Assembly: GCF_900105905.1 (NCBI RefSeq)
Contig: NZ_FNSV01000005.1
Coordinates: 1,178,001 to 1,242,000, forward strand
From: Rhodococcus koreensis
GTDB lineage: Bacteria; Actinomycetota; Actinomycetes; Mycobacteriales; Mycobacteriaceae
Length of the DNA: 64,000 bases
Direction: 5' to 3'
Under the pieces are notes generated by a model. The model had not been told where the DNA came from and did no database searches. It was given only the letters and a program-made list of their open reading frames with translations. The position numbers were made by a program, and so were the translations under genes. Shown here in pieces: positions 1 to 64,000 of this stretch; positions within the stretch are counted from its first letter, which is position 1, and the number at the start of each line of letters is the position of its first letter.

Positions 1-6
1 TCGGCT

Positions 7-36
7 AATGTTCTCAACCGCACCACGGAGAACATT
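7..36. repeat. 9-bp inverted repeat upstream of the tRNA cluster
   Basis: Arms at 7-15 (AATGTTCTC) and 28-36 (GAGAACATT) are perfect reverse complements with a 12-base loop. It lies about 20 bases before the first tRNA. It could be the terminator of a gene outside the window, an RNA hairpin of the tRNA precursor, or an operator; nothing here decides between these. Confidence 0.35.
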
Positions 37-58
37 CTCCGCGAGTTACACGGTGCAT

Positions 59-131
59 GCGGACGTGGCGCAGCTGGTAGCGCACAACCTTGCCAAGGTT
101 GGGGTCGCGGGTTCGAATCCCGTCGTCCGCT
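59..131 (+). tRNA. tRNA-Gly(GCC), copy 1
   Basis: Cloverleaf read directly: acceptor arms 59-65 (GCGGACG) and 124-130 (CGTCCGC), T-loop GTTCGAATC, anticodon GCC within the arm around CTTGCCAAG. The 3' CCA is not encoded. The same sequence recurs at 380-452. Confidence 0.95.
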
Positions 132-155
132 CGAGAGGTTGGACTCAACCTTTAC

Positions 156-226
156 GGTGGAGTGGCCGAGTGGTGAGGCAACGGCCTGCAAAGCCGTGCA
201 CACGGGTTCGATTCCCGTCTCCACCT
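156..226 (+). tRNA. tRNA-Cys(GCA)
   Basis: Acceptor arms 156-162 (GGTGGAG) and 219-225 (CTCCACC), T-loop GTTCGATTC, anticodon GCA at 188-190. The 3' CCA is not encoded. It is the only member of the cluster that is not repeated downstream. Confidence 0.94.
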
Positions 227-227
227 C

Positions 228-299
228 GCGCGATTAGCTCAGCGGGAGAGCGCTTCCCTGACACGGAAGAGGTCACTGGTTCAATCCCAGTATCGCGCA
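228..299 (+). tRNA. tRNA-Val(GAC), copy 1
   Basis: Acceptor arms 228-234 (GCGCGAT) and 292-298 (ATCGCGC), T-loop GTTCAATCC, anticodon GAC at 260-262. It starts one base after the tRNA-Cys discriminator, so the three tRNAs are probably cut from one precursor. The 3' tail reads CCG, so CCA is not encoded in this copy. Confidence 0.94.
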
Positions 300-354
300 C
301 CGAGATAGATGCTAGATGCTCGACTGTTAGATGTTTGACTTGCTCGACAGTGAC

Positions 355-370
355 GGCCCCGCAAGGGGCC
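355..370 (+). terminator. Short GC hairpin between the two tRNA sets
   Basis: GGCCCC (355-360), loop GCAA, GGGGCC (365-370), followed by TTC rather than a T run. It may be a weak terminator or a processing hairpin separating tRNA-Val copy 1 from tRNA-Gly copy 2. Confidence 0.35.
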
Positions 371-379
371 TTCACGAAT

Positions 380-452
380 GCGGACGTGGCGCAGCTGGTA
401 GCGCACAACCTTGCCAAGGTTGGGGTCGCGGGTTCGAATCCCGTCGTCCGCT
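380..452 (+). tRNA. tRNA-Gly(GCC), copy 2
   Basis: Same mature sequence as 59-131, with identical acceptor arms and anticodon GCC. Copy 2 is followed after 16 bases by a second tRNA-Val, without a tRNA-Cys in between. Confidence 0.95.
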
Positions 453-468
453 CTCTTTTTTCCGTCCC

Positions 469-543
469 GCGCGATTAGCTCAGCGGGAGAGCGCTTCCCT
501 GACACGGAAGAGGTCACTGGTTCAATCCCAGTATCGCGCACCA
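469..543 (+). tRNA. tRNA-Val(GAC), copy 2
   Basis: Same mature sequence as 228-299 (acceptor 469-475 and 533-539, discriminator A at 540). This copy is followed by an encoded CCA (541-543), unlike copy 1. Confidence 0.94.
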
Positions 544-566
544 TTTCGCGTTCAACAGAACAGTTC

Positions 567-607
567 ACGACGTGCGGCCCCGGTCACAGACCGGGGCCGC
601 ACGTCGT
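567..607. terminator. Strong bidirectional terminator after the tRNA cluster
   Basis: Perfect 18-bp stem (567-584 with 590-607) and a 5-base loop CACAG. It sits between the end of the rightward tRNAs and the end of the leftward gene at 614, so it can serve both. There is no long T tract, which is common for actinobacterial terminators. Confidence 0.8.
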
Positions 608-613
608 TGTGCG

Positions 614-1102
614 TCAGGCGGGTCGGAGCCGGTTGGCGCCGGAGATCATCGCCCGCAGAGTCGATTCCGTGCCGGACTCCCCGATTCCCATCGCCCAGAG
701 CCGGATGCCGGCACTCTCACACAGCAGGAAGGTCGCTGTGCGGTGCCCGATCTCGTGCTGATGGAAAGACAGGATCTCCATCGCACACCCCGCGTCGTAC
801 AGCATCGAGGTCATGGCGGCGACGGGGCCGGGCGCGCTCGCACCGGTCTTGCAGATCGATTCGCCGATGCCGAGGGTAGCTTCGAAATCCCACATTCCGG
901 GTCCGGTCTTCGTTTCCGACCAGCTACCCAGGCGGAACGGGCCGTTGGACGGCGCGTAGACGGTGTCGAACGCCTTCCAGGCCATTCCGGCGGCCTCGGT
1001 GCGGAGTTCCGACGGCAGCGACTTGCCGTGGCGGGCGGCGAACGGGTCGGCGGCCGGTGCCGACGAGGGAAAGGTCGAAGCGAAAGAAGTGTTGGCGCTC
1101 AT
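614..1102 (-). CDS. Stand-alone LeuA regulatory/dimerisation-like domain protein
   Basis: The C-terminal half (about residues 75-162) reads like the C-terminal regulatory domain of 2-isopropylmalate synthase: a GPVAAM segment that resembles the family's GPVDA, a beta-rich core, and a terminal ANRL like the family's LNAL/ANRL ending. No TIM-barrel catalytic domain is present, so this cannot be an enzyme of leucine synthesis by itself. The start at 1102 is chosen because AGGAAG lies 9 bases upstream; an in-frame ATG at 1147 would add 15 residues (through TTR). It may bind a branched-chain ligand or pair with LeuA, but that is inference. Convergent with the tRNA operon across the 567-607 terminator. 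Confidence 0.6.
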   Translation of the reverse strand: MSANTSFASTFPSSAPAADPFAARHGKSLPSELRTEAAGMAWKAFDTVYAPSNGPFRLGSWSETKTGPGMWDFEATLGIGESICKTGASAPGPVAAMTSMLYDAGCAMEILSFHQHEIGHRTATFLLCESAGIRLWAMGIGESGTESTLRAMISGANRLRPA

Positions 1103-1335
1103 TCTCGTGGTCTTCCTGAAAGGAGGGAGGACCAACGCGTAGCTCAACGACCCGCAGCGAGGGGTCGGTCCGTATCAGACCCCGCTACGGCGGAGAACTA
1201 CGAGGATGCGCTGCATGGAGGACACTGTAAGCGACAACCGTCCGCCGAGACAACCCCGGTGCGTGCGGTAGTGCCGGCGACGGTCGGGTGACGAAATCGT
1301 TACCCCTGCTTCTGGAACGTGAGGAATTCCTCATG

Positions 1336-1341
1336 TATCGT
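1336..1341 (+). promoter_or_regulatory. -10 element of the 6C small RNA
   Basis: TATCGT fits the actinobacterial TANNNT -10 element. A TGGAAC at 1313-1318 lies 17 bases upstream as a possible -35. Transcription would begin at about 1347-1349, exactly at the first stem of the small RNA. Confidence 0.55.
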
Positions 1342-1346
1342 CGACT

Positions 1347-1416
1347 TTGCCATCCACCCCCCCGATGGCAATGAGCCCCAGCCATGACCCCCCATCCAAG
1401 GCTGGGGCTCAGTCTT
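1347..1416 (+). ncRNA. 6C RNA (B11-like small RNA)
   Basis: Two consecutive hairpins each carry a run of at least six C in the loop, the definition of the actinobacterial 6C RNA motif. Hairpin 1: TTGCCATC (1347-1354) pairs with GATGGCAA (1364-1371), with a seven-C run in the loop. Hairpin 2: GAGCCCCAGCC (1373-1383) pairs with GGCTGGGGCTC (1400-1410), with a six-C run in the loop; the second hairpin plus the T-rich TCTTGTT after it probably terminates the RNA. The family includes B11 of M. tuberculosis; C-rich loops of this kind can pair with G-rich ribosome-binding sites of target mRNAs. The strand is set by the C runs and by the -10 upstream. Confidence 0.85.
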
Positions 1417-1494
1417 GTTCCGGGCACCTCACCGACCGTCGCTTTCGGACATATCGCCCGCCGATCCGGAGAACGCTGCGCATCCCCGCAAAGT

Positions 1495-1512
1495 ATTGGA
1501 CACTCGTCCAAT
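1495..1512. promoter_or_regulatory. 18-bp palindrome, candidate repressor operator
   Basis: ATTGGAC (1495-1501), four-base spacer, GTCCAAT (1506-1512): a perfect inverted repeat of the size bound by TetR-type dimers. It is 32 bases before the start of the MFS gene at 1544. No regulator gene is adjacent, so the cognate protein is unknown. Confidence 0.55.
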
Positions 1513-1543
1513 CATCGGATGTCCACGATCGAAGGCCGGCCCC

Positions 1544-2764
1544 ATGACGGATCCACCACGCGCGGAAGTGTCCACCGACCACCGATCGGCACGGATCGCC
1601 GCCGCGGCCGCCTTCGGACTGCAGGGTTTTCTCCTCGCAGCCGTCCTCACCCAGCTGCCGCAGTACCAGGACCGATTCGGGTTCGACGACACGGTCATCG
1701 TGGTCGCCGTCGTGACCGTGTCCCTCATCGCCGGGGCGGGCAGCATCCTCGCCGAGCACCTGGCCCGCCGATTCTCCAGCAGGACGGCACTGCAACTCGG
1801 GCTCGCGACGATCGCGGCCGCAGGCGGGGTGCTCGGTTTCAGCCCGAACACCGCCGCCTTCTTCGTCTGCCTGTCCGCGTACGGGGCCGGACTCGGCATC
1901 GTCGACGCCGCCGCCAACATGCAGGCGGTGACGATCCAGCACGCCTACGGCCGCTTCATCCTGTCGTCGTTCCACGCGGTGTGGAGTGTCGGCGCCATTG
2001 CGGGCGCGCTCTTCGTCGCCGCGACGTCGGCACTCGGCGTGGGTGTCGCCGCCGCCCAGCTGACGGCGGCGTTCGTCGTGACCGCCGGTCTGGCCGGTTG
2101 CGGGCCCCGGCTCCTCCGCCGCCGGGAACCGGCGGGCACCGCCGCACCGGCGACCGGCCCTGTGGCCGTTCCGGTTCCGATCCGCGCCCTGCTCGCACTC
2201 GGTACCGCGATGGCGTTGTTCTATGCCATCGATTTCGGTGTCGCGAACTGGTCCGCGCTGTACGTCAAGAATGTGCTGCTCGCGGATGCGGGCACCGCTG
2301 CGCTGGCCCTGGCCGCGTACCAGTGCGCGGCCCTGGTGTCGCGGCTCAGCGGCGACTTCTGGGTCGCGAAGTACGGCGAGATCGCCGTCGTCCGTGCAGG
2401 TTCGGCGGTCGGTGTCGCCGGAATGGCGGTCGTCGTGTTCGCCGGGTCCCCGGCCGTCGCCATCGGAGGATTCCTCGTCGTGGGCCTCGGTGTCCCGGTC
2501 GTCGCTCCCCTGTGCTTCAGCGCCGCCGGACGACTGGCGCCCGCCGGACAGGTCGACGACGTCGTGGCGCGGATCAACCTGTTCAACTACGCGGGAACCC
2601 TCGTGGGCGGAGCGATCATCGGCGGCGTCGCCGCCGCGACCAGCCTGCGGATCGGGTTCGTGGTCCCGCTCCTGTTCGCGGTCGGGCTCCTGCTCCTCGC
2701 GCCCGCGTTCGCCCCGGACCGGGACCGCGACGAGCAATCCGAGTGGGCCCCCGATCGCGACTGA
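1544..2764 (+). CDS. MFS transporter (12 TM)
   Basis: About 406 residues with roughly twelve hydrophobic segments and the alanine/glycine-rich helix packing of the major facilitator superfamily. A charged loop follows the second segment. ATG at 1544 is preferred over the upstream in-frame ATG at 1415 because the longer reading would run back to the terminator of the 6C RNA and add a non-membrane, proline-rich leader; GAAGG lies 7 bases upstream. Substrate is not predictable from the sequence; the family contains sugar and drug exporters. The palindrome at 1495-1512 suggests repression by a TetR-like protein. It is transcribed alone; the next gene starts 23 bases downstream on the same strand. 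Confidence 0.85.
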   Translation: MTDPPRAEVSTDHRSARIAAAAAFGLQGFLLAAVLTQLPQYQDRFGFDDTVIVVAVVTVSLIAGAGSILAEHLARRFSSRTALQLGLATIAAAGGVLGFSPNTAAFFVCLSAYGAGLGIVDAAANMQAVTIQHAYGRFILSSFHAVWSVGAIAGALFVAATSALGVGVAAAQLTAAFVVTAGLAGCGPRLLRRREPAGTAAPATGPVAVPVPIRALLALGTAMALFYAIDFGVANWSALYVKNVLLADAGTAALALAAYQCAALVSRLSGDFWVAKYGEIAVVRAGSAVGVAGMAVVVFAGSPAVAIGGFLVVGLGVPVVAPLCFSAAGRLAPAGQVDDVVARINLFNYAGTLVGGAIIGGVAAATSLRIGFVVPLLFAVGLLLLAPAFAPDRDRDEQSEWAPDRD

Positions 2765-2786
2765 CAGCAGATGTTCTACTTAGGTC

Positions 2787-3128
2787 ATGCCGACTTGGGG
2801 ATGGTTCGTGATCGCGGTGGGAAACGTCTACATCGCGGTTCTGGTCTCGTCGCGGTCCTGTCGTGGCGGCTCGCACACCCCACCCGACCTGCACCCCGCA
2901 TCGACGTGGCGGCAACTCGACGACGCCACCCGGGACGAGGTGACGTGCCTCCTGGACCGGGGCCGGACCACCGAGGCGATCAAGCTTCTCGTCGCACGGG
3001 ACGGAATCGGCGTGCGGCACGCGAAGGCCACGGTCGAGTACGGCCGGACCGTTGCGGCGGCCGGCCTGCTGCGGGACAGTACGGGGATGACACTTCGGGA
3101 AGCGAAGGACGCGGTGGATCAGCTGTGA
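2787..3128 (+). CDS. Small membrane-anchored protein with L7/L12-C-terminal-like motifs
   Basis: 113 residues. One hydrophobic N-terminal segment (about residues 4-22) is followed by a soluble part carrying two copies of a helix-turn motif like that of ribosomal protein L7/L12 C-terminal domain: IKLLVARDGIGVRHAK and a second copy near the end with TGMTLREAKDAV. The resemblance is to the L7/L12 pattern IKxVRxxTGLGLKEAK. It lacks the L7/L12 N-terminal dimerisation part, so it is not a ribosomal stalk protein. Its stop overlaps the start of the GNAT gene (GTGA), so the two are translationally coupled. Function unknown. Confidence 0.7.
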   Translation: MPTWGWFVIAVGNVYIAVLVSSRSCRGGSHTPPDLHPASTWRQLDDATRDEVTCLLDRGRTTEAIKLLVARDGIGVRHAKATVEYGRTVAAAGLLRDSTGMTLREAKDAVDQL

Positions 3129-3655
3129 CTGTCGAAATCGACCCGGCGGGAATCTGGGATTCCGAAGCGATCGCCGACGTCGCCGCGGCGACGTTCCCCC
3201 TCGCGTGCCCGCCCGGGGCGACGCAGGACGACATCGCCACGTTCATCGACGACGTGCTGTCCGCCGAGCGGTTCTCCGAGTACCTCACCGACCCCGACCG
3301 CACCGTCCTCAAGGTCACGCACGGCGGGGCGATCGTCGGCTACGCGATGCTGATCGACGGGGAACCCGCCGACCCGGACGTCGGCAGGGTCGTGACCCTG
3401 CGGCCGACCACCGAGATCAGCAAGCTGTATGTGCTGCCCGGCAATCACGGGACCGGTGTCGCGTCCGCGCTGATGGATGCGATCGTCGAACGCGCGGTCG
3501 CGGCGGGGTGCGCCGGGCTGTGGCTGGGCGTGAACCAGGAGAACGTGCGAGCCCAGCGCTTCTACGCGAAGCACGGATTCGCGCAGGTCGGAACGAAGAC
3601 GTTCGTCGTCGGCACCCAGCTGCACCACGATTTCGTGATGCAGCGGGCGCTGTAG
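3125..3655 (+). CDS. GNAT family N-acetyltransferase
   Basis: 176 residues from the GTG at 3125, which overlaps the previous stop by four bases. The C-terminal half has the GNAT acetyl-CoA fold: strand EISKLYVLPG, the pyrophosphate-binding turn NHGTGVASALM (motif A, Q/RxxGxG/A-like), and the terminal segment NVRAQRFYAKHGF that is typical of motif B. The substrate is unknown; sequence of this type acetylates small amines or protein N termini. Convergent with zapE, eight bases apart. An in-frame upstream ATG (2771) is rejected because it would read through the preceding gene. Confidence 0.85.
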   Translation: MTVEIDPAGIWDSEAIADVAAATFPLACPPGATQDDIATFIDDVLSAERFSEYLTDPDRTVLKVTHGGAIVGYAMLIDGEPADPDVGRVVTLRPTTEISKLYVLPGNHGTGVASALMDAIVERAVAAGCAGLWLGVNQENVRAQRFYAKHGFAQVGTKTFVVGTQLHHDFVMQRAL

Positions 3656-3663
3656 CGGCCGGG

Positions 3664-4680
3664 TCAGCTCGCCGCGACCTCGAAACGCGAGAGCGCCAGC
3701 AGGCGCGACGTGGCACGCAGATACTTCTTCCGGTACCCGCCGGCCAGCATCTCGGGGGTGAAGATCGCGTCGAGCTTGGCCCCGGCCACGGTGACCGGGA
3801 TGCTCGCGTCGTAGAGGCGGTCGGCGAGGACCACCAGCCGCAGCGCGACCGACTGGTCCTCGGCGGGGTGGACGCCGTCCAGGAACACGGCCGGAATACC
3901 CGCGACCAGCTTGTTGTAGCGGGACGGGTGCAGCGTGCTGAGGTGCTTGCACAGCGCGTCGAAGTCGTCGAGCGTGGCGCCGGGGATGCTCTCGGCGCGC
4001 TCGGCGAGCTCCTCCGAGGAGATCGGGTCCGGGGCCGGCGGCAGGTCGCGGTGGCGGTAGTCGGGTCCGTCGACGCGGATCGTCTCGAAGATGGAGCCGA
4101 GCTTCTTGATCTCCCGCAGGAAGTCCTGTGCAGCGAATCGGCCCTCACCGAGCTGGCCGGGCAGCGTGTTCGATGTCGCCACGATGGACACGCCGCGAGC
4201 CGACAACTCCGACAGCAGGCGGGAGACCAGCATGGTGTCGCCCGGGTCGTCGAGTTCGAATTCGTCGATGCACAGGACGCTGTGGTCGGACAGCTGCTCG
4301 ACGGCCTTGTTGAAGCCGAGGGCGCCGACGACGTGCGTCAACTCCACGAACGTGCCGAACGCCTTGGGCGACGGGACGCTGTGGAAGATCGAGGCCAGGA
4401 GGTGGGTCTTGCCGACGCCGAAGCCGCCGTCGAGGTAGAGACCGGCACCGGTGGCCGGCGTCTTCTTCCCGAACAGGCCGCGTCGACCGCCGCTGCGGAT
4501 CTTCACGACCTTCTTCGCGAACTCCTCCGCCTTCTGGACCGCGGCGGCCTGGCTGGGTTCTGCGGGATCGGGAATGTACGACGCGAAGCTCACCTCGTCG
4601 AACATGGCCGGGGGCACCATCTGAGCTACCAACTGATCAGCGGGGACCACGGGGCTGCGATCGACAAGACGTGCATGCAT
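3664..4680 (-). CDS. zapE: ZapE/AFG1-type ATPase
   Basis: 338 residues. Walker A GGFGVGKTH and Walker B VLCIDEFELDD are clear, followed by the sensor segment VATSNTLP and a conserved C-terminal FLDGVHP/LVVLADRLYD region, as in the AFG1/ZapE AAA-like ATPases. E. coli ZapE is linked to FtsZ ring constriction; mitochondrial AFG1 to protein quality control. The order zapE-ribD diverging is the same as Rv2670c/Rv2671. ATG at 4680 is supported by a TACCCT -10 on the minus strand whose last base is 6 bases before the ATG, so the mRNA is probably leaderless. Confidence 0.92.
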   Translation of the reverse strand: MHARLVDRSPVVPADQLVAQMVPPAMFDEVSFASYIPDPAEPSQAAAVQKAEEFAKKVVKIRSGGRRGLFGKKTPATGAGLYLDGGFGVGKTHLLASIFHSVPSPKAFGTFVELTHVVGALGFNKAVEQLSDHSVLCIDEFELDDPGDTMLVSRLLSELSARGVSIVATSNTLPGQLGEGRFAAQDFLREIKKLGSIFETIRVDGPDYRHRDLPPAPDPISSEELAERAESIPGATLDDFDALCKHLSTLHPSRYNKLVAGIPAVFLDGVHPAEDQSVALRLVVLADRLYDASIPVTVAGAKLDAIFTPEMLAGGYRKKYLRATSRLLALSRFEVAAS

Positions 4681-4686
4681 ACAAGC

Positions 4687-4692
4687 AGGGTA
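4687..4692 (-). promoter_or_regulatory. -10 element of zapE, leaderless
   Basis: TACCCT on the minus strand, six bases before the ATG at 4680. Transcription starting 7 bases downstream of the element would begin at the A of the start codon. Confidence 0.5.
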
Positions 4693-4702
4693 TCCACGTG
4701 TT

Positions 4703-5503
4703 GTGATCACCAACATGCACCGTGTACATATTGCGACATTTTTCACACCGGACCGCCCGCCCGTCCGGGAGGAGTCCAGCGAATCGGCCGCGAACACGCT
4801 GCGCGAACTGTATGCCTACCCGGCGGAGACCCCTCGACCGTGGATCCGCGTCAACTTCGTGAGCAGCATCGACGGCGCCGTCTCGGTCGACGGGGTCAGC
4901 GGGGCGCTCGGCACCCCCGCGGACGCACTGGTCTTCGCAACCCTGCGGGAGTTGGCCGACGTCGTCCTGGTCGGGGCCGGAACCGTCCGGGCGGAGAACT
5001 ACGGCGGGGCGCGCGTGGGCGCCGAGGGCAGGCGTCGCCGGGTGGCCTCGGGGATGCCGGAGGTCCCGCCGATCGCCGTCCTGTCCGCCCGCGCCCACCT
5101 CGACCCGCAGGCCCGCCTGTTCACGGACACCGAGGTGGCCCCGATCGTCGTCACGTGCGCGGACGCGGACCCGGCGCGGATCCGCGCCCTCACCGACGCG
5201 GGCGCCCGGATCGTCACCGCCGGCGACGGGCAGATCACCAGTGAAGGACTGCTCGCGGCGCTGGACGACCTCGGACTCCGGCGGGTGCTCTGTGAGGGCG
5301 GCCCGAGCCTGTTCGGGCAGCTGATCGCGGACGACGCCGTCGACGAGGTCTGCCTGACTACGGCGCCGGTGCTCGCCGGGGGAACCGCCGGTCGCGTCGC
5401 GACCGCACCGAATGCCCGGATCACCTCGATGACTCCCGCGCACATCCTCACCGACACCGATGGCACCGTCCTCACCCGATGGGTGCGGATGCCCCGCCCG
5501 TAG
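4703..5503 (+). CDS. RibD C-terminal-like pyrimidine/folate reductase
   Basis: 266 residues consisting only of the reductase half of RibD (no zinc deaminase domain). Visible family motifs are NFVSSIDGAVS near residue 50, the NADPH-binding segment DVVLVGAGTVRAENY, and GGPSLFGQLI close to the C terminus. It corresponds by content and position to Rv2671, whose product can replace dihydrofolate reductase and confer p-aminosalicylate resistance when overexpressed; a role in riboflavin synthesis is the alternative. Start GTG at 4703; ATG at 4715 is also possible. It diverges from zapE with a 22-base gap, and its stop precedes the lipoprotein gene by 23 bases. Confidence 0.85.
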   Translation: MITNMHRVHIATFFTPDRPPVREESSESAANTLRELYAYPAETPRPWIRVNFVSSIDGAVSVDGVSGALGTPADALVFATLRELADVVLVGAGTVRAENYGGARVGAEGRRRRVASGMPEVPPIAVLSARAHLDPQARLFTDTEVAPIVVTCADADPARIRALTDAGARIVTAGDGQITSEGLLAALDDLGLRRVLCEGGPSLFGQLIADDAVDEVCLTTAPVLAGGTAGRVATAPNARITSMTPAHILTDTDGTVLTRWVRMPRP

Positions 5504-5526
5504 GGGAACCTGGCAGGGTGGTCGCC

Positions 5527-7083
5527 ATGCGCAGATCGGTGTTGCTCGCAATGGTTCTCGTGGTGTGCACCGCGTGCGGAGCCGGACCGTCCAACCGTCC
5601 GCACGTGGCAGTCGAGCGCGAGGGCGGCGGCAGCGAACCCACCGCGACCGAGAGCGAGAACCCCGACGCTGCCCCGCCCGTGTTGCAGACCCCGAAGAAC
5701 GACGTGGCGTGGACGGACTGCACGCAGAGCACGCTCGGCGCCCTGGGCCCGGGCACGACACCCCCTGCCGGGCTCATCTTCGAATGCGGCTCCTACGAGG
5801 CGGCCGTCGACGAGAGCGGCACCCTGCCCGGGACCTTCACGATGGGCGCGATGCGGGCGCGGCTCGCGGACACCCCCGAGAACGCGGCCCCGCTCGTGCT
5901 CACGTCGGGATCGGACCGGTCGTCGACCGCGACGCTCGCGGCGCTGAGCACCGGTGGTCTGACGTCGCTGCTGTCGACGCGTCCGGTGGTCGCGGTGGAC
6001 CGCCGCGGGATCGCCGCCTCGCAGGAGATCGAGTGCCTCACCCCGGAACTCCGCAGCAGCCTGGCGAATCTCGGGCAGTTCGACCCGGGGACGGGTGACC
6101 AGGTCGACAAGGTGACCGCGCTGGGCCGCGACGCCACCATCGCGTGCACCGACTACCTGCAGCCGCAGGAACTCGCGTTCGACAGCACCCACGCCGCCGA
6201 CGACATCGAGGAACTGCGCCGCACCTGGGACGTCGACGCGCTCGGGATCCTCGCCACCGGCAACGGCAGCGCCGTCGCGCTCAGCTACGCCGCCAAGTAC
6301 CCCGGCCGGGTCGGCCGGCTCGTCCTCGACTCCCCCGCCGTCACCACAGTGGACGCCGCGACCGTCACGGAGCAGCAGGTGGCGGGTCAGGAGGCGGCGT
6401 TCGACGCGTTCGCCCGCCAGTGCACCGCCCTGAACTGCTCTCTCGGCGCCGATCCCCGCGCCGCGGTGACGGACGCCGTCACCCGCGCCGCGAACGGCCA
6501 GATCCCGCGGGTCTCCGCGAACGCCCTCCTCACCGCGGTGTCCGGGTCGCTCGCCGCGGCAGGCGGCGACCAGCAGGGCCGTGTCCGCGCCCTGTCGGAT
6601 GCGGTGTCCGCCGCCCTCGCCGGGAACACGGCGCCGATCCTCGCGGCGATCGCGCAGGCCGAGGCCGCCTACGAGAGCGACGGCCAGTTCATCACCCGCT
6701 GCACGGACGGCCAGCAGTGGCCCGCACCCGACCGGGTCCGGGAACTGCAGAAGCTGTGGGGCGAACGGTTCCCGCTGTTCGGCCCGAACGCCGCCGTCGG
6801 CCTGCTCACGTGCACGTCCTGGCCCGCGACCGCGCCCCCCGCCCTGCCCGGCGAGCTGACACTGCCGGTCCTGGTGCTCAGCGGCACCGCCGACCCGGTC
6901 GTCGGGAACGCCGGGGTGGGGACGGTGACGGGGGCCGTGTCGAGTGCCGGCGCCGCGACGGCGACGCTGACGTGGCACGGCAGCGGCCACCCCGCCACCC
7001 ATTCGGACTGCGCGCAGAAGTCGATCGTCACCTACGTCACGGACGGGAAGCTGCCGCCGGACGGCAGCGCCTGCCCCGCTTAG
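5527..7083 (+). CDS. Secreted/lipoprotein alpha/beta hydrolase, TAP-like
   Basis: 518 residues. An N-terminal hydrophobic segment ending in CTAC (Cys at residue 17) suggests a signal peptide, possibly a lipoprotein. The catalytic domain has a Tyr-rich beta core, RPVVAVDRRGI, the nucleophile elbow GNGSAVAL, and a C-terminal TAP-like domain with LVLSGTADPV and GSGHPATHSDC supplying the acidic residue and histidine. Such proteins are exported tripeptidyl aminopeptidases/proteases of the SCO7095/Rv2672 type. It follows the ribD-like gene as Rv2672 follows Rv2671. ATG at 5527 is used because the in-frame ATG at 5479 lies inside the preceding gene and would hide the signal peptide. Confidence 0.87.
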   Translation: MRRSVLLAMVLVVCTACGAGPSNRPHVAVEREGGGSEPTATESENPDAAPPVLQTPKNDVAWTDCTQSTLGALGPGTTPPAGLIFECGSYEAAVDESGTLPGTFTMGAMRARLADTPENAAPLVLTSGSDRSSTATLAALSTGGLTSLLSTRPVVAVDRRGIAASQEIECLTPELRSSLANLGQFDPGTGDQVDKVTALGRDATIACTDYLQPQELAFDSTHAADDIEELRRTWDVDALGILATGNGSAVALSYAAKYPGRVGRLVLDSPAVTTVDAATVTEQQVAGQEAAFDAFARQCTALNCSLGADPRAAVTDAVTRAANGQIPRVSANALLTAVSGSLAAAGGDQQGRVRALSDAVSAALAGNTAPILAAIAQAEAAYESDGQFITRCTDGQQWPAPDRVRELQKLWGERFPLFGPNAAVGLLTCTSWPATAPPALPGELTLPVLVLSGTADPVVGNAGVGTVTGAVSSAGAATATLTWHGSGHPATHSDCAQKSIVTYVTDGKLPPDGSACPA

Positions 7084-7117
7084 CGGAGGTGTTCCGCCCG
7101 ACACCCACAGGGGGTGC

Positions 7118-8452
7118 GTGACCGCACGTCAGGGCATCTCGGTGTACCGTGCCGTGGTGTTCCTTCGACAACTCGAACCGCGCACCGGGCGGACTGCCAA
7201 CGAGGTAATCAACTTCGCGCTGTGGCCGATCGCCGTCATGACCGTGCTGCATCGAGTGGTCGTCAAGGCGGTCAACGGGTACATCACCGACGACTTCCGG
7301 CCGGTCTACAACGCAGCGCTGGCCTTCCTCAACGGGCGTCCCGTCTACACCGCCAACTTCAACTGGGTCGATCCGCACTACCTGTATCCGCCGTCCGGGA
7401 CGCTGCTGATGGCGCCGATCGCGGTGATCGACCCCGAGAAGTCCCGCTGGTTGTTCATCATCGCGAACGCGATCGCCATCGTGATCGCGCTGTACCTGCT
7501 GCTGCGGCTGTTCGGCCTGGGATTGAACTCCATCGCGGCCCCGATCCTGCTGCTCGCCACGTTCTCGTCCGAGACCGTCACCAATACCCTGGTCTTCACC
7601 AACATCAACGGTCTCGTCCTGCTGGGCGAGATCGCGTTCCTGGTGTTGCTCATGAAGCGCAAGGACATGTGGTCCGGCGTCGCCATCGGGTTGACGTTCG
7701 CGGTCAAACCGATCCTCGCCCCACTTCTGCTGCTGCCTCTGGTGCGCGGACAGTGGAAGGTGTTCGTCACCGCGATCGGCATCCCCCTGATCCTCACCGC
7801 CGTCGCGTGGCCGCTGTCCGCGGACCCGATGGACTTCGTGCACCACACGGTGCCGTACCTGATGGAGTCGCGCGACTACTTCAACAGCGCGATCGTCGGC
7901 AACGGCAAGTATTACGGTCTGCCCACCGGCGTGATCTGGGCGCTGCGCGGCGTCTTCGCCGCCATCGTGCTCTCGTCGCTGTGGCTGCTCCACCGCTTCT
8001 ACCGCCACGACGAACTGTTCTTCGTGGTCACCACGTCCGGGGTTCTGCTGACCGCGTCGTGGCTGCTCGGCTCGCTGGGCCAGATGTACTACTCGATGAT
8101 GCTGTTCCCGCTCCTGATGTCCGTGGTGCTGAAGAATTCGGTGATGCGGAACTGGCCGGCGTGGCTGGCCGTGTACGGCTTCATGAGCTACGACAGCTGG
8201 CTGTCGAGCCGGTTCATCGAGGCCGGCCGGACCGCCGAGTACATGAAGACCACGCTGGGGTGGAGTCTGATGCTCCTCGTGATCTTCGGTGTGCTCACCG
8301 TCCGCTACGTCACGGCGCGACGCGAAGGCCGCCTCGACCGGGGCATCGATCCGGCGTTCCTCCTCGAACCGGGCGAGAAGGCCCCCGAGACTCCGCGGGA
8401 GCCGGAACCGGACCGGCAGCCGCACATCGAGTCGGCCGCCGCCAAGACGTAG
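7118..8452 (+). CDS. aftC: Arabinofuranosyltransferase AftC
   Basis: 444-residue GT-C type polytopic membrane protein. The TDDF motif (residues 57-60) in the first extracytoplasmic loop is the acidic site expected for a decaprenyl-phospho-arabinose glycosyltransferase; PHYLYPPSGTLLMAP and ETVTNTLVFTNINGLVLL are almost identical to the mycobacterial AftC (Rv2673) as I remember it. About eleven hydrophobic segments follow. AftC adds alpha-1,3 arabinofuranose branches to arabinogalactan and lipoarabinomannan using decaprenylphosphoryl arabinose. The C-terminal 60 residues are hydrophilic and proline/glutamate rich. Start GTG at 7118, 34 bases after the hydrolase. Placement matches Rv2672-Rv2673-Rv2674. 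Confidence 0.93.
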   Translation: MTARQGISVYRAVVFLRQLEPRTGRTANEVINFALWPIAVMTVLHRVVVKAVNGYITDDFRPVYNAALAFLNGRPVYTANFNWVDPHYLYPPSGTLLMAPIAVIDPEKSRWLFIIANAIAIVIALYLLLRLFGLGLNSIAAPILLLATFSSETVTNTLVFTNINGLVLLGEIAFLVLLMKRKDMWSGVAIGLTFAVKPILAPLLLLPLVRGQWKVFVTAIGIPLILTAVAWPLSADPMDFVHHTVPYLMESRDYFNSAIVGNGKYYGLPTGVIWALRGVFAAIVLSSLWLLHRFYRHDELFFVVTTSGVLLTASWLLGSLGQMYYSMMLFPLLMSVVLKNSVMRNWPAWLAVYGFMSYDSWLSSRFIEAGRTAEYMKTTLGWSLMLLVIFGVLTVRYVTARREGRLDRGIDPAFLLEPGEKAPETPREPEPDRQPHIESAAAKT

Positions 8453-8498
8453 CTCTGTCACACGCCGGGGCCTCACGGCCGGAACCGGCGAAACGTAT

Positions 8499-8504
8499 TA
8501 GCGT
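8499..8504 (+). promoter_or_regulatory. -10 element of msrB, leaderless
   Basis: TAGCGT, six bases before the ATG at 8511. The GGAG next to the ATG is too close (2 bases) to act as a ribosome-binding site, so a leaderless mRNA is likely. Confidence 0.5.
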
Positions 8505-8510
8505 GGAGCC

Positions 8511-8948
8511 ATGAGTTCGCAGCAGCAGGATCCCACGCAGTCCGCCCCGAAGGTTGCTCTCTCCGACAGCGAGTGGCGCGAGAAACTGACTCCCGAGGAG
8601 TACGCGGTGCTGCGCCAGGCCGGCACCGAGCGCCCCTTCGTCGGCGAATACACCGACACCAAGACGGAAGGCGTCTACCACTGCCGGGCCTGTGGCGCCG
8701 AACTGTTCCGCAGCACCGAGAAGTTCGAATCGCACTGCGGGTGGCCGTCGTTCTTCGACCCGTCCGACTCGGACGCCGTCATCCTCCGCGAGGACACCTC
8801 GCTGGGCATGCGCCGCGTCGAGGTGGTCTGCGCGACGTGCCACAGCCACCTCGGCCACGTCTTCGAGGGCGAGGGCTACCCCACCCCCACCGATCAGCGG
8901 TACTGCATCAATTCGATCTCGCTGGTTCTGGAACCGGCCGGCGAATGA
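8511..8948 (+). CDS. msrB: Peptide-methionine (R)-S-oxide reductase MsrB
   Basis: 145 residues, full-length MsrB. Zinc-binding pairs CRAC (58, 61) and CATC (107, 110), HCGWPSFF (75-82), HLGHVFEGEG (113-120) and the catalytic Cys132 in RYCINSISL. It reduces methionine-R-sulfoxide in proteins in the cytoplasm, with thioredoxin as reductant. Its last 41 bases overlap the 3' end of the convergent molybdopterin reductase gene, a possible source of antisense interference. Confidence 0.96.
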   Translation: MSSQQQDPTQSAPKVALSDSEWREKLTPEEYAVLRQAGTERPFVGEYTDTKTEGVYHCRACGAELFRSTEKFESHCGWPSFFDPSDSDAVILREDTSLGMRRVEVVCATCHSHLGHVFEGEGYPTPTDQRYCINSISLVLEPAGE

Positions 8949-11256
8949 TCGCGGGCGGATCGAACGCCCGGATCGGCGGCAGCTCGCCGTCGTAGCGTTC
9001 GATCTGCACGAGCACGTGCTGGCCCGTGCAGCCGTGGGCGAGTGACGACGTCCCCACGTCCGGGGTCAGCACGTTCGGGTTCCCGTGCACGCAGAGCGAA
9101 TCCGGGTCGGTCGCGTCCAGCGGGTCGTACCAGGCCCCCGTCGACAGCTGCACCACCGCGCGGCGGACACCCTCGTCCACCACCACACCGGCGAGGCACG
9201 CGCCCCGGTCGTTGAACACGCGGACGACGTCGCCGCCGGTCAGTCCGCGGTCGGCGGCGTCGTCCGGATGGATGCGCAGCGGTTCGCGGCCCCGGATCTT
9301 CGACTTCTGGCTGGTGCCGCCGTGATCGAGTTGGCTGTGCAGGCGGGTGCGTGGCTGGTTGGCGATCAGATGCAGCGGGAACTGCCGGGCCCGCGGGCCG
9401 CAGAGCCACTCCTCCGGCTCGTACCAGCGGGGGTGGCCGGCGCAGTCGTCGTAGCCGAATCCGTCGATGTCCTCGGAGAAGATCTCGATCCGCCCGCTCG
9501 GGGTGCCGAGCGGGAACTTCACCGGATCCGCCCGGAAGTCGCCGAACAGGATCAGGTCGTCCTCGGTCCGCATCCGCACGTGGCCCTGCGTCCAGAAGTC
9601 GTCGAAACTCGGCGCCGGTCCGCCGTCCGCCCGGACGAAGTCCCGCCACTGCCCATACAGGTGCTCGAGCCACTGCCCGGACGTGCGGCCCTCGGTGAAC
9701 TTCTCGCCGACACCCAGTTTCCGGGCGACGGCGGCGAACGTGTCGTAGTCGTCCTGCGCGTCGGCGTACGGCGTCACCGCGGCGTGCATGGCGACGAGCA
9801 GCGGATCGTTGCGGGTGCAGCTGATGTCGGCCCGCTCGAGCGACGTGGTGGACGGGACGACGATGTCCGCGTGCCGGGCCATCGGCGTCCAGTAGGGGTC
9901 GTGGACGACGATCGTGTCGGGCCGGGCCAGTGCGCGGCGCAGACGCGGAATGTCCTGATGGTGGTGGAACGGGTTGCCGCCCGCCCAGTACAGCATCTTG
10001 ATGTCCGGGTACGTCAGACGCTGACCGTCGTAGTCGAACGGGGCGCCCGGGTTCAGGAGCATGTCCGAGACCGCGGCCACGGGGATGAAGTCGCGGACCG
10101 GGTTCAGACCCTGAGGAAGCGTGGGCAGCGGGTACGGGACCGGGGCGAGCCCGGGCTCGTTCATGGAACCGTAGCCGTGACCGAAACCTCCACCGGGAAG
10201 GCCGATCTGGCCCAGCATCGCGGCGAGGGTGACCCCCATCCACGGGGCCTGCTCGCCGTGCCGGACCCGCTGCAGCGACCAGGTGACGGTCACCATCGTC
10301 CGGCCCGCCGCCATCCGCCGGGCGAGGGCCACCAGGTCCGGGGCGGCGATGCCGGAGATCTGCTCCGCCCAGGCCGGCGACTTCGGGACACCGTCGGAGC
10401 GTCCGAGCAGGTAGTCCTCGAAGCGGTCGTAGCCGACGCAGTGGCTGGCGAGGAACGCCGTGTCGTGCAGGCCTTCCGACGCGAGAACATATGCGAGGGC
10501 CAGCATGATCGCGACATCGGTGCCGGGCACCGGCGCATGCCGTTCGGCGACGCCGTGCACGTCGTCGCTCAACGGACTGAACGACACGACGGATCCGCCG
10601 CGCCGCCGCAGGGCATCGAGGGCGTCACGGGTGGGGTGGTCGCTGGTGCCGCCGTGATTGACGCCGGTGTTCTTGAGGGGGACGCCGCCGAAGCACACCA
10701 TGACGTCGGTGTGCTCGGCGATGAGCCTCCAGGACGTGGAGCGGGCGAACATCTTCCAGTGCGTGCCCACCACCCGGGGCATGACGACGCCCGTCGCGCC
10801 CAGCGAGTAGCTGTGCACCGAACGGGTGTAGCCGCCGAGGGTGTTCAGGAACCGGTGCACCTGGCTCTGCGCGTGGTGGAACCGGCCCGCGCTGGCCCAC
10901 CCGTACGAACCGCCGTAGATCGCGCTGTTGCCGTGGGTGTCGACCACCCTGCGCAGTTCGTTCGCCAGCCGCTGGGTCAGCTCCTCCCAGTCGACCGGCA
11001 CGAACTCGTCGGAGCCGCGGGAGGTGCTCGGTCCCGGGCCGTTCTCGAGCCACCCCCGGCGCACGACCGGACCGGTGATCCGCGCCTTGGTTCGGACCGA
11101 CCCGGCGAGGTTGCCCAGCACCGGTGACGGGTCGGCGTCACCGGTGTACGGGTGCGCGGCCACGACGTCGCCGTCGGCGACCTCGGCCTCGAACATGCCC
11201 CAGTGCGACATGTGCTGGTAGCGGGGCGCCCTGTGGGCCCCGTCGGCGTCACTCAT
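8908..11256 (-). CDS. Cytoplasmic molybdopterin S-/N-oxide reductase (BisC/TorA/DMSO reductase family)
   Basis: 782 residues of the DMSO reductase family. GGSYGWASAGRFHH places a serine (Ser117) at the molybdenum-ligand position, as in TorA, DorA and BisC. Other family features are MCFGGVPLKNTGVN, the substrate-pocket SMNEPG and the terminal ACEAGV-like cofactor segment ending in STGAWYDP and GTSSLAHGCTGQ. There is no Tat signal, no [4Fe-4S] N-terminal cysteine set and no adjacent cytochrome subunit, so it is more like cytoplasmic BisC than periplasmic TorA. Likely substrates are biotin sulfoxide or free methionine-S-sulfoxide; BisC of mycobacteria acts on the latter. The gene position, convergent with msrB, supports sulfoxide repair. 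Substrate is inferred. Confidence 0.85.
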   Translation of the reverse strand: MSDADGAHRAPRYQHMSHWGMFEAEVADGDVVAAHPYTGDADPSPVLGNLAGSVRTKARITGPVVRRGWLENGPGPSTSRGSDEFVPVDWEELTQRLANELRRVVDTHGNSAIYGGSYGWASAGRFHHAQSQVHRFLNTLGGYTRSVHSYSLGATGVVMPRVVGTHWKMFARSTSWRLIAEHTDVMVCFGGVPLKNTGVNHGGTSDHPTRDALDALRRRGGSVVSFSPLSDDVHGVAERHAPVPGTDVAIMLALAYVLASEGLHDTAFLASHCVGYDRFEDYLLGRSDGVPKSPAWAEQISGIAAPDLVALARRMAAGRTMVTVTWSLQRVRHGEQAPWMGVTLAAMLGQIGLPGGGFGHGYGSMNEPGLAPVPYPLPTLPQGLNPVRDFIPVAAVSDMLLNPGAPFDYDGQRLTYPDIKMLYWAGGNPFHHHQDIPRLRRALARPDTIVVHDPYWTPMARHADIVVPSTTSLERADISCTRNDPLLVAMHAAVTPYADAQDDYDTFAAVARKLGVGEKFTEGRTSGQWLEHLYGQWRDFVRADGGPAPSFDDFWTQGHVRMRTEDDLILFGDFRADPVKFPLGTPSGRIEIFSEDIDGFGYDDCAGHPRWYEPEEWLCGPRARQFPLHLIANQPRTRLHSQLDHGGTSQKSKIRGREPLRIHPDDAADRGLTGGDVVRVFNDRGACLAGVVVDEGVRRAVVQLSTGAWYDPLDATDPDSLCVHGNPNVLTPDVGTSSLAHGCTGQHVLVQIERYDGELPPIRAFDPPAIIRRPVPEPARSN

Positions 11257-11271
11257 TTCTCGTGCGTCAGA

Positions 11272-11967
11272 TCACGGCAGAGCCGCGACGAGCTTCTCCA
11301 CATCCACCCGCGGGCCGGTGAAGAACGGCACCTCCTCGCGGACGTGCAGCCGGGCCTCGGTGGCGCGCAGGTCGCGCATGAGGTCCACGATGCGGTACAG
11401 CTCGGGCGCCTCGAACGCGAGAATCCACTCGTAGTCGCCGAGCGCGAACGCCGGCACGGTGTTGGCGCGCACGTCCTTGTAGGTGCGGGCCGCCATGCCG
11501 TGGTCGGCGAGCATCTTCCGGCGCTCGTCGTCGGGCAGCAGGTACCACTCGTAGGAGCGGACGAACGGGTACACGCAGATGTAGTTGCCCGGATCCTCGC
11601 CTGCCAGGAACGCCGGGATGTGGCTCTTGTTGAATTCGGCCGGACGGTGGCACGCGACGTTGCTCCACACGGGCTTGCTCACGCGGCCCAGGGCGGTGGT
11701 GCGGCGGAAGTCGGCGTACGTCGCCTGCAGGGCCTCGATACTCGCCGAGTGCGTCCAGATCATGAAGTCGGCGTCGGCGCGCAGTCCCGCCACGTCGTAG
11801 AGCCCGCGCACCACGACACCCTTCTCGGCCTGAGCTTCGAAGAAGATCCGTGCCTCCTTGATCACAGCTTCCCGGTCGTCCCCGAGTACACCGGGTTCCA
11901 CCTGGAACACCGAGAACATGAGGTAGCGGATTTCAGAATTCAATGCGTCGAAGTCGAGGCGTGCCAT
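11272..11967 (-). CDS. hemQ: Coproheme decarboxylase HemQ (ChdC)
   Basis: 231 residues of the chlorite dismutase family. The actinobacterial catalytic tyrosine is present as Tyr133 in [12 protein letters not shown], and the proximal haem histidine is probably His156 in DHGMAAR. HemQ decarboxylates coproheme to haem b using peroxide, the last step of the coproporphyrin-dependent pathway. ATG at 11967 gives the typical [10 protein letters not shown] start; an upstream in-frame ATG at 12075 would reach into hemY. It follows hemY by four bases (11968-11971) and the three genes form a hemE-hemY-hemQ operon as in M. tuberculosis. Confidence 0.95.
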
Positions 11968-11971
11968 GGGT

Positions 11972-13333
11972 CTATCGTGCCACTCGCCCGGAGAGCCGTG
12001 CAGCCGCCGTCGTCGCAGCGGCCACGCACGCGGGTACACCCACCCCCCGCAGGAGCGCCCCGGACACCTCGACACCGTCCAGACCTGCGATTTCCTGCTC
12101 GATCACCGCCACCCGCTCGAGGTGGCCGGGACCGTACTGCGGCAGTCCGCCGTGCCAGCGCTGGACGTGCGCGGCGACGGGCTCCGCGGACACCCCGGTG
12201 ACGGTCGCGAGGTCGCGCCGGGCCGCGGCGATCAGCTCGTCGTCGGGTGCGTCGACGACGGCGGCGTCGCCGAACCGTCCGAACGATGCCCGCACGAGGG
12301 TGACCTCCCGCTCGGCGAGGTGCGGCCACTTGCGGCTCGACAGCGTGAACGCCTTCGCGCCGAGCGACGTGTCGGTGGCGACCAGGATCCCGGAGTTCTG
12401 CGGGATGTCGGTGCCGGCAGGCAGGGCCAGCGCGACGACGGCCGAGGAGGCCAGCGGGATGTCGGCGGCGGCCGCCGACGCGCGGGGGGCGACGCCGGCG
12501 AGCAGTTCGGCGAGCTGCGGAGCGGGCACGGCGAGCACGACACCGTCCACCCGGCCCACCGGGTCCGCCGACCAGCCGTCGCCGTCGCGGTCGAGCGCTT
12601 CTATTCGCTCGTGCACGATCTCTGCGCCCGCGGCGTCCGTCAGGGCGCGCAGCAGGACGCCGTAGCCGTCGCGCAGCGCCCCGAACACCGGTCCTGCAGC
12701 GCGAGGGGGAAGTGCCTCCGCCACGGCCGCGGACAGGCTCGTGGCACCGCGGTCGAGGGCGGCCGCGAGGGTGGGGAGGGCGGCGCGGACACCGATGGTG
12801 TCCGCCAGCCCCGAATAGACCCCTCCGAGAAGCGGATCCACCGACCGCCGGACCACCTGCGCACCGAACCGGTCGCCGACCAGCGCACCGACGGAGACGT
12901 CGTCACCCGGCGTCCAGTCGAGGGGCACCGTCCGCTCCCCCGCCACCCGCGCGAGGGTCCGTTCGTCGACGAGGCCCCGGAGGCTGTTCTCGTCCGCGGG
13001 GATCCCCATGAGGGTGTCGGCGGGCAGCGGGTGCAGAGCGTTCTCGGACCAGATGAGCGGACGCAGCCCCGCCGGATACACGAGCTGGTCGGCGAGACCG
13101 AGTTCGCCGAGCAGGGCAGGCAGTTCCGGGCGCCGCGCGATGAAGGCTTCCGCCCCGACGTCGACGGGTTCCCCGGCCAGATCCACCGTGCGCAGCTTGC
13201 CCCCGAGCCGCTGCGCGCCGTCGGCGACGACGATCCGGGCACCGGCGCCGAGCCGTTGCCGCAGGCGGTACGCGGCAACGAGCCCGGAGATGCCGCCGCC
13301 GACGACGAGTACGTTCGGCGACGACCCGGTCAC
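11972..13333 (-). CDS. hemY: Coproporphyrinogen III oxidase HemY (protoporphyrinogen-oxidase-like)
   Basis: 453 residues. FAD-binding [13 protein letters not shown] near the N terminus, the second nucleotide segment [13 protein letters not shown], and the terminal [13 protein letters not shown] that completes the flavin site in HemY enzymes. In Gram-positives HemY oxidises coproporphyrinogen III to coproporphyrin III with oxygen. Start is GTG at 13333, which overlaps the hemE stop by four bases (GTGA), so translation is coupled. No ferrochelatase (hemH/cpfC) is in the window. Confidence 0.94.
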
Positions 13334-14427
13334 AGGGAATGCACCAACTCGACCAGCGCGGTCAGCGCGCCCGGGTCGGTATCGGGCAGGACGCCGTGCC
13401 CGAGGTTGAAGATGTGTCCCGTCGCGCCTGCGGCGAGGGCGGCGTCGGCCTCCGCGGTGATGCGGCGGACCTGCTTCTCGACGGCCGCCGGTCCCGCGAA
13501 CAGCACCGCGGGGTCGAGGTTGCCCTGCAGCGCCTTGCCCGGGCCGACCCGGCGCGCCGCGACGTCCAGGGGGATGCGCCAGTCGACGCCGACCACGTCG
13601 GCGCCCGCCTCGCCCATCGCGCCGAGCAGTTCACCGGTTCCGACACCGAAGTGGATCCGCGGCACCTTCGCGCTCGCCACCTCGGCGAACACCCGCTCGG
13701 AGTGCGGCAGCACGAATTCGCGGTACTCGGCCAGCGACAGCGCACCCGCCCACGAGTCGAACAGCTGGATCGCGTCGACGCCGGCGCGCAGCTGGGTCTG
13801 CAGGAACGTGATGGTGGTGTCGGCGAGCGTGCCGAGCAGCGCGTGCCACGTCTTCGGGTCGGAGTGCATCAGCGCCTTCGTGCGCTCGTGATTGCGGCTC
13901 GGTCCGCCCTCGACCAGGTACGACGCGAGGGTGAACGGGGCGCCGGCGAAGCCGATCAGCGGCGTCGACCCGAGTTCCGCGGTGAGCAGCTGCACGGCCT
14001 GCGCGACGGCACCGACCTCCTCGGGCACGAGCCGGGGCAGGGCTGCGACGTCCGCGATCGACCGGACCGGATTCGCGACGACGGGACCGGTGCCGGCCAC
14101 GATGTCGAGATCGATGCCGGCCGCCTTCAGCGGCACCACGATGTCGGAGAACAGGATCGCGGCGTCGACCCCGTGCCTGCGCACGGGCTGCATGGTGATC
14201 TCGCAGACCAGTGCCGGATCGAAGCACGACTCGAGCATGCCGATCCCCGACCGGATCTCGCGGTACTCGGGAAGCGAGCGGCCCGCCTGCCGCATGAACC
14301 ACACCGGGCGTCGGCCGGGAGCGCGGCCTCCCGCGGCCGCCAGGAGGGGTGCGTCGGGGAGCACCCGCCTCGCGGCGTACGTCGCCCGTTCGCTCATGCC
14401 TGCATTGGTGCTTTCCAACCCGCTCAT
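13330..14427 (-). CDS. hemE: Uroporphyrinogen decarboxylase
   Basis: 365 residues. The N-terminal signature [16 protein letters not shown], the FSDIVVPL segment with the catalytic Asp, and [17 protein letters not shown] are diagnostic, as is [12 protein letters not shown] at the C terminus. It decarboxylates uroporphyrinogen III four times to coproporphyrinogen III. Start at 14427 has GAGGA just upstream; an internal ATG at 14397 would lose only ten residues. First gene of hemE-hemY-hemQ, divergent from the DUF3000 gene; the 131-base gap must hold both promoters. Confidence 0.95.
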
Positions 14428-14544
14428 CGGTCCTCGCGCTCTCTGCCTGCTCGAATTTCGGCAGCTCTCATGCTGCCATGCCGCGGCTCCGCCGCCGATC
14501 GGCCCTGCTCGGCGCGCCTCCGACGAGATGCGTGGGTCCGGGTC

Positions 14545-14550
14545 TAACGT
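14545..14550 (+). promoter_or_regulatory. -10 element of the DUF3000 gene, near-leaderless
   Basis: TAACGT, eight bases before the GTG at 14559. Fits TANNNT with a start at or near the start codon. Confidence 0.4.
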
Positions 14551-14558
14551 CCCGGGCT

Positions 14559-15152
14559 GTGACGACTTCGGGATCGCCCGCCGAACCGGCCGAGTTCCGC
14601 GCCGCCGTCGAAGCGATGAATTCCGCGCAGGTCCGCGCGGACATCGAGCTGGGTCCCATCCGGCCCCCGCAACGACTCGCGCCGTTCAGCTACGCCGTCG
14701 GCGCCGAGGTCGTGCACGAGGACACCGGGGTCGTCGCCGAGCAGAGCGAGGGTGACGCGTTCGGCAGATTGATCCTCCTGTTCGACCCCGAGGGCGACGA
14801 GGCCTGGAACGGCACGATGCGGCTGGTCGCCTACATTCAGGCCGACCTGGACGCCGCCGTGGCGTCCGACCCCCTGCTTCCCGAGGTGGCGTGGAGCTGG
14901 CTCGTCGACGCGCTGGAGTCGCGCCACGAACCCCTCAACGCGCTCGGCGGGACCGTGACCGCGACGACGTCGGTGCGGTACGGCGACATCGCCGGTCCCC
15001 CGCATGCGCATCAGCTGGAGCTGCGCGCGTCGTGGACGGCGACGTCGGTCGAACTGGCCGCGCACGTCGAGGCGTTCTGCGAGGTGCTGGCGTACGCGGC
15101 CGGTCTGCCGCCCGCCGGGGTGGCGCAGCTGAAGACGCTCGGCGGCAAGTAG
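14559..15152 (+). CDS. DUF3000 family protein
   Basis: 197 residues, soluble, no catalytic motif that I recognise. Family members stand next to hemE and RNase D in many actinobacteria (Rv2680 in M. tuberculosis). GTG at 14559 ([10 protein letters not shown]) is chosen because a -10 element lies just upstream, and the alternative start at 14349 would read through the hemE promoter. The stop codon touches the stop of the convergent esterase gene. Confidence 0.85.
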
Positions 15153-16403
15153 TCATGCCGATTCCGTGCCCGCCGCGGGGACGTCGGTGGTGGCGCTGCG
15201 CGACCATTCCAGGAACCGCCCGACCGCCTGCGTGACCGAGATGCTGCGGATCGAGGGGAACACGTCGAACGCGTGCTGCGCGCCCTTCAGTTCCGCGTAG
15301 ACGACGGGGTTGCCGGACACCTGCCGGAGTTCGTCGACGAAGATCCGCGCCTCGGCGACGGGAATGAGCGAATCACTCGTCCCGTGGATCACGAAGAACG
15401 GCGGTGCGTCCGCCCGGAGGTGCGCGAGCGGCGACGCGGCCCGGTAGTCGTCGGGGAACGCGGCGTTCTTGCCGAGCACCATCGGCATCAGTCCGGAGTG
15501 CACGCGCTGGAGGACGGCCTTGATTCCGGTGTCGCCGGCGAAGTCGTAGACGCCGTAGTAGGGCACACACGCCTGGACCGACGTGTCGACGTCCTCGAAT
15601 CCGGGCTGCAGCCGGCTGTCGTTCGCGGTGAGGCCGACCATGGCGGCGAGGTGGCCGCCCGCGGAACCGCCGGTGACGGCGATGAAGTCGGGGTTGCCGC
15701 CGTACTCCTCGACGTGCTCCCGGAGCCAGGCCAGGGCCTGCTTGATCGCGATCAGGTGTTCCGGCCATTTCGCCTTCGGCGACAGCGGGTAGTTGACGGC
15801 CGCGCACACCCACCCCCGCGAGGCCATCTCGAGCATCAGCGGCAGACCCTGCTGGTCCTTGTTCCCGATCACCCAGCCTCCGCCGTGGATCTGGAGGAGG
15901 ACCGGGCTCTTCGACGGCAGGTCCTGCCGGTGGTAGATGTCGAGGCGGGCCCGGCGCCCGCCCGGCCCGTACGCGAGGTTGCGGACCCGGGTGACGGCCT
16001 TGTTCCGCATCCAGAACGGGTTGAGGAGTTGCCGCCACACGGGTCGCCCGGGATGGTCGATGGCGTGGTCGCGGTCGGTGTAGTTCTCGCCGAGCGTCTC
16101 GACGAGCGCGGATTCGGCTTCGGCTCCGGCGCCCCGGCCGGTCGCGATGACGGCGGCGAGCCCGGCGGCGGAGGCGGCGGCCAGTGCGAGACCGACACGG
16201 TCGCTGCGGGTCCGCGTTCCGTGACGGGCCGCGTGCTGGGCGGCGTCGGCGGCGGTCACGGCGAGGAGGTGGGGTGCGAGTTCGGTGGTCAGCCACCCCG
16301 AGAAGAACGCGACCACCGAGGTGGGCGCACCGGGCAGGGGACGCAGGGCGTTGGCGGCGAGTGCGGCGCCGACGGCCTGCCGGAGAACGAAGCCTCGGGT
16401 CAT
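15153..16403 (-). CDS. Alpha/beta hydrolase, HSL-type esterase/lipase
   Basis: 416 residues. Oxyanion motif HGGGW (173-177) and nucleophile elbow GGSAGG (Ser247) mark a class IV (hormone-sensitive lipase-like) carboxylesterase; the triad is completed by Asp in HGTSDSLIPV and His in GAQHAFD. The first 90 residues are hydrophobic and alanine-rich, suggesting a membrane-associated region. It resembles LipO-type proteins of mycobacteria. ATG at 16403 is used; GGGAGGT sits almost at the ATG. A KstR-type box (16415-16428) lies 11 bases upstream, and the divergent WS/DGAT gene has a second box, so both probably respond to the same regulator. Confidence 0.85.
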   Translation of the reverse strand: MTRGFVLRQAVGAALAANALRPLPGAPTSVVAFFSGWLTTELAPHLLAVTAADAAQHAARHGTRTRSDRVGLALAAASAAGLAAVIATGRGAGAEAESALVETLGENYTDRDHAIDHPGRPVWRQLLNPFWMRNKAVTRVRNLAYGPGGRRARLDIYHRQDLPSKSPVLLQIHGGGWVIGNKDQQGLPLMLEMASRGWVCAAVNYPLSPKAKWPEHLIAIKQALAWLREHVEEYGGNPDFIAVTGGSAGGHLAAMVGLTANDSRLQPGFEDVDTSVQACVPYYGVYDFAGDTGIKAVLQRVHSGLMPMVLGKNAAFPDDYRAASPLAHLRADAPPFFVIHGTSDSLIPVAEARIFVDELRQVSGNPVVYAELKGAQHAFDVFPSIRSISVTQAVGRFLEWSRSATTDVPAAGTESA

Positions 16404-16414
16404 ACCTCCCACCG

Positions 16415-16428
16415 TAGAACATGTTCTA
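16415..16428. promoter_or_regulatory. KstR-type operator in front of the esterase gene
   Basis: TAGAACATGTTCTA, a perfect 14-base palindrome that matches the published KstR consensus TNNAACNNGTTNNA at every fixed position. It is 11 bases before the minus-strand start at 16403, where a bound repressor would block transcription. Confidence 0.7.
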
Positions 16429-16546
16429 ATCGGGCGGTTGCGCGCCCCACACCCCTGCGCGGGCGGATCGAGAACGGCACCGAGCGCCGCCTCGTCGGCC
16501 CACCGTCGCGCGGACCTCGCGGTTCCGCGATTCGTTGGACCAGATT

Positions 16547-16562
16547 CTAGAACGTGTTCTAG
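16547..16562. promoter_or_regulatory. KstR-type operator in front of the WS/DGAT gene
   Basis: CTAGAACGTGTTCTAG, a perfect 16-base palindrome containing the KstR consensus at 16548-16561. It ends 10 bases before the ATG at 16573. Confidence 0.75.
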
Positions 16563-16572
16563 TATCGGTTTC

Positions 16573-17967
16573 ATGCAGCGACTCAGCGGTCTCGACGCGT
16601 CCTTCCTCTATCTCGAAACGTCGACGCAACTCCTCCACGTCTGCGGAGTCATCGTTCTCGACGTCTCGACGATTCCCGGCGGCTACACGTTCGCCGGACT
16701 CAAGGCCGAACTCGGCGCCCGCACCGAGGCGATTCCCGCGTTCCGGCGCAAGCTGCAGGACTCCAGGTTCAACCTCGACCACCCGGTGTGGGTCGAGGAC
16801 ACCGACTTCGACATCGACCGGCACTGCCACCGCGTCGCCCTTCCCGCCCCCGGCGGCCGCGACGAGCTGGCCGAACTGTGCGGCGACATCGCGGGCATCC
16901 CCCTCGACCGCGCCCGGCCGCTGTGGGAGATGTGGGTGATCGAGGGCCTCGAGGACGGTTCCGTCGCCGTGATGTCGAAGATGCACCACGCCGGCGTCGA
17001 CGGGATCACCGGCGCCAACATGATGGCCCAGCTGTGCGGCCTCGAACCGGACGCCCCGCGGCCCGACCGCGACGACTCCGCCGAGAGCGCGGGGCAGGCG
17101 AGCACGCTCGACATCGCCGTGGGCGGGCTGCTCGCCGTCGCGTCCCGGCCCGCGAAACTGCTGCGGATCGTCCCGCAGAGCCTGACGCTGCTGCCCCGCT
17201 GGATCGGCCGGGCCCGGCGCGGCGAGGCGATGCCTGCGCCGTTCACCGCACCGCGCACGTCCCTCAACGGCACGCTGACCAGCCACCGCAATCTCGCGTT
17301 CACCCAGCTCGACCTCGACAAGGTCAAGACGGTCAAGAACGCGTTCGACGTCAAGGTCAACGACGTCGTTCTCGCCCTGTGCTCGGGCGCACTGCGGAAG
17401 TACCTGCACAGCCGCAGGGAACTGCCCGACAAGTCGCTGGTCGCGATCGTCCCGGTGTCGGTCCACGGAAAATCGGACCGGCCCGGCACCAACCAGGTGT
17501 CCGGGATGTTCACCCAACTCGGCACGCAGATCGAGGATCCCGCCGAACGCCTGCTGGCGATCGGCGAGCACAACTCGACGTCCAAGGAACATAACGAGAC
17601 GCTCGGCCCGAGCCTGCTGCAGGACTGGTCGCAGTTCGCCGGCCAGGCCGTGTTCGGCACGGCGATGCGCCTCTATTCGACCCTCGGCCTGGCGGAACGG
17701 CATCCGGTGGTCCACAACCTGGTGATCTCGAATGTGCCGGGGCCTGCGGTCCCGCTGTACTTCCTGGGCGCCCTGATCCGGGCGATGTATCCGCTGGGCC
17801 CAATCTTCCACGGCGCGGGGCTCAACGTGACGGTGATGTCGCTGAACGGTCAACTCGACGTCGGCCTGATGAGCTGCCCCGAACTCGCGCCCCACCTCTG
17901 GGACCTCGTCGACGCGTTTCCGGCGGCCTTGGACGAGCTCGTCGAAGCAGCGGGGAACCGGCCGTGA
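16573..17967 (+). CDS. Wax ester synthase / acyl-CoA:diacylglycerol acyltransferase (WS/DGAT)
   Basis: 464 residues. The catalytic HHAGVDG (138-144) is the HHxxxDG motif of the family; the N-terminal MQRLSGLDASFLYLET and the late NVPGP segment are also typical. The enzyme esterifies diacylglycerol or fatty alcohols with acyl-CoA, making triacylglycerol or wax ester storage lipid at the membrane/lipid-body surface. Rhodococci carry many paralogues (atf genes); which one this is cannot be told here. The KstR-type box just upstream links it to the sterol-catabolism regulon. The short distance from box to ATG leaves no room for a clear ribosome-binding site, so the transcript may be leaderless. 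Confidence 0.92.
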   Translation: MQRLSGLDASFLYLETSTQLLHVCGVIVLDVSTIPGGYTFAGLKAELGARTEAIPAFRRKLQDSRFNLDHPVWVEDTDFDIDRHCHRVALPAPGGRDELAELCGDIAGIPLDRARPLWEMWVIEGLEDGSVAVMSKMHHAGVDGITGANMMAQLCGLEPDAPRPDRDDSAESAGQASTLDIAVGGLLAVASRPAKLLRIVPQSLTLLPRWIGRARRGEAMPAPFTAPRTSLNGTLTSHRNLAFTQLDLDKVKTVKNAFDVKVNDVVLALCSGALRKYLHSRRELPDKSLVAIVPVSVHGKSDRPGTNQVSGMFTQLGTQIEDPAERLLAIGEHNSTSKEHNETLGPSLLQDWSQFAGQAVFGTAMRLYSTLGLAERHPVVHNLVISNVPGPAVPLYFLGALIRAMYPLGPIFHGAGLNVTVMSLNGQLDVGLMSCPELAPHLWDLVDAFPAALDELVEAAGNRP

Positions 17968-18002
17968 ACCCGCCGGTGCGCTGCGGGAATCCCGAAGCGA
18001 CG

Positions 18003-18008
18003 TAGAGT
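18003..18008 (+). promoter_or_regulatory. Possible -10 element of the RNase D gene
   Basis: TAGAGT, eight bases before the ATG at 18017. Fits TANNNT and would give a near-leaderless transcript. Confidence 0.35.
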
Positions 18009-18016
18009 CAGCTGTC

Positions 18017-19303
18017 ATGTCCGAAGTCACCGACGACGCCTCGTCACCCGTCCCCGCCGAAGAACCCGGCAGGCAGGTAGTACCCCTGCTCGCACCCCGG
18101 GACGGCGTACCCGACGTGGTGACCACCGCGGAGGGTGTCGCGAAGGCCGCGGCCGCGCTGAGCGAGGGCACCGGGCCGCTGGCGGTCGACGCCGAGCGGG
18201 CGTCCGGCTTCCGCTATTCGGCGCGGGCGTATCTCGTGCAGCTGCGCCGGGAGGGCGCGGGGACGGTGCTCCTCGACCCGATCCCCACCGCCGCCGATCT
18301 CGCCCCGCTGGCGGACGTGATCAACCCGCTGGAGTGGATCCTGCACTCCGCCGACCAGGATCTGCCGGGGCTGGCGGAGATCGGCCTGGCGCCGGCGACG
18401 CTGTTCGACACCGAACTCGCGGGGCGCCTCGCCGGGTTCGAACGGGTCGGCCTCGCCGCCATCGTCGAGCGGACGCTGGGCCTCGAACTCCGGAAGGGGC
18501 ACGGCGCCGCCGACTGGTCGAAGCGGCCGCTGCCCGACACCTGGCTGAACTACGCGGCCCTCGACGTCGAGGTCCTGGTCGAGTTGCGGAACGTGATGGC
18601 CGCGGAACTCGACGAGCAGGGCAAGAGCGAGTGGGCGGCACAGGAATTCGAGCACATCCGGCTCGCGGGACCACCGAAGCCCAAGGCCGACCGCTGGCGG
18701 CGGACGTCGCACATCACGTCGCTGAAGACGCAGCGGCAACTCGCCGCCGCACGGTCGCTGTGGCAGGCCCGGGAGGACCTGGCCCGCAAACGCGACGTCT
18801 CCCCCAGCCGGGTGCTTCCGGATTCGGCGATCATCGACGCCGCGACCAAGGACCCCCACAGCATCGAGGCGCTGCGGGCGCTGCCCGTGTTCGGCGGTCC
18901 CCGACAGCGGCGGCATTCCAGGATCTGGCTGCAGGCGCTCGAGGATGCCGGGGCGCTGCCGGACTCCGAACTTCCACCGAAGACCCCGCCGTTCACGGGC
19001 CCCCCGCCCGCGAGCCGGTGGGCGCGGCACGACCCCGACGCCGCGGAACGGCTGACGGCGGCCCGCGCCGCGCTGGCCGCTCTCGGGGCGGAGGTGTCGG
19101 TGCCGGTGGAGAACCTGGTGACCCCGGAACTCGTCCGGAGGCTGTGCTGGGACTGGGCGGCTCCCGAGGACGGCGCCGAGGCGGCGATCGACGGGGTGCT
19201 CGACGCCGGCGGGGCGCGACCCTGGCAGCGGATGCTGACCGTGCCCCGGCTGGCGACCGCGCTGCGCGCCGCGGCCGAGCAGAAGGGCTCCGGCGACGAC
19301 TGA
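18017..19303 (+). CDS. rnd: RNase D-type 3'-5' exoribonuclease with HRDC domain
   Basis: 428 residues. DEDD exonuclease motifs are visible: DAERASGFRY (Exo I), HSADQDLPGL (Exo II) and YAALDVEVL (Exo III, with the tyrosine before the final Asp). An HRDC-like helical domain occupies about residues 215-310 (DLARKRDVSPSRVLPDSAI). It trims 3' ends of tRNA and other structured RNAs. Conserved at this position (Rv2681). In M. tuberculosis the next gene is dxs; here about 13 kb of other genes separate them. Confidence 0.9.
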   Translation: MSEVTDDASSPVPAEEPGRQVVPLLAPRDGVPDVVTTAEGVAKAAAALSEGTGPLAVDAERASGFRYSARAYLVQLRREGAGTVLLDPIPTAADLAPLADVINPLEWILHSADQDLPGLAEIGLAPATLFDTELAGRLAGFERVGLAAIVERTLGLELRKGHGAADWSKRPLPDTWLNYAALDVEVLVELRNVMAAELDEQGKSEWAAQEFEHIRLAGPPKPKADRWRRTSHITSLKTQRQLAAARSLWQAREDLARKRDVSPSRVLPDSAIIDAATKDPHSIEALRALPVFGGPRQRRHSRIWLQALEDAGALPDSELPPKTPPFTGPPPASRWARHDPDAAERLTAARAALAALGAEVSVPVENLVTPELVRRLCWDWAAPEDGAEAAIDGVLDAGGARPWQRMLTVPRLATALRAAAEQKGSGDD

Positions 19304-19359
19304 TCGCGAGCATCGACACGCGGGGTGAGCGCGTGAATTCCCGATGAGGTACCCATTAA

Positions 19360-19375
19360 GTTACCCGCGAGTAAC
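19360..19375. promoter_or_regulatory. Inverted repeat upstream of fadAB, candidate operator
   Basis: GTTAC (19360-19364) and GTAAC (19371-19375) are reverse complements separated by six bases, within TTAAGTTACCCGCGAGTAAC. It lies about 80 bases before the fadA start, near the expected promoter. Spacing and symmetry fit a TetR-family fatty-acid regulator; identity unknown. Confidence 0.45.
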
Positions 19376-19452
19376 GGTAGGGGTACGCTGGTCTGGAGGC
19401 CGGACGCCTGGCCGTGATCCGGAACCAAACTGCTCCATCAGGAGGAATTCGC

Positions 19453-20661
19453 GTGGCTCCATCCACCACAACTCAACGCAACGTCGTCTTCGTCGACGGC
19501 ATCCGCACTCCGTTCGGCAAGGCCGGCCCCAAGGGCATGTACGCGGAGACCCGCGCGGACGACCTCGTCGTCAAGACCATCCGTGAGCTGCTTCGCCGCA
19601 ATCCGCAACTCGACCCCGCGCGCATCGACGAGGTCGCCATCGCCGCGACCACGCAGACCGGCGACCAGGGCCTCACCATCGGCCGCACGTCCGCGATCCT
19701 GGCCGGGCTCCCCGAGACGGTCCCCGGTTTCGCCATCGACCGCATGTGCGCCGGCGCCATGACGTCCGTCACCACCACCGCCTCGGGCATCGGCTTCGGC
19801 CAGTACGACGTGGTGATCGCCGGCGGCGTCGAGCACATGGGCCACCACCCGATGGGTGAGGGCGCCGACCCGAACCCCCGGTTCCTGGCCGACCGCCTCG
19901 TCGACCCCAGCGCACTCGTCATGGGCAACACGGCCGAGAACCTCCACGACCGGTTCCCGAGCATCACCAAGGACCGCACCGACGCGTACGCCGTCGCCAG
20001 CCAGAACAAGTACGAGGCCGCCCGCAAGGCCGGCTTCATCGCCGACACCCTCGTGCCCGTCGCCACCCGCTCCGCCGCGGGCTGGGGGCTGGCCACCGAG
20101 GACGAGCCGCCGCGTCCGGGCACCACCCTCGAGGACCTCGCGAAGCTGAAGACGCCGTTCCGTCCCGCGGGCCGTATCACCGCGGGCAACGCGGCCGGCC
20201 TGAACGACGGCGCCACCGCCGCTCTCCTCGCCGGTGAGGACACCGCGCTCGAACTCGGGCTGCCGATCGGCATGCGCATGGTCGGATTCGCGTTCCAGGG
20301 CGTCGACCCCGCGGTGATGGGCATCGGACCGGTGCCCGCCACCGAGAAACTGCTGGGCCGCACCGGTCTGAAGATCGAGGACATCGGCCTGTTCGAGATC
20401 AACGAGGCGTTCGCCGTCCAGGTTCTCGCGTTCCTCGAGCACTACGGCATCGCCGACGACGATCCGCGAGTCAACCAGTGGGGCGGCGCCATCGCGTGCG
20501 GCCACCCCCTCGCGTCCTCCGGCGTCCGCCTGATGACCCAACTGTCCCGCCAGTTCGCCCAGCGCCCCGACGTCCGCTACGGCCTGACCACGATGTGCAT
20601 CGGTCTGGGCATGGGCGGAACCGTGATCTGGGAGAACCCGAACTTCGATGGAGCCAAGTAG
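19453..20661 (+). CDS. fadA: 3-ketoacyl-CoA thiolase / acetyl-CoA C-acyltransferase
   Basis: 402 residues. Active-site cysteine in DRMCAGAM, GHPLASSGVR and the C-terminal CIGLGMGG with the second active-site cysteine define a thiolase. GTG at 19453 is chosen because AGGAGG at 19440-19445 stands 7 bases upstream, one of the clearest ribosome-binding sites in the window. The stop codon TAG is followed immediately by the fadB ATG, so the two subunits of a beta-oxidation complex are made together. It thiolytically cleaves 3-ketoacyl-CoA to acetyl-CoA and a shortened acyl-CoA. Confidence 0.93.
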   Translation: MAPSTTTQRNVVFVDGIRTPFGKAGPKGMYAETRADDLVVKTIRELLRRNPQLDPARIDEVAIAATTQTGDQGLTIGRTSAILAGLPETVPGFAIDRMCAGAMTSVTTTASGIGFGQYDVVIAGGVEHMGHHPMGEGADPNPRFLADRLVDPSALVMGNTAENLHDRFPSITKDRTDAYAVASQNKYEAARKAGFIADTLVPVATRSAAGWGLATEDEPPRPGTTLEDLAKLKTPFRPAGRITAGNAAGLNDGATAALLAGEDTALELGLPIGMRMVGFAFQGVDPAVMGIGPVPATEKLLGRTGLKIEDIGLFEINEAFAVQVLAFLEHYGIADDDPRVNQWGGAIACGHPLASSGVRLMTQLSRQFAQRPDVRYGLTTMCIGLGMGGTVIWENPNFDGAK

Positions 20662-22770
20662 ATGACCGACATTGCAACGGCATTCGCCGACGAGGTCGTG
20701 ACCAACGCGTACACCAAGATCGTCGCGGTACCGGGCATCGAGGGCCCGGTCGCGCTGATCACCCTCGACAACGGTTTCGACCACACCAAGCCGTCGTCGT
20801 TCGGGCCGGGTGGCCTGGCGGCCCTCGACGCGGCCCTGGACGAGGCGTTCGCCGCCCACCCCGTCGCGATCGCGATCACCGGCAAACCCTTCATCTTCGC
20901 CGCCGGCGCGGATCTCAAGGGTGTTCCGAGCATCACGAACCGGGACCAGGCGCTCGAACTGGGCCGACTCGGGCACAAGGTGTTCCGCAGGCTGCGCGAA
21001 TCGTCCGTGCCGACATTCGCGTTCGTCAACGGCGTCGCGCTCGGCGGCGGCCTCGAGGTCGCGCTGCACAGCCACTACCGCACCGCCTCCGAGAACGCCG
21101 GCGCGCTGGGTCTGCCCGAGACATTCCTCGGGCTGGTGCCGGGCTGGGGCGGAACGCAGTTGCTGCCCAACCTCATCGGTCCCTCGAACGCGGTCACCGT
21201 CGTCCTCGAGAACGCGCTGAACCAGAACCGGACGCTCACCCCGAAGAAGGCCCTCGAACTCGGCGTCGTCGACGCGGTGTTCGGTTCGGCCGACTTCCTC
21301 GAGCAGTCGTTCGCCTGGGCGGCGCAGGTCCTGGCCGGCGAGATCACCCCCGCGCGTCCCGAGATCGACCGGGGCAAGGGCTGGGACGACGCGATCGCCC
21401 GCGCGAAGGCAATCGTCGAGGGCAAGACCAAGAACAACGCACCCGGACCGGTCAAGGCCGTCGAACTCCTCGAGCTGGCTCGGACCACCGATCTCACCGA
21501 CCCGGCGTCGCTCGACAAGGGCTTCGCCGCCGAGGACGAGGCGCTCGCCGACCTGCTGCTCGCCGACGAACTCCGCGCTGGGCTGTACGCGTTCGACCTG
21601 GTGAACAAGCGGGCCAAGCGGCCCGCGGGCGCACCGGACAAGTCGCTCGCGCGCAAGGTCACCGGTGTCGGCATCGTCGGGGCCGGTCTGATGGCCAGCC
21701 AGCTCGCGATGCTGTTCGTCCGCCAGCTGAAGGTGCCGGTCGTCCTCACCGACATCGACCAGGAGCGCATCGACAAGGGTGTCGGCTACGTCCACGGCGA
21801 GATCGACAAGCTGCAGGGCAAGGGCCGGCTGTCCCCGGACGCCGCCAACCGGCTGAAGGCACTCGTGTCCGGGTCGCTCGACAAGGCGGCGTTCGCGAAC
21901 ACCGACTTCGTGATCGAGGCGGTGTTCGAGAACCTCGACCTGAAGAAGAAGATCTTCGCGGAACTCGAGGAGCACATCGCCCCCGAGACGATCCTCGCCA
22001 CCAACACGTCCTCGCTGCCGATCACCGAGATGGCCGCGGACCTGAAGCACCCCGAGCGGGTGGTGGGCTTCCACTTCTTCAACCCGGTCGCCGTGCTGCC
22101 GCTGCTCGAGGTCATCAAGGGCCAGAAGACCGACGACGCCACCCTGGCAACGGCATTCGCCACCGCCAGGGCGCTGAAGAAGTCGGCCGTCGGCTCCGCC
22201 GACCTGCCCGGGTTCGTCTTCAACCGGCTCCTGATCCGCACCCTCGGTGAGGTCATGAACGCGGTCGACGAGGGAACCCCGTTCGAGGTGGCCGACAACG
22301 CCATCGCCGAACTCGGGATGCCGATGACCCCGTTCACGTTGCTGGCGCTCGTCGGTCCGGCGGTCGCATTGCACACCGGAGAGACCCTCGCCGCGGCGTA
22401 CCCGGAGCGGTTCCACAACTCCCCCGGGCTCGAGGCGCTCGTCGAGGCGAAGAAGCCGGCGGTGTGGAGTTACGGCGCCGACGGCACGCAGGTCGTCGAC
22501 CCCGAGGTCGCGGCGCTGTGGAAGCAGGGCGACACGGCGTCCACGTCCGCGGAGGTCCTCGATCGCACGCGGCGCGCGTTCGCCGAGGAGATCCAGATCA
22601 TGCTCGACGAGGGCGTCGTCGCGGCGGCCGAGGACATCGATCTCTGCCTGATCCTCGGCGGCGGGTTCGGCTTCTGGAACGGCGGCATCACGCCGTACCT
22701 GGACCGCACCGGCACGTCCGAGGCCGTCAACGGCAAGCGGTTCCTGGCGCCGGGCGTCGCGAGCGTCTGA
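20662..22770 (+). CDS. fadB: Multifunctional fatty-acid oxidation protein: enoyl-CoA hydratase / 3-hydroxyacyl-CoA dehydrogenase
   Basis: 702 residues. N-terminal crotonase domain (about 15-190) with the oxyanion segments FIFAAGADLKG and NGVALGGGLE and catalytic glutamates in LPETFLGLVPGWGG. Then a Rossmann NAD domain (about 330-510) starting GVGIVGAGLMAS, with the hydroxyacyl-CoA dehydrogenase signature in RVVGFHFFNPV, and a helical C-terminal domain. This is the FadB/TFP-alpha layout; it hydrates enoyl-CoA and oxidises the 3-hydroxyacyl-CoA for FadA. It directly abuts fadA. Transcription ends at the 20-bp hairpin at 22775-22820. Confidence 0.95.
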   Translation: MTDIATAFADEVVTNAYTKIVAVPGIEGPVALITLDNGFDHTKPSSFGPGGLAALDAALDEAFAAHPVAIAITGKPFIFAAGADLKGVPSITNRDQALELGRLGHKVFRRLRESSVPTFAFVNGVALGGGLEVALHSHYRTASENAGALGLPETFLGLVPGWGGTQLLPNLIGPSNAVTVVLENALNQNRTLTPKKALELGVVDAVFGSADFLEQSFAWAAQVLAGEITPARPEIDRGKGWDDAIARAKAIVEGKTKNNAPGPVKAVELLELARTTDLTDPASLDKGFAAEDEALADLLLADELRAGLYAFDLVNKRAKRPAGAPDKSLARKVTGVGIVGAGLMASQLAMLFVRQLKVPVVLTDIDQERIDKGVGYVHGEIDKLQGKGRLSPDAANRLKALVSGSLDKAAFANTDFVIEAVFENLDLKKKIFAELEEHIAPETILATNTSSLPITEMAADLKHPERVVGFHFFNPVAVLPLLEVIKGQKTDDATLATAFATARALKKSAVGSADLPGFVFNRLLIRTLGEVMNAVDEGTPFEVADNAIAELGMPMTPFTLLALVGPAVALHTGETLAAAYPERFHNSPGLEALVEAKKPAVWSYGADGTQVVDPEVAALWKQGDTASTSAEVLDRTRRAFAEEIQIMLDEGVVAAAEDIDLCLILGGGFGFWNGGITPYLDRTGTSEAVNGKRFLAPGVASV

Positions 22771-22774
22771 CCCC

Positions 22775-22820
22775 CACGTGAGTGGCGATGTGTGCCCCGG
22801 CACACATCGCCACTCACGTG
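22775..22820. terminator. Bidirectional terminator between fadB and the AprA-like operon
   Basis: Perfect 20-bp stem (22775-22794 with 22801-22820) and a six-base loop CCCCGG, lying between two convergent genes that end 5 bases before and 1 base after it. Confidence 0.85.
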
Positions 22821-22821
22821 C

Positions 22822-25521
22822 TCAGGGGACGGGGACGTGGTCTGCGGCGACGAGGGCCTGGCGGGCGTAGGCCCGCACGTCGGCGTCCGTGTCCTCGAGT
22901 GCGGCGGTGAGGGCATCGACTGCGCCGCGGTCGCCGGTCCACCGGCCGAGTGCGAGGACCGCGGCCTTGCGCACGTCGAGGTGCGCGTCCGTCAGGGCGT
23001 CCGCCAGCACGGGCACCGCGACATCGGGTTCCGCACCGGCGAGTGCCCGGGCGGCGCCCTGCCGGATCTGCCAGGCCGACTCCCGCAGCGCCGCTGTCGC
23101 GAGCGCGACGTCGTCACCGCGGCAGCCGAGGCTCGCGAACGCCGTCAGCGCGGCGGCGCGCACCAGCGGATCCCGGTCTCCGGCCAGCGTGCGCACCGTC
23201 TCGGCACCGCCGAGCCCGACGGTGGCCAGGCCGTGTGCGACGGTGATCCGCACTTCGCGGTTCTCGTCGTGTGCCCCCTCGGCCACCGACTCCCACCGGT
23301 CCAGCGACACCAGTGCCCGCACCGCCTCGATCCGGACGTGGTGATCGGCGTCGGACAGCGCGGTCAGGAACTGCTCCGCCGCACCGGCGTGCAGGGCGCG
23401 CAGGACGTCGACCACGGCGGCCCGGACCACGGCGTCGGACGACCCCAGGTGCTCGGCCAGTCCGCCGGCCGACGGCAGCACCTCGACGAGTTCGCGCAGT
23501 CCGTCGGCGGCGGCGCGGCGCACCGTCACCGCGCCGTCGCCGAGCGCGTCGACGAGGGCGGCGCCGAATCCGTCGGGTGTCCCTTCGGTCAGCACGGACA
23601 GTGCCGTGACGCGGACCTGCGGATCGGCGTCCTGCAGGTACGGTGCGAGTTCGGCGACGCTCGGGGCGTCGAGTCCGAGGACCGCGACGATGGCCGGTGA
23701 GGACGGCTCCTGCCGGGTCGGCGCCGCGATGCGGGAGCGTTCCTCCACCGGCGCGCGGCCCCCGACCAGCGGCGGCTGAGCGACGGGGACGACGGTGCGG
23801 TCCACCGGCGGAAGGGAATCGAGTCCGGGCACCGGCACGAAGTACGGTTCGACGGGGCGCTTGAAGAACTCCATGTCGCCGTTCTCGCCGCGCCGCAGAT
23901 TCAGGTGGTAACCCCATTCGTCGTCCCGCTGGTCCGGGAGGTCCGCGCGTTCGTGGTACAGCCCCCACCGGCTCTCGGTCCTGGTGAGGGAACTGCGGGA
24001 CGCCATTTCCGCGCAGTCGCGGATGAACGTGACCTCCGCGCAGCGCATCAGCTCGTGCGGGGTGGTCGCGCCCATCCCGGCGATCTCTCCCGCCATCCGT
24101 TCGAACGTCTCGACGGCGATCGACAACTTCGTCGCCGTCTTCGGCGGTGCCACATAGTCGTTGACGAAGCGGCGCAGCTTGTACTCGACCTGCGGCTGGG
24201 GCGGGCCGTCCGGGTTGCGCAGCGGCCGATAGATCAGCTCGTGCGCGGCGGCCAGTTGTTCCGCGGGCAGCGCGTCCGGCGCGTCGACGTCGGGCAGGGT
24301 GCCGGTGGCGTGGGATCCGGCGAGGTCGCCGTAGACGAACGCGCCGATCATGTAGTTGTGGGGGACGCAGGCCAGGTCGCCGGCGGCGTACAACCCCGGG
24401 ACGGTGGTCGCGCCGTGCTCGTCCACCCACACGCCGGACGCGGAATGCCCGCTGCACAGGCCGATCTCGGAGATGTGCATCTCGATGTCGTGGCTGCGGT
24501 AGTCGTGACCGCGGTTCGCGTGGAACGTGCCGCGGGTGGGGCGTTCGGTGGTGTGCAGGATCGACTCGAGCGTGTCGAGGGTTTCCTCCGGCAGGTGGCT
24601 GACTTTGAGATAGATGGGGCCGCGGGCGGATTCGATCTCGCTCTTGACCTCGCTCATCATCTGCCCGGACCAGTAGTCGGAGTCGACGAACCGCTCCCCC
24701 TCGGCGTTGACCTGGTAGCCGCCGAACGGGTTCGCGACGTACGCGCAGGCCGGGCCGTTGTAGTCCTTGATCAGGGGGTTGATCTGGAAGCATTCGATGC
24801 CGCTGAGTTCGGCGCCCGCGTGGTAGGCCATCGAGTAGCCGTCGCCGGCGTTCGTGGGGTTCTCGTAGGTGCCGTAGAGGTACCCCGACGCCGGTAGCCC
24901 CAGCCGGCCGCACGGGCCGGTCGCGAGGATGACCGCCTTCGCGCCGACAGCGACGAACTCGCCGGTGCGGGTGTTCAGCGCCGCGGCGCCGACGGCGCGG
25001 CCGTTCTCCGTCAGGACCCGGACCGGCATCAGCCGGTTCTCGATGCGGATCTTCTCGCGCATCTTCCGCTGCCGCAGCACCCGGTACAGCGCCTTCTTCA
25101 CGTCCTTGCCCTCGGGCATCGGCAGCACGTACGAACCGGAGCGGTGCACCCGGCGGACCGCGTATTCGCCGTACTCGTCCTTCTCGAACTTGACGCCGTA
25201 CTTCTCGAGGCGCTGCACCATCGCGAAACCGCGGGTCGCCGTCTGGTATACGGTGCGCTGGTTGACGATTCCGTCGTTGGCGCGCGTGATCTCGGCGACG
25301 TAGTCCTCGGGTTCGGCCTTGCCGGGGATGACGGCGTTGTTGACACCGTCCATTCCCATGGCGAGCGCACCGGAATGGCGCACGTGCGCCTTCTCGAGCA
25401 GCAGCACGTTCGCGCCGTTCTCGGCGGCGGTCAGCGCCGCCATCGTGCCTGCCGTGCCGCCGCCGATGACGAGGACGTCGCAGTCGAGGCGGACGGTGTC
25501 GGCGAGGTCGGGGATGTCCAT
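22822..25521 (-). CDS. AprA/fumarate-reductase-type FAD oxidoreductase fused to HEAT repeats
   Basis: 899 residues in two parts. Residues 1-560 form a flavoprotein with the FAD motif VIGGGTAGTMAAL (18-30), HSGALAMGMDGVNNA (49-63), NAGDGYSMAYHAGAEL (224-239) and a terminal YAAGDLACVPHNYMIGA (378-394); these follow adenylylsulfate reductase alpha (AprA) more closely than succinate dehydrogenase. After a proline-rich linker, residues 616-899 are about eight HEAT repeats (recurring DxxVRxxAxxAL). The ATG at 25521 shares its A with the TGA of the ABC ATPase. With the ferredoxin at 28598 it could make an AprAB-like pair. The substrate is unknown; APS reductase itself is unlikely because no sat, dsr or qmo gene is present. 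Confidence 0.8.
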   Translation of the reverse strand: MDIPDLADTVRLDCDVLVIGGGTAGTMAALTAAENGANVLLLEKAHVRHSGALAMGMDGVNNAVIPGKAEPEDYVAEITRANDGIVNQRTVYQTATRGFAMVQRLEKYGVKFEKDEYGEYAVRRVHRSGSYVLPMPEGKDVKKALYRVLRQRKMREKIRIENRLMPVRVLTENGRAVGAAALNTRTGEFVAVGAKAVILATGPCGRLGLPASGYLYGTYENPTNAGDGYSMAYHAGAELSGIECFQINPLIKDYNGPACAYVANPFGGYQVNAEGERFVDSDYWSGQMMSEVKSEIESARGPIYLKVSHLPEETLDTLESILHTTERPTRGTFHANRGHDYRSHDIEMHISEIGLCSGHSASGVWVDEHGATTVPGLYAAGDLACVPHNYMIGAFVYGDLAGSHATGTLPDVDAPDALPAEQLAAAHELIYRPLRNPDGPPQPQVEYKLRRFVNDYVAPPKTATKLSIAVETFERMAGEIAGMGATTPHELMRCAEVTFIRDCAEMASRSSLTRTESRWGLYHERADLPDQRDDEWGYHLNLRRGENGDMEFFKRPVEPYFVPVPGLDSLPPVDRTVVPVAQPPLVGGRAPVEERSRIAAPTRQEPSSPAIVAVLGLDAPSVAELAPYLQDADPQVRVTALSVLTEGTPDGFGAALVDALGDGAVTVRRAAADGLRELVEVLPSAGGLAEHLGSSDAVVRAAVVDVLRALHAGAAEQFLTALSDADHHVRIEAVRALVSLDRWESVAEGAHDENREVRITVAHGLATVGLGGAETVRTLAGDRDPLVRAAALTAFASLGCRGDDVALATAALRESAWQIRQGAARALAGAEPDVAVPVLADALTDAHLDVRKAAVLALGRWTGDRGAVDALTAALEDTDADVRAYARQALVAADHVPVP

Positions 25522-26300
25522 CAGGTCTCCGGAGTGTGGTTCAGCGCGCCGAGAACGTCGGCGCGGGCGGCACGGGTGCCGGGATGGTCGAGGTGGTCGC
25601 GGTCGCGGGGGTGCGGGATGTCGACGAGCGCCCGCAGCGGCTCACCTGCCCGGCCCAGCACCGCCACCCGGTCGCCGAGCAGCACCGCCTCGTCCACGTC
25701 GTGGGTCACGAACACCACCGTCGTCGGGTGCGTGCTCCACGTGTCGACGAGCAGTCGCTGCATGACGCCGCGGGTCTGGGTGTCGAGGGCGCCGAACGGT
25801 TCGTCCATCATCACGGCCCGCGGCGCCCCGGCGAGGCCGCGCGCCAACTGGACCCGCTGGCGCATGCCGCCGGACAGGTTCTTCGGCAGGAAGTCGCCGA
25901 ACCCGGTCAGACCCACCTCGGCGATCCAGCGGTCGGCGGTCTCACGGCGCCCCTTGCGGGGTTCGCCGCGCAGCGCGAGGGCCAGTTCGATGTTCGAGCG
26001 CACGGTGCGCCACGGGAGGAGCGCGTTGTCCTGGAAGACGACCGCCCGGTCCCGGGAGGTCGACTCCACCGCGGCGCCGTCGGCGACGACCCGCCCCGAA
26101 TCGGGCGGCAGCAGCCCCGCCAATGCGCGGAGCACGGTGGACTTGCCGCACCCCGAAGGTCCGGTGAGCACCAGGATCTCGCCGGGCACCACGGTCAGCG
26201 ACAGCGAACGGATGACGGGTTTCCCGGTGTAGGACAGGGTGACGTCATCGAGGACCAGCGACATGCCCGCGGCCACGGACGTTCCGGCGGTGGCGGTCAT
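25521..26300 (-). CDS. ABC importer ATPase, nitrate/sulfonate/taurine (SsuB/TauB) type
   Basis: 259 residues. Walker A GPSGCGKST, Q-loop VFQDNALLPW, signature LSGGMRQR, Walker B AVMMDEPFGALD and the H-loop THDVDEA are complete. QDxALLPW and RxGGMxQR are typical of the SsuB/TauB group. ATG at 26300 overlaps the permease stop (ATGA). It drives import of the solute captured by the lipoprotein encoded at 27151-28581. Confidence 0.9.
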   Translation of the reverse strand: MTATAGTSVAAGMSLVLDDVTLSYTGKPVIRSLSLTVVPGEILVLTGPSGCGKSTVLRALAGLLPPDSGRVVADGAAVESTSRDRAVVFQDNALLPWRTVRSNIELALALRGEPRKGRRETADRWIAEVGLTGFGDFLPKNLSGGMRQRVQLARGLAGAPRAVMMDEPFGALDTQTRGVMQRLLVDTWSTHPTTVVFVTHDVDEAVLLGDRVAVLGRAGEPLRALVDIPHPRDRDHLDHPGTRAARADVLGALNHTPET

Positions 26301-27154
26301 GCGCGCTCCCCTCGTGGCAGCCAGCGGGTGACCCGCCTGCCGAGCAGTTCGACCGCCCCGGACGTGAGAAATCCGAGGATGCCGATCGTGATCATGCCGA
26401 CGAAGACGCCGGGGTAGTCGACGATCGTGTACGCCTGCCAGGTGCGGTACCCGACACCGAGCCTGCCGGAGATCATTTCGGCGGAGATCACACAGATCCA
26501 GGCGACCCCGATCCCGACGGACAGTCCACCGAACACGCCGGGCAGGATCCCGGGCAGCACGACCCTGGCCAGCACGTCCCAGCGTCCGCCGCCGAGGGTG
26601 CGCACCGAGTCCTCCCACAGCGTGGGCAGTGCCCGGACGGCGTGCCGGGTGCTCACCATGATCGGGAAGAATGCGGCGACGAACGTGATGAACACGATGC
26701 CCGCCTCGTCGCTGGGGAACAGCAGGATCGCGACGGGTACGACCGCGATGGCGGGGATCGGCCGGGCGAGTTCGGTCAGCGGGCCGAGGACGTCGGCGAA
26801 CAGTTCCGATCTGCCGAGGGCGATTCCGGTGGCCACCCCGATAACCGTGGCGAGTCCGAATCCGCTGAGAATGCGGATCAGCGACTGTCCGAGGTCGAGG
26901 TAGAACAGATCGGTCTGCAGCTGGGTGCCGAACGCGGACACCACGTCGGTGACGGTGGGGAGCGTGTCGAACCGCAGCCACAACCGGACGTCGTAAGCGG
27001 TGAGCAGCTGCCACGCGAGGATCGCAGCCAGCACCGAGGCGACCCGCACGAGCCGGGACCGCCACGGCGACGATCGTCGGCGGGTCTCCGGATCACGTTC
27101 TTCCACAACGCCTTCGGCGTCGGACAGGACTTCCGGTTGTTCCAGTGTGGTCAC
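26297..27154 (-). CDS. ABC importer permease, SsuC/TauC type
   Basis: 285 residues, about six membrane segments after a 40-residue polar N terminus. The EAA coupling segment is DSVRTLGGGRWDVLARVVLPGILPGV. GTG at 27154 overlaps the stop of the binding-protein gene (GTGA), and its own stop overlaps the ATPase start (ATGA). Confidence 0.88.
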   Translation of the reverse strand: MTTLEQPEVLSDAEGVVEERDPETRRRSSPWRSRLVRVASVLAAILAWQLLTAYDVRLWLRFDTLPTVTDVVSAFGTQLQTDLFYLDLGQSLIRILSGFGLATVIGVATGIALGRSELFADVLGPLTELARPIPAIAVVPVAILLFPSDEAGIVFITFVAAFFPIMVSTRHAVRALPTLWEDSVRTLGGGRWDVLARVVLPGILPGVFGGLSVGIGVAWICVISAEMISGRLGVGYRTWQAYTIVDYPGVFVGMITIGILGFLTSGAVELLGRRVTRWLPRGERA

Positions 27155-28581
27155 GGCCGGACCTCCTCGACGGCGCGGTCGTAGGTGACCACGGCCCCCG
27201 ACGGGTGCGCCCTCAGGTAGCGGTCGGCCGCGGCGCCGGTGGTGAACGGCAGGAAGGTGTCGCCGTCGCGCACCCACACGGCCTTGTCCGCGAACCATCG
27301 GGTGCCCAGTTCGGCGTCGGGAACGTAGCCGGCGCGCACGGTGCGGCCCTCGGCGCGGGCCTGCTTCACCGCCCGGAGCAGGCAGGTCGGGTTCGCGGCC
27401 GGCTGGGTCTCGCCGGTGCCGTCGAACCACACCTCCCCGGCCAATGCCGGGTCGCTCGCGGGCGCGGCGCACACGGGGTCGGTACCGGTGACGGCGGCGG
27501 GGTTGGCGGTGGACGCGAGCGTGGTGTCGTAGTCCTGCCCGTCCGCCGCGAATGCCGACCGCAGCGGTGCGTCGTTCACGAAACCGTCGACGTCGAGGTC
27601 GGCGAAGTCGCCGATCGACTTCAGATACGGCACATCGTTCTTCAGTGCACCGATCAGACCGGGCTTGAGCGTGGTGTCGAACGAGGTGCCGCCCGGGCCG
27701 TTGTACAGGTACACGACCTCCTGCGGCAGCCCGCTGGCGTCGGCGACGATCCGCGACGCCTCGAGGGGTTCAGTCTGCACGAACCGGGTGGCGTCGAGTT
27801 GTGCCCGGAGGAACGCGTCGAGTACCTCGGGGTGCTCGTCCGCGTACGCCTCCCGGGCCACCACACCGTGCAGGGTCGGGGTGTGCAGTTCGGCGCCGTC
27901 GTACAGCAGCTTCGCCTTGCCCTGGAAGACGAGAAGTCCCGGCCACGCGACGAACTGCGACAACGCGGCCACCTGACCGGATTCCAGTGCCGAGGATCCG
28001 ACCTGCGGCTGCTGGTTCAGGACCTCGACGCCGGTGGCCGGGTCGATCCCGGCGCGGTCGAGTGCCTGGACGAGGGTGCCGTGGCCCGCGGAGCCGACGC
28101 TCGCGGACACCTTCTGTCCGGCCAGGTCGCCGAGCGTGGTCGCCGGTGAGTTCGGCGGCACCACCACCATGTTCAGCGCGCCCTCGGGGTTGTACCCGGT
28201 CACCGAGACGATCTCCGTCTTCGAGCGCGGGTTCGCCTGGGTGCGGGAGCCGTTGATCAGCATCGGGTAGTCGCCCATCGATCCGATGTCGATCTTCTCT
28301 GCCACCATCTGGGCGGTGATCGGCGCACCGGTGTCGTAGTCCTGCCATTCGACGGAGTACTTCGTCCCGGTCCGTTCCGTGACGTCCTGCAGACGCTGTT
28401 CGAGGTAGCCCTGCGCCCGCAGCAGGGTTCCGGCGGTGACGGTGTTGATCGTCTTGGACTGGTACCCGATCACCACGGTGACCGCGTCGCCGTTTCCGGC
28501 CGACGGTTCGAGGGAGCAACTCGTCGCCACGAGTGTCAGTGCCGCGGCGGCGATCGCGAAGGTGGGGAAACGTCGCTTCAT
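27151..28581 (-). CDS. ABC solute-binding lipoprotein (SsuA-like) with C-terminal NosL-like domain
   Basis: 476 residues. A signal peptide ends at Cys22 (VATSC), so it is probably a lipoprotein. Residues 33-350 form an SsuA/TauA-like binding protein (VVIGYQSKTINT near the start, IGSMGDYPMLING, SVGSAGHGTL). Residues about 368-474 form an extra domain with Cys371 and Cys400, FADKAVWV and TGAAADRY, which resembles the copper chaperone NosL (pattern WxDAxxAxYV followed by PF/PMG). Ordinary SsuA proteins stop before this domain. The domain may tune ligand or metal capture; this is inference. Seventeen-base gap to the ferredoxin gene upstream. Confidence 0.78.
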   Translation of the reverse strand: MKRRFPTFAIAAAALTLVATSCSLEPSAGNGDAVTVVIGYQSKTINTVTAGTLLRAQGYLEQRLQDVTERTGTKYSVEWQDYDTGAPITAQMVAEKIDIGSMGDYPMLINGSRTQANPRSKTEIVSVTGYNPEGALNMVVVPPNSPATTLGDLAGQKVSASVGSAGHGTLVQALDRAGIDPATGVEVLNQQPQVGSSALESGQVAALSQFVAWPGLLVFQGKAKLLYDGAELHTPTLHGVVAREAYADEHPEVLDAFLRAQLDATRFVQTEPLEASRIVADASGLPQEVVYLYNGPGGTSFDTTLKPGLIGALKNDVPYLKSIGDFADLDVDGFVNDAPLRSAFAADGQDYDTTLASTANPAAVTGTDPVCAAPASDPALAGEVWFDGTGETQPAANPTCLLRAVKQARAEGRTVRAGYVPDAELGTRWFADKAVWVRDGDTFLPFTTGAAADRYLRAHPSGAVVTYDRAVEEVRP

Positions 28582-28597
28582 CTGTGTGGTCTTTCGC

Positions 28598-28825
28598 TCA
28601 GCGGAGGAGGTACGGCATGTTCACGGTGACCGCGCCGGTCGGGCAGCGCGCCGCGCAGGGGCCGCAGTACCAGCATTCGTCGACGTGCATGAACGCCTTG
28701 CCGTTCTCCGGGTTGATGGCGAGGGAATCGAGTGGGCAGATCTCGACGCACAGGGTGCAGCCCTCGATGCACAGCGACTCGTCGATGGTGACGGGTACGT
28801 CGGCGCGTTGGTTGACCAAGGTCAT
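28598..28825 (-). CDS. Two-cluster [4Fe-4S] ferredoxin (AprB-like)
   Basis: 75 residues. CIEGCTLCVEICP and CWYCGPCAARCPTGAV supply eight cysteines for two [4Fe-4S] clusters. The tail is short and lacks the long C-terminal extension of true AprB. It most plausibly hands electrons to the flavoprotein of this operon. Its ATG overlaps the stop of the regulator gene (ATGA), an unusual arrangement in which regulator and electron carrier are translationally coupled. Confidence 0.9.
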   Translation of the reverse strand: MTLVNQRADVPVTIDESLCIEGCTLCVEICPLDSLAINPENGKAFMHVDECWYCGPCAARCPTGAVTVNMPYLLR

Positions 28826-29601
28826 GAGGTGAGCTCCCAGTTCGTGATGTCGGGTCTGCGGACGAGGTTGCTGCGCATGGTGATCCGGTCACCGCGCATG
28901 CGGATGTATTCGAGGTCGACCGGCCGTCCGTCGACGAGCCGGGTGAGGCGCTCGAGCAGCAGGAGCGCCGCGCCCTCGGGGGTCTGGAGGTTCGCGGCGG
29001 AGTGCGCGTCGGCATTGACGGATTCGATCGCCAGATCGGCGGAACCCAGAGGCTGACCGCAGACCTCCTCGATCAGCGCGAACACGTCGTTGGTTTCGAG
29101 GTCGCGGCCGAGGATCTCGGCGCCGATGTCGGGGACGAGGTAGGTGAGGTCCAGGCTGAGCGGGAGGTCTCCGAGGTAGCGCACCCGCTCGATGTACACG
29201 GCGGGTTCGCCCGGCTCCAGCTGCAGCCGGCGGGCGACGGCGGGCGGCGGGCTGATCTCCACGGCGGCGCGGACGTCGTTGCGGACCTCGCCGTGCCCCT
29301 TCAGCGTCTCCTTCAGCCCCAGCAGGGCGTCGAGGCCGTGGTCGTACTTGCGCTGCGCCACGTGGGTTCCCACGCGGGGGGCGCGGTCGATGAGCCCCTC
29401 CTGCTTCAGCAGCGCCAGTCCGTCGCGCACCGCGTTGCGCGACACGCCGAACTCGGCGGCCAACTCCGATTCCGACGGCAATCCGCGCTCGGCGAAGGAC
29501 TCCGCGTGGATCTGCTGCCGCAGCAGGTCGGCGAATCTGCGCGCATGGTCCGCACGGGAACTGCGTGACGCCGTCGGGAGGGGAGTCGGATTCACCACCA
29601 T
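28822..29601 (-). CDS. GntR/HutC-family transcription regulator with UTRA domain
   Basis: 259 residues. A winged-helix domain is at about residues 20-85 (LPSESELAAEFGVSRNAVRDGLALLKQEGLI, the usual GntR helix-turn-helix). The C-terminal 165 residues form a UTRA ligand-sensing domain. It heads the six-gene operon and probably controls it in response to the transported compound. ATG at 29601 has GAAGGA upstream at the right distance; the ATG at 29802 would overlap the region upstream of the operon. An inverted repeat GCGTGT-N15-ACACGC (29620-29646) lies 19 bases upstream and is a weak operator candidate. Confidence 0.87.
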   Translation of the reverse strand: MVVNPTPLPTASRSSRADHARRFADLLRQQIHAESFAERGLPSESELAAEFGVSRNAVRDGLALLKQEGLIDRAPRVGTHVAQRKYDHGLDALLGLKETLKGHGEVRNDVRAAVEISPPPAVARRLQLEPGEPAVYIERVRYLGDLPLSLDLTYLVPDIGAEILGRDLETNDVFALIEEVCGQPLGSADLAIESVNADAHSAANLQTPEGAALLLLERLTRLVDGRPVDLEYIRMRGDRITMRSNLVRRPDITNWELTS

Positions 29602-29848
29602 GGTTCCTTCGTCGATTGTGCGTGTGAGCTGGACGAAGACACACGCTAACGGCAGTCCGCGGGGCCCGGAGTCGCGGCGAACACGCCCCCCGGACGCCTC
29701 GGTGAATCGGCCGGGTCCGCGCCGGCGGCGACTCGTCTCACCAGCGCGAACACGGCAGTGCCCGGGTAATGCGCCAGGCGGCGGCGGGCCCGGGAATTCC
29801 AATCACGGTGATTCGAAGTGGCGGCGTCCGCCGAACGAGCGCGCAACT

Positions 29849-29867
29849 CTAGGTTAGGCTTACCTTC
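29849..29867 (+). promoter_or_regulatory. IdeR/DtxR iron box
   Basis: Fifteen of 19 positions match the IdeR consensus TTAGGTTAGGCTAACCTAA, including the whole core AGGTTAGGCT. It lies 27 bases before the GTG at 29895, where the iron-loaded repressor would block transcription. Confidence 0.8.
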
Positions 29868-29894
29868 CATATTTGTCCCGAAGGAGTCGTTGCC

Positions 29895-30911
29895 GTGTTC
29901 GCACCCACCGCCAGGCGTCAGCTCGCCGTCGCACTCGCCGTGGCCAGTTCGTCCCTCTTCCTCGCCGCCTGCTCGTCCGGCGACGGCGGCGGCAGCACCG
30001 AGGCGTCCGGTGAGGGATTCCCGGTCACCATCGCGAACACGTTCGGATCGACCACGCTCGACGCGGCACCCGAACGCATCGTCACCCTCGGATGGAACGC
30101 CCAGGACGTCGTCTACGCCCTCGGCCAGACACCGGTCGGCATGCCGAAATACACGTACGGCGCCGAGGCGAACGGCGTGATGCCCTGGCTGCAGGACCGT
30201 TTCGACCCGTCCGCGACCACGCTGCTCGACGCGGCCACGTCCACCCCCATCGAGGGCGTCGCCGCGCTGGCGCCCGATGTGGTCCTCGCGCCGTACGAGG
30301 GATTCGACGAGGCGACGTACGAGAAACTGTCGGGAATCGCCCCCACCGTGGCGTACCCGGACAAGGCGTGGCAGACCACGTGGCAGGACCAGACCGCACT
30401 GGTCGGTCAGGCACTCGGCAAGAGTGCCGAGGCCGAGCAGCTGGTCGCCGGTCTCGACGACACCCTCGCCCAGACCGCCGCCGCGCATCCCGAGTTCGCA
30501 GGCAAGACGATCTCGGTCGTCAACTTCGACACCGACGCCGCGACCGTCAACGTCTACATGCCCTCCGATCCCCGCGTCCAGGTGCTGACCGAGCTCGGCT
30601 TCACCGTGTCGCCCGGCGTGCAGAAGCTGGCCGCGGCGAACGATCCTGACAAGTTCTTCGCCGACATCTCCGTGGAGAACATCTCCGACGTGGACGCCGA
30701 CGTCGTGGTCGCGTTCGTCCCGGAGAACACCACCGTCGCCGCGAACCCGGCCTACGCGAATCTCGGTGCCATCGGGCGCGGAACCGCGGTCGCGCTGTCG
30801 GACACGAAGATCATCTCGGGGCTCAGCCAGACCAGCGTTCTCGCGACACCGTGGGTTCTGGACAAGCTGACACCTCAGCTGAGCGAGGCCGCGAAGAAAG
30901 CGGGTGCCTGA
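29895..30911 (+). CDS. Ferric-siderophore ABC transporter binding lipoprotein
   Basis: 338 residues of the FecB/FepB-like class III binding proteins. Lipobox LFLAAC with the lipid-bearing Cys26, a low-complexity linker, then PERIVTLGWNAQDVVYALG, the usual entry to the fold, and an internal helix-backed two-lobe layout. It captures a ferric siderophore outside the membrane. GTG at 29895 has GAAGGAG 9 bases upstream. The IdeR box makes it iron-repressed. No permease or ATPase is nearby, so it must share a transporter encoded elsewhere. Confidence 0.9.
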   Translation: MFAPTARRQLAVALAVASSSLFLAACSSGDGGGSTEASGEGFPVTIANTFGSTTLDAAPERIVTLGWNAQDVVYALGQTPVGMPKYTYGAEANGVMPWLQDRFDPSATTLLDAATSTPIEGVAALAPDVVLAPYEGFDEATYEKLSGIAPTVAYPDKAWQTTWQDQTALVGQALGKSAEAEQLVAGLDDTLAQTAAAHPEFAGKTISVVNFDTDAATVNVYMPSDPRVQVLTELGFTVSPGVQKLAAANDPDKFFADISVENISDVDADVVVAFVPENTTVAANPAYANLGAIGRGTAVALSDTKIISGLSQTSVLATPWVLDKLTPQLSEAAKKAGA

Positions 30912-31007
30912 ACTCCCGCCTGACAGGCGGTGTCGGGCGTAGCGTAATCCGAGACACAAATTTCCGCTGTGCCCGCATCAGGAACGCTCGCCGAAAGCAG
31001 GTATGCG

Positions 31008-32405
31008 ATGACGCAGATGTCCGAAAGACACACCGCGAAGGTCATCGGCGTCACCGTCGCCGCCGCGGTGGGTGGATTTCTCTTCGGTTTCGACAGCTCG
31101 GTCATCAACGGCGCCGTCGACTCCATCCAGGGCCACTTCGAGCTGGGGTCGTTCTTCACGGGCTTCGCCGTGGCGATCGCGCTGCTCGGATGTGCTGTGG
31201 GCGCGTGGTTTGCGGGCCGCCTCGCCGACCGCTGGGGCCGCAAGAAAGTGATGCTGCTCGGCTCGGTGCTGTTCGTCGTCTCCTCGCTCGGGTCCGGTCT
31301 CGCGTTCAGCGTCCCCGACCTGATGCTGTGGCGCGTCCTCGGCGGTCTCGGCATCGGTATCGCGTCGGTCATTGCGCCCACGTACATCTCGGAGATCGCG
31401 CCGGCCCGCTACCGCGGCGCGTTGGCGTCGCTGCAACAGTTGGCCATCACTCTCGGCATCTTCGCCGCGCTGCTGTCGGACGCGGTGCTGCAGAACGCCG
31501 CGGGCGGCGCGTCGGAAGAGCTGTGGCTCAACCTCGAGGCCTGGCGCTGGATGTTCATCGTCGGTGTGGTCCCCGCGGTCGTGTACGGCATTCTCGCCCT
31601 GCTCATTCCCGAGTCGCCGCGGTACCTCGTGGGCAAGCACCTCGACCAGGAAGCGGCCGACATCCTCGCGAACATCACCGGCGAAGTCGACCCGCAGGAG
31701 CGCGTCTCCGAGATCCGGCTGACCCTGCGCCACGAATCGACGGCGTCGTTCGACGACATTCGCGGCCCGAAGTTCGGGCTGCAGCCGATCGTCTGGGTCG
31801 GCATCTTCATGGCCATCTTCCAGCAGTTCGTGGGCATCAACGCGATCTTCTACTACTCCACCACGCTCTGGAAGTCGGTGGGCTTCACCGAGAACGAGTC
31901 GTTCACCACGTCGGTGATCACCGCGATCATCAACGTCGGTATGACATTCGTCGCCATCCTCTTCGTCGACCGGATCGGCCGGAAGATCCTCCTCGAGGTC
32001 GGCTCGCTGGGGATGTTCGCGAGCCTGCTCATGGCCGCAATCGCCTTCTCCCAGGCCACGGGCAGTGGCGACGACGTCACACTCCCCAGCCCGTGGGGGG
32101 CGGTCGCGCTGATCGGCGCCAACCTGTTCGTGATCTTCTTCGCCGCCACCTGGGGCCCGGTCATGTGGGTGATGCTGGGCGAGATGTTCCCCAACAACAT
32201 GCGCGCCTACGCACTCGGCATCAGCACGGCGGCGAACTGGATCGCGAACTTCACGGTCACACTGGCGTTCCCGCCGCTCACCCGGTCGGTGGGGCTGTGG
32301 TTCCTGTACGGACTGTTCGCGTTCTTCGCGCTGCTGTCCTACTTCTTCGTCCGGTCGAAGGTCCGGGAGACGAAAGGGATGGAGCTCGAGGAGATGCACA
32401 CCTGA
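31008..32405 (+). CDS. MFS sugar porter (glucose/inositol type)
   Basis: 465 residues, twelve membrane segments. Sugar-porter signatures: GFLFGFDSSVINGA in TM1, RLADRWGRKK between TM2 and TM3, PESPRYLV after TM6, QQFVGINAIFYYS in TM7, and DRIGRKI between TM8 and TM9. It would import a hexose or polyol by proton symport. ATG at 31008 is preferred over the upstream ATG at 30969. Its neighbours give no clue to the substrate. Transcription ends at the hairpin at 32415-32459. Confidence 0.9.
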   Translation: MTQMSERHTAKVIGVTVAAAVGGFLFGFDSSVINGAVDSIQGHFELGSFFTGFAVAIALLGCAVGAWFAGRLADRWGRKKVMLLGSVLFVVSSLGSGLAFSVPDLMLWRVLGGLGIGIASVIAPTYISEIAPARYRGALASLQQLAITLGIFAALLSDAVLQNAAGGASEELWLNLEAWRWMFIVGVVPAVVYGILALLIPESPRYLVGKHLDQEAADILANITGEVDPQERVSEIRLTLRHESTASFDDIRGPKFGLQPIVWVGIFMAIFQQFVGINAIFYYSTTLWKSVGFTENESFTTSVITAIINVGMTFVAILFVDRIGRKILLEVGSLGMFASLLMAAIAFSQATGSGDDVTLPSPWGAVALIGANLFVIFFAATWGPVMWVMLGEMFPNNMRAYALGISTAANWIANFTVTLAFPPLTRSVGLWFLYGLFAFFALLSYFFVRSKVRETKGMELEEMHT

Positions 32406-32414
32406 CCCCGGTAC

Positions 32415-32459
32415 CGAGAAATCCGGCCGAATCACAGTGTGATTCGGCCGGATTTCTCG
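32415..32459. terminator. Bidirectional terminator between the sugar porter and dxs
   Basis: Near-continuous 22-bp palindrome (32415-32436 with 32438-32459) between two convergent genes ending at 32405 and 32478. Confidence 0.85.
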
Positions 32460-32477
32460 TGTGGGACGGGGTCGGTC

Positions 32478-34427
32478 CTACTGGCCGCTGTTCTCCGCGC
32501 GCTGCGCATCGAGGCCGGCGACGACACCGTTCTGCTGCCCGGGGCGCACGTTACCGAGGCCGGCGAACCACCCGGTGATCTGCCGGGCGACGTCCTGCGC
32601 GGTGAGTCCCAACTCGGTGTGGATCTGCGCGCGGGACGCGTGGTCGAGGAACCGTTGCGGAACACCGAGATCGCGGCAGGGCACATCGACCCCGGCCGAC
32701 CGCAGCGCGGCGGACACGGTGGACCCGACACCGCCGTGCAGGCCGCTGTCCTCGACGGTGACCACCATCGTGTAGTCCTCGGCGAGCTTCAGCAGCGACT
32801 CCGGGACCGGCAGCACCCACCGCGGGTCGACGACGGTCGCCGAGATGCCCTGTTGTTCCAGACGTTCCGCCGCGGCGAGCGCGAGTCCGGCGAACGCGCC
32901 GACCGACACGATGAGCACGTCGTTGCGACCGGAGGGGGCGCGCAGGATGTCGACGACGCCGTCGAGCCGGCTCACGGCGGGCACGTCGTCACCGACCGTG
33001 CCCTTCGGGAAGCGCAGTGCGGTCGGCCCGTCGTCGACGGCCAGCGCCTCGCTCAGTTCCTCCCGCAGGGTGGCCGTGTCGCGGGGAGCCGCGACCCGCA
33101 TCCCGGGCACGATGCCCAGCAGCGACATGTCCCACATGCCGTTGTGGCTGGCGCCGTCGCTGCCGGTGATGCCCGCGCGGTCGAGGACGAGGGTGACGGG
33201 CAGCTTCAGCAGGGCCACGTCCATCAGCAACTGGTCGAAGGCACGGTTGAGGAACGTCGAATAGACGGCGACCACCGGGTGCAGGCCGCCGAGCGCCAGG
33301 CCAGCGGCCGACGTGACGGCGTGCTGCTCGGCGATCCCGACGTCGAACATGCGGTCGGGGTACTTCTCGCCGAACGCGGCGAGACCGGTCGGGCCCGCCA
33401 TGGCGGCGGTGATCGCCACGATGTCCTGACGGTGGCCAGCCTGGTCGATCAGCTCGGCCGAGAACACCGACGTCCAGTCGGCGGACGCCGATCCGGCCGA
33501 TTTACCGGTGACCGGATCGATCACGCCGGTCGAGTGCATCTGATCGGCCACATGGTTCTCGGCGGGCGCGTAACCCATGCCCTTGCGGGTGACGGCGTGC
33601 ACGATGACCGGACCGCCGAACGCCTTCGCGCGGCGCAGCGCGGATTCGAGCGCGGCCTCGTCGTGGCCGTCGACCGGTCCGAGGTACTTGATGCCCAGGT
33701 CCGTGAACATCACCTGGGGGGCGACGGCGTCCTTGAGTCCCGCCTTCATCCCGTGCAGCACCGAGTAGGCAGTGCGTCCCACCCACGGAAGTTTCTTCAC
33801 CATCCGCCGGCCGCTGTCGAGGATCCGCTCGTAGCCCGGCTGGAGCCGGAGGGCGGCGAGGTGGTCGGCGAGACCACCGATGGTCGGGGCGTACGAGCGG
33901 CCGTTGTCGTTGACGACGATGACCACCGAGCGATCCTTGCCCGCGGCGATGTTGTTCAACGCCTCCCAGCACATGCCGCCGGTGAGGGCGCCGTCACCGA
34001 CGACGGCGACGACGTGCCGGGCCTGGCCGGTCAGTTCGAAGGCCTTCGCGAGGCCGTCGGCGTACGACAGCGCCGCCGACGCGTGGGACGACTCGACCCA
34101 GTCGTGATCGCTCTCCGCCCGGCACGGGTACCCCGACAGGCCGCCCTGCTTGCGGAGCGAGTCGAAATCGTCCTTGCGGCCGGTGAGGATCTTGTGGACG
34201 TACGCCTGGTGGCCCGTGTCGAAGATGATCGGGTCGGCCGGCGACTCGAAGATGCGGTGCAGCGCGAGGGTCAGCTCCACGACGCCCAGGTTGGGGCCGA
34301 GGTGCCCGCCGGTCGCCGCGACCTTCTGCACGAGGAACTCACGAATCTCCGCGGCGAGCTGCTTCATCTCCGCCGGATTCAGCTGACGAAGATCGTCAGG
34401 CGTCTGGATACGGGCAAGAACACCCAA
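32478..34427 (-). CDS. dxs: 1-deoxy-D-xylulose-5-phosphate synthase
   Basis: 649 residues. [17 protein letters not shown], the thiamine diphosphate motif [23 protein letters not shown], and [16 protein letters not shown] define the enzyme. It condenses pyruvate and glyceraldehyde-3-phosphate in the first step of the MEP isoprenoid pathway, supplying decaprenyl phosphate for the arabinan made by AftC. The start is taken as TTG at 34427: GGAGGGAG stands 8 bases upstream, and the reading begins [12 protein letters not shown], as in known Dxs. An in-frame upstream start at 34613 lacks such support. Confidence 0.96.
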
Positions 34428-34666
34428 CGAGATCGCTCCCTCCGTGATGCACGCTGCCTTGCGTGCCTCTGCCACGTGGCTTCGTGTCACGTCACAGTGG
34501 AACCAGTCTACGGAGCCGCGGAAGGGCGGAACACACGGTACCGGTCGCGGCGGCGGCGTGGTGCGGCTTCGTCCTCGGGCATTCCGGCCACAGCCGTGAC
34601 CGGCTTCACACAATTGTGTCGCCGGGCGGACCCGGCGGAACAGCCGATTTCGTCGTGAGCAGCCTC

Positions 34667-34672
34667 TAGGGT
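34667..34672 (+). promoter_or_regulatory. -10 element of the glutaminase gene, leaderless
   Basis: TAGGGT, six bases before the ATG at 34679, with no ribosome-binding sequence in between. Confidence 0.5.
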
Positions 34673-34678
34673 CTTCTC

Positions 34679-36499
34679 ATGAGCACCGTCGTGGACGCGC
34701 TGATCGGAAAAGTCTTCACCGAGACCCGGGAGAACCGCGGCGGACAGCTCGCCGACTACATTCCCGAGCTCGCCGCGGTCGCCCCCGACTCGTTCGGCAT
34801 CTGCGTCGCGACCGTGGACGGCTATGTGTACGAGGTCGGCGACACCCGTCTGCCGTTCACGATCCAGTCCATCTCGAAACCGTTCACGTACGCCCTGGCG
34901 CTCGCCGATCGCGGGTCCGCCGCCGTCGCCGAGAAGATCGACGTCGAACCGTCCGGGGAACCGTTCAACGAGATCAGCCTCGACCCACGGACGGAACGGC
35001 CCCGCAATCCCATGATCAATGCCGGGGCGATCACTGCGACGTCGCTGGTGGCCGGACCGGACCTGGACACGCGATTCGAGCGGATCCGGTCCACGTACTC
35101 CCGGTACGCAGGGCGGGACCTGACGTTCAACCGGGCGGTCTACGAGTCCGAGTCGCGGAGCGGGCACCGCAACCGGGCGATCGGCCACATGCTGCGCTCG
35201 TTCGACATCATCACCGGCGACCCCGACGAGGCGGTCGATCTCTACTTCCGTCAGTGCTCCCTCGACGTGACGTGCCGCGACCTGAGCCTGATGGCGGCGA
35301 CGATGGCGAACAACGGCGTCAATCCCGTCACCGGGGAGACCGTCCTCGAGCCGGCCCTGGTCGAGCGGGTCCTGAGTGTGATGTCGACGTGCGGCATGTA
35401 CGACGCCGCGGGCAAATGGGTCTACGAGGTCGGGCTGCCCGCCAAGAGCGGCGTCGGGGGCGGCGTGCTCGCCGTCCTGCCCGGGCAGATCGGGATCGCG
35501 ATCTACTCGCCGCGCCTCGACTCCCACGGCAACAGCGTCCGCGGAGTCGAGTCGTGCCGCGCCCTGTCGAACGAGTTGGAACTGCACTTCCTGCACGTCA
35601 CCCGCGCCGCCCGTTCCGCGGTCCGCGCCCGGTACTCCGTGTCGGACGCCCCGTCCCGGATGCGGCGGTCCCCCGCCGAGCGCGCCGCCCTCGACGACGT
35701 CGGCAAGCGCAGCCGGATCTACGAACTGCACGGGGATCTGCTGTTCGCCGGCGCGGAGAGCGCCGTCCGCGAGATCGGCGGCGTCGAGGAGAACCTCGAA
35801 GCGGTGGTGATCGACGTCCGGCGCGTCGACGACGTCAGCGGGGTCGCACGCCGGATGTTCGAGACCCTGCGGGCCGACCTCGGACAGAGCGGGTGCGCGC
35901 TGGCGTTCGTCGACCCGGCCGGTCTGCTCGGCAACACCCGCTCCGACCTGTCGGGACGGGCGGGCCGGGTGTTCGCCGACCTGGATGCCGCCGTGCAGTG
36001 GTGTGAGGACATCCTCCTCGACCGGCACTGCAGCACGGCACGTCAGCCGTCGTCCGTCACGATCGCCGAGCACCCCATGCTGTCCACCCTCAGCGCGAAG
36101 CAACTCGAACGGTTCACCCGCGATCTGGTCACCCAGTCGTATGCGCGCGGCGACCTCGTCATCCACCGGGGCGACCGGGCCGCCGGGCTGTTCCTCATCC
36201 TGTCCGGCAGCGTCAGTTCCACGGTCACCGACCAGTCGGGTGCGGTGCACCGGATCATGACGTTGTCGGCCGGCATGAGCTTCGGGGAGATGACGATGAT
36301 GATCGACTCCCGGTTCCTCAACGACGTCCGCGCCGACACCGAGGTGACGGTCGCGGTGCTGACCACCGAGCGTTACACCGAAATGGCTTCGGAGGAACCG
36401 AAACTGAAGCTGGCGCTGCTCGAACGTCTCGCGTCGGGCGCGTACGAGCAACTCGACGTGATGCTGCGGGCGCTGCTGCGCCAGGGCGGCGGACTCTGA
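34679..36499 (+). CDS. glsA: Glutaminase fused to STAS and cyclic nucleotide-binding domains
   Basis: 606 residues in three domains. Residues 20-305 are a beta-lactamase-like glutaminase with the SxxK catalytic pair in SISKPF (Ser64, Lys67) and NPMINAGAI; it hydrolyses glutamine to glutamate and ammonia. Residues about 343-455 are a STAS domain. Residues about 465-590 are a CRP/cNMP-binding domain ([30 protein letters not shown]). The last domain has no helix-turn-helix, so it senses rather than binds DNA. The layout suggests allosteric control of glutaminase by a nucleotide. Simple glutaminases are about 310 residues. It diverges from dxs over 251 bases. Confidence 0.93.
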
Positions 36500-36591
36500 C
36501 CGGCTCACGGGAAAACCCGTTGCCCGAACCGGAAAAATCGGACAGGCTTGGGGCTCGGAACCGACGACGCTCGAATCGAAAGCAGGGTGCA

Positions 36592-37551
36592 ATGCTCACA
36601 GCGACCAAGCTGGCCATCGAGACGACGGGACTCGTCAAGACATTCGGATCCACCCACGCGGTCGACGGCCTGGATCTGGCCGTTCCCCTCGGGGGCGTCT
36701 ACGGCGTCCTCGGACCGAACGGCGCGGGCAAGACCACCGCGATCCGCATGCTGGCCACGCTGCTGCCCCTCGACGGTGGAACCGCCACCGTGCTGGGACA
36801 CGACGTCGCGACCGAGCCGGACGCCGTGCGCAGCAAGGTCTCCCTCACCGGGCAGTTCGCCTCGCTCGACGAGGATCTGACGGGCAGCGAGAATCTGCTG
36901 CTGCTCGGCCGGCTGTACGGGTACTCCCGTGCGGCGGCCCGCACCCGGTCCGAGCAGTTGCTGTCCGCGTTCGGTCTGGAGGAGGCGGGCAACCGGCAGG
37001 TGAAGAACTACTCCGGCGGCATGCGCCGGCGGCTCGACATCGCGGCGAGCATCATCGTCACCCCGGAGATGATCTTCCTCGACGAACCCACCACCGGTCT
37101 CGACCCACGCAGCCGCAATCAGGTGTGGGAGATCGTCCGCGCACTGGTGGCCGGCGGAACGACGGTGCTGTTGACCACGCAGTACCTCGACGAGGCCGAC
37201 CAACTCGCCGACCGGGTGGCCGTCATCGACCACGGCAAGGTGATCGCCGAGGGCACCACCGGCGAACTCAAGGCCTCCGTCGGATCGGGTGCGCTGCACG
37301 TGCGGGTCACCGACATCGCCACCCGTCCCGCGGCGGCGGCGCTGCTGCGGGACGTGCTCGAGGTGCCGGTCACCGAGGAAGCCGATCCCGCCGCACTCAC
37401 CGCCCGCATCGACGACCCGGCCCGGGTCTCGCGGGCGCTGCCCGCACTCGACGACGCCGGAATCGCAGTCAGCACATTCGCATTGGGGCAGCCGAGCCTC
37501 GACGAAGTCTTTCTCTCCCTCACCGGCCGACCCACCGAGGAGCACGCATGA
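36592..37551 (+). CDS. ABC-2 exporter ATPase, DrrA/daunorubicin-resistance type
   Basis: 319 residues. Walker [10 protein letters not shown], signature YSGGMRRRL, Walker [14 protein letters not shown], and the DrrA-type C-terminal extension ([13 protein letters not shown]). It pairs with the membrane protein that starts at 37548, overlapping by ATGA. The complex exports hydrophobic compounds. ATG at 36592 has AGCAGG upstream. Confidence 0.9.
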
Positions 37552-38387
37552 CCTCCACCACCGACCGGACCGCCGACACCGCAGCGGCTGTCGCCGACGT
37601 CCTGAAGATGCCCGGCCCGAGGCCCGCGCGACCCACCGCATTGTCGACGTCGCTGTCGTTCGGCTGGCGGGCCCTGCTCAAGATCAAGCACGTTCCCGAG
37701 CAACTGTTCGACGTGACGATGTTCCCGATCATGTTCACGTTGATGTTCACGTATCTGTTCGGGGGTGCGCTGGCCGGATCGACCAGCGCCTACGTGCAGT
37801 TCCTGCTGCCGGGCATCCTCGTGCAGACGGTCGTCATGATCACCATGTACACCGGCCTGACGCTCAACAAGGACATCGAGAAGGGCGTCTTCGACCGGTT
37901 CCGGTCGCTCCCGATCTGGCGTCCGTCGCCTCTCGTGGGCGCGCTGCTCGGCGACGTCGTCCGCTACACGATCGCCTCGATCATCGTCCTGATCCTCGGG
38001 CTCGTCCTGGGATTCCGCCCGGATGGCGGGCTCGTCGGTGTGGTGGCGTCGATCGGACTGCTGCTGTTGTTCTCCTTCAGCCTGTCGTGGATCTGGACGA
38101 TGTTCGCGATGCTCATGCGCACCGAGCAGGCGGTCATGGGGGTGTCGATGTTCATCCTGTTCCCACTGACGTTCGCCAGCAACATCTTCGTCGACCCCGC
38201 GACCATGCCGGGCTGGCTCCAGGCGTTCGTCGGCGTCAACCCGATCAGCAAGCTGGTGACGTCCATTCGCGGGCTCATGGCCGGAACGGTGGAGATGGCG
38301 GATCTCGCCGTGGTGTTCGGGTGGTGCGCCGGATTCGTCGTGATCTTCGGACCGCTGACGATGCGCCTGTACAACCGTAAGTCGTGA
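37548..38387 (+). CDS. ABC-2 exporter permease, DrrB type
   Basis: 279 residues with about six membrane segments, starting with a polar 35-residue N terminus. The ABC-2 signature lies in the [27 protein letters not shown] segment. Overlaps both neighbours by four bases (ATGA at the start, GTGA at the end), so ATPase, permease and the SIMPL protein are one transcript. Confidence 0.88.
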
Positions 38388-39046
38388 CGGCGTCTGTGTC
38401 CGGTCCCGCCGAGCATGCGGTGACGGTGCGCGGATCCGGAATCGTCTCCGCGGTTCCGGATCTCGTCCGCGCCTCCGTCACCGTGACGGCGACGCGTCCC
38501 GCGGTGGCCGATGCGTTCGAGGCCGTCGCCCGCTCCACCACTGCCGTCACCGACACCCTGCGCGGGTACGGCGTCTCGGGCCCCGACCTCGCGACCACCG
38601 GGCTGTCCGTGCACTCCGAGACCACGTGGGCCGAGGGCCGGGGCAACGAGGTGACGGGCTACACCGCGGCGACGACACTGCAGATCACCGTCCGTGCGGC
38701 CGGCGCATCCGCACCGTCACCGGCGCAGGTGGTGGCCGCCTGCGTCGGCGCGGGTGGCGACGACATCCGCCTCGGCGGACTCGAATTCGACTTCTCCGAT
38801 CCGGCCGCGCTGACGGCGACCGCCCGGGAACGGGCGTGGGCCGATGCCCTCGGCAAAGCGGAGCAGTACGCCTCGCTGTCGGGAAGCGCACTGGGCGAGG
38901 TGCTCGACATCGCGGAGGTCGACATCGGTGACGTATCCCCGCGACCGGTCGCGAAGGCGTTCGCGGCGGCCGATTCCGCGATCGCCGTCGAACGCGGTGA
39001 GAAGCCGACGCGGGTGGACGTGCGCGTGCGGTGGCGGCTGGTCTAG
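38384..39046 (+). CDS. SIMPL domain (DUF541) protein
   Basis: 220 residues of the SIMPL/DUF541 fold: VTVRGSGIVSAVPDLVRASVTVTA near the start and the repeat of a beta-helix-beta unit. No signal peptide or lipobox is visible, unlike periplasmic members. Start is GTG at 38384 overlapping the permease stop. Family function is poorly known; this place behind an exporter suggests an accessory role. Its stop overlaps the stop of the convergent MarR gene by four bases. Confidence 0.8.
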   Translation: MTASVSGPAEHAVTVRGSGIVSAVPDLVRASVTVTATRPAVADAFEAVARSTTAVTDTLRGYGVSGPDLATTGLSVHSETTWAEGRGNEVTGYTAATTLQITVRAAGASAPSPAQVVAACVGAGGDDIRLGGLEFDFSDPAALTATARERAWADALGKAEQYASLSGSALGEVLDIAEVDIGDVSPRPVAKAFAAADSAIAVERGEKPTRVDVRVRWRLV

Positions 39047-39525
39047 GCCCGGGGGCCGCGCTGCTGCACCGAGGCCGCGAACGTGTCGGTGAGCTGGGTC
39101 AGCGACGTCACTGCCGCCAGTGCCTGTTCCTGTGACCAGTCTTCGAGCATGCCGCGCAACCGTTCGGCCCGGCGCGCGGTGGTCTCGGCCAGAATGTCCA
39201 TCCCGCTCGGCGACACCCGGATCCGGGAGGCCCGCTTGTCGTCGGGATCGGCGGCGCGGGATACGTATCCCGCGTCGACCAGTTCGGAAATCTGCCTGCT
39301 CAGCGAGGACTGACTCACGCACAGGTCGGCGGCCAGTTCGTTCTGGCGGCACTCCCCGCGCGCTGCGAGCACGAAGAGCACGCTCGTCAGTGCGGGCGCG
39401 ATCGGGGTCTCGCCGCTCGCGGAGACGACCGCCCGCAACGACCGCCCGAGCGCGAACACCGCATCGACGAGCGCCTGCGCAGTATCTGCCTGTACCGACA
39501 TCCTGTCCCCGTCCCGAACACCCAC
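39043..39525 (-). CDS. MarR-family transcription regulator
   Basis: 160 residues. The winged helix is at about residues 55-125: NELAADLCVSQSSLSRQISELVDAGYVSR, then DPDDKRASRIRVS for the wing. Start could be GTG at 39525 or ATG at 39501. Its 3' end meets that of the SIMPL gene, so it is not in the exporter transcript, but it may regulate it; GTTCG-N4-CGAAC at 39559-39572 upstream is a candidate operator. Confidence 0.85.
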   Translation of the reverse strand: MGVRDGDRMSVQADTAQALVDAVFALGRSLRAVVSASGETPIAPALTSVLFVLAARGECRQNELAADLCVSQSSLSRQISELVDAGYVSRAADPDDKRASRIRVSPSGMDILAETTARRAERLRGMLEDWSQEQALAAVTSLTQLTDTFAASVQQRGPRA

Positions 39526-39574
39526 TACCTGCGGGCTCGACTATACGTATTGTTGCGTTCGGTAACGAACTTCG

Positions 39575-40843
39575 TCAGCGCGTGAGCAGCGCGATGCACT
39601 CCACGTGGTGGGTCAGCGGGAACGCGTCGAACGCGCGCAACTCGTCGACATGATATCCCTGCCCGAGGTACAGACCGATGTCGCGGGCGAACGACGCCGG
39701 GTCGCACCCCACGTGCACCACCCGCTCGGCGCCGGCGGCGGCGACCGTCTCGATCACCGCACGCCCGGCACCCGCACGCGGCGGATCGAGTACCACGACC
39801 CGGGGTGGGGAGGCCAACCCGGCGATCGCGCGCTCGACCCGGTCGGCGTGGAAGCGCACCTGCGGGAGGTCGGAGAGCGCCGCCTTCCCGTCCGCCACGG
39901 CCTGGCGCGCGGACTCCACGGAATCCACGTGTCCCGACGACCCGGCGCTCCCGGCGAGGGCGGCGGCGAACACCCCGACTCCCCCGTACAGGTCCCATGC
40001 CGTCTCACCCGCGGACAGCCCGGCCCATTCGGAGACCACCGCGGAATACGCTTCGGCGGCCCCGCGATGCGCCTGCCAGAACCCGGTGGCGGCCAGTTCC
40101 CATGAGCGGTCGCGCACCCGCTCCACCGGGCGGCCCGATCCCACGACCACCCGCTCCGCGCGCGGCGCACCACCCGCGGCCCGCCGTGCCATGGCACCAC
40201 GCCGCCCGGGACTCGTGCGGCCGGTCCGCGACACCTTCGGCGGCGCGATCTCGACCACGTGCCGCTCCCCCGCGCCGTCGAGAACGATCTGCACCTCGCT
40301 GCCGGGCTTCCAATCGTGTTCGCCCACACCGTCGTAGGCGGCGGCCTCGATCTGCGGGCACGCGAGGTCCGTGACGATCCCGGAACTGCGGTGCCGGTGG
40401 TAGCCGGGACGGCCGTCCGGGTCGACGGCCAGCCGCACCCGGGTGCGCCAGCCGGTGCCGTCCCCCGTGCCGGGCAGTTCCTCGACGTCCACGTCACGCT
40501 GCACCCGCGCGAGCCGCACCAGCTGCTCCGACACGACCTGCGACTTCATGTCCCGCTGCAGGTGCAGGCTCGCGTGCGAGAAGTCGCAGCAGCCCGCGCC
40601 GCCCGGACCGGACACCGGGCACACCGGGGCGACCCGCTCCGGGGACGCGTCGAGGATCTCGATCGCGTCGGCCCGGCAGTACGACCCGCCGCGGTCCTCG
40701 GTGACCCGGGCGACGACGCGCTCGCCCGGCAGCCCGTGCCGGACGAAGACCACCCGGCCCTCGTGGCGGGCGACGACGAAACCGCCGTGCCCGGGATTTC
40801 CCAGCCGCAGCTCGAGGTGGCGGTCCGACCAGTTCTCACTCAA
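39575..40843 (-). CDS. TrmA/RumA-type m5U RNA methyltransferase with TRAM domain
   Basis: 422 residues. An N-terminal TRAM-like RNA-binding domain (residues 5-65) is followed by the cysteine-rich segment CPVSGPGGAGCC that may hold a [4Fe-4S] cluster, and a class I methyltransferase domain with VVLDPPRAGAG (motif IV) and the catalytic-cysteine motif HVGCDPASFARDI. It methylates uridine C5 in tRNA or rRNA. Start is TTG at 40843, 13 bases after the KimA-like gene, so the two form an operon as Rv2690c-Rv2689c do. Confidence 0.88.
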   Translation of the reverse strand: MSENWSDRHLELRLGNPGHGGFVVARHEGRVVFVRHGLPGERVVARVTEDRGGSYCRADAIEILDASPERVAPVCPVSGPGGAGCCDFSHASLHLQRDMKSQVVSEQLVRLARVQRDVDVEELPGTGDGTGWRTRVRLAVDPDGRPGYHRHRSSGIVTDLACPQIEAAAYDGVGEHDWKPGSEVQIVLDGAGERHVVEIAPPKVSRTGRTSPGRRGAMARRAAGGAPRAERVVVGSGRPVERVRDRSWELAATGFWQAHRGAAEAYSAVVSEWAGLSAGETAWDLYGGVGVFAAALAGSAGSSGHVDSVESARQAVADGKAALSDLPQVRFHADRVERAIAGLASPPRVVVLDPPRAGAGRAVIETVAAAGAERVVHVGCDPASFARDIGLYLGQGYHVDELRAFDAFPLTHHVECIALLTR

Positions 40844-40856
40844 CGCTTCTCGTCCG

Positions 40857-42851
40857 TCACTTGTCGTCGGGTTCGTAGCCGCGGCGCGAGGCCCCGGCCG
40901 TGTATTCGATGTTCAGTGTCTTCGCCTTCTCGGACGAGTTCAGTTGCCACGGCACGCTGGTGACCATCACACCCGGCTGGAACAGCAGCCGGCTCTTGAG
41001 CCGCAGTGCACTCTGGTTGTGCAGGATCTGCTCCCACCAGTGCCCCACCACGTACTCGGGAATGAACACGGTGACGACGTCCCGCGGCGAGTCCTTCCGG
41101 ACGCGGCGCACGTAGTCGAGCACGGGTTTGGTGATCTCGCGGTACGGCGACTCGATCACCTTGAGCGGCACCGAGATGTCACTCTTCTCCCACCGCCGCA
41201 CGAGCGCCCGGGTGTCGGGTTCGTCGACATTGACGGTGATCGCCTCGAGCGTGTCCGGCCGTGTCGCCCGGGCGTAGGCCAGCGCGCGCATCGTCGGCAT
41301 GTGCAGCTTGGAGACGAGCACGATGGAGTGCGTGCGGCTGGGCAGCACCCCGTCCCATTCCTGTTCCTCGAGTTCCCGCGCGACGCTGTCGTAGTGCTTC
41401 CGGATCATCTTCATCACGACGAAGATCGCGACCATGGCCACGATCGCGATCCACGCGCCTGCCGCGAACTTCGTGATGAGCACGATGATCAGGACGGCAC
41501 CGGTCATGGCGAGGCCGATGGAGTTGATCACCCGGGAGCGCTGCATCCGCCGGCGCGAAGCGGGATCGTTCTCGGTCTTCAGATGCCGGGTCCAGTGCCG
41601 GATCATGCCCGTCTGGCTGAGCACGAACGAGACGAACACGCCGACGATGTACAGCTGGATCAGCTTGGTCACCTCGGCGCCGAACAGGACGACGAACGCG
41701 ATCGCCGCCCCGGACAGGAACAGGATGCCGTTGCTGAACGCCAGACGGTCGCCGCGGGTGTGCAGCTGACGCGGCAGGTAGCGGTCCTGCGCGAGGATCG
41801 AGCCGAGCACGGGGAAGCCGTTGAAGGCCGTGTTCGCGGCCAGCACCAGGATCAGGGCCGTCACGATGGCGATGAAGTAGAACCCGATGGGGAAACCGCC
41901 GAACACCGTCTCCGCGATCTGCGCGATCAGCGTCTTCTGGTGATAGCCGGCCGGCGCGCCGATCAGCTGCTCGGCCGGGCTGTGCGCGTACACGATCCCG
42001 ATCTTCTGAGCCAGGATGATGATGCCCATCAGCAACACGATGGCGATCGACCCCAGCAGCAGCAGCGTGGTCGCCGCGTTACGGGACTTCGGCTTCTGGA
42101 ACGCGGGAACACCGTTGCTGATCGCCTCGACACCGGTCAGCGCCGCACACCCGGACGAGAAGGCCCGCGCGATCAGGAACGCGAACGCGATCCCGTACAG
42201 GTGTGAGTCCTCGGCTTCGAGTTCGAACCCGGACGATTCGGCGCGCAGGTCGTCGCCGAACACGTAGATCTGGACGAACCCCCACAGCAGCATCAGCGCC
42301 ATGCCGGCGATGAACGCGTACGTCGGGATCGCGAAGGCGGCACCGGATTCGCGGATGCCCCGCAGGTTGATGGCGGTCAGCAGGACGATGGCCGCGACCG
42401 CGAACAGCACCTTGTGCTGGGCGACGAACGGGACCGCCGAACCGATGTTGGACGCCGCCGACGAAATGGACACGGCCACCGTGAGCACGTAGTCCACCAG
42501 CAGGGCGCTGCCGACGGTCAGACCGGCGGTGGGACCGAGATTGACGGTCGCGACCTCGTAGTCGCCGCCGCCCGACGGGTAGGCGTGCACATTCTGCCGG
42601 TAGCTGGCGACCACCACCGCCATCACGGCGGCGACGGCGAGCCCGATCCAGGGGGTGTAGGCGTAGGCGGAGATGCCCGCCACCGACAGCACCAGGAAGA
42701 TTTCCTCGGGGGCGTACGCCACCGACGACATCGCGTCGGACGCGAAGACGGGGAGGGCGATTCTCTTGGGAAGCAGCGTGTGCCCGAGCTTGTCGCTCCG
42801 GAAGGGTCTGCCTAGCAGTAGCCGCTTTGTGGCGGTCGAGAGCTTTGACAC
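40857..42851 (-). CDS. KimA-like potassium transporter (APC superfamily)
   Basis: 664 residues. It follows B. subtilis KimA/YdaO through the chain as I remember it: SDAMSSVAYAPEEI, SYRQNVHAYPSGGGDY, SSGCAALTGVEAISNGVPAF, VLAANTAFNGFP, and a 150-residue cytosolic C-terminal domain ending HWWEQILHNQSALRLK. Twelve membrane segments precede that domain. Databases usually call such proteins amino-acid permeases. It is divergent from ceoB/ceoC. The GTG start at 42851 (VSKLSTATKR) is supported by a TACGCT -10 whose end lies six bases upstream, and matches the start of the mycobacterial homologue; the ATG at 42971 would read back across the divergent promoters. Confidence 0.85.
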   Translation of the reverse strand: MSKLSTATKRLLLGRPFRSDKLGHTLLPKRIALPVFASDAMSSVAYAPEEIFLVLSVAGISAYAYTPWIGLAVAAVMAVVVASYRQNVHAYPSGGGDYEVATVNLGPTAGLTVGSALLVDYVLTVAVSISSAASNIGSAVPFVAQHKVLFAVAAIVLLTAINLRGIRESGAAFAIPTYAFIAGMALMLLWGFVQIYVFGDDLRAESSGFELEAEDSHLYGIAFAFLIARAFSSGCAALTGVEAISNGVPAFQKPKSRNAATTLLLLGSIAIVLLMGIIILAQKIGIVYAHSPAEQLIGAPAGYHQKTLIAQIAETVFGGFPIGFYFIAIVTALILVLAANTAFNGFPVLGSILAQDRYLPRQLHTRGDRLAFSNGILFLSGAAIAFVVLFGAEVTKLIQLYIVGVFVSFVLSQTGMIRHWTRHLKTENDPASRRRMQRSRVINSIGLAMTGAVLIIVLITKFAAGAWIAIVAMVAIFVVMKMIRKHYDSVARELEEQEWDGVLPSRTHSIVLVSKLHMPTMRALAYARATRPDTLEAITVNVDEPDTRALVRRWEKSDISVPLKVIESPYREITKPVLDYVRRVRKDSPRDVVTVFIPEYVVGHWWEQILHNQSALRLKSRLLFQPGVMVTSVPWQLNSSEKAKTLNIEYTAGASRRGYEPDDK

Positions 42852-42857
42852 TGCCAA

Positions 42858-42863
42858 AGCGTA
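42858..42863 (-). promoter_or_regulatory. -10 element of the KimA-like gene, leaderless
   Basis: TACGCT on the minus strand, six bases before the GTG at 42851. It leaves no 5' leader that could hold a riboswitch. Confidence 0.5.
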
Positions 42864-43013
42864 AGCCGTCCGCAGAAAACCTGGACCCTCACCCACCAAT
42901 GTGTCCGGATTGCGATCTCTGTCCCGGTTGCTCTTCCGTCCGGGCACTGTACGGTTCGATTCGGTACGCACGTACTCGAGACGTGAAACCAGAGCCCAGA
43001 AACGGAGTACAAG

Positions 43014-43679
43014 GTGTATGTGGTCATCATGGGATGCGGCCGGGTCGGCTCATCCCTCGCCGGCTCGCTGACCCGGATCGGCCACGAGGTCGCGGTCATC
43101 GATCGCGACCCCGCCGCATTCCTGCGCCTCGAACCCGACTTCCCCGGACACACTGTCGTCGGCATGGGTTTCGACCGTGACGTGCTGGTCAAGGCCGGTA
43201 TCGAGCGTGCGGAGGCGTTCGCCGCCGTGTCGTCCGGCGACAACTCCAACATCATTTCCGCGCGGGTCGCCCGCGAGACGTTCGGTGTGGAACGCGTCGT
43301 CGCCCGGATCTACGACGCGAAGCGCGCCGCCGTGTACGAGCGGCTCGGGATCCCCACCGTCGCGACCGTCCCGTGGTCGACGGACCGGTTCCTGCACACC
43401 CTCACCCGCGACAGCCAGACCACCAAGTGGCGCGACCCGTCCGGAACGGTCGCGGTCACCGAGTTGTCCCTGCACGAGGATTGGATCGGCAGGCCCGTCG
43501 CCGAACTGGAGGCGGCGACCCATTCGCGGGTCGCGTTCATCATCCGCTTCGGCACCGGCGTCCTGCCGGACCGCAAGACGGTGTTCCAGGCCGACGACCA
43601 GGTGTACATCGCGGCCGTGTCGGGAACGGTGGCCGAGGCCGTGGCACTCGCGGGCAATCCCCCGCCTTCGGACAATTGA
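43014..43679 (+). CDS. ceoB: TrkA-type RCK potassium-uptake regulator CeoB
   Basis: 221 residues. RCK/TrkA-N Rossmann domain (MGCGRVGSSLAGSL, VIDRDPAAF, SSGDNSNIISARVARE) and a TrkA-C domain in the last 80 residues. Cytoplasmic gating subunit that binds NAD(H)/nucleotides. GTG at 43014 has GGAG upstream. The order ceoB-ceoC matches Rv2691-Rv2692. Confidence 0.92.
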   Translation: MYVVIMGCGRVGSSLAGSLTRIGHEVAVIDRDPAAFLRLEPDFPGHTVVGMGFDRDVLVKAGIERAEAFAAVSSGDNSNIISARVARETFGVERVVARIYDAKRAAVYERLGIPTVATVPWSTDRFLHTLTRDSQTTKWRDPSGTVAVTELSLHEDWIGRPVAELEAATHSRVAFIIRFGTGVLPDRKTVFQADDQVYIAAVSGTVAEAVALAGNPPPSDN

Positions 43680-43743
43680 GACGGCAGCGAGCTGAGACGG
43701 CAGTGAGAATGTTCACGATCGACCACCCGAACGGAAGCAATCG

Positions 43744-44403
43744 ATGAGAGTCGCAATCGCAGGAGCCGGCGCAGTCGGACGCTCGATCGCGCGCGAACTG
43801 GTCCGCAGCGAACACGACGTCATGCTGATCGAGCGCAAACTCGAGCACGTCGAGCAGGAGTCGGTGCCCGAGGCGACCTGGGTCCACGCCGACGCGTGCG
43901 AGCTGAGCAGCCTCGAGACGGCCTCCCTGGAAACCTACGAGGTCGTGATCGCGGCCACCGGTGACGACAAGGCCAACCTCGTCCTCAGCCTCCTCGCGAA
44001 GACCGAGTTCGGGGTCAGCCGCGTGGTCGCCCGCGTCAACGATCCGCGCAACGAGTGGTTGTTCGACGAGTCCTGGGGCGTCGACGTCGCCGTGTCCACC
44101 CCCCGGATGCTCGCCTCGCTGGTGGAGGAGGCGGTGTCGGTAGGCGATCTCGTGCGGCTGATGACGCTGCGCCAGGGGCAGGCCAACCTCGTCGAGATCA
44201 CGCTGCCCGACAACACGCCCCTCGCCGGGAAACCCGTCCGCAAGCTGCAATTGCCCCGCGACGCCGCGCTGGTCACCATCCTGCGCGGTGGACGAGTCAT
44301 CGTGCCGCAGCAGGACGATCCGCTCGAGGGCGGTGACGAGCTGCTGTTCGTCGCCGCGGTGGACGTCGAGGACGACCTGCGCGCGGCGGTCGGGCTCTCG
44401 TAG
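43744..44403 (+). CDS. ceoC: TrkA-type RCK potassium-uptake regulator CeoC
   Basis: 219 residues. TrkA-N domain with AGAGAVGRSIAREL and IERKLEHVE, then ATGDDKANLVLSLLAKTEFGV, and a TrkA-C domain (ITLPDNTPLAGKPVRKLQLP, LEGGDELLFVA). It begins 64 bases after ceoB. Membrane Trk subunits (TrkH/G) are not in the window, so the partner is unclear; the adjacent KimA-like transporter is a candidate. Confidence 0.92.
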   Translation: MRVAIAGAGAVGRSIARELVRSEHDVMLIERKLEHVEQESVPEATWVHADACELSSLETASLETYEVVIAATGDDKANLVLSLLAKTEFGVSRVVARVNDPRNEWLFDESWGVDVAVSTPRMLASLVEEAVSVGDLVRLMTLRQGQANLVEITLPDNTPLAGKPVRKLQLPRDAALVTILRGGRVIVPQQDDPLEGGDELLFVAAVDVEDDLRAAVGLS

Positions 44404-44482
44404 CCGCCCGGCGCGAGCAGCGCCGAATTCTTCTCCGGCACAGTCGGTCAGCGCCCAGGCGGCCCCGGGTAGGGGACCGCAC

Positions 44483-45163
44483 TCAGGGGCGGTCGGTTTC
44501 CTCCCGGGGGCCGCCCGCTTCCGTGTCGTCGGTCGGTACGCCCGTGGCCTCGGTCGGACCCGGCTCGACGATCCGGTCGGCCCGGCGCACGGCCCAGATC
44601 GTCACCAGGAGAGCCAATCCGGCCAGCGGCCAGCCCATCGCGATGCGGGCGAACGCGAGCCAGCCGGTCTGGTCCGAATCATAGAGTTGCGACTGCACGA
44701 GGTATCGGGCCGCGAACACCAGCGCCCAGGCGGCGGTGGCCACGTCGTAGGCGCGCACAGCGCCGCGATGGCGCCGCCAGAGATTGCCGTGGCCGTTGAG
44801 GAAGCCCCAGATCAGGCCGACGAGCGGCCGGCGCACCAGAATCGAGACCAGGAAAACCGCCCCGTACGCGAGGCTCGTGTAGATGCCGAACAGGAAGTAC
44901 CCCTTGGCATCGCCTGTGCGGTAGGCGATGAACGCGGAGATACCGACGCCGAAGAACCCGGACACCGCGGGCTGGATGGGGCTGTGACGGACGAGACGCC
45001 AGACGAGAATCGCGACGGCGACGCCGAGGGCCGCCCAGATCGCCGGGCCCAGACCCCACACAGCGTTGACCGGAACGAAGACCAGGATGGGCAGGGTCGA
45101 ATAGATCAGCCCGCTGATACCACCGAGCTGGTCGAGTATGGATTGCTGCTTCGTTTCGGTCAC
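44483..45163 (-). CDS. DUF3159 membrane protein
   Basis: 226 residues with about five or six membrane segments and a hydrophilic tail. Family DUF3159 (Rv2693c in the same place). Function unknown. Start is GTG at 45163; 28 bases separate it from the upstream OB-fold gene, suggesting co-transcription. Confidence 0.85.
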   Translation of the reverse strand: MTETKQQSILDQLGGISGLIYSTLPILVFVPVNAVWGLGPAIWAALGVAVAILVWRLVRHSPIQPAVSGFFGVGISAFIAYRTGDAKGYFLFGIYTSLAYGAVFLVSILVRRPLVGLIWGFLNGHGNLWRRHRGAVRAYDVATAAWALVFAARYLVQSQLYDSDQTGWLAFARIAMGWPLAGLALLVTIWAVRRADRIVEPGPTEATGVPTDDTEAGGPREETDRP

Positions 45164-45191
45164 TCAACGAGAGTGCCACACAAGGCGGACC

Positions 45192-45569
45192 CTACGAGTC
45201 GCCGCGCAGCTCGTAATACGGGTTGAAGATCACCTTCTGGCCGTCGCGTTCACCGACACGTCCACGCACGAGCAGCGTCTTGCCCGGCTCGATACCCGGA
45301 ATTCGCCGCCGCCCGATCCACACCAACTTGATCTGTTCCGTACCGTCGAAGAATTCCGCCTCGATGCTGGCGTTTCCGGACTTCGGACAGGCTTCCACAC
45401 TGCGGAGCCGTCCCAGCATGGTGACCTCTTCGCCGCGGCTGCAGTCGCAGGCACGTTGTGCGCCGGACGCCTGAGACGTCTCGGCCATTTCCTCGGCGTC
45501 CAGCTGCTCGAGGTCTTCGGTGAGCCTTCGAGTCAGCCGACGAAAATATCCTGCCGTGGCGGGTGCCAT
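45192..45569 (-). CDS. OB-fold nucleic-acid-binding protein
   Basis: 125 residues. Starts MAPATAGYFRRLTRRL; the C-terminal 80 residues are an OB-fold core with GEEVTMLGRLRSVE and LLVRGRVGERDGQKVIFNPYYEL. The start at 45569 is preferred over 45689 because CAGGAG lies 6 bases upstream and the homologue Rv2694c begins here. Binding of single-stranded nucleic acid is inferred from the fold. Confidence 0.85.
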   Translation of the reverse strand: MAPATAGYFRRLTRRLTEDLEQLDAEEMAETSQASGAQRACDCSRGEEVTMLGRLRSVEACPKSGNASIEAEFFDGTEQIKLVWIGRRRIPGIEPGKTLLVRGRVGERDGQKVIFNPYYELRGDS

Positions 45570-45705
45570 TGCGCGCTCCTGGAGCATGTGCGACGCGAGA
45601 TCTTCGCGCCGCTCGTAGGGCTGTGTATTCGCCACTGTAGACCCATTGGTTCCCCGCAACCACACCACCGGGAGGCCGCTGTGACGCACCAGGCAGGATC
45701 AACTC

Positions 45706-46419
45706 ATGCCCTCTGATGACCGGCCGTCCGTGGCCGTCGTGCTCCCCGGTACGGGGTCCGATGCGGACTTCGTCGCCCGTGCCTTCACCGAGCCCCTGAC
45801 CAGCCGTGGAGTGCGTACGGTCGCAGTCGAACCCGATCCCCGGAGGGTCGTCGGCAGCTACCTCGACGCGCTCGACGGCGCCGCCGCACAGCACGGAAGA
45901 ATCCTCGTCGGCGGGGTCTCCATCGGCGCCGCGGTGGCGTTGCAGTGGGCAGGATCACACCCCGATCGTGTCGCGGGGGTACTCGCGGCGCTGCCCGCGT
46001 GGACCGGGACCGCCGCGGACGCCCCCGCCGCCGCCAGCGCCCGGTTCACCGCCGCCCGGCTGCGGGCGGACGGCCTCGAACAGGTCACCGCCGAGATGAT
46101 CGCCTCCAGCCCACCGTGGCTGGGCCGGGAACTGGCGAAATCCTGGCGATCCCAGTGGCCGCACCTCCCCGCGGCACTGGACGAGGCGTCGGAGTATCAC
46201 GCGCCCGGTCTCGACGACCTCGAGCGCATCACGGCGCCGGTGGGCATCGCCGCCGCGACCGACGACGCCGTGCACCCCCTCGAGGTCGCCCGCACCTGGT
46301 CCGAACGACTACCGCACGCGGGCCTCGTCACGGTCACACTGGACGAGATCGGCGCCGATCCGGCGGTTCTCGGCTACACGTGCCTCAGCGCGCTGGACTC
46401 GATCCTGCACACGGCCTGA
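45706..46419 (+). CDS. Alpha/beta hydrolase, Rv2695-like
   Basis: 237 residues. VVLPGTGSDADF, nucleophile elbow GGVSIGAA, and a late DDAVHPLEVA supplying the acid. Small hydrolase-fold protein of unknown substrate. AGGATC lies 5 bases before the ATG. Divergent from the OB-fold gene. Confidence 0.8.
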   Translation: MPSDDRPSVAVVLPGTGSDADFVARAFTEPLTSRGVRTVAVEPDPRRVVGSYLDALDGAAAQHGRILVGGVSIGAAVALQWAGSHPDRVAGVLAALPAWTGTAADAPAAASARFTAARLRADGLEQVTAEMIASSPPWLGRELAKSWRSQWPHLPAALDEASEYHAPGLDDLERITAPVGIAAATDDAVHPLEVARTWSERLPHAGLVTVTLDEIGADPAVLGYTCLSALDSILHTA

Positions 46420-46467
46420 GCGTCGTCATCCCCGCAATCCCCCCGCAATCCCCAGCCGGACGCGGGC

Positions 46468-47331
46468 TCAGCGACCGAGTTGCTGCATCGCCGAACCCGA
46501 TTCGCCGCGACGCTGCTGCGGCTGGGCCGGGGCCTGCGGCGGCTGCTGCTCGCCCTGCGAACCCGGGGCCGGTTGCTGCGCCGGTTGCTGCGGAGCCGGT
46601 TGCTGCGGGGCGCCTCCCTGCTGCTGCGCCAGCTGCTGCTGGTGGGCGGCGGCCAGCTGCTGAGCGAGGGCGTCGGGCAGCACCACCGGCAGTGGGGTCC
46701 GCACCGGGTTCGGCTCGTTTCCCCGCTTCACCACGGTGTCACGCAGGATCGCCCGGGCGGTCGCGACGAGTTCCGAGTCGGTTGTGTTGCCACCGCTCGG
46801 TCCCGCGACCACGCAGCGCACCATCCACCGGTAGCCGTCGACGCCGATGAAGCGCAGGTCGGCGTTCGGGGTCACGGCGAACACCTCACGTCCCCACGGT
46901 CCGCTCTCGACGCTCACCGTCGCGTTGTCGTTGCGCAACGATTCGGCGAGGTCGCCCGCGACCTCACGCCACTGACCGGGAGACTTCGGGGCCGCATACG
47001 CGGCCACCGTGATGCGTCCGTGCTGGGTGACGAGATGCACGGCCTGCGGCGAACCGTCGGGCGCCATCTCGACCTGCAACTGGGCGCCCTGCGGCATCGG
47101 CACGAGGACCGAACCGAGGTCGAGGCGGGTCCCGACCTCGCCGACGGTGAGGTCGGCGCCCGACTCGAGGTCGTCGGCGTCGTACGGACCGCCGTCCACC
47201 TCGGTCACGGCGTCGTAGTCGTCCTCGTAGTCCGCGGCGTCGGCGTCGTCATCCGCGGCGTCCGTCTCCGCGTCCTCGAAGAAATCGGGCCGGTCGGCCT
47301 CGGCTTCCGCCTTCTTACGACGTCCGAACAT
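46468..47331 (-). CDS. DUF3710 protein
   Basis: 287 residues. Acidic N terminus (D/E-rich about residues 15-50), a DUF3710 core (GTRLDLGSVLVPMPQGAQLQV, VDGYRWMVRCVVAGP), and a glutamine/proline-rich disordered tail of about 70 residues. Rv2696c has the same place next to dut. Function unknown. It starts two bases after dut, so the two are co-transcribed. Confidence 0.87.
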   Translation of the reverse strand: MFGRRKKAEAEADRPDFFEDAETDAADDDADAADYEDDYDAVTEVDGGPYDADDLESGADLTVGEVGTRLDLGSVLVPMPQGAQLQVEMAPDGSPQAVHLVTQHGRITVAAYAAPKSPGQWREVAGDLAESLRNDNATVSVESGPWGREVFAVTPNADLRFIGVDGYRWMVRCVVAGPSGGNTTDSELVATARAILRDTVVKRGNEPNPVRTPLPVVLPDALAQQLAAAHQQQLAQQQGGAPQQPAPQQPAQQPAPGSQGEQQPPQAPAQPQQRRGESGSAMQQLGR

Positions 47332-47333
47332 GA

Positions 47334-47855
47334 TCAGGCTCCTTCACTGGCATTGCCGACGAGGCTGGCGTGGCCTCCACTCGACCCGTGCCCGTCGCTG
47401 CCGCGGGTGGTGCCGTCGAGGGACTCGACCTCGACGAACGACACCAGTTCGACCCGCTGCACGAGCAGTTGGGCGATCCGGTCGCCCCGCCGGATCTCGA
47501 TCGGGGTCTCGAGGTCGTGATTGATCAGGCACACCTTGATCTCGCCCCGGTATCCCGCGTCGATGGTGCCGGGGGTGTTGACCACCGACAATCCCGATTT
47601 GGCCGCCAGGCCGGATCGGGGGTGGATCAGCCCGACGGTGCCCAGGGGCAACGCGACCGCGATGCCGGTTCCGACGAGGACCCGGCGCCCCGGCTCGATG
47701 GTCACATCGGTGGTGCTGCAGAGGTCGACACCTGCGTCGCCGTCGTGCGCGCGCTGCGGAACCGGAATGCCCGGGTCCAGCCGCTGGAGGGCGACGGGCG
47801 GAATGGTGGGGGTCGCGGCGGGAGAATGGCCGGGAGATAGGTCGCTCACGTGCAC
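47334..47855 (-). CDS. dut: dUTP diphosphatase
   Basis: 173 residues; five dUTPase motifs are present: [40 protein letters not shown] and the C-terminal glycine-rich GSDGHGSSG that closes the site. It hydrolyses dUTP to dUMP. Start GTG at 47855 or 47849; both precede the same reading SDLSPG. Co-transcribed with DUF3710. Confidence 0.95.
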
Positions 47856-47878
47856 CGAGCCTACTCTCAGACACCGAC

Positions 47879-47884
47879 TATCCT
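47879..47884 (+). promoter_or_regulatory. -10 element of the DUF3093 gene, leaderless
   Basis: TATCCT, with the GTG start six bases after it (47891), so the message would begin at the start codon. Confidence 0.55.
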
Positions 47885-47890
47885 GGTCGG

Positions 47891-48412
47891 GTGTCAGAAA
47901 CGTCCCGGCCCGAAGTCGCGCCCACCGATAACGCCTCGCCCGTGCTGTACTCCGAGCGCCTGTGGGTGCCCGTCTGGTGGTGGGCAGTGGGCCTGTTCGT
48001 CGCCGGACTGCTCGCCGCGGAGGTGCACATGGGTGCGCCCGGCCTGCGCGCGTGGCTGCCGTACGTCCTGCTCCTGCCCCTGCCCGTGTGGGGGCTCGTC
48101 TGGCTCAGCCGCCTGCGGGTCGAAGTCGTCGAGGAACCGAGCGGCGTCCACCTGCGCGTCGGACAGGCGCATCTGCCGGTGGACGTCATCGCGCGGGTCG
48201 CCGAGGTACCGGGTTCGGCGAAGAGTGCGGCTCTCGGCCGTCAGCTCGACCCCGCCGCCTTCGTGCAACACCGGGTCTGGGTCAAGCCGATGGCACTGAT
48301 CGTGCTCGACGACCCCGAGGACCCGACCCCCTATTGGTTGATCAGCACGCGCCGGCCCGCGGAGTTGCTGGCCGCGCTCGACCGTGCCCGCCCGCAGACG
48401 GACGGAGACTGA
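47891..48412 (+). CDS. DUF3093 membrane protein
   Basis: 173 residues with two membrane segments near the N terminus and a soluble C-terminal half ending in [18 protein letters not shown]. Rv2698 has the same place. Function unknown. Divergent from dut. Confidence 0.85.
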
Positions 48413-48457
48413 TCGGACGGTGGGCCCCCACCGTCCGCCTCTCGAACTCGCCGCCGG

Positions 48458-48760
48458 TCAGGCCGCGCAGTCCCTGCACACCAGCACTCCACCCGCGTCA
48501 CTGGCGAGCCGGCTGCGGTGGTGCACCAGGAAACAGCTCGAACACGTGAACTCGTCGGCCTGCTTCGGCACGACCCGCACCGACAGTTCCTCACCGGACA
48601 GATCCGCGCCGGGCAGTTCGAACGACTCCGCGGTGTCGGACTCGTCGACGTCGACAACAGCCGACTGAGCCTCGTTGCGTCGCGCCTTCAGTTCCTCCAG
48701 CGAATCCTCCGAAACCTCGTCGGACTCTGTTCGCCGCGGTGCGTCGTAGTCAGTTGCCAT
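48458..48760 (-). CDS. DUF4193 zinc-ribbon-like protein
   Basis: 100 residues, acidic, with a C-terminal CSSCF...CRDC pair of cysteine motifs that would bind zinc. Homologues (Rv2699c) are small and very widely conserved in actinobacteria. Function unknown. Confidence 0.87.
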   Translation of the reverse strand: MATDYDAPRRTESDEVSEDSLEELKARRNEAQSAVVDVDESDTAESFELPGADLSGEELSVRVVPKQADEFTCSSCFLVHHRSRLASDAGGVLVCRDCAA

Positions 48761-49239
48761 GTCGCCTTCCCCTCATCTTCTTCCGTGTATCCCGGCCCGT
48801 GCGACGCGTCGAACCGAGTGCCGGTCGACCGTCCACGAAAACCGCCTCGGCGCAGACCACACCCTGCGGCTGCACAACGCTGCAGCGGATGGATACGTGC
48901 CCGGATACCAGGCTCCGGAAACATGATCTACGCCTCTTTTGTCATCTTCTGCCGACCCTCGTTCTGCATGCTTTGAACGACTGGGGCCGCCAGACAGTAG
49001 CCGAAGGAAGTACAAAAGACGTAACCGAATCGACCGATCGCGCAAATTGTCTGCTAATCGTCACCAACACCACAGCAAGCTGTGACATTCCACAACGGGG
49101 ACGGGTTCGGGGTTATGACGCCGCAGGGATCTAAGGTAGGTGCCGAACCTGCGCCACGACGTGTGGCCGGGCCCTGTATCGGTGCGCTGGACGGGCGAAA
49201 CGTTCGAAGCGCAGTTCGTAGGAGAGGTCGAGGCACACT
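48761..49239. other. 479-base intergenic region
   Basis: It lies between the divergent DUF4193 and cei genes and should hold both promoters. I found no convincing ORF, RNA motif or terminator. TATGAC and TAAGGT near 49114-49138 are possible promoter elements of cei; none has a convincing partner. Confidence 0.5.
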
Positions 49240-49929
49240 GTGGTTTCACTGATCACCGAAGGCAGCCCGCTCGACGACAAGGGTCGTCCGTTCCGGCGGC
49301 GGCGGGCGATGCCGATCCTCGTGGTGTTCGCGGTCCTCGCCCTGCTCGGAGCCGTCGTGTGGATCGGCGTCCTCGGCGACGACGAGGACCTGGCCGCGAC
49401 GGTCGACTGCAACCTTCCGCAACCGGCCGCGCAGCCGGTCGATCCCGCAGCCCCGCCGCCGCAGGCACTGGGCGAGAGGGTCGACGGTTCGACGTTGCGG
49501 GACGTGGAGCCCGCCGCGCTGTCCGCCACGAAGGTGCGCGTGTTCAACGCCAACGGCGAGCACGGCCAGGCGGCGCAGGTGGCCGCGCAGCTGAGCGACT
49601 ACGGGTTCGCGAGCGCACCCGATGTCCAGGCGGGCAACGACCCGATCTACGTCGACCAGAACATGCAGTGCCAGGGGCAGCTGCGGTTCGGCCCGAACGG
49701 CGCCGCCGCCGCGAGCGCGCTCTGGCTGGTGGCCCCGTGCGCGGAACTCATCCAGGACACCCGCACCGACGACACGGTCGATCTCGCCCTCGGAACCTAT
49801 TTCCGCAAGATCTCGCCGAACGCCGACGCCGAGGAGGTTCTGCGGTCCCTGAAGGATCCGCCGTTCGGGACCCAGCCCGCACCTCTCGACATCGATCTCC
49901 TGAAGGCGGCGCGTACCGCCCGCTGCTGA
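49240..49929 (+). CDS. cei: Envelope integrity protein Cei (LytR C-terminal domain)
   Basis: 229 residues. One N-terminal membrane segment (about residues 25-45) anchors a soluble domain of the LytR C-terminal type (VRVFNANGEHGQAAQVAAQLSDYGF). Rv2700 (Cei) is needed for envelope integrity in M. tuberculosis. GTG at 49240 has GAGG 7 bases upstream. Convergent with suhB, seven bases apart. Confidence 0.87.
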   Translation: MVSLITEGSPLDDKGRPFRRRRAMPILVVFAVLALLGAVVWIGVLGDDEDLAATVDCNLPQPAAQPVDPAAPPPQALGERVDGSTLRDVEPAALSATKVRVFNANGEHGQAAQVAAQLSDYGFASAPDVQAGNDPIYVDQNMQCQGQLRFGPNGAAAASALWLVAPCAELIQDTRTDDTVDLALGTYFRKISPNADAEEVLRSLKDPPFGTQPAPLDIDLLKAARTARC

Positions 49930-49936
49930 CCGCCGG

Positions 49937-50857
49937 TCACTCCTCCGGGATCGCCCTGTCCGCCCCGATCTCGGCGAACAGGGCGTCCAGTGCGTCCGCG
50001 ATGCCGGGGGCCGCGGCCACCACCACCTCACCGTCCACACTCGACGTGTGCGGCGACGGGATCTGCACGCGGGCGCCCGCCTCGGTCGCGATCAGCGAGC
50101 CCGCCGCCCAGTCCCACGGGCTCAGCCCGTGTTCGAAATGGGCGTCGACACGGCCGGCCGCGACCATGCACAGGTCGAGGGCCGCCGAGCCGATCCGGCG
50201 GATGTCCCGCACCCTCGGCAGGATGTCGGCGATGAGGGCGCCCTGAACCTTGCGCCGGGCCGCGCCGTATCCGAATCCGGTGGCGAGCAACGCCATCGAC
50301 ACGTCGGTGACGGGGTTGCACCGCAGTGCGCTGACCCGTCCGTCGGCGTCGGTGAGGGTCGCCCCTCCGCCGCGCGCCGCCGCGTACGTCGACCGGGCCG
50401 CCACGTCGACCACGACCCCGGCGACGGACACTCCGTCGATCTGGGCGGCCACCGAGACGGCGTACGCGGGCACCCCGTACAGAAAGTTGACGGTGCCGTC
50501 GATCGGGTCGACGATCCAGCGCACGCCCGCGACGGAATCGCCCTCTCCCCCACCTTCTTCGCCGAGGATCGCGTCCTCGGGACGAAGCTCCGCGAGGCGG
50601 TCGCGGATGACCTGCTCGCTCTCGGTGTCGACGACGGTGACCGGGTCGGTGGGGGTGCTCTTCGACGCCACCGAGTCGCCGGATTCCGCTCGCGTCCCGA
50701 CGATTCCGAACACCTCGGGCCGCCGTGCCCGGACGTGTGCGGCGGCCTCCTCGGCCACCGTGACGGCGACCTCGAGCAGTCGTCTGGGATCGGTGCCGAC
50801 GTGGCCGGGCGCGGTGTCTGAACTCTGGGGTGCATGCACACACCCATCGGAACACAC
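49937..50857 (-). CDS. suhB: Inositol-1-monophosphatase SuhB
   Basis: 306 residues of the IMPase family: DPVTVVDTESEQVIRDRL, GEEGGG, DPIDGTVNF (metal ligands) and SPWDWAAGSLIATEAGA. It dephosphorylates myo-inositol phosphates, feeding mycothiol and phosphatidylinositol mannoside synthesis. GTG at 50857 is a usable start, but 50839 is also possible. Rv2701c homologue by position. Confidence 0.92.
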   Translation of the reverse strand: MCSDGCVHAPQSSDTAPGHVGTDPRRLLEVAVTVAEEAAAHVRARRPEVFGIVGTRAESGDSVASKSTPTDPVTVVDTESEQVIRDRLAELRPEDAILGEEGGGEGDSVAGVRWIVDPIDGTVNFLYGVPAYAVSVAAQIDGVSVAGVVVDVAARSTYAAARGGGATLTDADGRVSALRCNPVTDVSMALLATGFGYGAARRKVQGALIADILPRVRDIRRIGSAALDLCMVAAGRVDAHFEHGLSPWDWAAGSLIATEAGARVQIPSPHTSSVDGEVVVAAAPGIADALDALFAEIGADRAIPEE

Positions 50858-51019
50858 TTTCGCTGCCTCACACCACCGCTGACGGTCCGCGCTCCCCTTC
50901 CGGCGCCACAGCGTCGTCCGGTGTCATCACCCACCGAACCCGCCTCGACGCACTAGTGTGACGGGCAGCAGAAGCGCGCCCGGAGAACACGTCGTCGTCG
51001 ACACGGAGGAGCACACGCC

Positions 51020-51772
51020 ATGGCCAAAACGGGGTTCGGTGTCGACGTCGGAGGCAGCGGCGTCAAGGGTGGCGTCGTGGATCTCGAGACCGGAGAACTG
51101 ATCGGCGACCGCATCAAGCTCCTCACCCCCCATCCGTCCACCCCGGAGGCGGTCGCGAAGACCGTCGCGGAGATCATCCGCCAGGCCGAATGGGACGGAC
51201 CGGTCGGTATCACTCTGCCGAGCGTCGTCACCGGCGGCGTCGCACGATCCGCCGCGAACATCGACAAGGGGTGGATCGGGACCGACGCGCGCGCGCTGTT
51301 CTCGGACGCACTCGGCGGCAGGCGCGTCACCGTCCTCAACGACGCGGACGCGGCGGGGATGGCCGAGGACGCGCTCGGCGCGGGCAAGGACGCGAAGGGG
51401 GTCGTCATCCTCCTCACCTTCGGCACGGGCATCGGCTCGGCGATCCTCCACAACGGCGTACTGCTTCCCAACACCGAGTTCGGGCACATGGAGGTCGACG
51501 GCAAGGAGGCCGAGCACCGGGCGGCGTCCTCGGTGAAAGAGAAGAAGGATCTGTCGTACAAGGAGTGGGCCGCCGAGGTCAGCCGGGTGCTCACCCGGTT
51601 CGAGAACCTCCTGTGGCCGGATTTGTTCATCGCCGGCGGCGGAATCAGCCGCAAACACGAGAAGTGGATCCCCCATCTGACCAACAGGACACCCGTCGTA
51701 CCTGCTGCGCTGCTCAACACGGCGGGAATCGTCGGTGCAGCGCTCGCGGTCGAAACGGGCATCGCTCCGTAA
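51020..51772 (+). CDS. ppgK: Polyphosphate glucokinase
   Basis: 250 residues of the ROK/hexokinase fold. GVDVGGSGVKGGVVD phosphate loop, NDADAAGMAEDALG with the catalytic aspartate, and LTFGTGIGSAIL. The size and motif order match PpgK, which phosphorylates glucose with polyphosphate or ATP. GGAGGAG lies before the ATG at 51020. Confidence 0.94.
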   Translation: MAKTGFGVDVGGSGVKGGVVDLETGELIGDRIKLLTPHPSTPEAVAKTVAEIIRQAEWDGPVGITLPSVVTGGVARSAANIDKGWIGTDARALFSDALGGRRVTVLNDADAAGMAEDALGAGKDAKGVVILLTFGTGIGSAILHNGVLLPNTEFGHMEVDGKEAEHRAASSVKEKKDLSYKEWAAEVSRVLTRFENLLWPDLFIAGGGISRKHEKWIPHLTNRTPVVPAALLNTAGIVGAALAVETGIAP

Positions 51773-51790
51773 CTATTTCGGATGGGTCGT

Positions 51791-51796
51791 TACAAT
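51791..51796 (+). promoter_or_regulatory. sigA -10 element
   Basis: TACAAT, a very good -10. Transcription would start about 51803, leaving a 5' leader of about 90 bases before the GTG at 51894. A -35 is poorly conserved (CGTAAC at 51768-51773). Confidence 0.6.
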
Positions 51797-51893
51797 GGAA
51801 GAGCCCGGCTGCGCGCCGGCGAAACCAGTAGACCTCTCCGCCGGATGACCACTCTGGCGTGACGCCGCACGACACCGTCACGAAAGGGCGTAC

Positions 51894-53267
<1,374 letters not shown>

Positions 53268-53279
53268 CGCACAGACTGC

Positions 53280-53314
53280 GATGCCCCCGGACTCCGAGCG
53301 AGTCCGGGGGCATC
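53280..53314 (+). terminator. sigA terminator
   Basis: 14-bp perfect stem (53280-53293 with 53301-53314), seven-base loop, 12 bases after the sigA stop. Confidence 0.85.
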
Positions 53315-53349
53315 GTCGTTCGTGCGCCGGGGCATCCGGCGGGCACCCG

Positions 53350-54522
53350 TCACGCGGTGGTGCGAACCCGGATCCAGGCGCCCGCCACCGGTTCGACCAC
53401 CCGTGCCGCCACCGGGCCGATGACGGCCATCAGGAGCACGTACGCGGTGGCGAGTGCCACGAGTTCGCTCTCCACTGCGCCTGCCGACAACGCCAGCCCG
53501 GCGATGACGATCGAGAACTCGCCGCGCGCGATCAACGCGACCCCGGCGCGGGCCCGGCCCAGCCGCCCGACCCCTTGCTGTTTCGCCGCCCACGCACCGG
53601 TGACCATCTTCGTCAGCGCGGTGACGACAGCGAGCAGCACGGCCCAGCCGAGGACCGGCGGAATCGCCCGGGGATCGGTGTTGAGCCCGAACACGACGAA
53701 GAACATCGCCGCGAACAGATCGCGGAGCGGCTCGAGGACGCGGCTCGCGTTGTGGGCGGTGGTGCCGGAGATCGCGATCCCCAGGAGGAAGGCCCCGACC
53801 GCGGCCGAGACCTGCATCGCCGAGCTGATCCCCGCCACCAGAAGCGCGGCACCGAGCAGCTTCAGCAGCAGGGTCTCGCTGTCCGGGCTGTCCAGCAGCG
53901 CGGACACGTAGCGGCCGTACCGCAGCGCGATCACGAGGACGACGGAGATCACGACGAGGGAGATGCCCACCGCCTCGAGTCCACCGGCGAAACTGACGCC
54001 GGCGAGCAGGGCCGTCAGAATGGGCAGGTACACGGCCATCGCGAGGTCCTCGAACACCAGGATCGACAGCACGACCGGCGTTTCCCGGTTACCGAGCCGT
54101 CCCAGGTCGCTCAGCACCTTCGCGATGATGCCCGAGGACGAGATATAGGTGACACCGGCCATCACGACGGCACCGGTGGTCCCCCACCCCAGCATCAGGG
54201 CGACGACCGCTCCGGGCGCGGCGTTCAGGACGGCGTCCACGACACCGGCCATCCACGACCGTCGCAGCCCGGTGACGAGTTCCGATGCGGTGTACTCGAG
54301 CCCCAGCAGAAGCAGGAGGAGGACCACCCCGATCTCGCTCGCGAGGTGGCTGAACTCGCTGATGTCGCCGAGGTTGACGAATCCGCCGCTGCCGAAGCAG
54401 AGGCCTCCGAGGAGATAGAACGGGATGGGCGACATCCCGAATTGAGCTGCCAGACGGCCCAGCAGGCCGAGCGCGAAGAACACCGCGCCCAGTTCGATGA
54501 GCGCGAGCGTGGTGGTGTTCAC
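53350..54522 (-). CDS. khtU: K+/H+ antiporter membrane subunit, KhtU type (CPA2)
   Basis: 390 residues, about twelve membrane segments. CPA2 features: YLLGGLCFGSGG, LLLLLGLEYTASEL, the ion-site segment LVFEDLAMAVYLP with the conserved aspartate, and ARGEFSIVIAGLA. It starts with GTG at 54522, seven bases after khtT. The pair is the KhtTU type, which expels K+ under high cytoplasmic pH or potassium. Confidence 0.85.
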   Translation of the reverse strand: MNTTTLALIELGAVFFALGLLGRLAAQFGMSPIPFYLLGGLCFGSGGFVNLGDISEFSHLASEIGVVLLLLLLGLEYTASELVTGLRRSWMAGVVDAVLNAAPGAVVALMLGWGTTGAVVMAGVTYISSSGIIAKVLSDLGRLGNRETPVVLSILVFEDLAMAVYLPILTALLAGVSFAGGLEAVGISLVVISVVLVIALRYGRYVSALLDSPDSETLLLKLLGAALLVAGISSAMQVSAAVGAFLLGIAISGTTAHNASRVLEPLRDLFAAMFFVVFGLNTDPRAIPPVLGWAVLLAVVTALTKMVTGAWAAKQQGVGRLGRARAGVALIARGEFSIVIAGLALSAGAVESELVALATAYVLLMAVIGPVAARVVEPVAGAWIRVRTTA

Positions 54523-54529
54523 GGGTCTG

Positions 54530-55012
54530 TCAGCCGTTGGCCAGGAGCTTGGCTGACGCGTCCAGTCCGTCTGTGGTTCCGACGGCGACCAGCAGGTCGC
54601 CGGAGGTGAGCAGGAAGTCGGGCTTCGGTGACGGGTACACCTGGCCCGCCCTCATGACCGCGACGATCGAGACCCCGGTGCGCGTGCGCATCGCGGTGTC
54701 GCCGAGCGGGCGGCCGTCGAATCGGGAATCTTCCTTGATGTACAGCTGCTTGGTGCGGATGCCGGGCAGGTCCCGGTGTTCCTCCTCCAGCTGCGCCACC
54801 AGTTGCGGCGCTCCGAGCAGATTGCTGAGCACGGCCGCCTCCTCGGTGGTGAGCGGCACGGACGCGGCGCAGGCGTCGGGGTCGTCGGCCTTCGACACGA
54901 TCAGGTCCGTGCGGCCGTCGCGATGGGTGATGACACCGATGCGGCGACCGGCGGCGAGTTCGAAGTCCTTACGCACCCCGATACCGGGTAGTGGCGTCAC
55001 TTCAACGTTCAT
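54530..55012 (-). CDS. khtT: K+/H+ antiporter regulatory subunit, KhtT type (TrkA-C domain)
   Basis: 160 residues. N-terminal KhtT domain and a TrkA-C domain in the last 90 residues (LYIKEDSRFDGRPLGDTAM, PDFLLTSGDLLVAVGTTDGL). ATG at 55012 is the proper start; the longer in-frame reading from 55648 crosses the DUF952 gene. Nucleotide binding by this subunit gates KhtU. Confidence 0.87.
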   Translation of the reverse strand: MNVEVTPLPGIGVRKDFELAAGRRIGVITHRDGRTDLIVSKADDPDACAASVPLTTEEAAVLSNLLGAPQLVAQLEEEHRDLPGIRTKQLYIKEDSRFDGRPLGDTAMRTRTGVSIVAVMRAGQVYPSPKPDFLLTSGDLLVAVGTTDGLDASAKLLANG

Positions 55013-55059
55013 GCCTCCACGGTAGTCCGATGGGGGTGACCAACAGCGGAAGGCTCGCG

Positions 55060-55413
55060 TCAGCGCCGGGCCGGGAACGTGCCGTCGGCCTCGGGGAGGT
55101 ACTCCTCGACGGCGGTGACCGCCGTGACGGGCAGCGGCCCGTACAGGTGCGGGAACAGCATCGACGCCGGATCGGCCGGCACGCCCGGCTCCCACTTCAC
55201 CGGCGCACCGAGCGCGTCGGGGTCGAGTCTCAGGAGGACGAGGTCCGTGCGCCCGGCGAACAACCGGTTGGCGGGCAGATGCACCTGAGCGGGTGTGGAG
55301 AGGTGCACGAATCCGTCCGCGGCGTACGCGGCGGGCACGCGAGCGCCTTCGCGTTCCGCGGCGCGCCATTCGTCGCGGCTGCAGATGTGAACGAATTGGT
55401 CTTCGGATTTCAC
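55060..55413 (-). CDS. DUF952 protein
   Basis: 117 residues. FVHICSRDEW, DGFVHLSTPAQV and FPHLYGPLPVTAV are typical of DUF952, a family related to poly(ADP-ribose)/RNA-processing Tpt-like folds by structure prediction. GTG start at 55413. No known role. Confidence 0.83.
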   Translation of the reverse strand: MKSEDQFVHICSRDEWRAAEREGARVPAAYAADGFVHLSTPAQVHLPANRLFAGRTDLVLLRLDPDALGAPVKWEPGVPADPASMLFPHLYGPLPVTAVTAVEEYLPEADGTFPARR

Positions 55414-55674
55414 ACGGTGAGACTAGCGTCACGGCCGAAATCGAATCAGCTGTCAGCGAACTCGGACCGATCGGTCTGTTCGCATCGGCGCTCGTCACGT
55501 CGCTGTCGGCACGTTTCGGGCCGGTTTCGTGTGTGATGCAACACTGAGAAACGCCGTCGGGAACAACGCGTAAACCCCAAACGTCTGACAGAGTAGATCC
55601 ACCGCGCCACCCCCGACGCGGCGGACCAAGGCCCCAGGCACTCGGCATCAGTCGAAAGCCAGTACGGAGGAGTC

Positions 55675-55869
55675 ATGCCCGGAACACTGACCAGCCCCCC
55701 GTTGACCGCAGCCGACCGGTGCGACCGGTGCGGTGCGGGAGCCCGCGTTCGCGCGGTCCTTCCGACCGGAGGAGAGTTGCTCTTCTGCGGTCACCACGCC
55801 AACGAGCACGCAGACCGTCTTCGCGAGATGAACGCCACGATCGTGTCCGAAGCCGAAGCTGCAATCTGA
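55675..55869 (+). CDS. Small zinc-ribbon-like protein (DUF7455)
   Basis: 64 residues. RCDRCGAGARVRAVL and FCGHHANEH supply Cys/His ligands for one zinc. Short homologues near sigA/sigB are conserved in mycolata (similar to Rv2708c-type sequences). GGAGG lies 5 bases before the ATG. A good intrinsic terminator follows at 55919. Confidence 0.85.
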   Translation: MPGTLTSPPLTAADRCDRCGAGARVRAVLPTGGELLFCGHHANEHADRLREMNATIVSEAEAAI

Positions 55870-55918
55870 TACGTCAGCCCGGGTGACCCGTCCCAGGCTC
55901 ACCTCTTTCAGCAACAAG

Positions 55919-55952
55919 AGACCGGCGAGTGCAGTGCGCTCGCCGGTCTTTT
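55919..55952 (+). terminator. Intrinsic terminator after the small zinc-ribbon gene
   Basis: 11-bp stem AGACCGGCGAG / CTCGCCGGTCT (55919-55929 with 55939-55949) followed by TTT. It also lies just beyond the end of the convergent helicase gene at 55981. Confidence 0.88.
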
Positions 55953-55980
55953 GTGCGTTCGCGTCACGCGGTGACGGGGG

Positions 55981-57783
55981 TCACCACTGCCGCAGGGTGG
56001 AGATCCGCTCGGTGAGCTGCTCGACGGTGGCGATGGCCGTGGGCGGTCCCCCGCAGACCCGGCGGAGTTCGCCGTGGATCGTGCCGTGTGGCTTGCCCGT
56101 CCGGTGGTGGTGCATCGCGACGAGACTGTTCAATTCGCGGCGCAGTTGCGCGAGCTGCCCGGCGGCAGCCACCCGGTCCGCGACCTGTGGAACCGGCGTG
56201 TGCGCGGGCGCGGGCGCGGCGGGCTCCTGCTTGTCCAGCTGCTGCGACTGACGCTGACGCAGCAGGGCCCGCATCTGATCGGCGTCGAGCAGACCGGGCA
56301 GACCCAGGTAGTCGGCCTCCTCGTCGGATCCCGAGAACGTGGCCGTCCCGAAGGACGAGCCGTCGTAGATCACCTGATCGAGCTCGGCATCGGCACCGAG
56401 CGAGGTGAACGCCTTCTCCTCCTCGCCGAGTTCGTCCTTCTGCTTGTTCGCGTCGGCGAGCAGGTCGTCGTCGAAGCCGTCCTTCTCACGGTGCGGCTTG
56501 CCGAGCACGTGGTCGCGCTGCGCCTCCAGCTGGCTGGCCAGGTCGAGGAGCACCGGCACCGACGGGAGGAACACGCTCGCGGTCTCACCCTTGCGGCGGG
56601 CCCGCACGAAACGACCGATCGCCTGCGCGAAATAGAGCGGGGTCGACGCGCTGGTGGCGTACACGCCGACGGCCAGGCGGGGGACGTCGACGCCTTCCGA
56701 CACCATGCGGACGGCGACCATCCACTTCTGGGTGCTCGCGCCGAACTCGGCGATCCGCTTGGACGCCGTCGGGTCGTCGGAGAGGACCACGACCGGGTCT
56801 TCGCCGGTGACCGCCTTCAGGGTCTGCGCGTAGGCACGGGCGACGGTCTGGTCGGTGGCGATCACCAGGCCGCCCGCGTCGGGCATGCCGCCGGTGCGCA
56901 ACTGTCCGAGGCGGGTGTCGGCGGCGTGCAGGACCGCGGGAATCCAGTCACCCGACGGGTCCAGGGCGGTGCGCCACGCCCGGGCCGTCTGTTCCGCGCT
57001 GAGCGGCTCCCCGAGCCGCGCGGAGAACTCCTCGCCCGCATTGTTCCGCCAGCGTGCCTCGCCGGAGTACGCGAGGAACACGACGGGCCGGACGACGCCG
57101 TCCGCGAGCGCGTCCGAGTACCCGTAGGAGTGATCCGCCTTCGAGCGCATCAGACCCTCGCGGTCGGGTTCGTACGTCACGAACGGGATCGCGCTGTCGT
57201 CGCTGCGGAACGGCGTACCGGTCAGGGCCAGACGGCGGGTGGCGTCACCGAATGCCTCCCGGATGGCGTCACCCCAGCTCTTCGCGTCGCCACCGTGGTG
57301 GATCTCGTCGAGGATGACCAGCGTGCGCCGGCTCTCGGTGCGGACCCGGTGCTTGAACGGGTGGGAGGCGACCTGCGCGTACGTCACCACGACACCCTGA
57401 TAGTCGCTGGACGTCTGCCCGGTCGAGTTCGAGAAGTACGAGTCCAGCGCGATGCCGTTGCGCGCCGCGGACTCCGCCCACTGGTGCTTGAGGTGCTCCG
57501 TCGGCGCGACCACCGTCACCTGGTCGACGGTCCGGTCGCGCAGCAACTCCGACGCGACGCGCAGCGCGAAGGTGGTCTTACCGGCGCCCGGCGTCGCGAC
57601 CGCGAGGAAATCCTGCGGTCCGGTGGACAGGTACTTGGTCAGCGCACGACGCTGCCAGGCGCGCAGCGATCCCGCGGGCCTGGCTGGTTCGGTCTGTGCG
57701 AGGTAGGCCTCGGTACCCACGATCTGCGCGGCCTCGGTTTCCACTGTCGGCGCCGACTGGGAGCCCACTGTCTCAGCACTCAC
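55981..57783 (-). CDS. DEAD/DEAH-box (SF2) helicase
   Basis: 600 residues. Walker A TPGAGKT, DEIHHGG (motif II), ALTGTPFR (motif III) and the C-terminal QAIGRFVRARR (motif VI) are visible. The C-terminal 160 residues, beginning around DYLGLPGLLDAD, include a glutamine-rich stretch. It may be a DNA-repair or RNA helicase; family relation is to XPB/UvrB-like SF2 enzymes. GTG at 57783 has GGAGGG 8 bases upstream; the ATG at 57843 adds only a tail. Confidence 0.85.
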   Translation of the reverse strand: MSAETVGSQSAPTVETEAAQIVGTEAYLAQTEPARPAGSLRAWQRRALTKYLSTGPQDFLAVATPGAGKTTFALRVASELLRDRTVDQVTVVAPTEHLKHQWAESAARNGIALDSYFSNSTGQTSSDYQGVVVTYAQVASHPFKHRVRTESRRTLVILDEIHHGGDAKSWGDAIREAFGDATRRLALTGTPFRSDDSAIPFVTYEPDREGLMRSKADHSYGYSDALADGVVRPVVFLAYSGEARWRNNAGEEFSARLGEPLSAEQTARAWRTALDPSGDWIPAVLHAADTRLGQLRTGGMPDAGGLVIATDQTVARAYAQTLKAVTGEDPVVVLSDDPTASKRIAEFGASTQKWMVAVRMVSEGVDVPRLAVGVYATSASTPLYFAQAIGRFVRARRKGETASVFLPSVPVLLDLASQLEAQRDHVLGKPHREKDGFDDDLLADANKQKDELGEEEKAFTSLGADAELDQVIYDGSSFGTATFSGSDEEADYLGLPGLLDADQMRALLRQRQSQQLDKQEPAAPAPAHTPVPQVADRVAAAGQLAQLRRELNSLVAMHHHRTGKPHGTIHGELRRVCGGPPTAIATVEQLTERISTLRQW

Positions 57784-57997
57784 GGGCTGCCCTCCGCTGG
57801 CATGGCACTGTTTGCTCGCACTCCTCGGTATCGATCGACACATCCGGTCCAGACCCGAAGGCGCTGTCCGTCAAGGAGCCTAGCGCCCGGATCCGACGCG
57901 AACCGCATTCGCGAGTTCCGATACTGACAGATTTGTCGCGACACGAGGACAGCAGCGGTGGGCAACCGGGCGTGTCGTCAGGGATGCTGGAAACATC

Positions 57998-59170
57998 ATG
58001 ACCGAAACACCCTCGACAACACCGCAGAGTGGCGGTGATCCACCCCGGTCGGGGTGGCATCCGCTACGTCGCGCACTGAGCGTGATCGGTCGCACAGCGA
58101 GCAAGGCGTGGGACGATTCGATCTTCGGGAAGGCGGCCACGGCGGCCTTCTGGCAGACACTGTCGCTGCCCCCGCTCCTGCTCGGACTCCTCGGCATGCT
58201 CGGCTACGTCGGCGGGTGGTTCGGACCCGACACGGTCGACATCATCCAGTCGAAGATCATCAACTTCAGCGGGACCGTGTTCAGCGACAGCGTCGTCGAA
58301 CAGATCATCCGCCCGACGGTCGGGGACGTCCTCCAACGGGGACGTCCCGAGATCGTGTCCCTGAGTTTCCTGCTGTCCCTCTGGGCGGGCTCGTCGGCCA
58401 TCTCCACGTTCGTGGACTCGATCGTCGAGGCCCACGGCCAGCAGGAGGCGCGGCACCCCGTGTGGCAGCGCCTGTTCGCGCTGCTGCTCTACGTGATGTT
58501 CCTGATTCTCGCCGTGTTCACCCTGCCGCTGGTCGCGCTGGGGCCCACACTCGTCGGGAGGGTGCTCCCGGAGGCGTGGCGCACGATCGGGACGGAGATC
58601 GTCGACACGTTCTACTACCCCGGCGTGGGACTGCTGCTCATCGTCGGCCTGACGACGCTGTACAAGGTGGCGCTCCCCCGGTCGCTGCCCTGGCACCGGC
58701 TGCTCGGCGGCGCGCTCGTCGCGGGAGTGTTCTTCCTCGGCGCGAGCACCTGCCTGCGCCGCTACCTCTCGTGGGTGGCGGGAACCGGGTACACGTACGG
58801 GGCGCTGGCCACGCCGATCGCGTTCCTTCTGTTCACGTTCTTCCTGGGTTTCGCGGTGGTGCTCGGCGCCGAGTTCAACGCCACCGTGCAGGAGTTCTGG
58901 CCTGCCAGGGCGACCCGCATCGACCAGATGCGGGACTGGATCGCCGCGCAGGCCGAGAGTTCACCGTCGGCGGGTCCGGTGACCAGCCTCACACGTCGCA
59001 TCGCCACCGGCCCGATCAAGGTCGTCGGCGACCGCACCCGTCCCGATCCGGCCGGGCAAGGGTCGGGGAACGACGAAAAGCCCGACGGCCCGGTACGAGA
59101 ATCTCCCGAGCCACCGGGTGTGCGGCGAGCGCCGGCGAAGCCTCAGTCGCCCTTGCGCAATCCTTCGTAG
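57998..59170 (+). CDS. YihY/BrkB-type membrane protein
   Basis: 390 residues, six membrane segments, with FSLLSLWAGSSAISTFVDSIVEAH and GYTYGALATPIAFLLFTFFLGFAVVLGAEFNAT as the family's signature regions. Long hydrophilic C-terminal tail. Rv2707 equivalent. Function of the family (once called RNase BN) is not settled. Its last 28 bases overlap the DUF3039 gene on the other strand. Confidence 0.88.
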   Translation: MTETPSTTPQSGGDPPRSGWHPLRRALSVIGRTASKAWDDSIFGKAATAAFWQTLSLPPLLLGLLGMLGYVGGWFGPDTVDIIQSKIINFSGTVFSDSVVEQIIRPTVGDVLQRGRPEIVSLSFLLSLWAGSSAISTFVDSIVEAHGQQEARHPVWQRLFALLLYVMFLILAVFTLPLVALGPTLVGRVLPEAWRTIGTEIVDTFYYPGVGLLLIVGLTTLYKVALPRSLPWHRLLGGALVAGVFFLGASTCLRRYLSWVAGTGYTYGALATPIAFLLFTFFLGFAVVLGAEFNATVQEFWPARATRIDQMRDWIAAQAESSPSAGPVTSLTRRIATGPIKVVGDRTRPDPAGQGSGNDEKPDGPVRESPEPPGVRRAPAKPQSPLRNPS

Positions 59171-59379
59171 ATCTTCTTGCAGTCGGGGCAGACCGGCGAT
59201 CCCGGCTTCGCGGATTTCGTCACCGGAAACACCTCGCCGCACAACGCGACGACGTGAGTGCCCATGACGGCGCTCTCCGCGATCTTGTTCTTCTTCACGT
59301 AATGGAAGAACTTGGGAGTGTCGTCATCGGTCGACTCGTCGGTGGTGACGTCGGGCCGTTCCTTGGTTTGAGTGCTCAC
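59143..59379 (-). CDS. DUF3039 protein
   Basis: 78 residues. Short conserved core FFHYVKKNKIAESAVMGTHVVALCGEVF and CPDCKKIYEGL with cysteine ligands for a likely zinc site. Found next to DUF3099 in actinobacteria. Function unknown. Confidence 0.87.
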   Translation of the reverse strand: MSTQTKERPDVTTDESTDDDTPKFFHYVKKNKIAESAVMGTHVVALCGEVFPVTKSAKPGSPVCPDCKKIYEGLRKGD

Positions 59380-59456
59380 CCCTCAATAATGCCGCAACCG
59401 GCCGGTGATCCCACCCCCCGTGTGCATTTGCGACCCGACAGTGGAACAGTGGAGAC

Positions 59457-59816
59457 ATGGCACGAAGTGCAGGGTTCGGTGGGTCCCACGACGCCGGCTC
59501 ACCGAGTAATCCGGTTCTCATCACCGAGGCAGCGCGATCCATCGAGGATCAACACCGTGCCCGTGTCCGCAAGTACCTGCTCATCATGTCGTTCCGGTTC
59601 CCGGCGCTGATCTTCGCGGCGGTGGCGTACGGCATCTGGGAGAACCCGTGGATCTCGATGGCGATCATCGGCGTGTCGATCCCGCTGCCGTGGATCGCGG
59701 TCCTCATCGCGAACGACCGGCCGCCGCGCACCAAGGACGAGCCCAGCCGGTACGACCACCGCGACTCGCCGTCCACGGCCCTGCCCGCGCCGCCGCACCA
59801 CACGATCGAGGGCTGA
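59457..59816 (+). CDS. DUF3099 membrane protein
   Basis: 119 residues with two membrane segments (about 44-90) and a proline-rich tail. Rv2709 equivalent. Function unknown. Confidence 0.87.
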   Translation: MARSAGFGGSHDAGSPSNPVLITEAARSIEDQHRARVRKYLLIMSFRFPALIFAAVAYGIWENPWISMAIIGVSIPLPWIAVLIANDRPPRTKDEPSRYDHRDSPSTALPAPPHHTIEG

Positions 59817-59846
59817 CGCCGTCGGGCGTCCTGCAACAATGCACGG

Positions 59847-61325
59847 GTGAACCGTGACGAACTGCTGTCGATCTGCCCATTTCTGCGTGCGGCCCTCCTC
59901 CGCAATCGGTACGACACGGACACCCTGCTCGATGCGCTCGGCCCCGAGGTCCATGCGGCGTTGAGCCGCAACGAACCGGTCCCGGTGCGCCGGGCCAGCG
60001 CGTCCTGCGGCGAACTCGGCACCCTGATCCGCCTGTTCCTGCTCACCGACGACTGTCCCGCCGGCGAGGTGGCCGAAGCGCTGGCCCCCCTCGCGGTCGA
60101 CGACGCCGTCGCCGCAGGCCTGCTCGAATCCGAGGGCGACGTCGTCCGGGCCGCCCTCGACCTGCGGCCGCTGGACATCGGCGGCGGCAACCGCTGGGTG
60201 CTCTCCGACCTCGACGGCTCCCTCCGCCCCCGCGAGACGCCCGTCGACCACGTCATCGGCGTCGGGCACGCGTCGCTGTCGCTGCTGCAGGCCACCCCGA
60301 CCGCACCGGTCGGGACGTTGCTCGACATCGGGACCGGGTGCGGCATCCAGGCCCTGCACGGCGCGTCCTACGCCGACGCGATCACGGCGACGGACCTGAA
60401 CGTCCGGGCGGTGGACCTGGCGGCCGTCACGGCGGCGCTCAACGAGCAGGAGGTGGAACTGCTCGCCGGGTCGTGGTTCGAGCCGGTCGAGGGCCGCACG
60501 TTCGATCAGGTCGTGGCCAATCCGCCGTTCGTCGTGAGCCGTGCCACGGTGGGCCACACCTACCGCGACTCCGGCCTCGACCTCGACGGCGCGAGTGAAC
60601 TGATGATCTCCCGCGTGGCCGACTACCTCGCGCCCGGCGGCACGGCGGCGCTGCTGGCGTCGTGGATCCACGTCGAGGGCGAGGACTGGCGTGCCCGGGT
60701 GGCGTCCTGGCTGCCCGCCCACGGGATCGACGCGTGGGTGGTGCAGCGGGACGTCGCGGACCCGGCCCTGTACGTCGGCACCTGGATGCGGGACGGCGGC
60801 CTCGACACCCGCGACCCGGCCACTGCCACGATCGCCGGGGACTGGCTGGACCACCTCGCGAGCGCGGACGTGGAGGGGGTCGGTTTCGGGTTCGTCTACC
60901 TGCGCCGGACCGACGCACCGACCGATCTGATGGCGGAAGACCTCACCCACGGCTTCACCGATCCGCTCGGCGCGGAGGCGCTCGCGTACTTCGATCGGGT
61001 GGCGTGGCTGCGCGACCACGACGTGCTCACCGCCCGGTTCCGCGTCGAGGAGAGCACCGCCCTGGAGCGGGTGTTCCTGCCCGGCGACGAGGGATGGACG
61101 CAGGTGGTCGCCCGGTTACACCGGGGAAACGGCCCGGCGTGGCAGCACGAGGTCGACGATCTCGTCGCCTCGCTCGTCGCGGGCATGCGCGGCGACGGCC
61201 TCGTACTGGGCGAACTGATCGAACTCCTCGCCGCCGCGCACGGCGTCGACGCGGAAGAACTCGCGCAGTCGGCGGTGCCGCTCGTGCACGCCCTCGTCCG
61301 GCACGGACTGGTGCTCCCCGCGTAG
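59847..61325 (+). CDS. Class I SAM-dependent methyltransferase (DUF7059 N-terminal)
   Basis: 492 residues. Residues about 1-130 form a helical DUF7059-type domain; the methyltransferase follows with motif [15 protein letters not shown] and motif [12 protein letters not shown] (NPPF, typical of N6-adenine or protein N5-glutamine methyltransferases). The C-terminal 150 residues are extra. Substrate may be rRNA or protein. Start GTG at 59847. Confidence 0.82.
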
Positions 61326-61427
61326 CCGCCGGGTTCCCGATCCGTCCCCCTTATACGTGTTCTCAGCAACTTCTCAGGACCGAATCGAGGAACCCGCAGG
61401 TCACAGCCTCTTCGTAAATTACCGGCC

Positions 61428-61455
61428 GGGAACTTTCCCGGGCCGTCGGTGCGTT
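61428..61455 (+). promoter_or_regulatory. ECF-type promoter of sigB (SigE/SigH-like)
   Basis: GGAAC at 61429-61433 and CGTT at 61452-61455 are 18 bases apart, matching the SigE/SigH-type consensus GGAAY-N18-CGTT. SigB of M. tuberculosis is controlled this way. It is 37 bases before the ATG. Confidence 0.7.
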
Positions 61456-61491
61456 GATCCATATGAGACACCACCGATGAGGAGGCAAGTC

Positions 61492-62463
<972 letters not shown>

Positions 62464-62485
62464 CCCCCCAGTCCACCACCGATTC

Positions 62486-62523
62486 AGCGCCGGTGCCGGT
62501 CGTACGCGACCGGCACCGGCGCT
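62486..62523. terminator. Bidirectional terminator between sigB and the acyl-CoA synthetase gene
   Basis: 17-bp perfect stem (62486-62502 with 62507-62523) and a four-base loop TACG, between the sigB stop (62463) and the convergent stop (62566). Confidence 0.88.
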
Positions 62524-62565
62524 GTGCCGTGCGGGGAGCTTCTGTCTGCGGGACCGTGTGTCGGG

Positions 62566-64000
62566 TCAGCGCAGCCGGCGGGGTCCGAGGTCGGCGACGC
62601 TGGGCTCAGGGCCGATCCGCACGCGCGAATCGGTGACCAGCGCGCCCTCGGCGGACGCGAGCACCGGTTCGCAGGCCAGTTCCCGCACCTCCGGCAGGTC
62701 GTCGGCGAGAGCGGAGATCCGCTGTACGAGGTCGACGAGGGCCGATTTGTTCACCGGCACCGCGCTGCGGTAGCCGGACAGCAGCGGCGCGGCCTTCGGT
62801 GCGTCGATCAGCTCCGCCGCGGCGTCCTCGGTGAGGGGCAGCACCCGGTAGGCGCGGTCACCGAGCAGGTCGGAGATCACGCCGGCGAGCCCGAACGAGA
62901 TGAGCGAGCCGAACGACGGGTCGTCCTGCACGCCGACGACGCAGCCGATTCCCTTGGTGGCCATCCGCTGCACGTGGAGCAGGGGTTCACCGGATGCGGC
63001 GGCGAGGTCGCGGTAGGCCCAGCGGACCGAGTCCGGTCCGACGAGGTCGAGGCGGACGCCGCCGAGGTCGGGCCGGTGCCGCCACTGTTCCCCCGTCGCC
63101 TTCACCGCCACCGGGTATCCCAGTTCCTCGGCGGCCTGCACGGCCTCCTCCTCGGTGGTGGCGGACCGGAATTCCACGACGTCCACGCCGTAGCACGCGA
63201 GGAGTTGCGACGCCTCGAAGTCCGACAGCCAGCGTCCGGACGACGCCCCGAGCCAGCCGTCGACCAGCGCTTTCGCCCGCTCCGGATCGATTCCGTTGGG
63301 GCGCACGACTTTCGAGGATGGCTTACTCTTCCAGGCCGAGTACCGCCAGGCCCGCGCCAGCGCCAGCGCCGCGCGTTCCGGACCCGGATAGGACGGCACC
63401 GAACCGCGCGTCGGATGCCCGTCCTCACCCCGGACCGCCAGGACGTCGGGCACACCCTCCGCCGCGAGGAACGTCGTGAGGACGGGTTTGTCGGCGTCCC
63501 GCACCGCTTCCCGCAGCGCCTGGGCATACGGTTCGGCGGGCACGGCGACCGGGGGAACGAACACGGCGATCACCGAATCGACGTCGAAGGACGCGAGCGC
63601 CGTCCGCACCGCCGTCGCGAATTCCTCGGGACCGGCCTGCGGGCCGAGGTCGACGGGGTCGCCGACCTGCAGACCCTCGCTGCGGGCCGCGTCGGCCGCC
63701 AGGACACCGAGCGCGGTGGAGTTCCCGACCACGGCGAGCCGGGGGCCTGCGGGCAGCGGCTGGTACCCGAACAGCAGCGCACAGTCGAACAGCTGCGAGA
63801 TCGACCCGACCTGCACCACCCCGGCCTGCTCGAAGAGTGCACGCACGATCGAATCGTCCATCTCGCCGCCGCTGGCCGCCAGCGCGGGCGGGACGGCGTG
63901 CCGCCCACTCTTGACCGCGACGATCGGCTTGTTTCTGGCCACCCTCCGCGCGATGCGCGAGAACTTGCGGGGATTGCCGAAGCTCTCCAGATACAGCAGC
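62566..64000 (-). CDS. ADP-forming acyl/acetyl-CoA synthetase (partial, 5' end outside window)
   Basis: The reading frame continues beyond base 64000, where the protein reads LLYLESFGNPRKFSRIARRVARNKPIVAVKSG, so at least 477 residues are inside the window and the N terminus is missing. The segment includes a CoA-binding flavodoxin-like half (VVGNSTALGVLAADAAR) and an ATP-grasp-like C-terminal half (SDFEASQLLACYGV, YPVAVKATGEQWRH, LHVQRMATKGIGCVVGVQDDPSFG). These belong to the bifunctional acyl-CoA synthetase (ADP-forming) family, some of which carry a GNAT domain at the far end; none is seen here. It makes acyl-CoA from an acid and CoA with ATP to ADP. Confidence 0.85.
   Translation of the reverse strand, partial: LLYLESFGNPRKFSRIARRVARNKPIVAVKSGRHAVPPALAASGGEMDDSIVRALFEQAGVVQVGSISQLFDCALLFGYQPLPAGPRLAVVGNSTALGVLAADAARSEGLQVGDPVDLGPQAGPEEFATAVRTALASFDVDSVIAVFVPPVAVPAEPYAQALREAVRDADKPVLTTFLAAEGVPDVLAVRGEDGHPTRGSVPSYPGPERAALALARAWRYSAWKSKPSSKVVRPNGIDPERAKALVDGWLGASSGRWLSDFEASQLLACYGVDVVEFRSATTEEEAVQAAEELGYPVAVKATGEQWRHRPDLGGVRLDLVGPDSVRWAYRDLAAASGEPLLHVQRMATKGIGCVVGVQDDPSFGSLISFGLAGVISDLLGDRAYRVLPLTEDAAAELIDAPKAAPLLSGYRSAVPVNKSALVDLVQRISALADDLPEVRELACEPVLASAEGALVTDSRVRIGPEPSVADLGPRRLR

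Follow-up and report, generated by a model that had tools for sequence, protein, structure and literature searches.

Results

Organization of the locus

The window analysed here is a stretch of 64,000 nucleotides from Rhodococcus koreensis. Six genes, all read leftward, lie between its positions 29601 and 22822:

28822..29601, minus strand: GntR/UTRA regulator (PF07702, 1.3e-31; PF00392, 3.5e-14; best NCBIfam match HutC/PhnF, below cut-off)
28598..28825, minus strand: 75-aa dicluster [4Fe-4S] ferredoxin, AprB-like (Pfam Fer4 dicluster)
27151..28581, minus strand: TauA/SsuA-class substrate-binding protein (Pfam NMT1) with a NosL-like C-terminal domain (about residues 370–476)
26297..27154, minus strand: ABC importer permease, GTG start (PF00528, BPD_transp_1, 1.4e-20; best NCBIfam matches nitrate, SaoP and TauC permeases, all below cut-off)
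25521..26300, minus strand: ABC importer ATPase (PF00005, ABC_tran, 1.6e-30; best NCBIfam match taurine ATPase, below cut-off)
22822..25521, minus strand: AprA/PAPSR-type FAD flavoprotein (about residues 1–565) fused to a HEAT-repeat domain (about 620–892) (FAD_binding_2, Succ_DH_flav_C and HEAT_2; NF010374, NF006131)

From the regulator to the flavoprotein, the junctions are an ATGA overlap, 16 free bases (28582–28597), a GTGA overlap, an ATGA overlap and TGATG. This is a six-gene operon, as a preliminary description of this DNA had proposed; all six genes are confirmed, as are the four overlaps that it listed, and its gap of 17 bases is corrected to 16.

Conservation across genomes

In 74 of the 80 actinobacterial loci, all eight query segments representing the six genes are present with order and strand preserved, which is more than chance would give. 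Among the remaining six, L021, L052, L054 and L055 begin near the start of a contig, L006 is without the GntR gene and has its best ferredoxin match at the far edge of the locus, and in L061 the ferredoxin immediately precedes the flavoprotein, with no transporter match. Among 396 actinobacterial genomes, 12 carry the flavoprotein, and in each of them the gene for the binding protein lies within about 3 kb of it on one contig. The parts recur in other phyla: 16 loci of Proteobacteria and Cyanobacteria all contain the flavoprotein, the ferredoxin and a separate HEAT protein, with the importer in 12 and absent or poorly matched in four. The failure to co-occur that the preliminary description had named as evidence against itself is not what is seen. 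Three copies, each flagged with one inner stop (G182, G193 and G023), have both parts present by tblastn, and in the one read through, L116, the frame is open through flavoprotein and HEAT.

A search of open-licence PMC papers returned no description of the operon or its family. The sulfonate-type and sulfate transporters listed in the available portions of three sulfur-limitation omics studies (PMC8557817, PMC7661421, PMC11852219) could not be matched to it. The operon is widely conserved, yet uncharacterised.

Regulator and surrounding DNA elements

The GntR/UTRA gene heads the operon in 74 of the 80 actinobacterial loci, and its HutC/PhnF-like product is probably a local ligand-sensing repressor. 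Upstream of it are the following candidate elements:

29643..29649, minus strand: TTAGCGT, possible -10 box read by eye, 41 bases before the GntR start codon
29767..29775, minus strand: GGCGCATTA, degenerate copy (one mismatch) of the operon-linked GGCGCAATA element, at -174
29801..29813, no strand assigned: AATCACGGTGATT, inverted repeat read by eye, operator candidate

Judged by eye and without statistics, TTAGCGT or near forms of it precede the GntR gene in the aligned Mycobacteriaceae loci; a core similar to the inverted repeat, AATCACCGTGAT, was likewise seen by eye upstream in the Gordonia locus L070. In 28 of 74 sequences, the region upstream of the GntR gene contains the intact GGCGCAATA pair. 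The HutC-type operator GT-N-TA-N-AC was found in none of the 17 upstream regions inspected, out of 74, and no Rfam element reached the gathering threshold in seven loci. In the window, a sub-threshold Rfam match to mir-610 overlaps the downstream hairpin.

The flavoprotein and its active site

Residues 1–892 of the flavoprotein score 1799.2 bits against the NCBIfam equivalog NF010374 (PRK13800; cut-off 1196), and NF006131 (PRK08275) is also exceeded, at 865 bits. Both are family names only: the family is already named at NCBI and no characterised function was found for it. The label PRK13800 does appear in one paper, as the name of a domain on a fungal phosphatase subunit. The account of the AprA-HEAT fusion given previously is changed in that an equivalog for it exists and that HEAT is a separate gene in all 16 loci of other phyla.

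The flavoprotein matches the alpha subunit of PAPS reductase (PAPSR; 8a8o, 1.5e-56) and AprA (1jnr, 3e-29). The AprA models stay below their cut-offs (TIGR02061, 127.6 vs 641.75; NF005331, 266.6 vs 557), and the SdhA, FrdA and NadB models are far under theirs. In the best tree the flavoprotein groups with AprA and archaeal PAPS reductase (95/95), away from the host's own SdhA-, FrdA- and NadB-like proteins; an alternative tree joining the family to AsfA is not rejected (p 0.088). Dissimilatory sulfate reduction had been thought absent here, and for dsrA, the one gene searched, this holds, since none of the four model matches in the host passes the cut-off.

Does the family keep the AprA active site, whose residue roles are set out in PMC2211403? 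In all 106 aligned rows, a set in which some relatives are nearly identical and the host's own copy is counted, the sulfate-contacting Asn74 of AprA is present as Asn61. His359, also in 106 of 106, pairs with His346 of PAPSR, which is taken as the equivalent of AprA His398 via the PAPSR alignment only. Every row has Leu250 in place of Arg265, a residue called invariant in APS reductases, and Tyr219 in place of Trp234; PAPSR keeps both the Arg and the Trp. The AMP pocket is replaced, and the changes Tyr95 to Glu77, Gly274 to Cys259 and Lys281 to Gly267 are likewise seen in 106/106. Among the four residues Asn74, Trp234, Arg265 and His398, the Trp and the Arg are replaced. Without Arg265 and the AMP pocket the flavoprotein is probably not an APS reductase, and given the loss of Arg265 and Trp234 its chemistry could differ from that of AprA.

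The ferredoxin

Eight cysteines are invariant in the 26 aligned ferredoxins (25 family members and an AsfB candidate). Trp52, in the motif DECWYC, is found in all 25 family rows and is absent from the AsfB candidate; by position arithmetic only, it lies at or next to the electron-relay Trp-B48 of AprB. Matches to AprB (3gyx_B, 1.8e-8; 1jnr_B, 2.7e-6) and to PAPSR beta (8a8o_C, 7e-8) were obtained, and polyferredoxins score better. We infer that it is an AprB-like electron donor to the flavoprotein. The pairing of an AprA-like flavoprotein with a two-cluster ferredoxin, as first suggested, is in keeping with these matches and with the tree.

The importer and the NosL-like tail

The binding protein matches the profiles of TauA (6.7e-27) and SsuA (1.6e-23), and its best solved relatives bind taurine and sulfonates. 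Its score against the SsuA_fam model TIGR01728 (6.2e-36) is below cut-off, as are those for the NCBIfam SsuA and TauA models. A lipobox-like start was seen by eye. Gln30 of TauA, a sulfonate contact according to the available part of PMC6906117, is the Gln of the SsuA IGYQ motif, and corresponds to Gln41 in all 33 family rows; Gly61 is equally constant as Gly85. The Asp205 that binds the amine of taurine is His238 in 33 of 33, and residue 167 is His in the same rows vs Asp in four aligned importers lacking the flavoprotein. The binding-protein family and the sulfonate-contact residues, which are what the operon importer has in common with Tau and Ssu importers, place it in the TauA/SsuA sulfonate class; the NosL-like domain, His238 and His167 set it apart from them. 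The earlier assignment as SsuABC-like is thus supported.

The resemblance of the tail to NosL is remote. PF05573 does not match the tail of the window's own binding protein, and 15 of the 33 family members match it at E<=1 (best 1.2e-6). From a set of 58 ORFs, the tail profile retrieves one NosL of the CxxCGM type, L132 (4e-6). The CxxCGM motif of NosL has a copper role; it is present in L132 and L133 and absent from the binding-protein tail, which also falls short of the PF05573 cut-off. The NosL-like fusion of the preliminary description thus survives as a distant likeness within the family, and the window's tail contributes no Pfam match to it.

Neighbouring genes

The importer changes partners. 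Of five relatives without the flavoprotein, three lie close to a SulP transporter and a sulfatase-type gene with the CTPTR motif; an FGE gene is also present at one of the three. Another is near a luciferase-like monooxygenase and TauE. For the fifth, L169, none of the neighbours scanned is related to sulfur, a glycoside-hydrolase-like gene being the sole neighbour named.

TauE is found within the 9–10 kb flanks of four of the 16 non-actinobacterial loci and is close in three; in Acinetobacter, about 6.6 kb and several other genes separate it from the flavoprotein. Two of these TauE-bearing loci also have a YeiH-type exporter. Near the actinobacterial operon neither TauE nor SulP occurs (0/80 each), sulfatase is found at two of 80 loci (E ~1e-9) and YeiH relatives at two of 80. 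A luciferase-like monooxygenase lies in the flanks of L084, L085 and L123, from which the model was built, and of six of the 80 actinobacterial loci, and so is not a regular neighbour. Upstream in Rhizobium L086 are genes for thiC, thiO, thiS and thiazole synthase; L123 and L128, both annotated rhizobial loci, have no thi genes close to the operon (L122 ends 1.9 kb upstream). A LysR-type gene adjoins the flavoprotein in the cyanobacterial loci L120 and L121 and is a few genes off in L124.

Discussion

Proposed function

Most likely, this operon of a soil Rhodococcus serves to take up an organic anion that contains sulfur and to free sulfite from it by means of a relative of the APS reductases found in sulfate-respiring organisms. 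The earlier interpretation is partly supported: import stands, and its open 'small anion' is narrowed by evidence favouring R-SO3, with the substrate and the redox direction put forward here as inferences. The sulfur reading draws on the TauA/SsuA profile, the sulfatase and TauE partners of related importers, the affinity to AprA and PAPSR, and the AprB-like ferredoxin.

We give about even chances to the more specific proposal that an R-SO3 compound is imported and sulfite released by an AprBA-like pair. The importer, its binding protein carrying the NosL-like tail, would take up an organic oxyanion ending in a sulfo group, either a sulfonate or a sulfate, sulfamate or thiosulfate-type ester. 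The AprA-like flavoprotein and the AprB-like ferredoxin would form a cytoplasmic alpha-beta pair in which the sulfo group is placed at flavin N5 by Asn61 and His359 as in APS reductase, the leaving group being something other than AMP. Two electrons from the ferredoxin would then free sulfite for assimilation or, in some lineages, for export. The HEAT domain may be a docking or assembly module, and the regulator would sense the imported compound or its product. An AprA-like mechanism would work poorly with carbon as the leaving group; an S-, N- or O-sulfo substrate would fit better. Weighing against the R-SO3 reading are the loss of Arg265, Trp234 and the AMP pocket, the absence of TauE and the scarcity of YeiH near the actinobacterial operon, the distance of TauE from the flavoprotein in Acinetobacter, L169, the four loci with importer gaps and the p of the AsfA tree.

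Alternative readings

With AprBA and the PAPS reductase of M. thermolithotrophicus (8a8o) the operon enzyme shares a clade of FAD flavoproteins, a partner with two [4Fe-4S] clusters, the Asn74 equivalent and the paired His. Unlike them, it has Arg265 and the AMP-pocket residues replaced, a HEAT domain and a linked importer, and its ferredoxin is 75 aa long vs 150–166 for AprB chains and 104 for PAPSR beta. That it is a true APS or PAPS reductase for sulfate assimilation, as its grouping might suggest, is very unlikely on the residues and family models, and the pairing with a sulfonate-type importer points the same way. Could it instead be a dehydrogenase or reductase of the succinate/fumarate type, transferring hydride on the carbon skeleton of an imported sulfonate, with sulfite lost later? 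The FAD_binding_2 and Succ_DH_flav_C folds, and the NCBI name 'fumarate reductase/succinate dehydrogenase flavoprotein subunit', would agree with this, but we consider it rather improbable given the tree position, the SdhA, FrdA and NadB scores, and a partner that is a short AprB-like ferredoxin and not an SdhB-type subunit.

No characterised pathway with this set of genes was found, as claimed previously, but a related system has been described. The asfRABC genes of Pseudomonas putida S-313, required for aryl-sulfonate use, likewise combine a flavoprotein reductase, a dicluster ferredoxin and a sulfonate-type binding protein, with a LysR regulator where the operon has GntR/UTRA; the available text on asf (PMC4267179) mentions no HEAT or NosL-like part. 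By analogy, the flavoprotein and ferredoxin might only feed electrons to an SsuD-type oxygenase encoded elsewhere that cleaves the C-S bond of aryl- or alkylsulfonates. FAD_binding_2 proteins with an adjacent dicluster ferredoxin do occur in C. metallidurans (L093) and twice in the host (L106, L110), AsfAB-like in character, and the AsfA-grouped tree lends this some weight. Nevertheless we think it unlikely: the best tree puts the AsfA candidates in a clade of their own, BLAST gives 53–81 bits to the three AsfA candidates vs 191–207 to PAPSR alpha, the AsfB candidate lacks the CWxC motif, the host already has two AsfAB-like pairs, and the monooxygenase is no regular neighbour, a distant gene being possible. 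With S-313 itself compared by description, asfRABC, the nearest described system, looks distinct from the operon. A pathway outside sulfur metabolism, with the importer carrying nitrate, a thiamin precursor, a nitrogen heterocycle or another anion, would suit the NMT1/THI5 and nitrate-type family matches, the thi genes of L086 and the lone neighbour of L169. It appears quite improbable beside the taurine- and sulfonate-binding solved relatives, the three sulfatase-linked and one TauE-linked importers, and the two rhizobial loci away from thi genes.

Significance

Organic forms make up about 95% of the sulfur in soil, and the release of sulfonate sulfur is described as the work of bacterial monooxygenases (PMC4267179). 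On the sulfite-releasing reading, a sulfonate-class importer joined to an APS-reductase-like flavoenzyme in aerobes would be an as yet unassigned branch of sulfur assimilation, and a function would be given to a protein family that NCBI names after fumarate reductase. The substrates may, speculatively, include sulfonate-type pollutants. A bolder possibility, to which we lend less than even credence, is that an AprBA-fold enzyme with a dedicated dicluster ferredoxin provides aerobes with reductive, O2-independent release of sulfite from imported organosulfur. If this is true, Actinomycetota, Pseudomonadota and Cyanobacteriota would have, beside oxygenases and sulfatases, a third way to unload the same importer family.

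The operon in the window

The six leftward genes of the preliminary description were borne out at 29601-22822 (-), in a host genome of 10.3 Mb, with junctions of ATGA, 16 bases, GTGA, ATGA and TGATG:

Gene 1, (-), regulator with Pfam domains GntR and UTRA
Gene 2, (-), dicluster ferredoxin
Gene 3, (-), NMT1-type binding protein
Gene 4, (-), BPD permease
Gene 5, (-), ABC ATPase
Gene 6, (-), flavoprotein with FAD_binding_2, Succ_DH_flav_C and HEAT domains

The flavoprotein-HEAT fusion is not unique, since the window flavoprotein alone matches an NCBIfam equivalog (NF010374; 1799 bits, cut-off 1196). Its best named relatives, among the best 80 matches, are from Rhodococcus wratislaviensis and R. 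opacus.

Directly past the flavoprotein stop codon, and ahead of a convergent gene (20662-22770), is a 22-base perfect inverted repeat with a 2-base loop (22775-22820). This looks like a member of a family of dispersed REP-like hairpins or terminators, because a 19-base piece of one arm has 19 genome matches at up to 2 mismatches, two being the hairpin's own arms, against 0 for its reversed control.

Distribution and neighbours

All six genes, with order and strand kept, are present in 74 of the 80 actinobacterial loci, which hold the best 80 flavoprotein matches. In one of these (L010) 1520 bases separate the permease and ATPase matches, the next largest value among the 74 being 114. Among the other six, L061, on a 4.3 kb contig, has a ferredoxin match directly before the flavoprotein (17-3044) and no importer match. 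The flavoprotein was found in 8/296 and 12/396 genomes in two phylum samples, and in all 12 of the latter a binding-protein gene is nearby on the same contig.

Outside the Actinomycetota, 16 plasmid-collection loci (L082-L087 and L120-L129; L127 and L129 unannotated there) all have the flavoprotein and the ferredoxin, with the HEAT part encoded as a protein of its own. Twelve also have the permease, the ATPase and a full-length binding protein (the exceptions are L082, L087, L128 and L129), and six a related GntR gene. Nine have a DUF971/GBBH-like protein and another three an Mrp/NBP35-type Fe-S carrier. Such modules are combined in plant HCF101, and by this analogy both proteins may serve cluster loading. 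Sulfite exporters of the TauE type are near only 4 of the 16 loci and none of the 80 actinobacterial loci; YeiH relatives are near two in each set.

Upstream of the GntR gene, the candidate regulatory element GGCGCAAT is present in 50 of 74 sequences, the window's included (1 in the other orientation), versus 21 of 4025 background tiles. In 28 of the 74 it is paired, the two starts being allowed to lie 51 to 56 bases apart (53 or 54 in the cases read). Each of 10 genomes preselected for having the pair has a single one, at the flavoprotein operon, and the pattern read backwards was absent from the same 10. The tandem elements lie ~60-180 bases upstream in L020, L030, L041, L017 and others, with GGTTT-NN-GCTGGTC-like boxes about halfway between them. 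In the window, all that is left of the GGCGCAAT element is GGCGCATTA at -174; a AATCACGGTGATT repeat lies at 29801-29813. At 29850-29868 TAGGTTAGGCTTACCTT resembles an IdeR/DtxR iron box; it precedes a gene divergent from the operon (29895-30911) whose product looks, by eye, like a siderophore-type binding protein.

The importer

A profile of 33 operon-type binding proteins best matches, in the PDB, E. coli TauA (6.7e-27) and SsuA (1.6e-23), which bind taurine and sulfonates. According to PMC6906117, TauA contacts the sulfonate through Gln30, Gly61, Gly79 and Thr132 and holds the taurine amine by Glu106, Thr132 and Asp205. Gln41, fixed in 33/33, is the Gln30 equivalent by the SsuA IGYQ motif, on which the match rests because the alignment does not cover Gln30. 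All 33 also share Gly85 and Ser164; residue 103 is Gly in 24 and Ala in 9, and residue 165 Ala in 25 and Thr in 8. At the Asp205 position all 33 have His238; Glu106, aligned to Asn137 by HMMER but not by MAFFT, is set aside. The simplest reading is that the ligand would be a sulfo-group compound without taurine's amine.

The 396 genomes gave 17 binding-protein matches, 5 of them with no flavoprotein match in the surrounding stretch; G335 and G050 also have the flavoprotein operon elsewhere. Around three such importers (L168, L170, L171) are a GntR/UTRA gene, a SulP transporter and a sulfatase-type gene (CTPTR motif in all three; Pfam match run on L168 and L171) with no signal sequence seen by eye; L168 additionally has an FGE gene. 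The L168 association is a neighbourhood rather than a demonstrated operon, because a DUF202 gene and a gyrB-type gene (4394-6316) stand between sulfatase-type gene and importer. The L135 importer neighbours a luciferase-like monooxygenase and TauE; L169 has a melibiase-like neighbour and no sulfur gene among the genes scanned. Residue 167 is His in 33/33 flavoprotein-type rows versus Asp in the 4/4 others aligned (L135 aside).

The flavoenzyme

Among solved structures the flavoprotein best matches the M. thermolithotrophicus PAPS reductase alpha subunit (PAPSR, 8a8o; 1.5e-56), followed by AprA of dissimilatory APS reductase (3e-29). Is the family instead closer to AsfA? The host has two AsfAB-like pairs (7.61 and 7.64 Mb), whose flavoproteins share 53-57% identity with each other and with the C. 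metallidurans candidate L093; by its fold, pairing and approximate position, L093 is probably the AsfAB described in PMC2864759. In a careful tree of 26 rows, 18 of them from the family, the family groups with AprA and PAPSR (95/95) and the three AsfA candidates stand apart; a quick tree in which the family has 28 rows points the same way (96). The trees contain long branches, and AprA is represented by two aligned stretches only. Joining family and AsfA costs 7.0 log units (p 0.088). Ferredoxin Trp52 (DECWYC), in 25/25 family rows, is absent from the AsfB candidate.

Within the AprA/PAPSR grouping, residue roles follow PMC2211403. AprA Asn74 is Asn61 in 106/106 family rows, which are not independent, and all 106 replace Trp234 by Tyr219, Arg265 by Leu250, Tyr95 by Glu77, Trp144 by Tyr131, Gly274 by Cys259 and Lys281 by Gly267. 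PAPSR keeps the Asn, Trp and Arg of AprA, whereas the family keeps the Asn of these three. His359 (106/106) pairs with PAPSR His346; the AprA stretch ends short of this position, and both are taken as the probable equivalent of AprA His398. For PAPSR, flavin N5 attack on sulfur with release of sulfite has been proposed (PMC10322725).

Of the two proposed steps, uptake of an R-SO3 compound is the better supported; fold, two kept residues and neighbours suggest that the flavoenzyme would release sulfite reductively. We conclude that this is probably a conserved, uncharacterised sulfur-acquisition operon, joining a sulfonate-class importer to an AprBA-like flavoenzyme.
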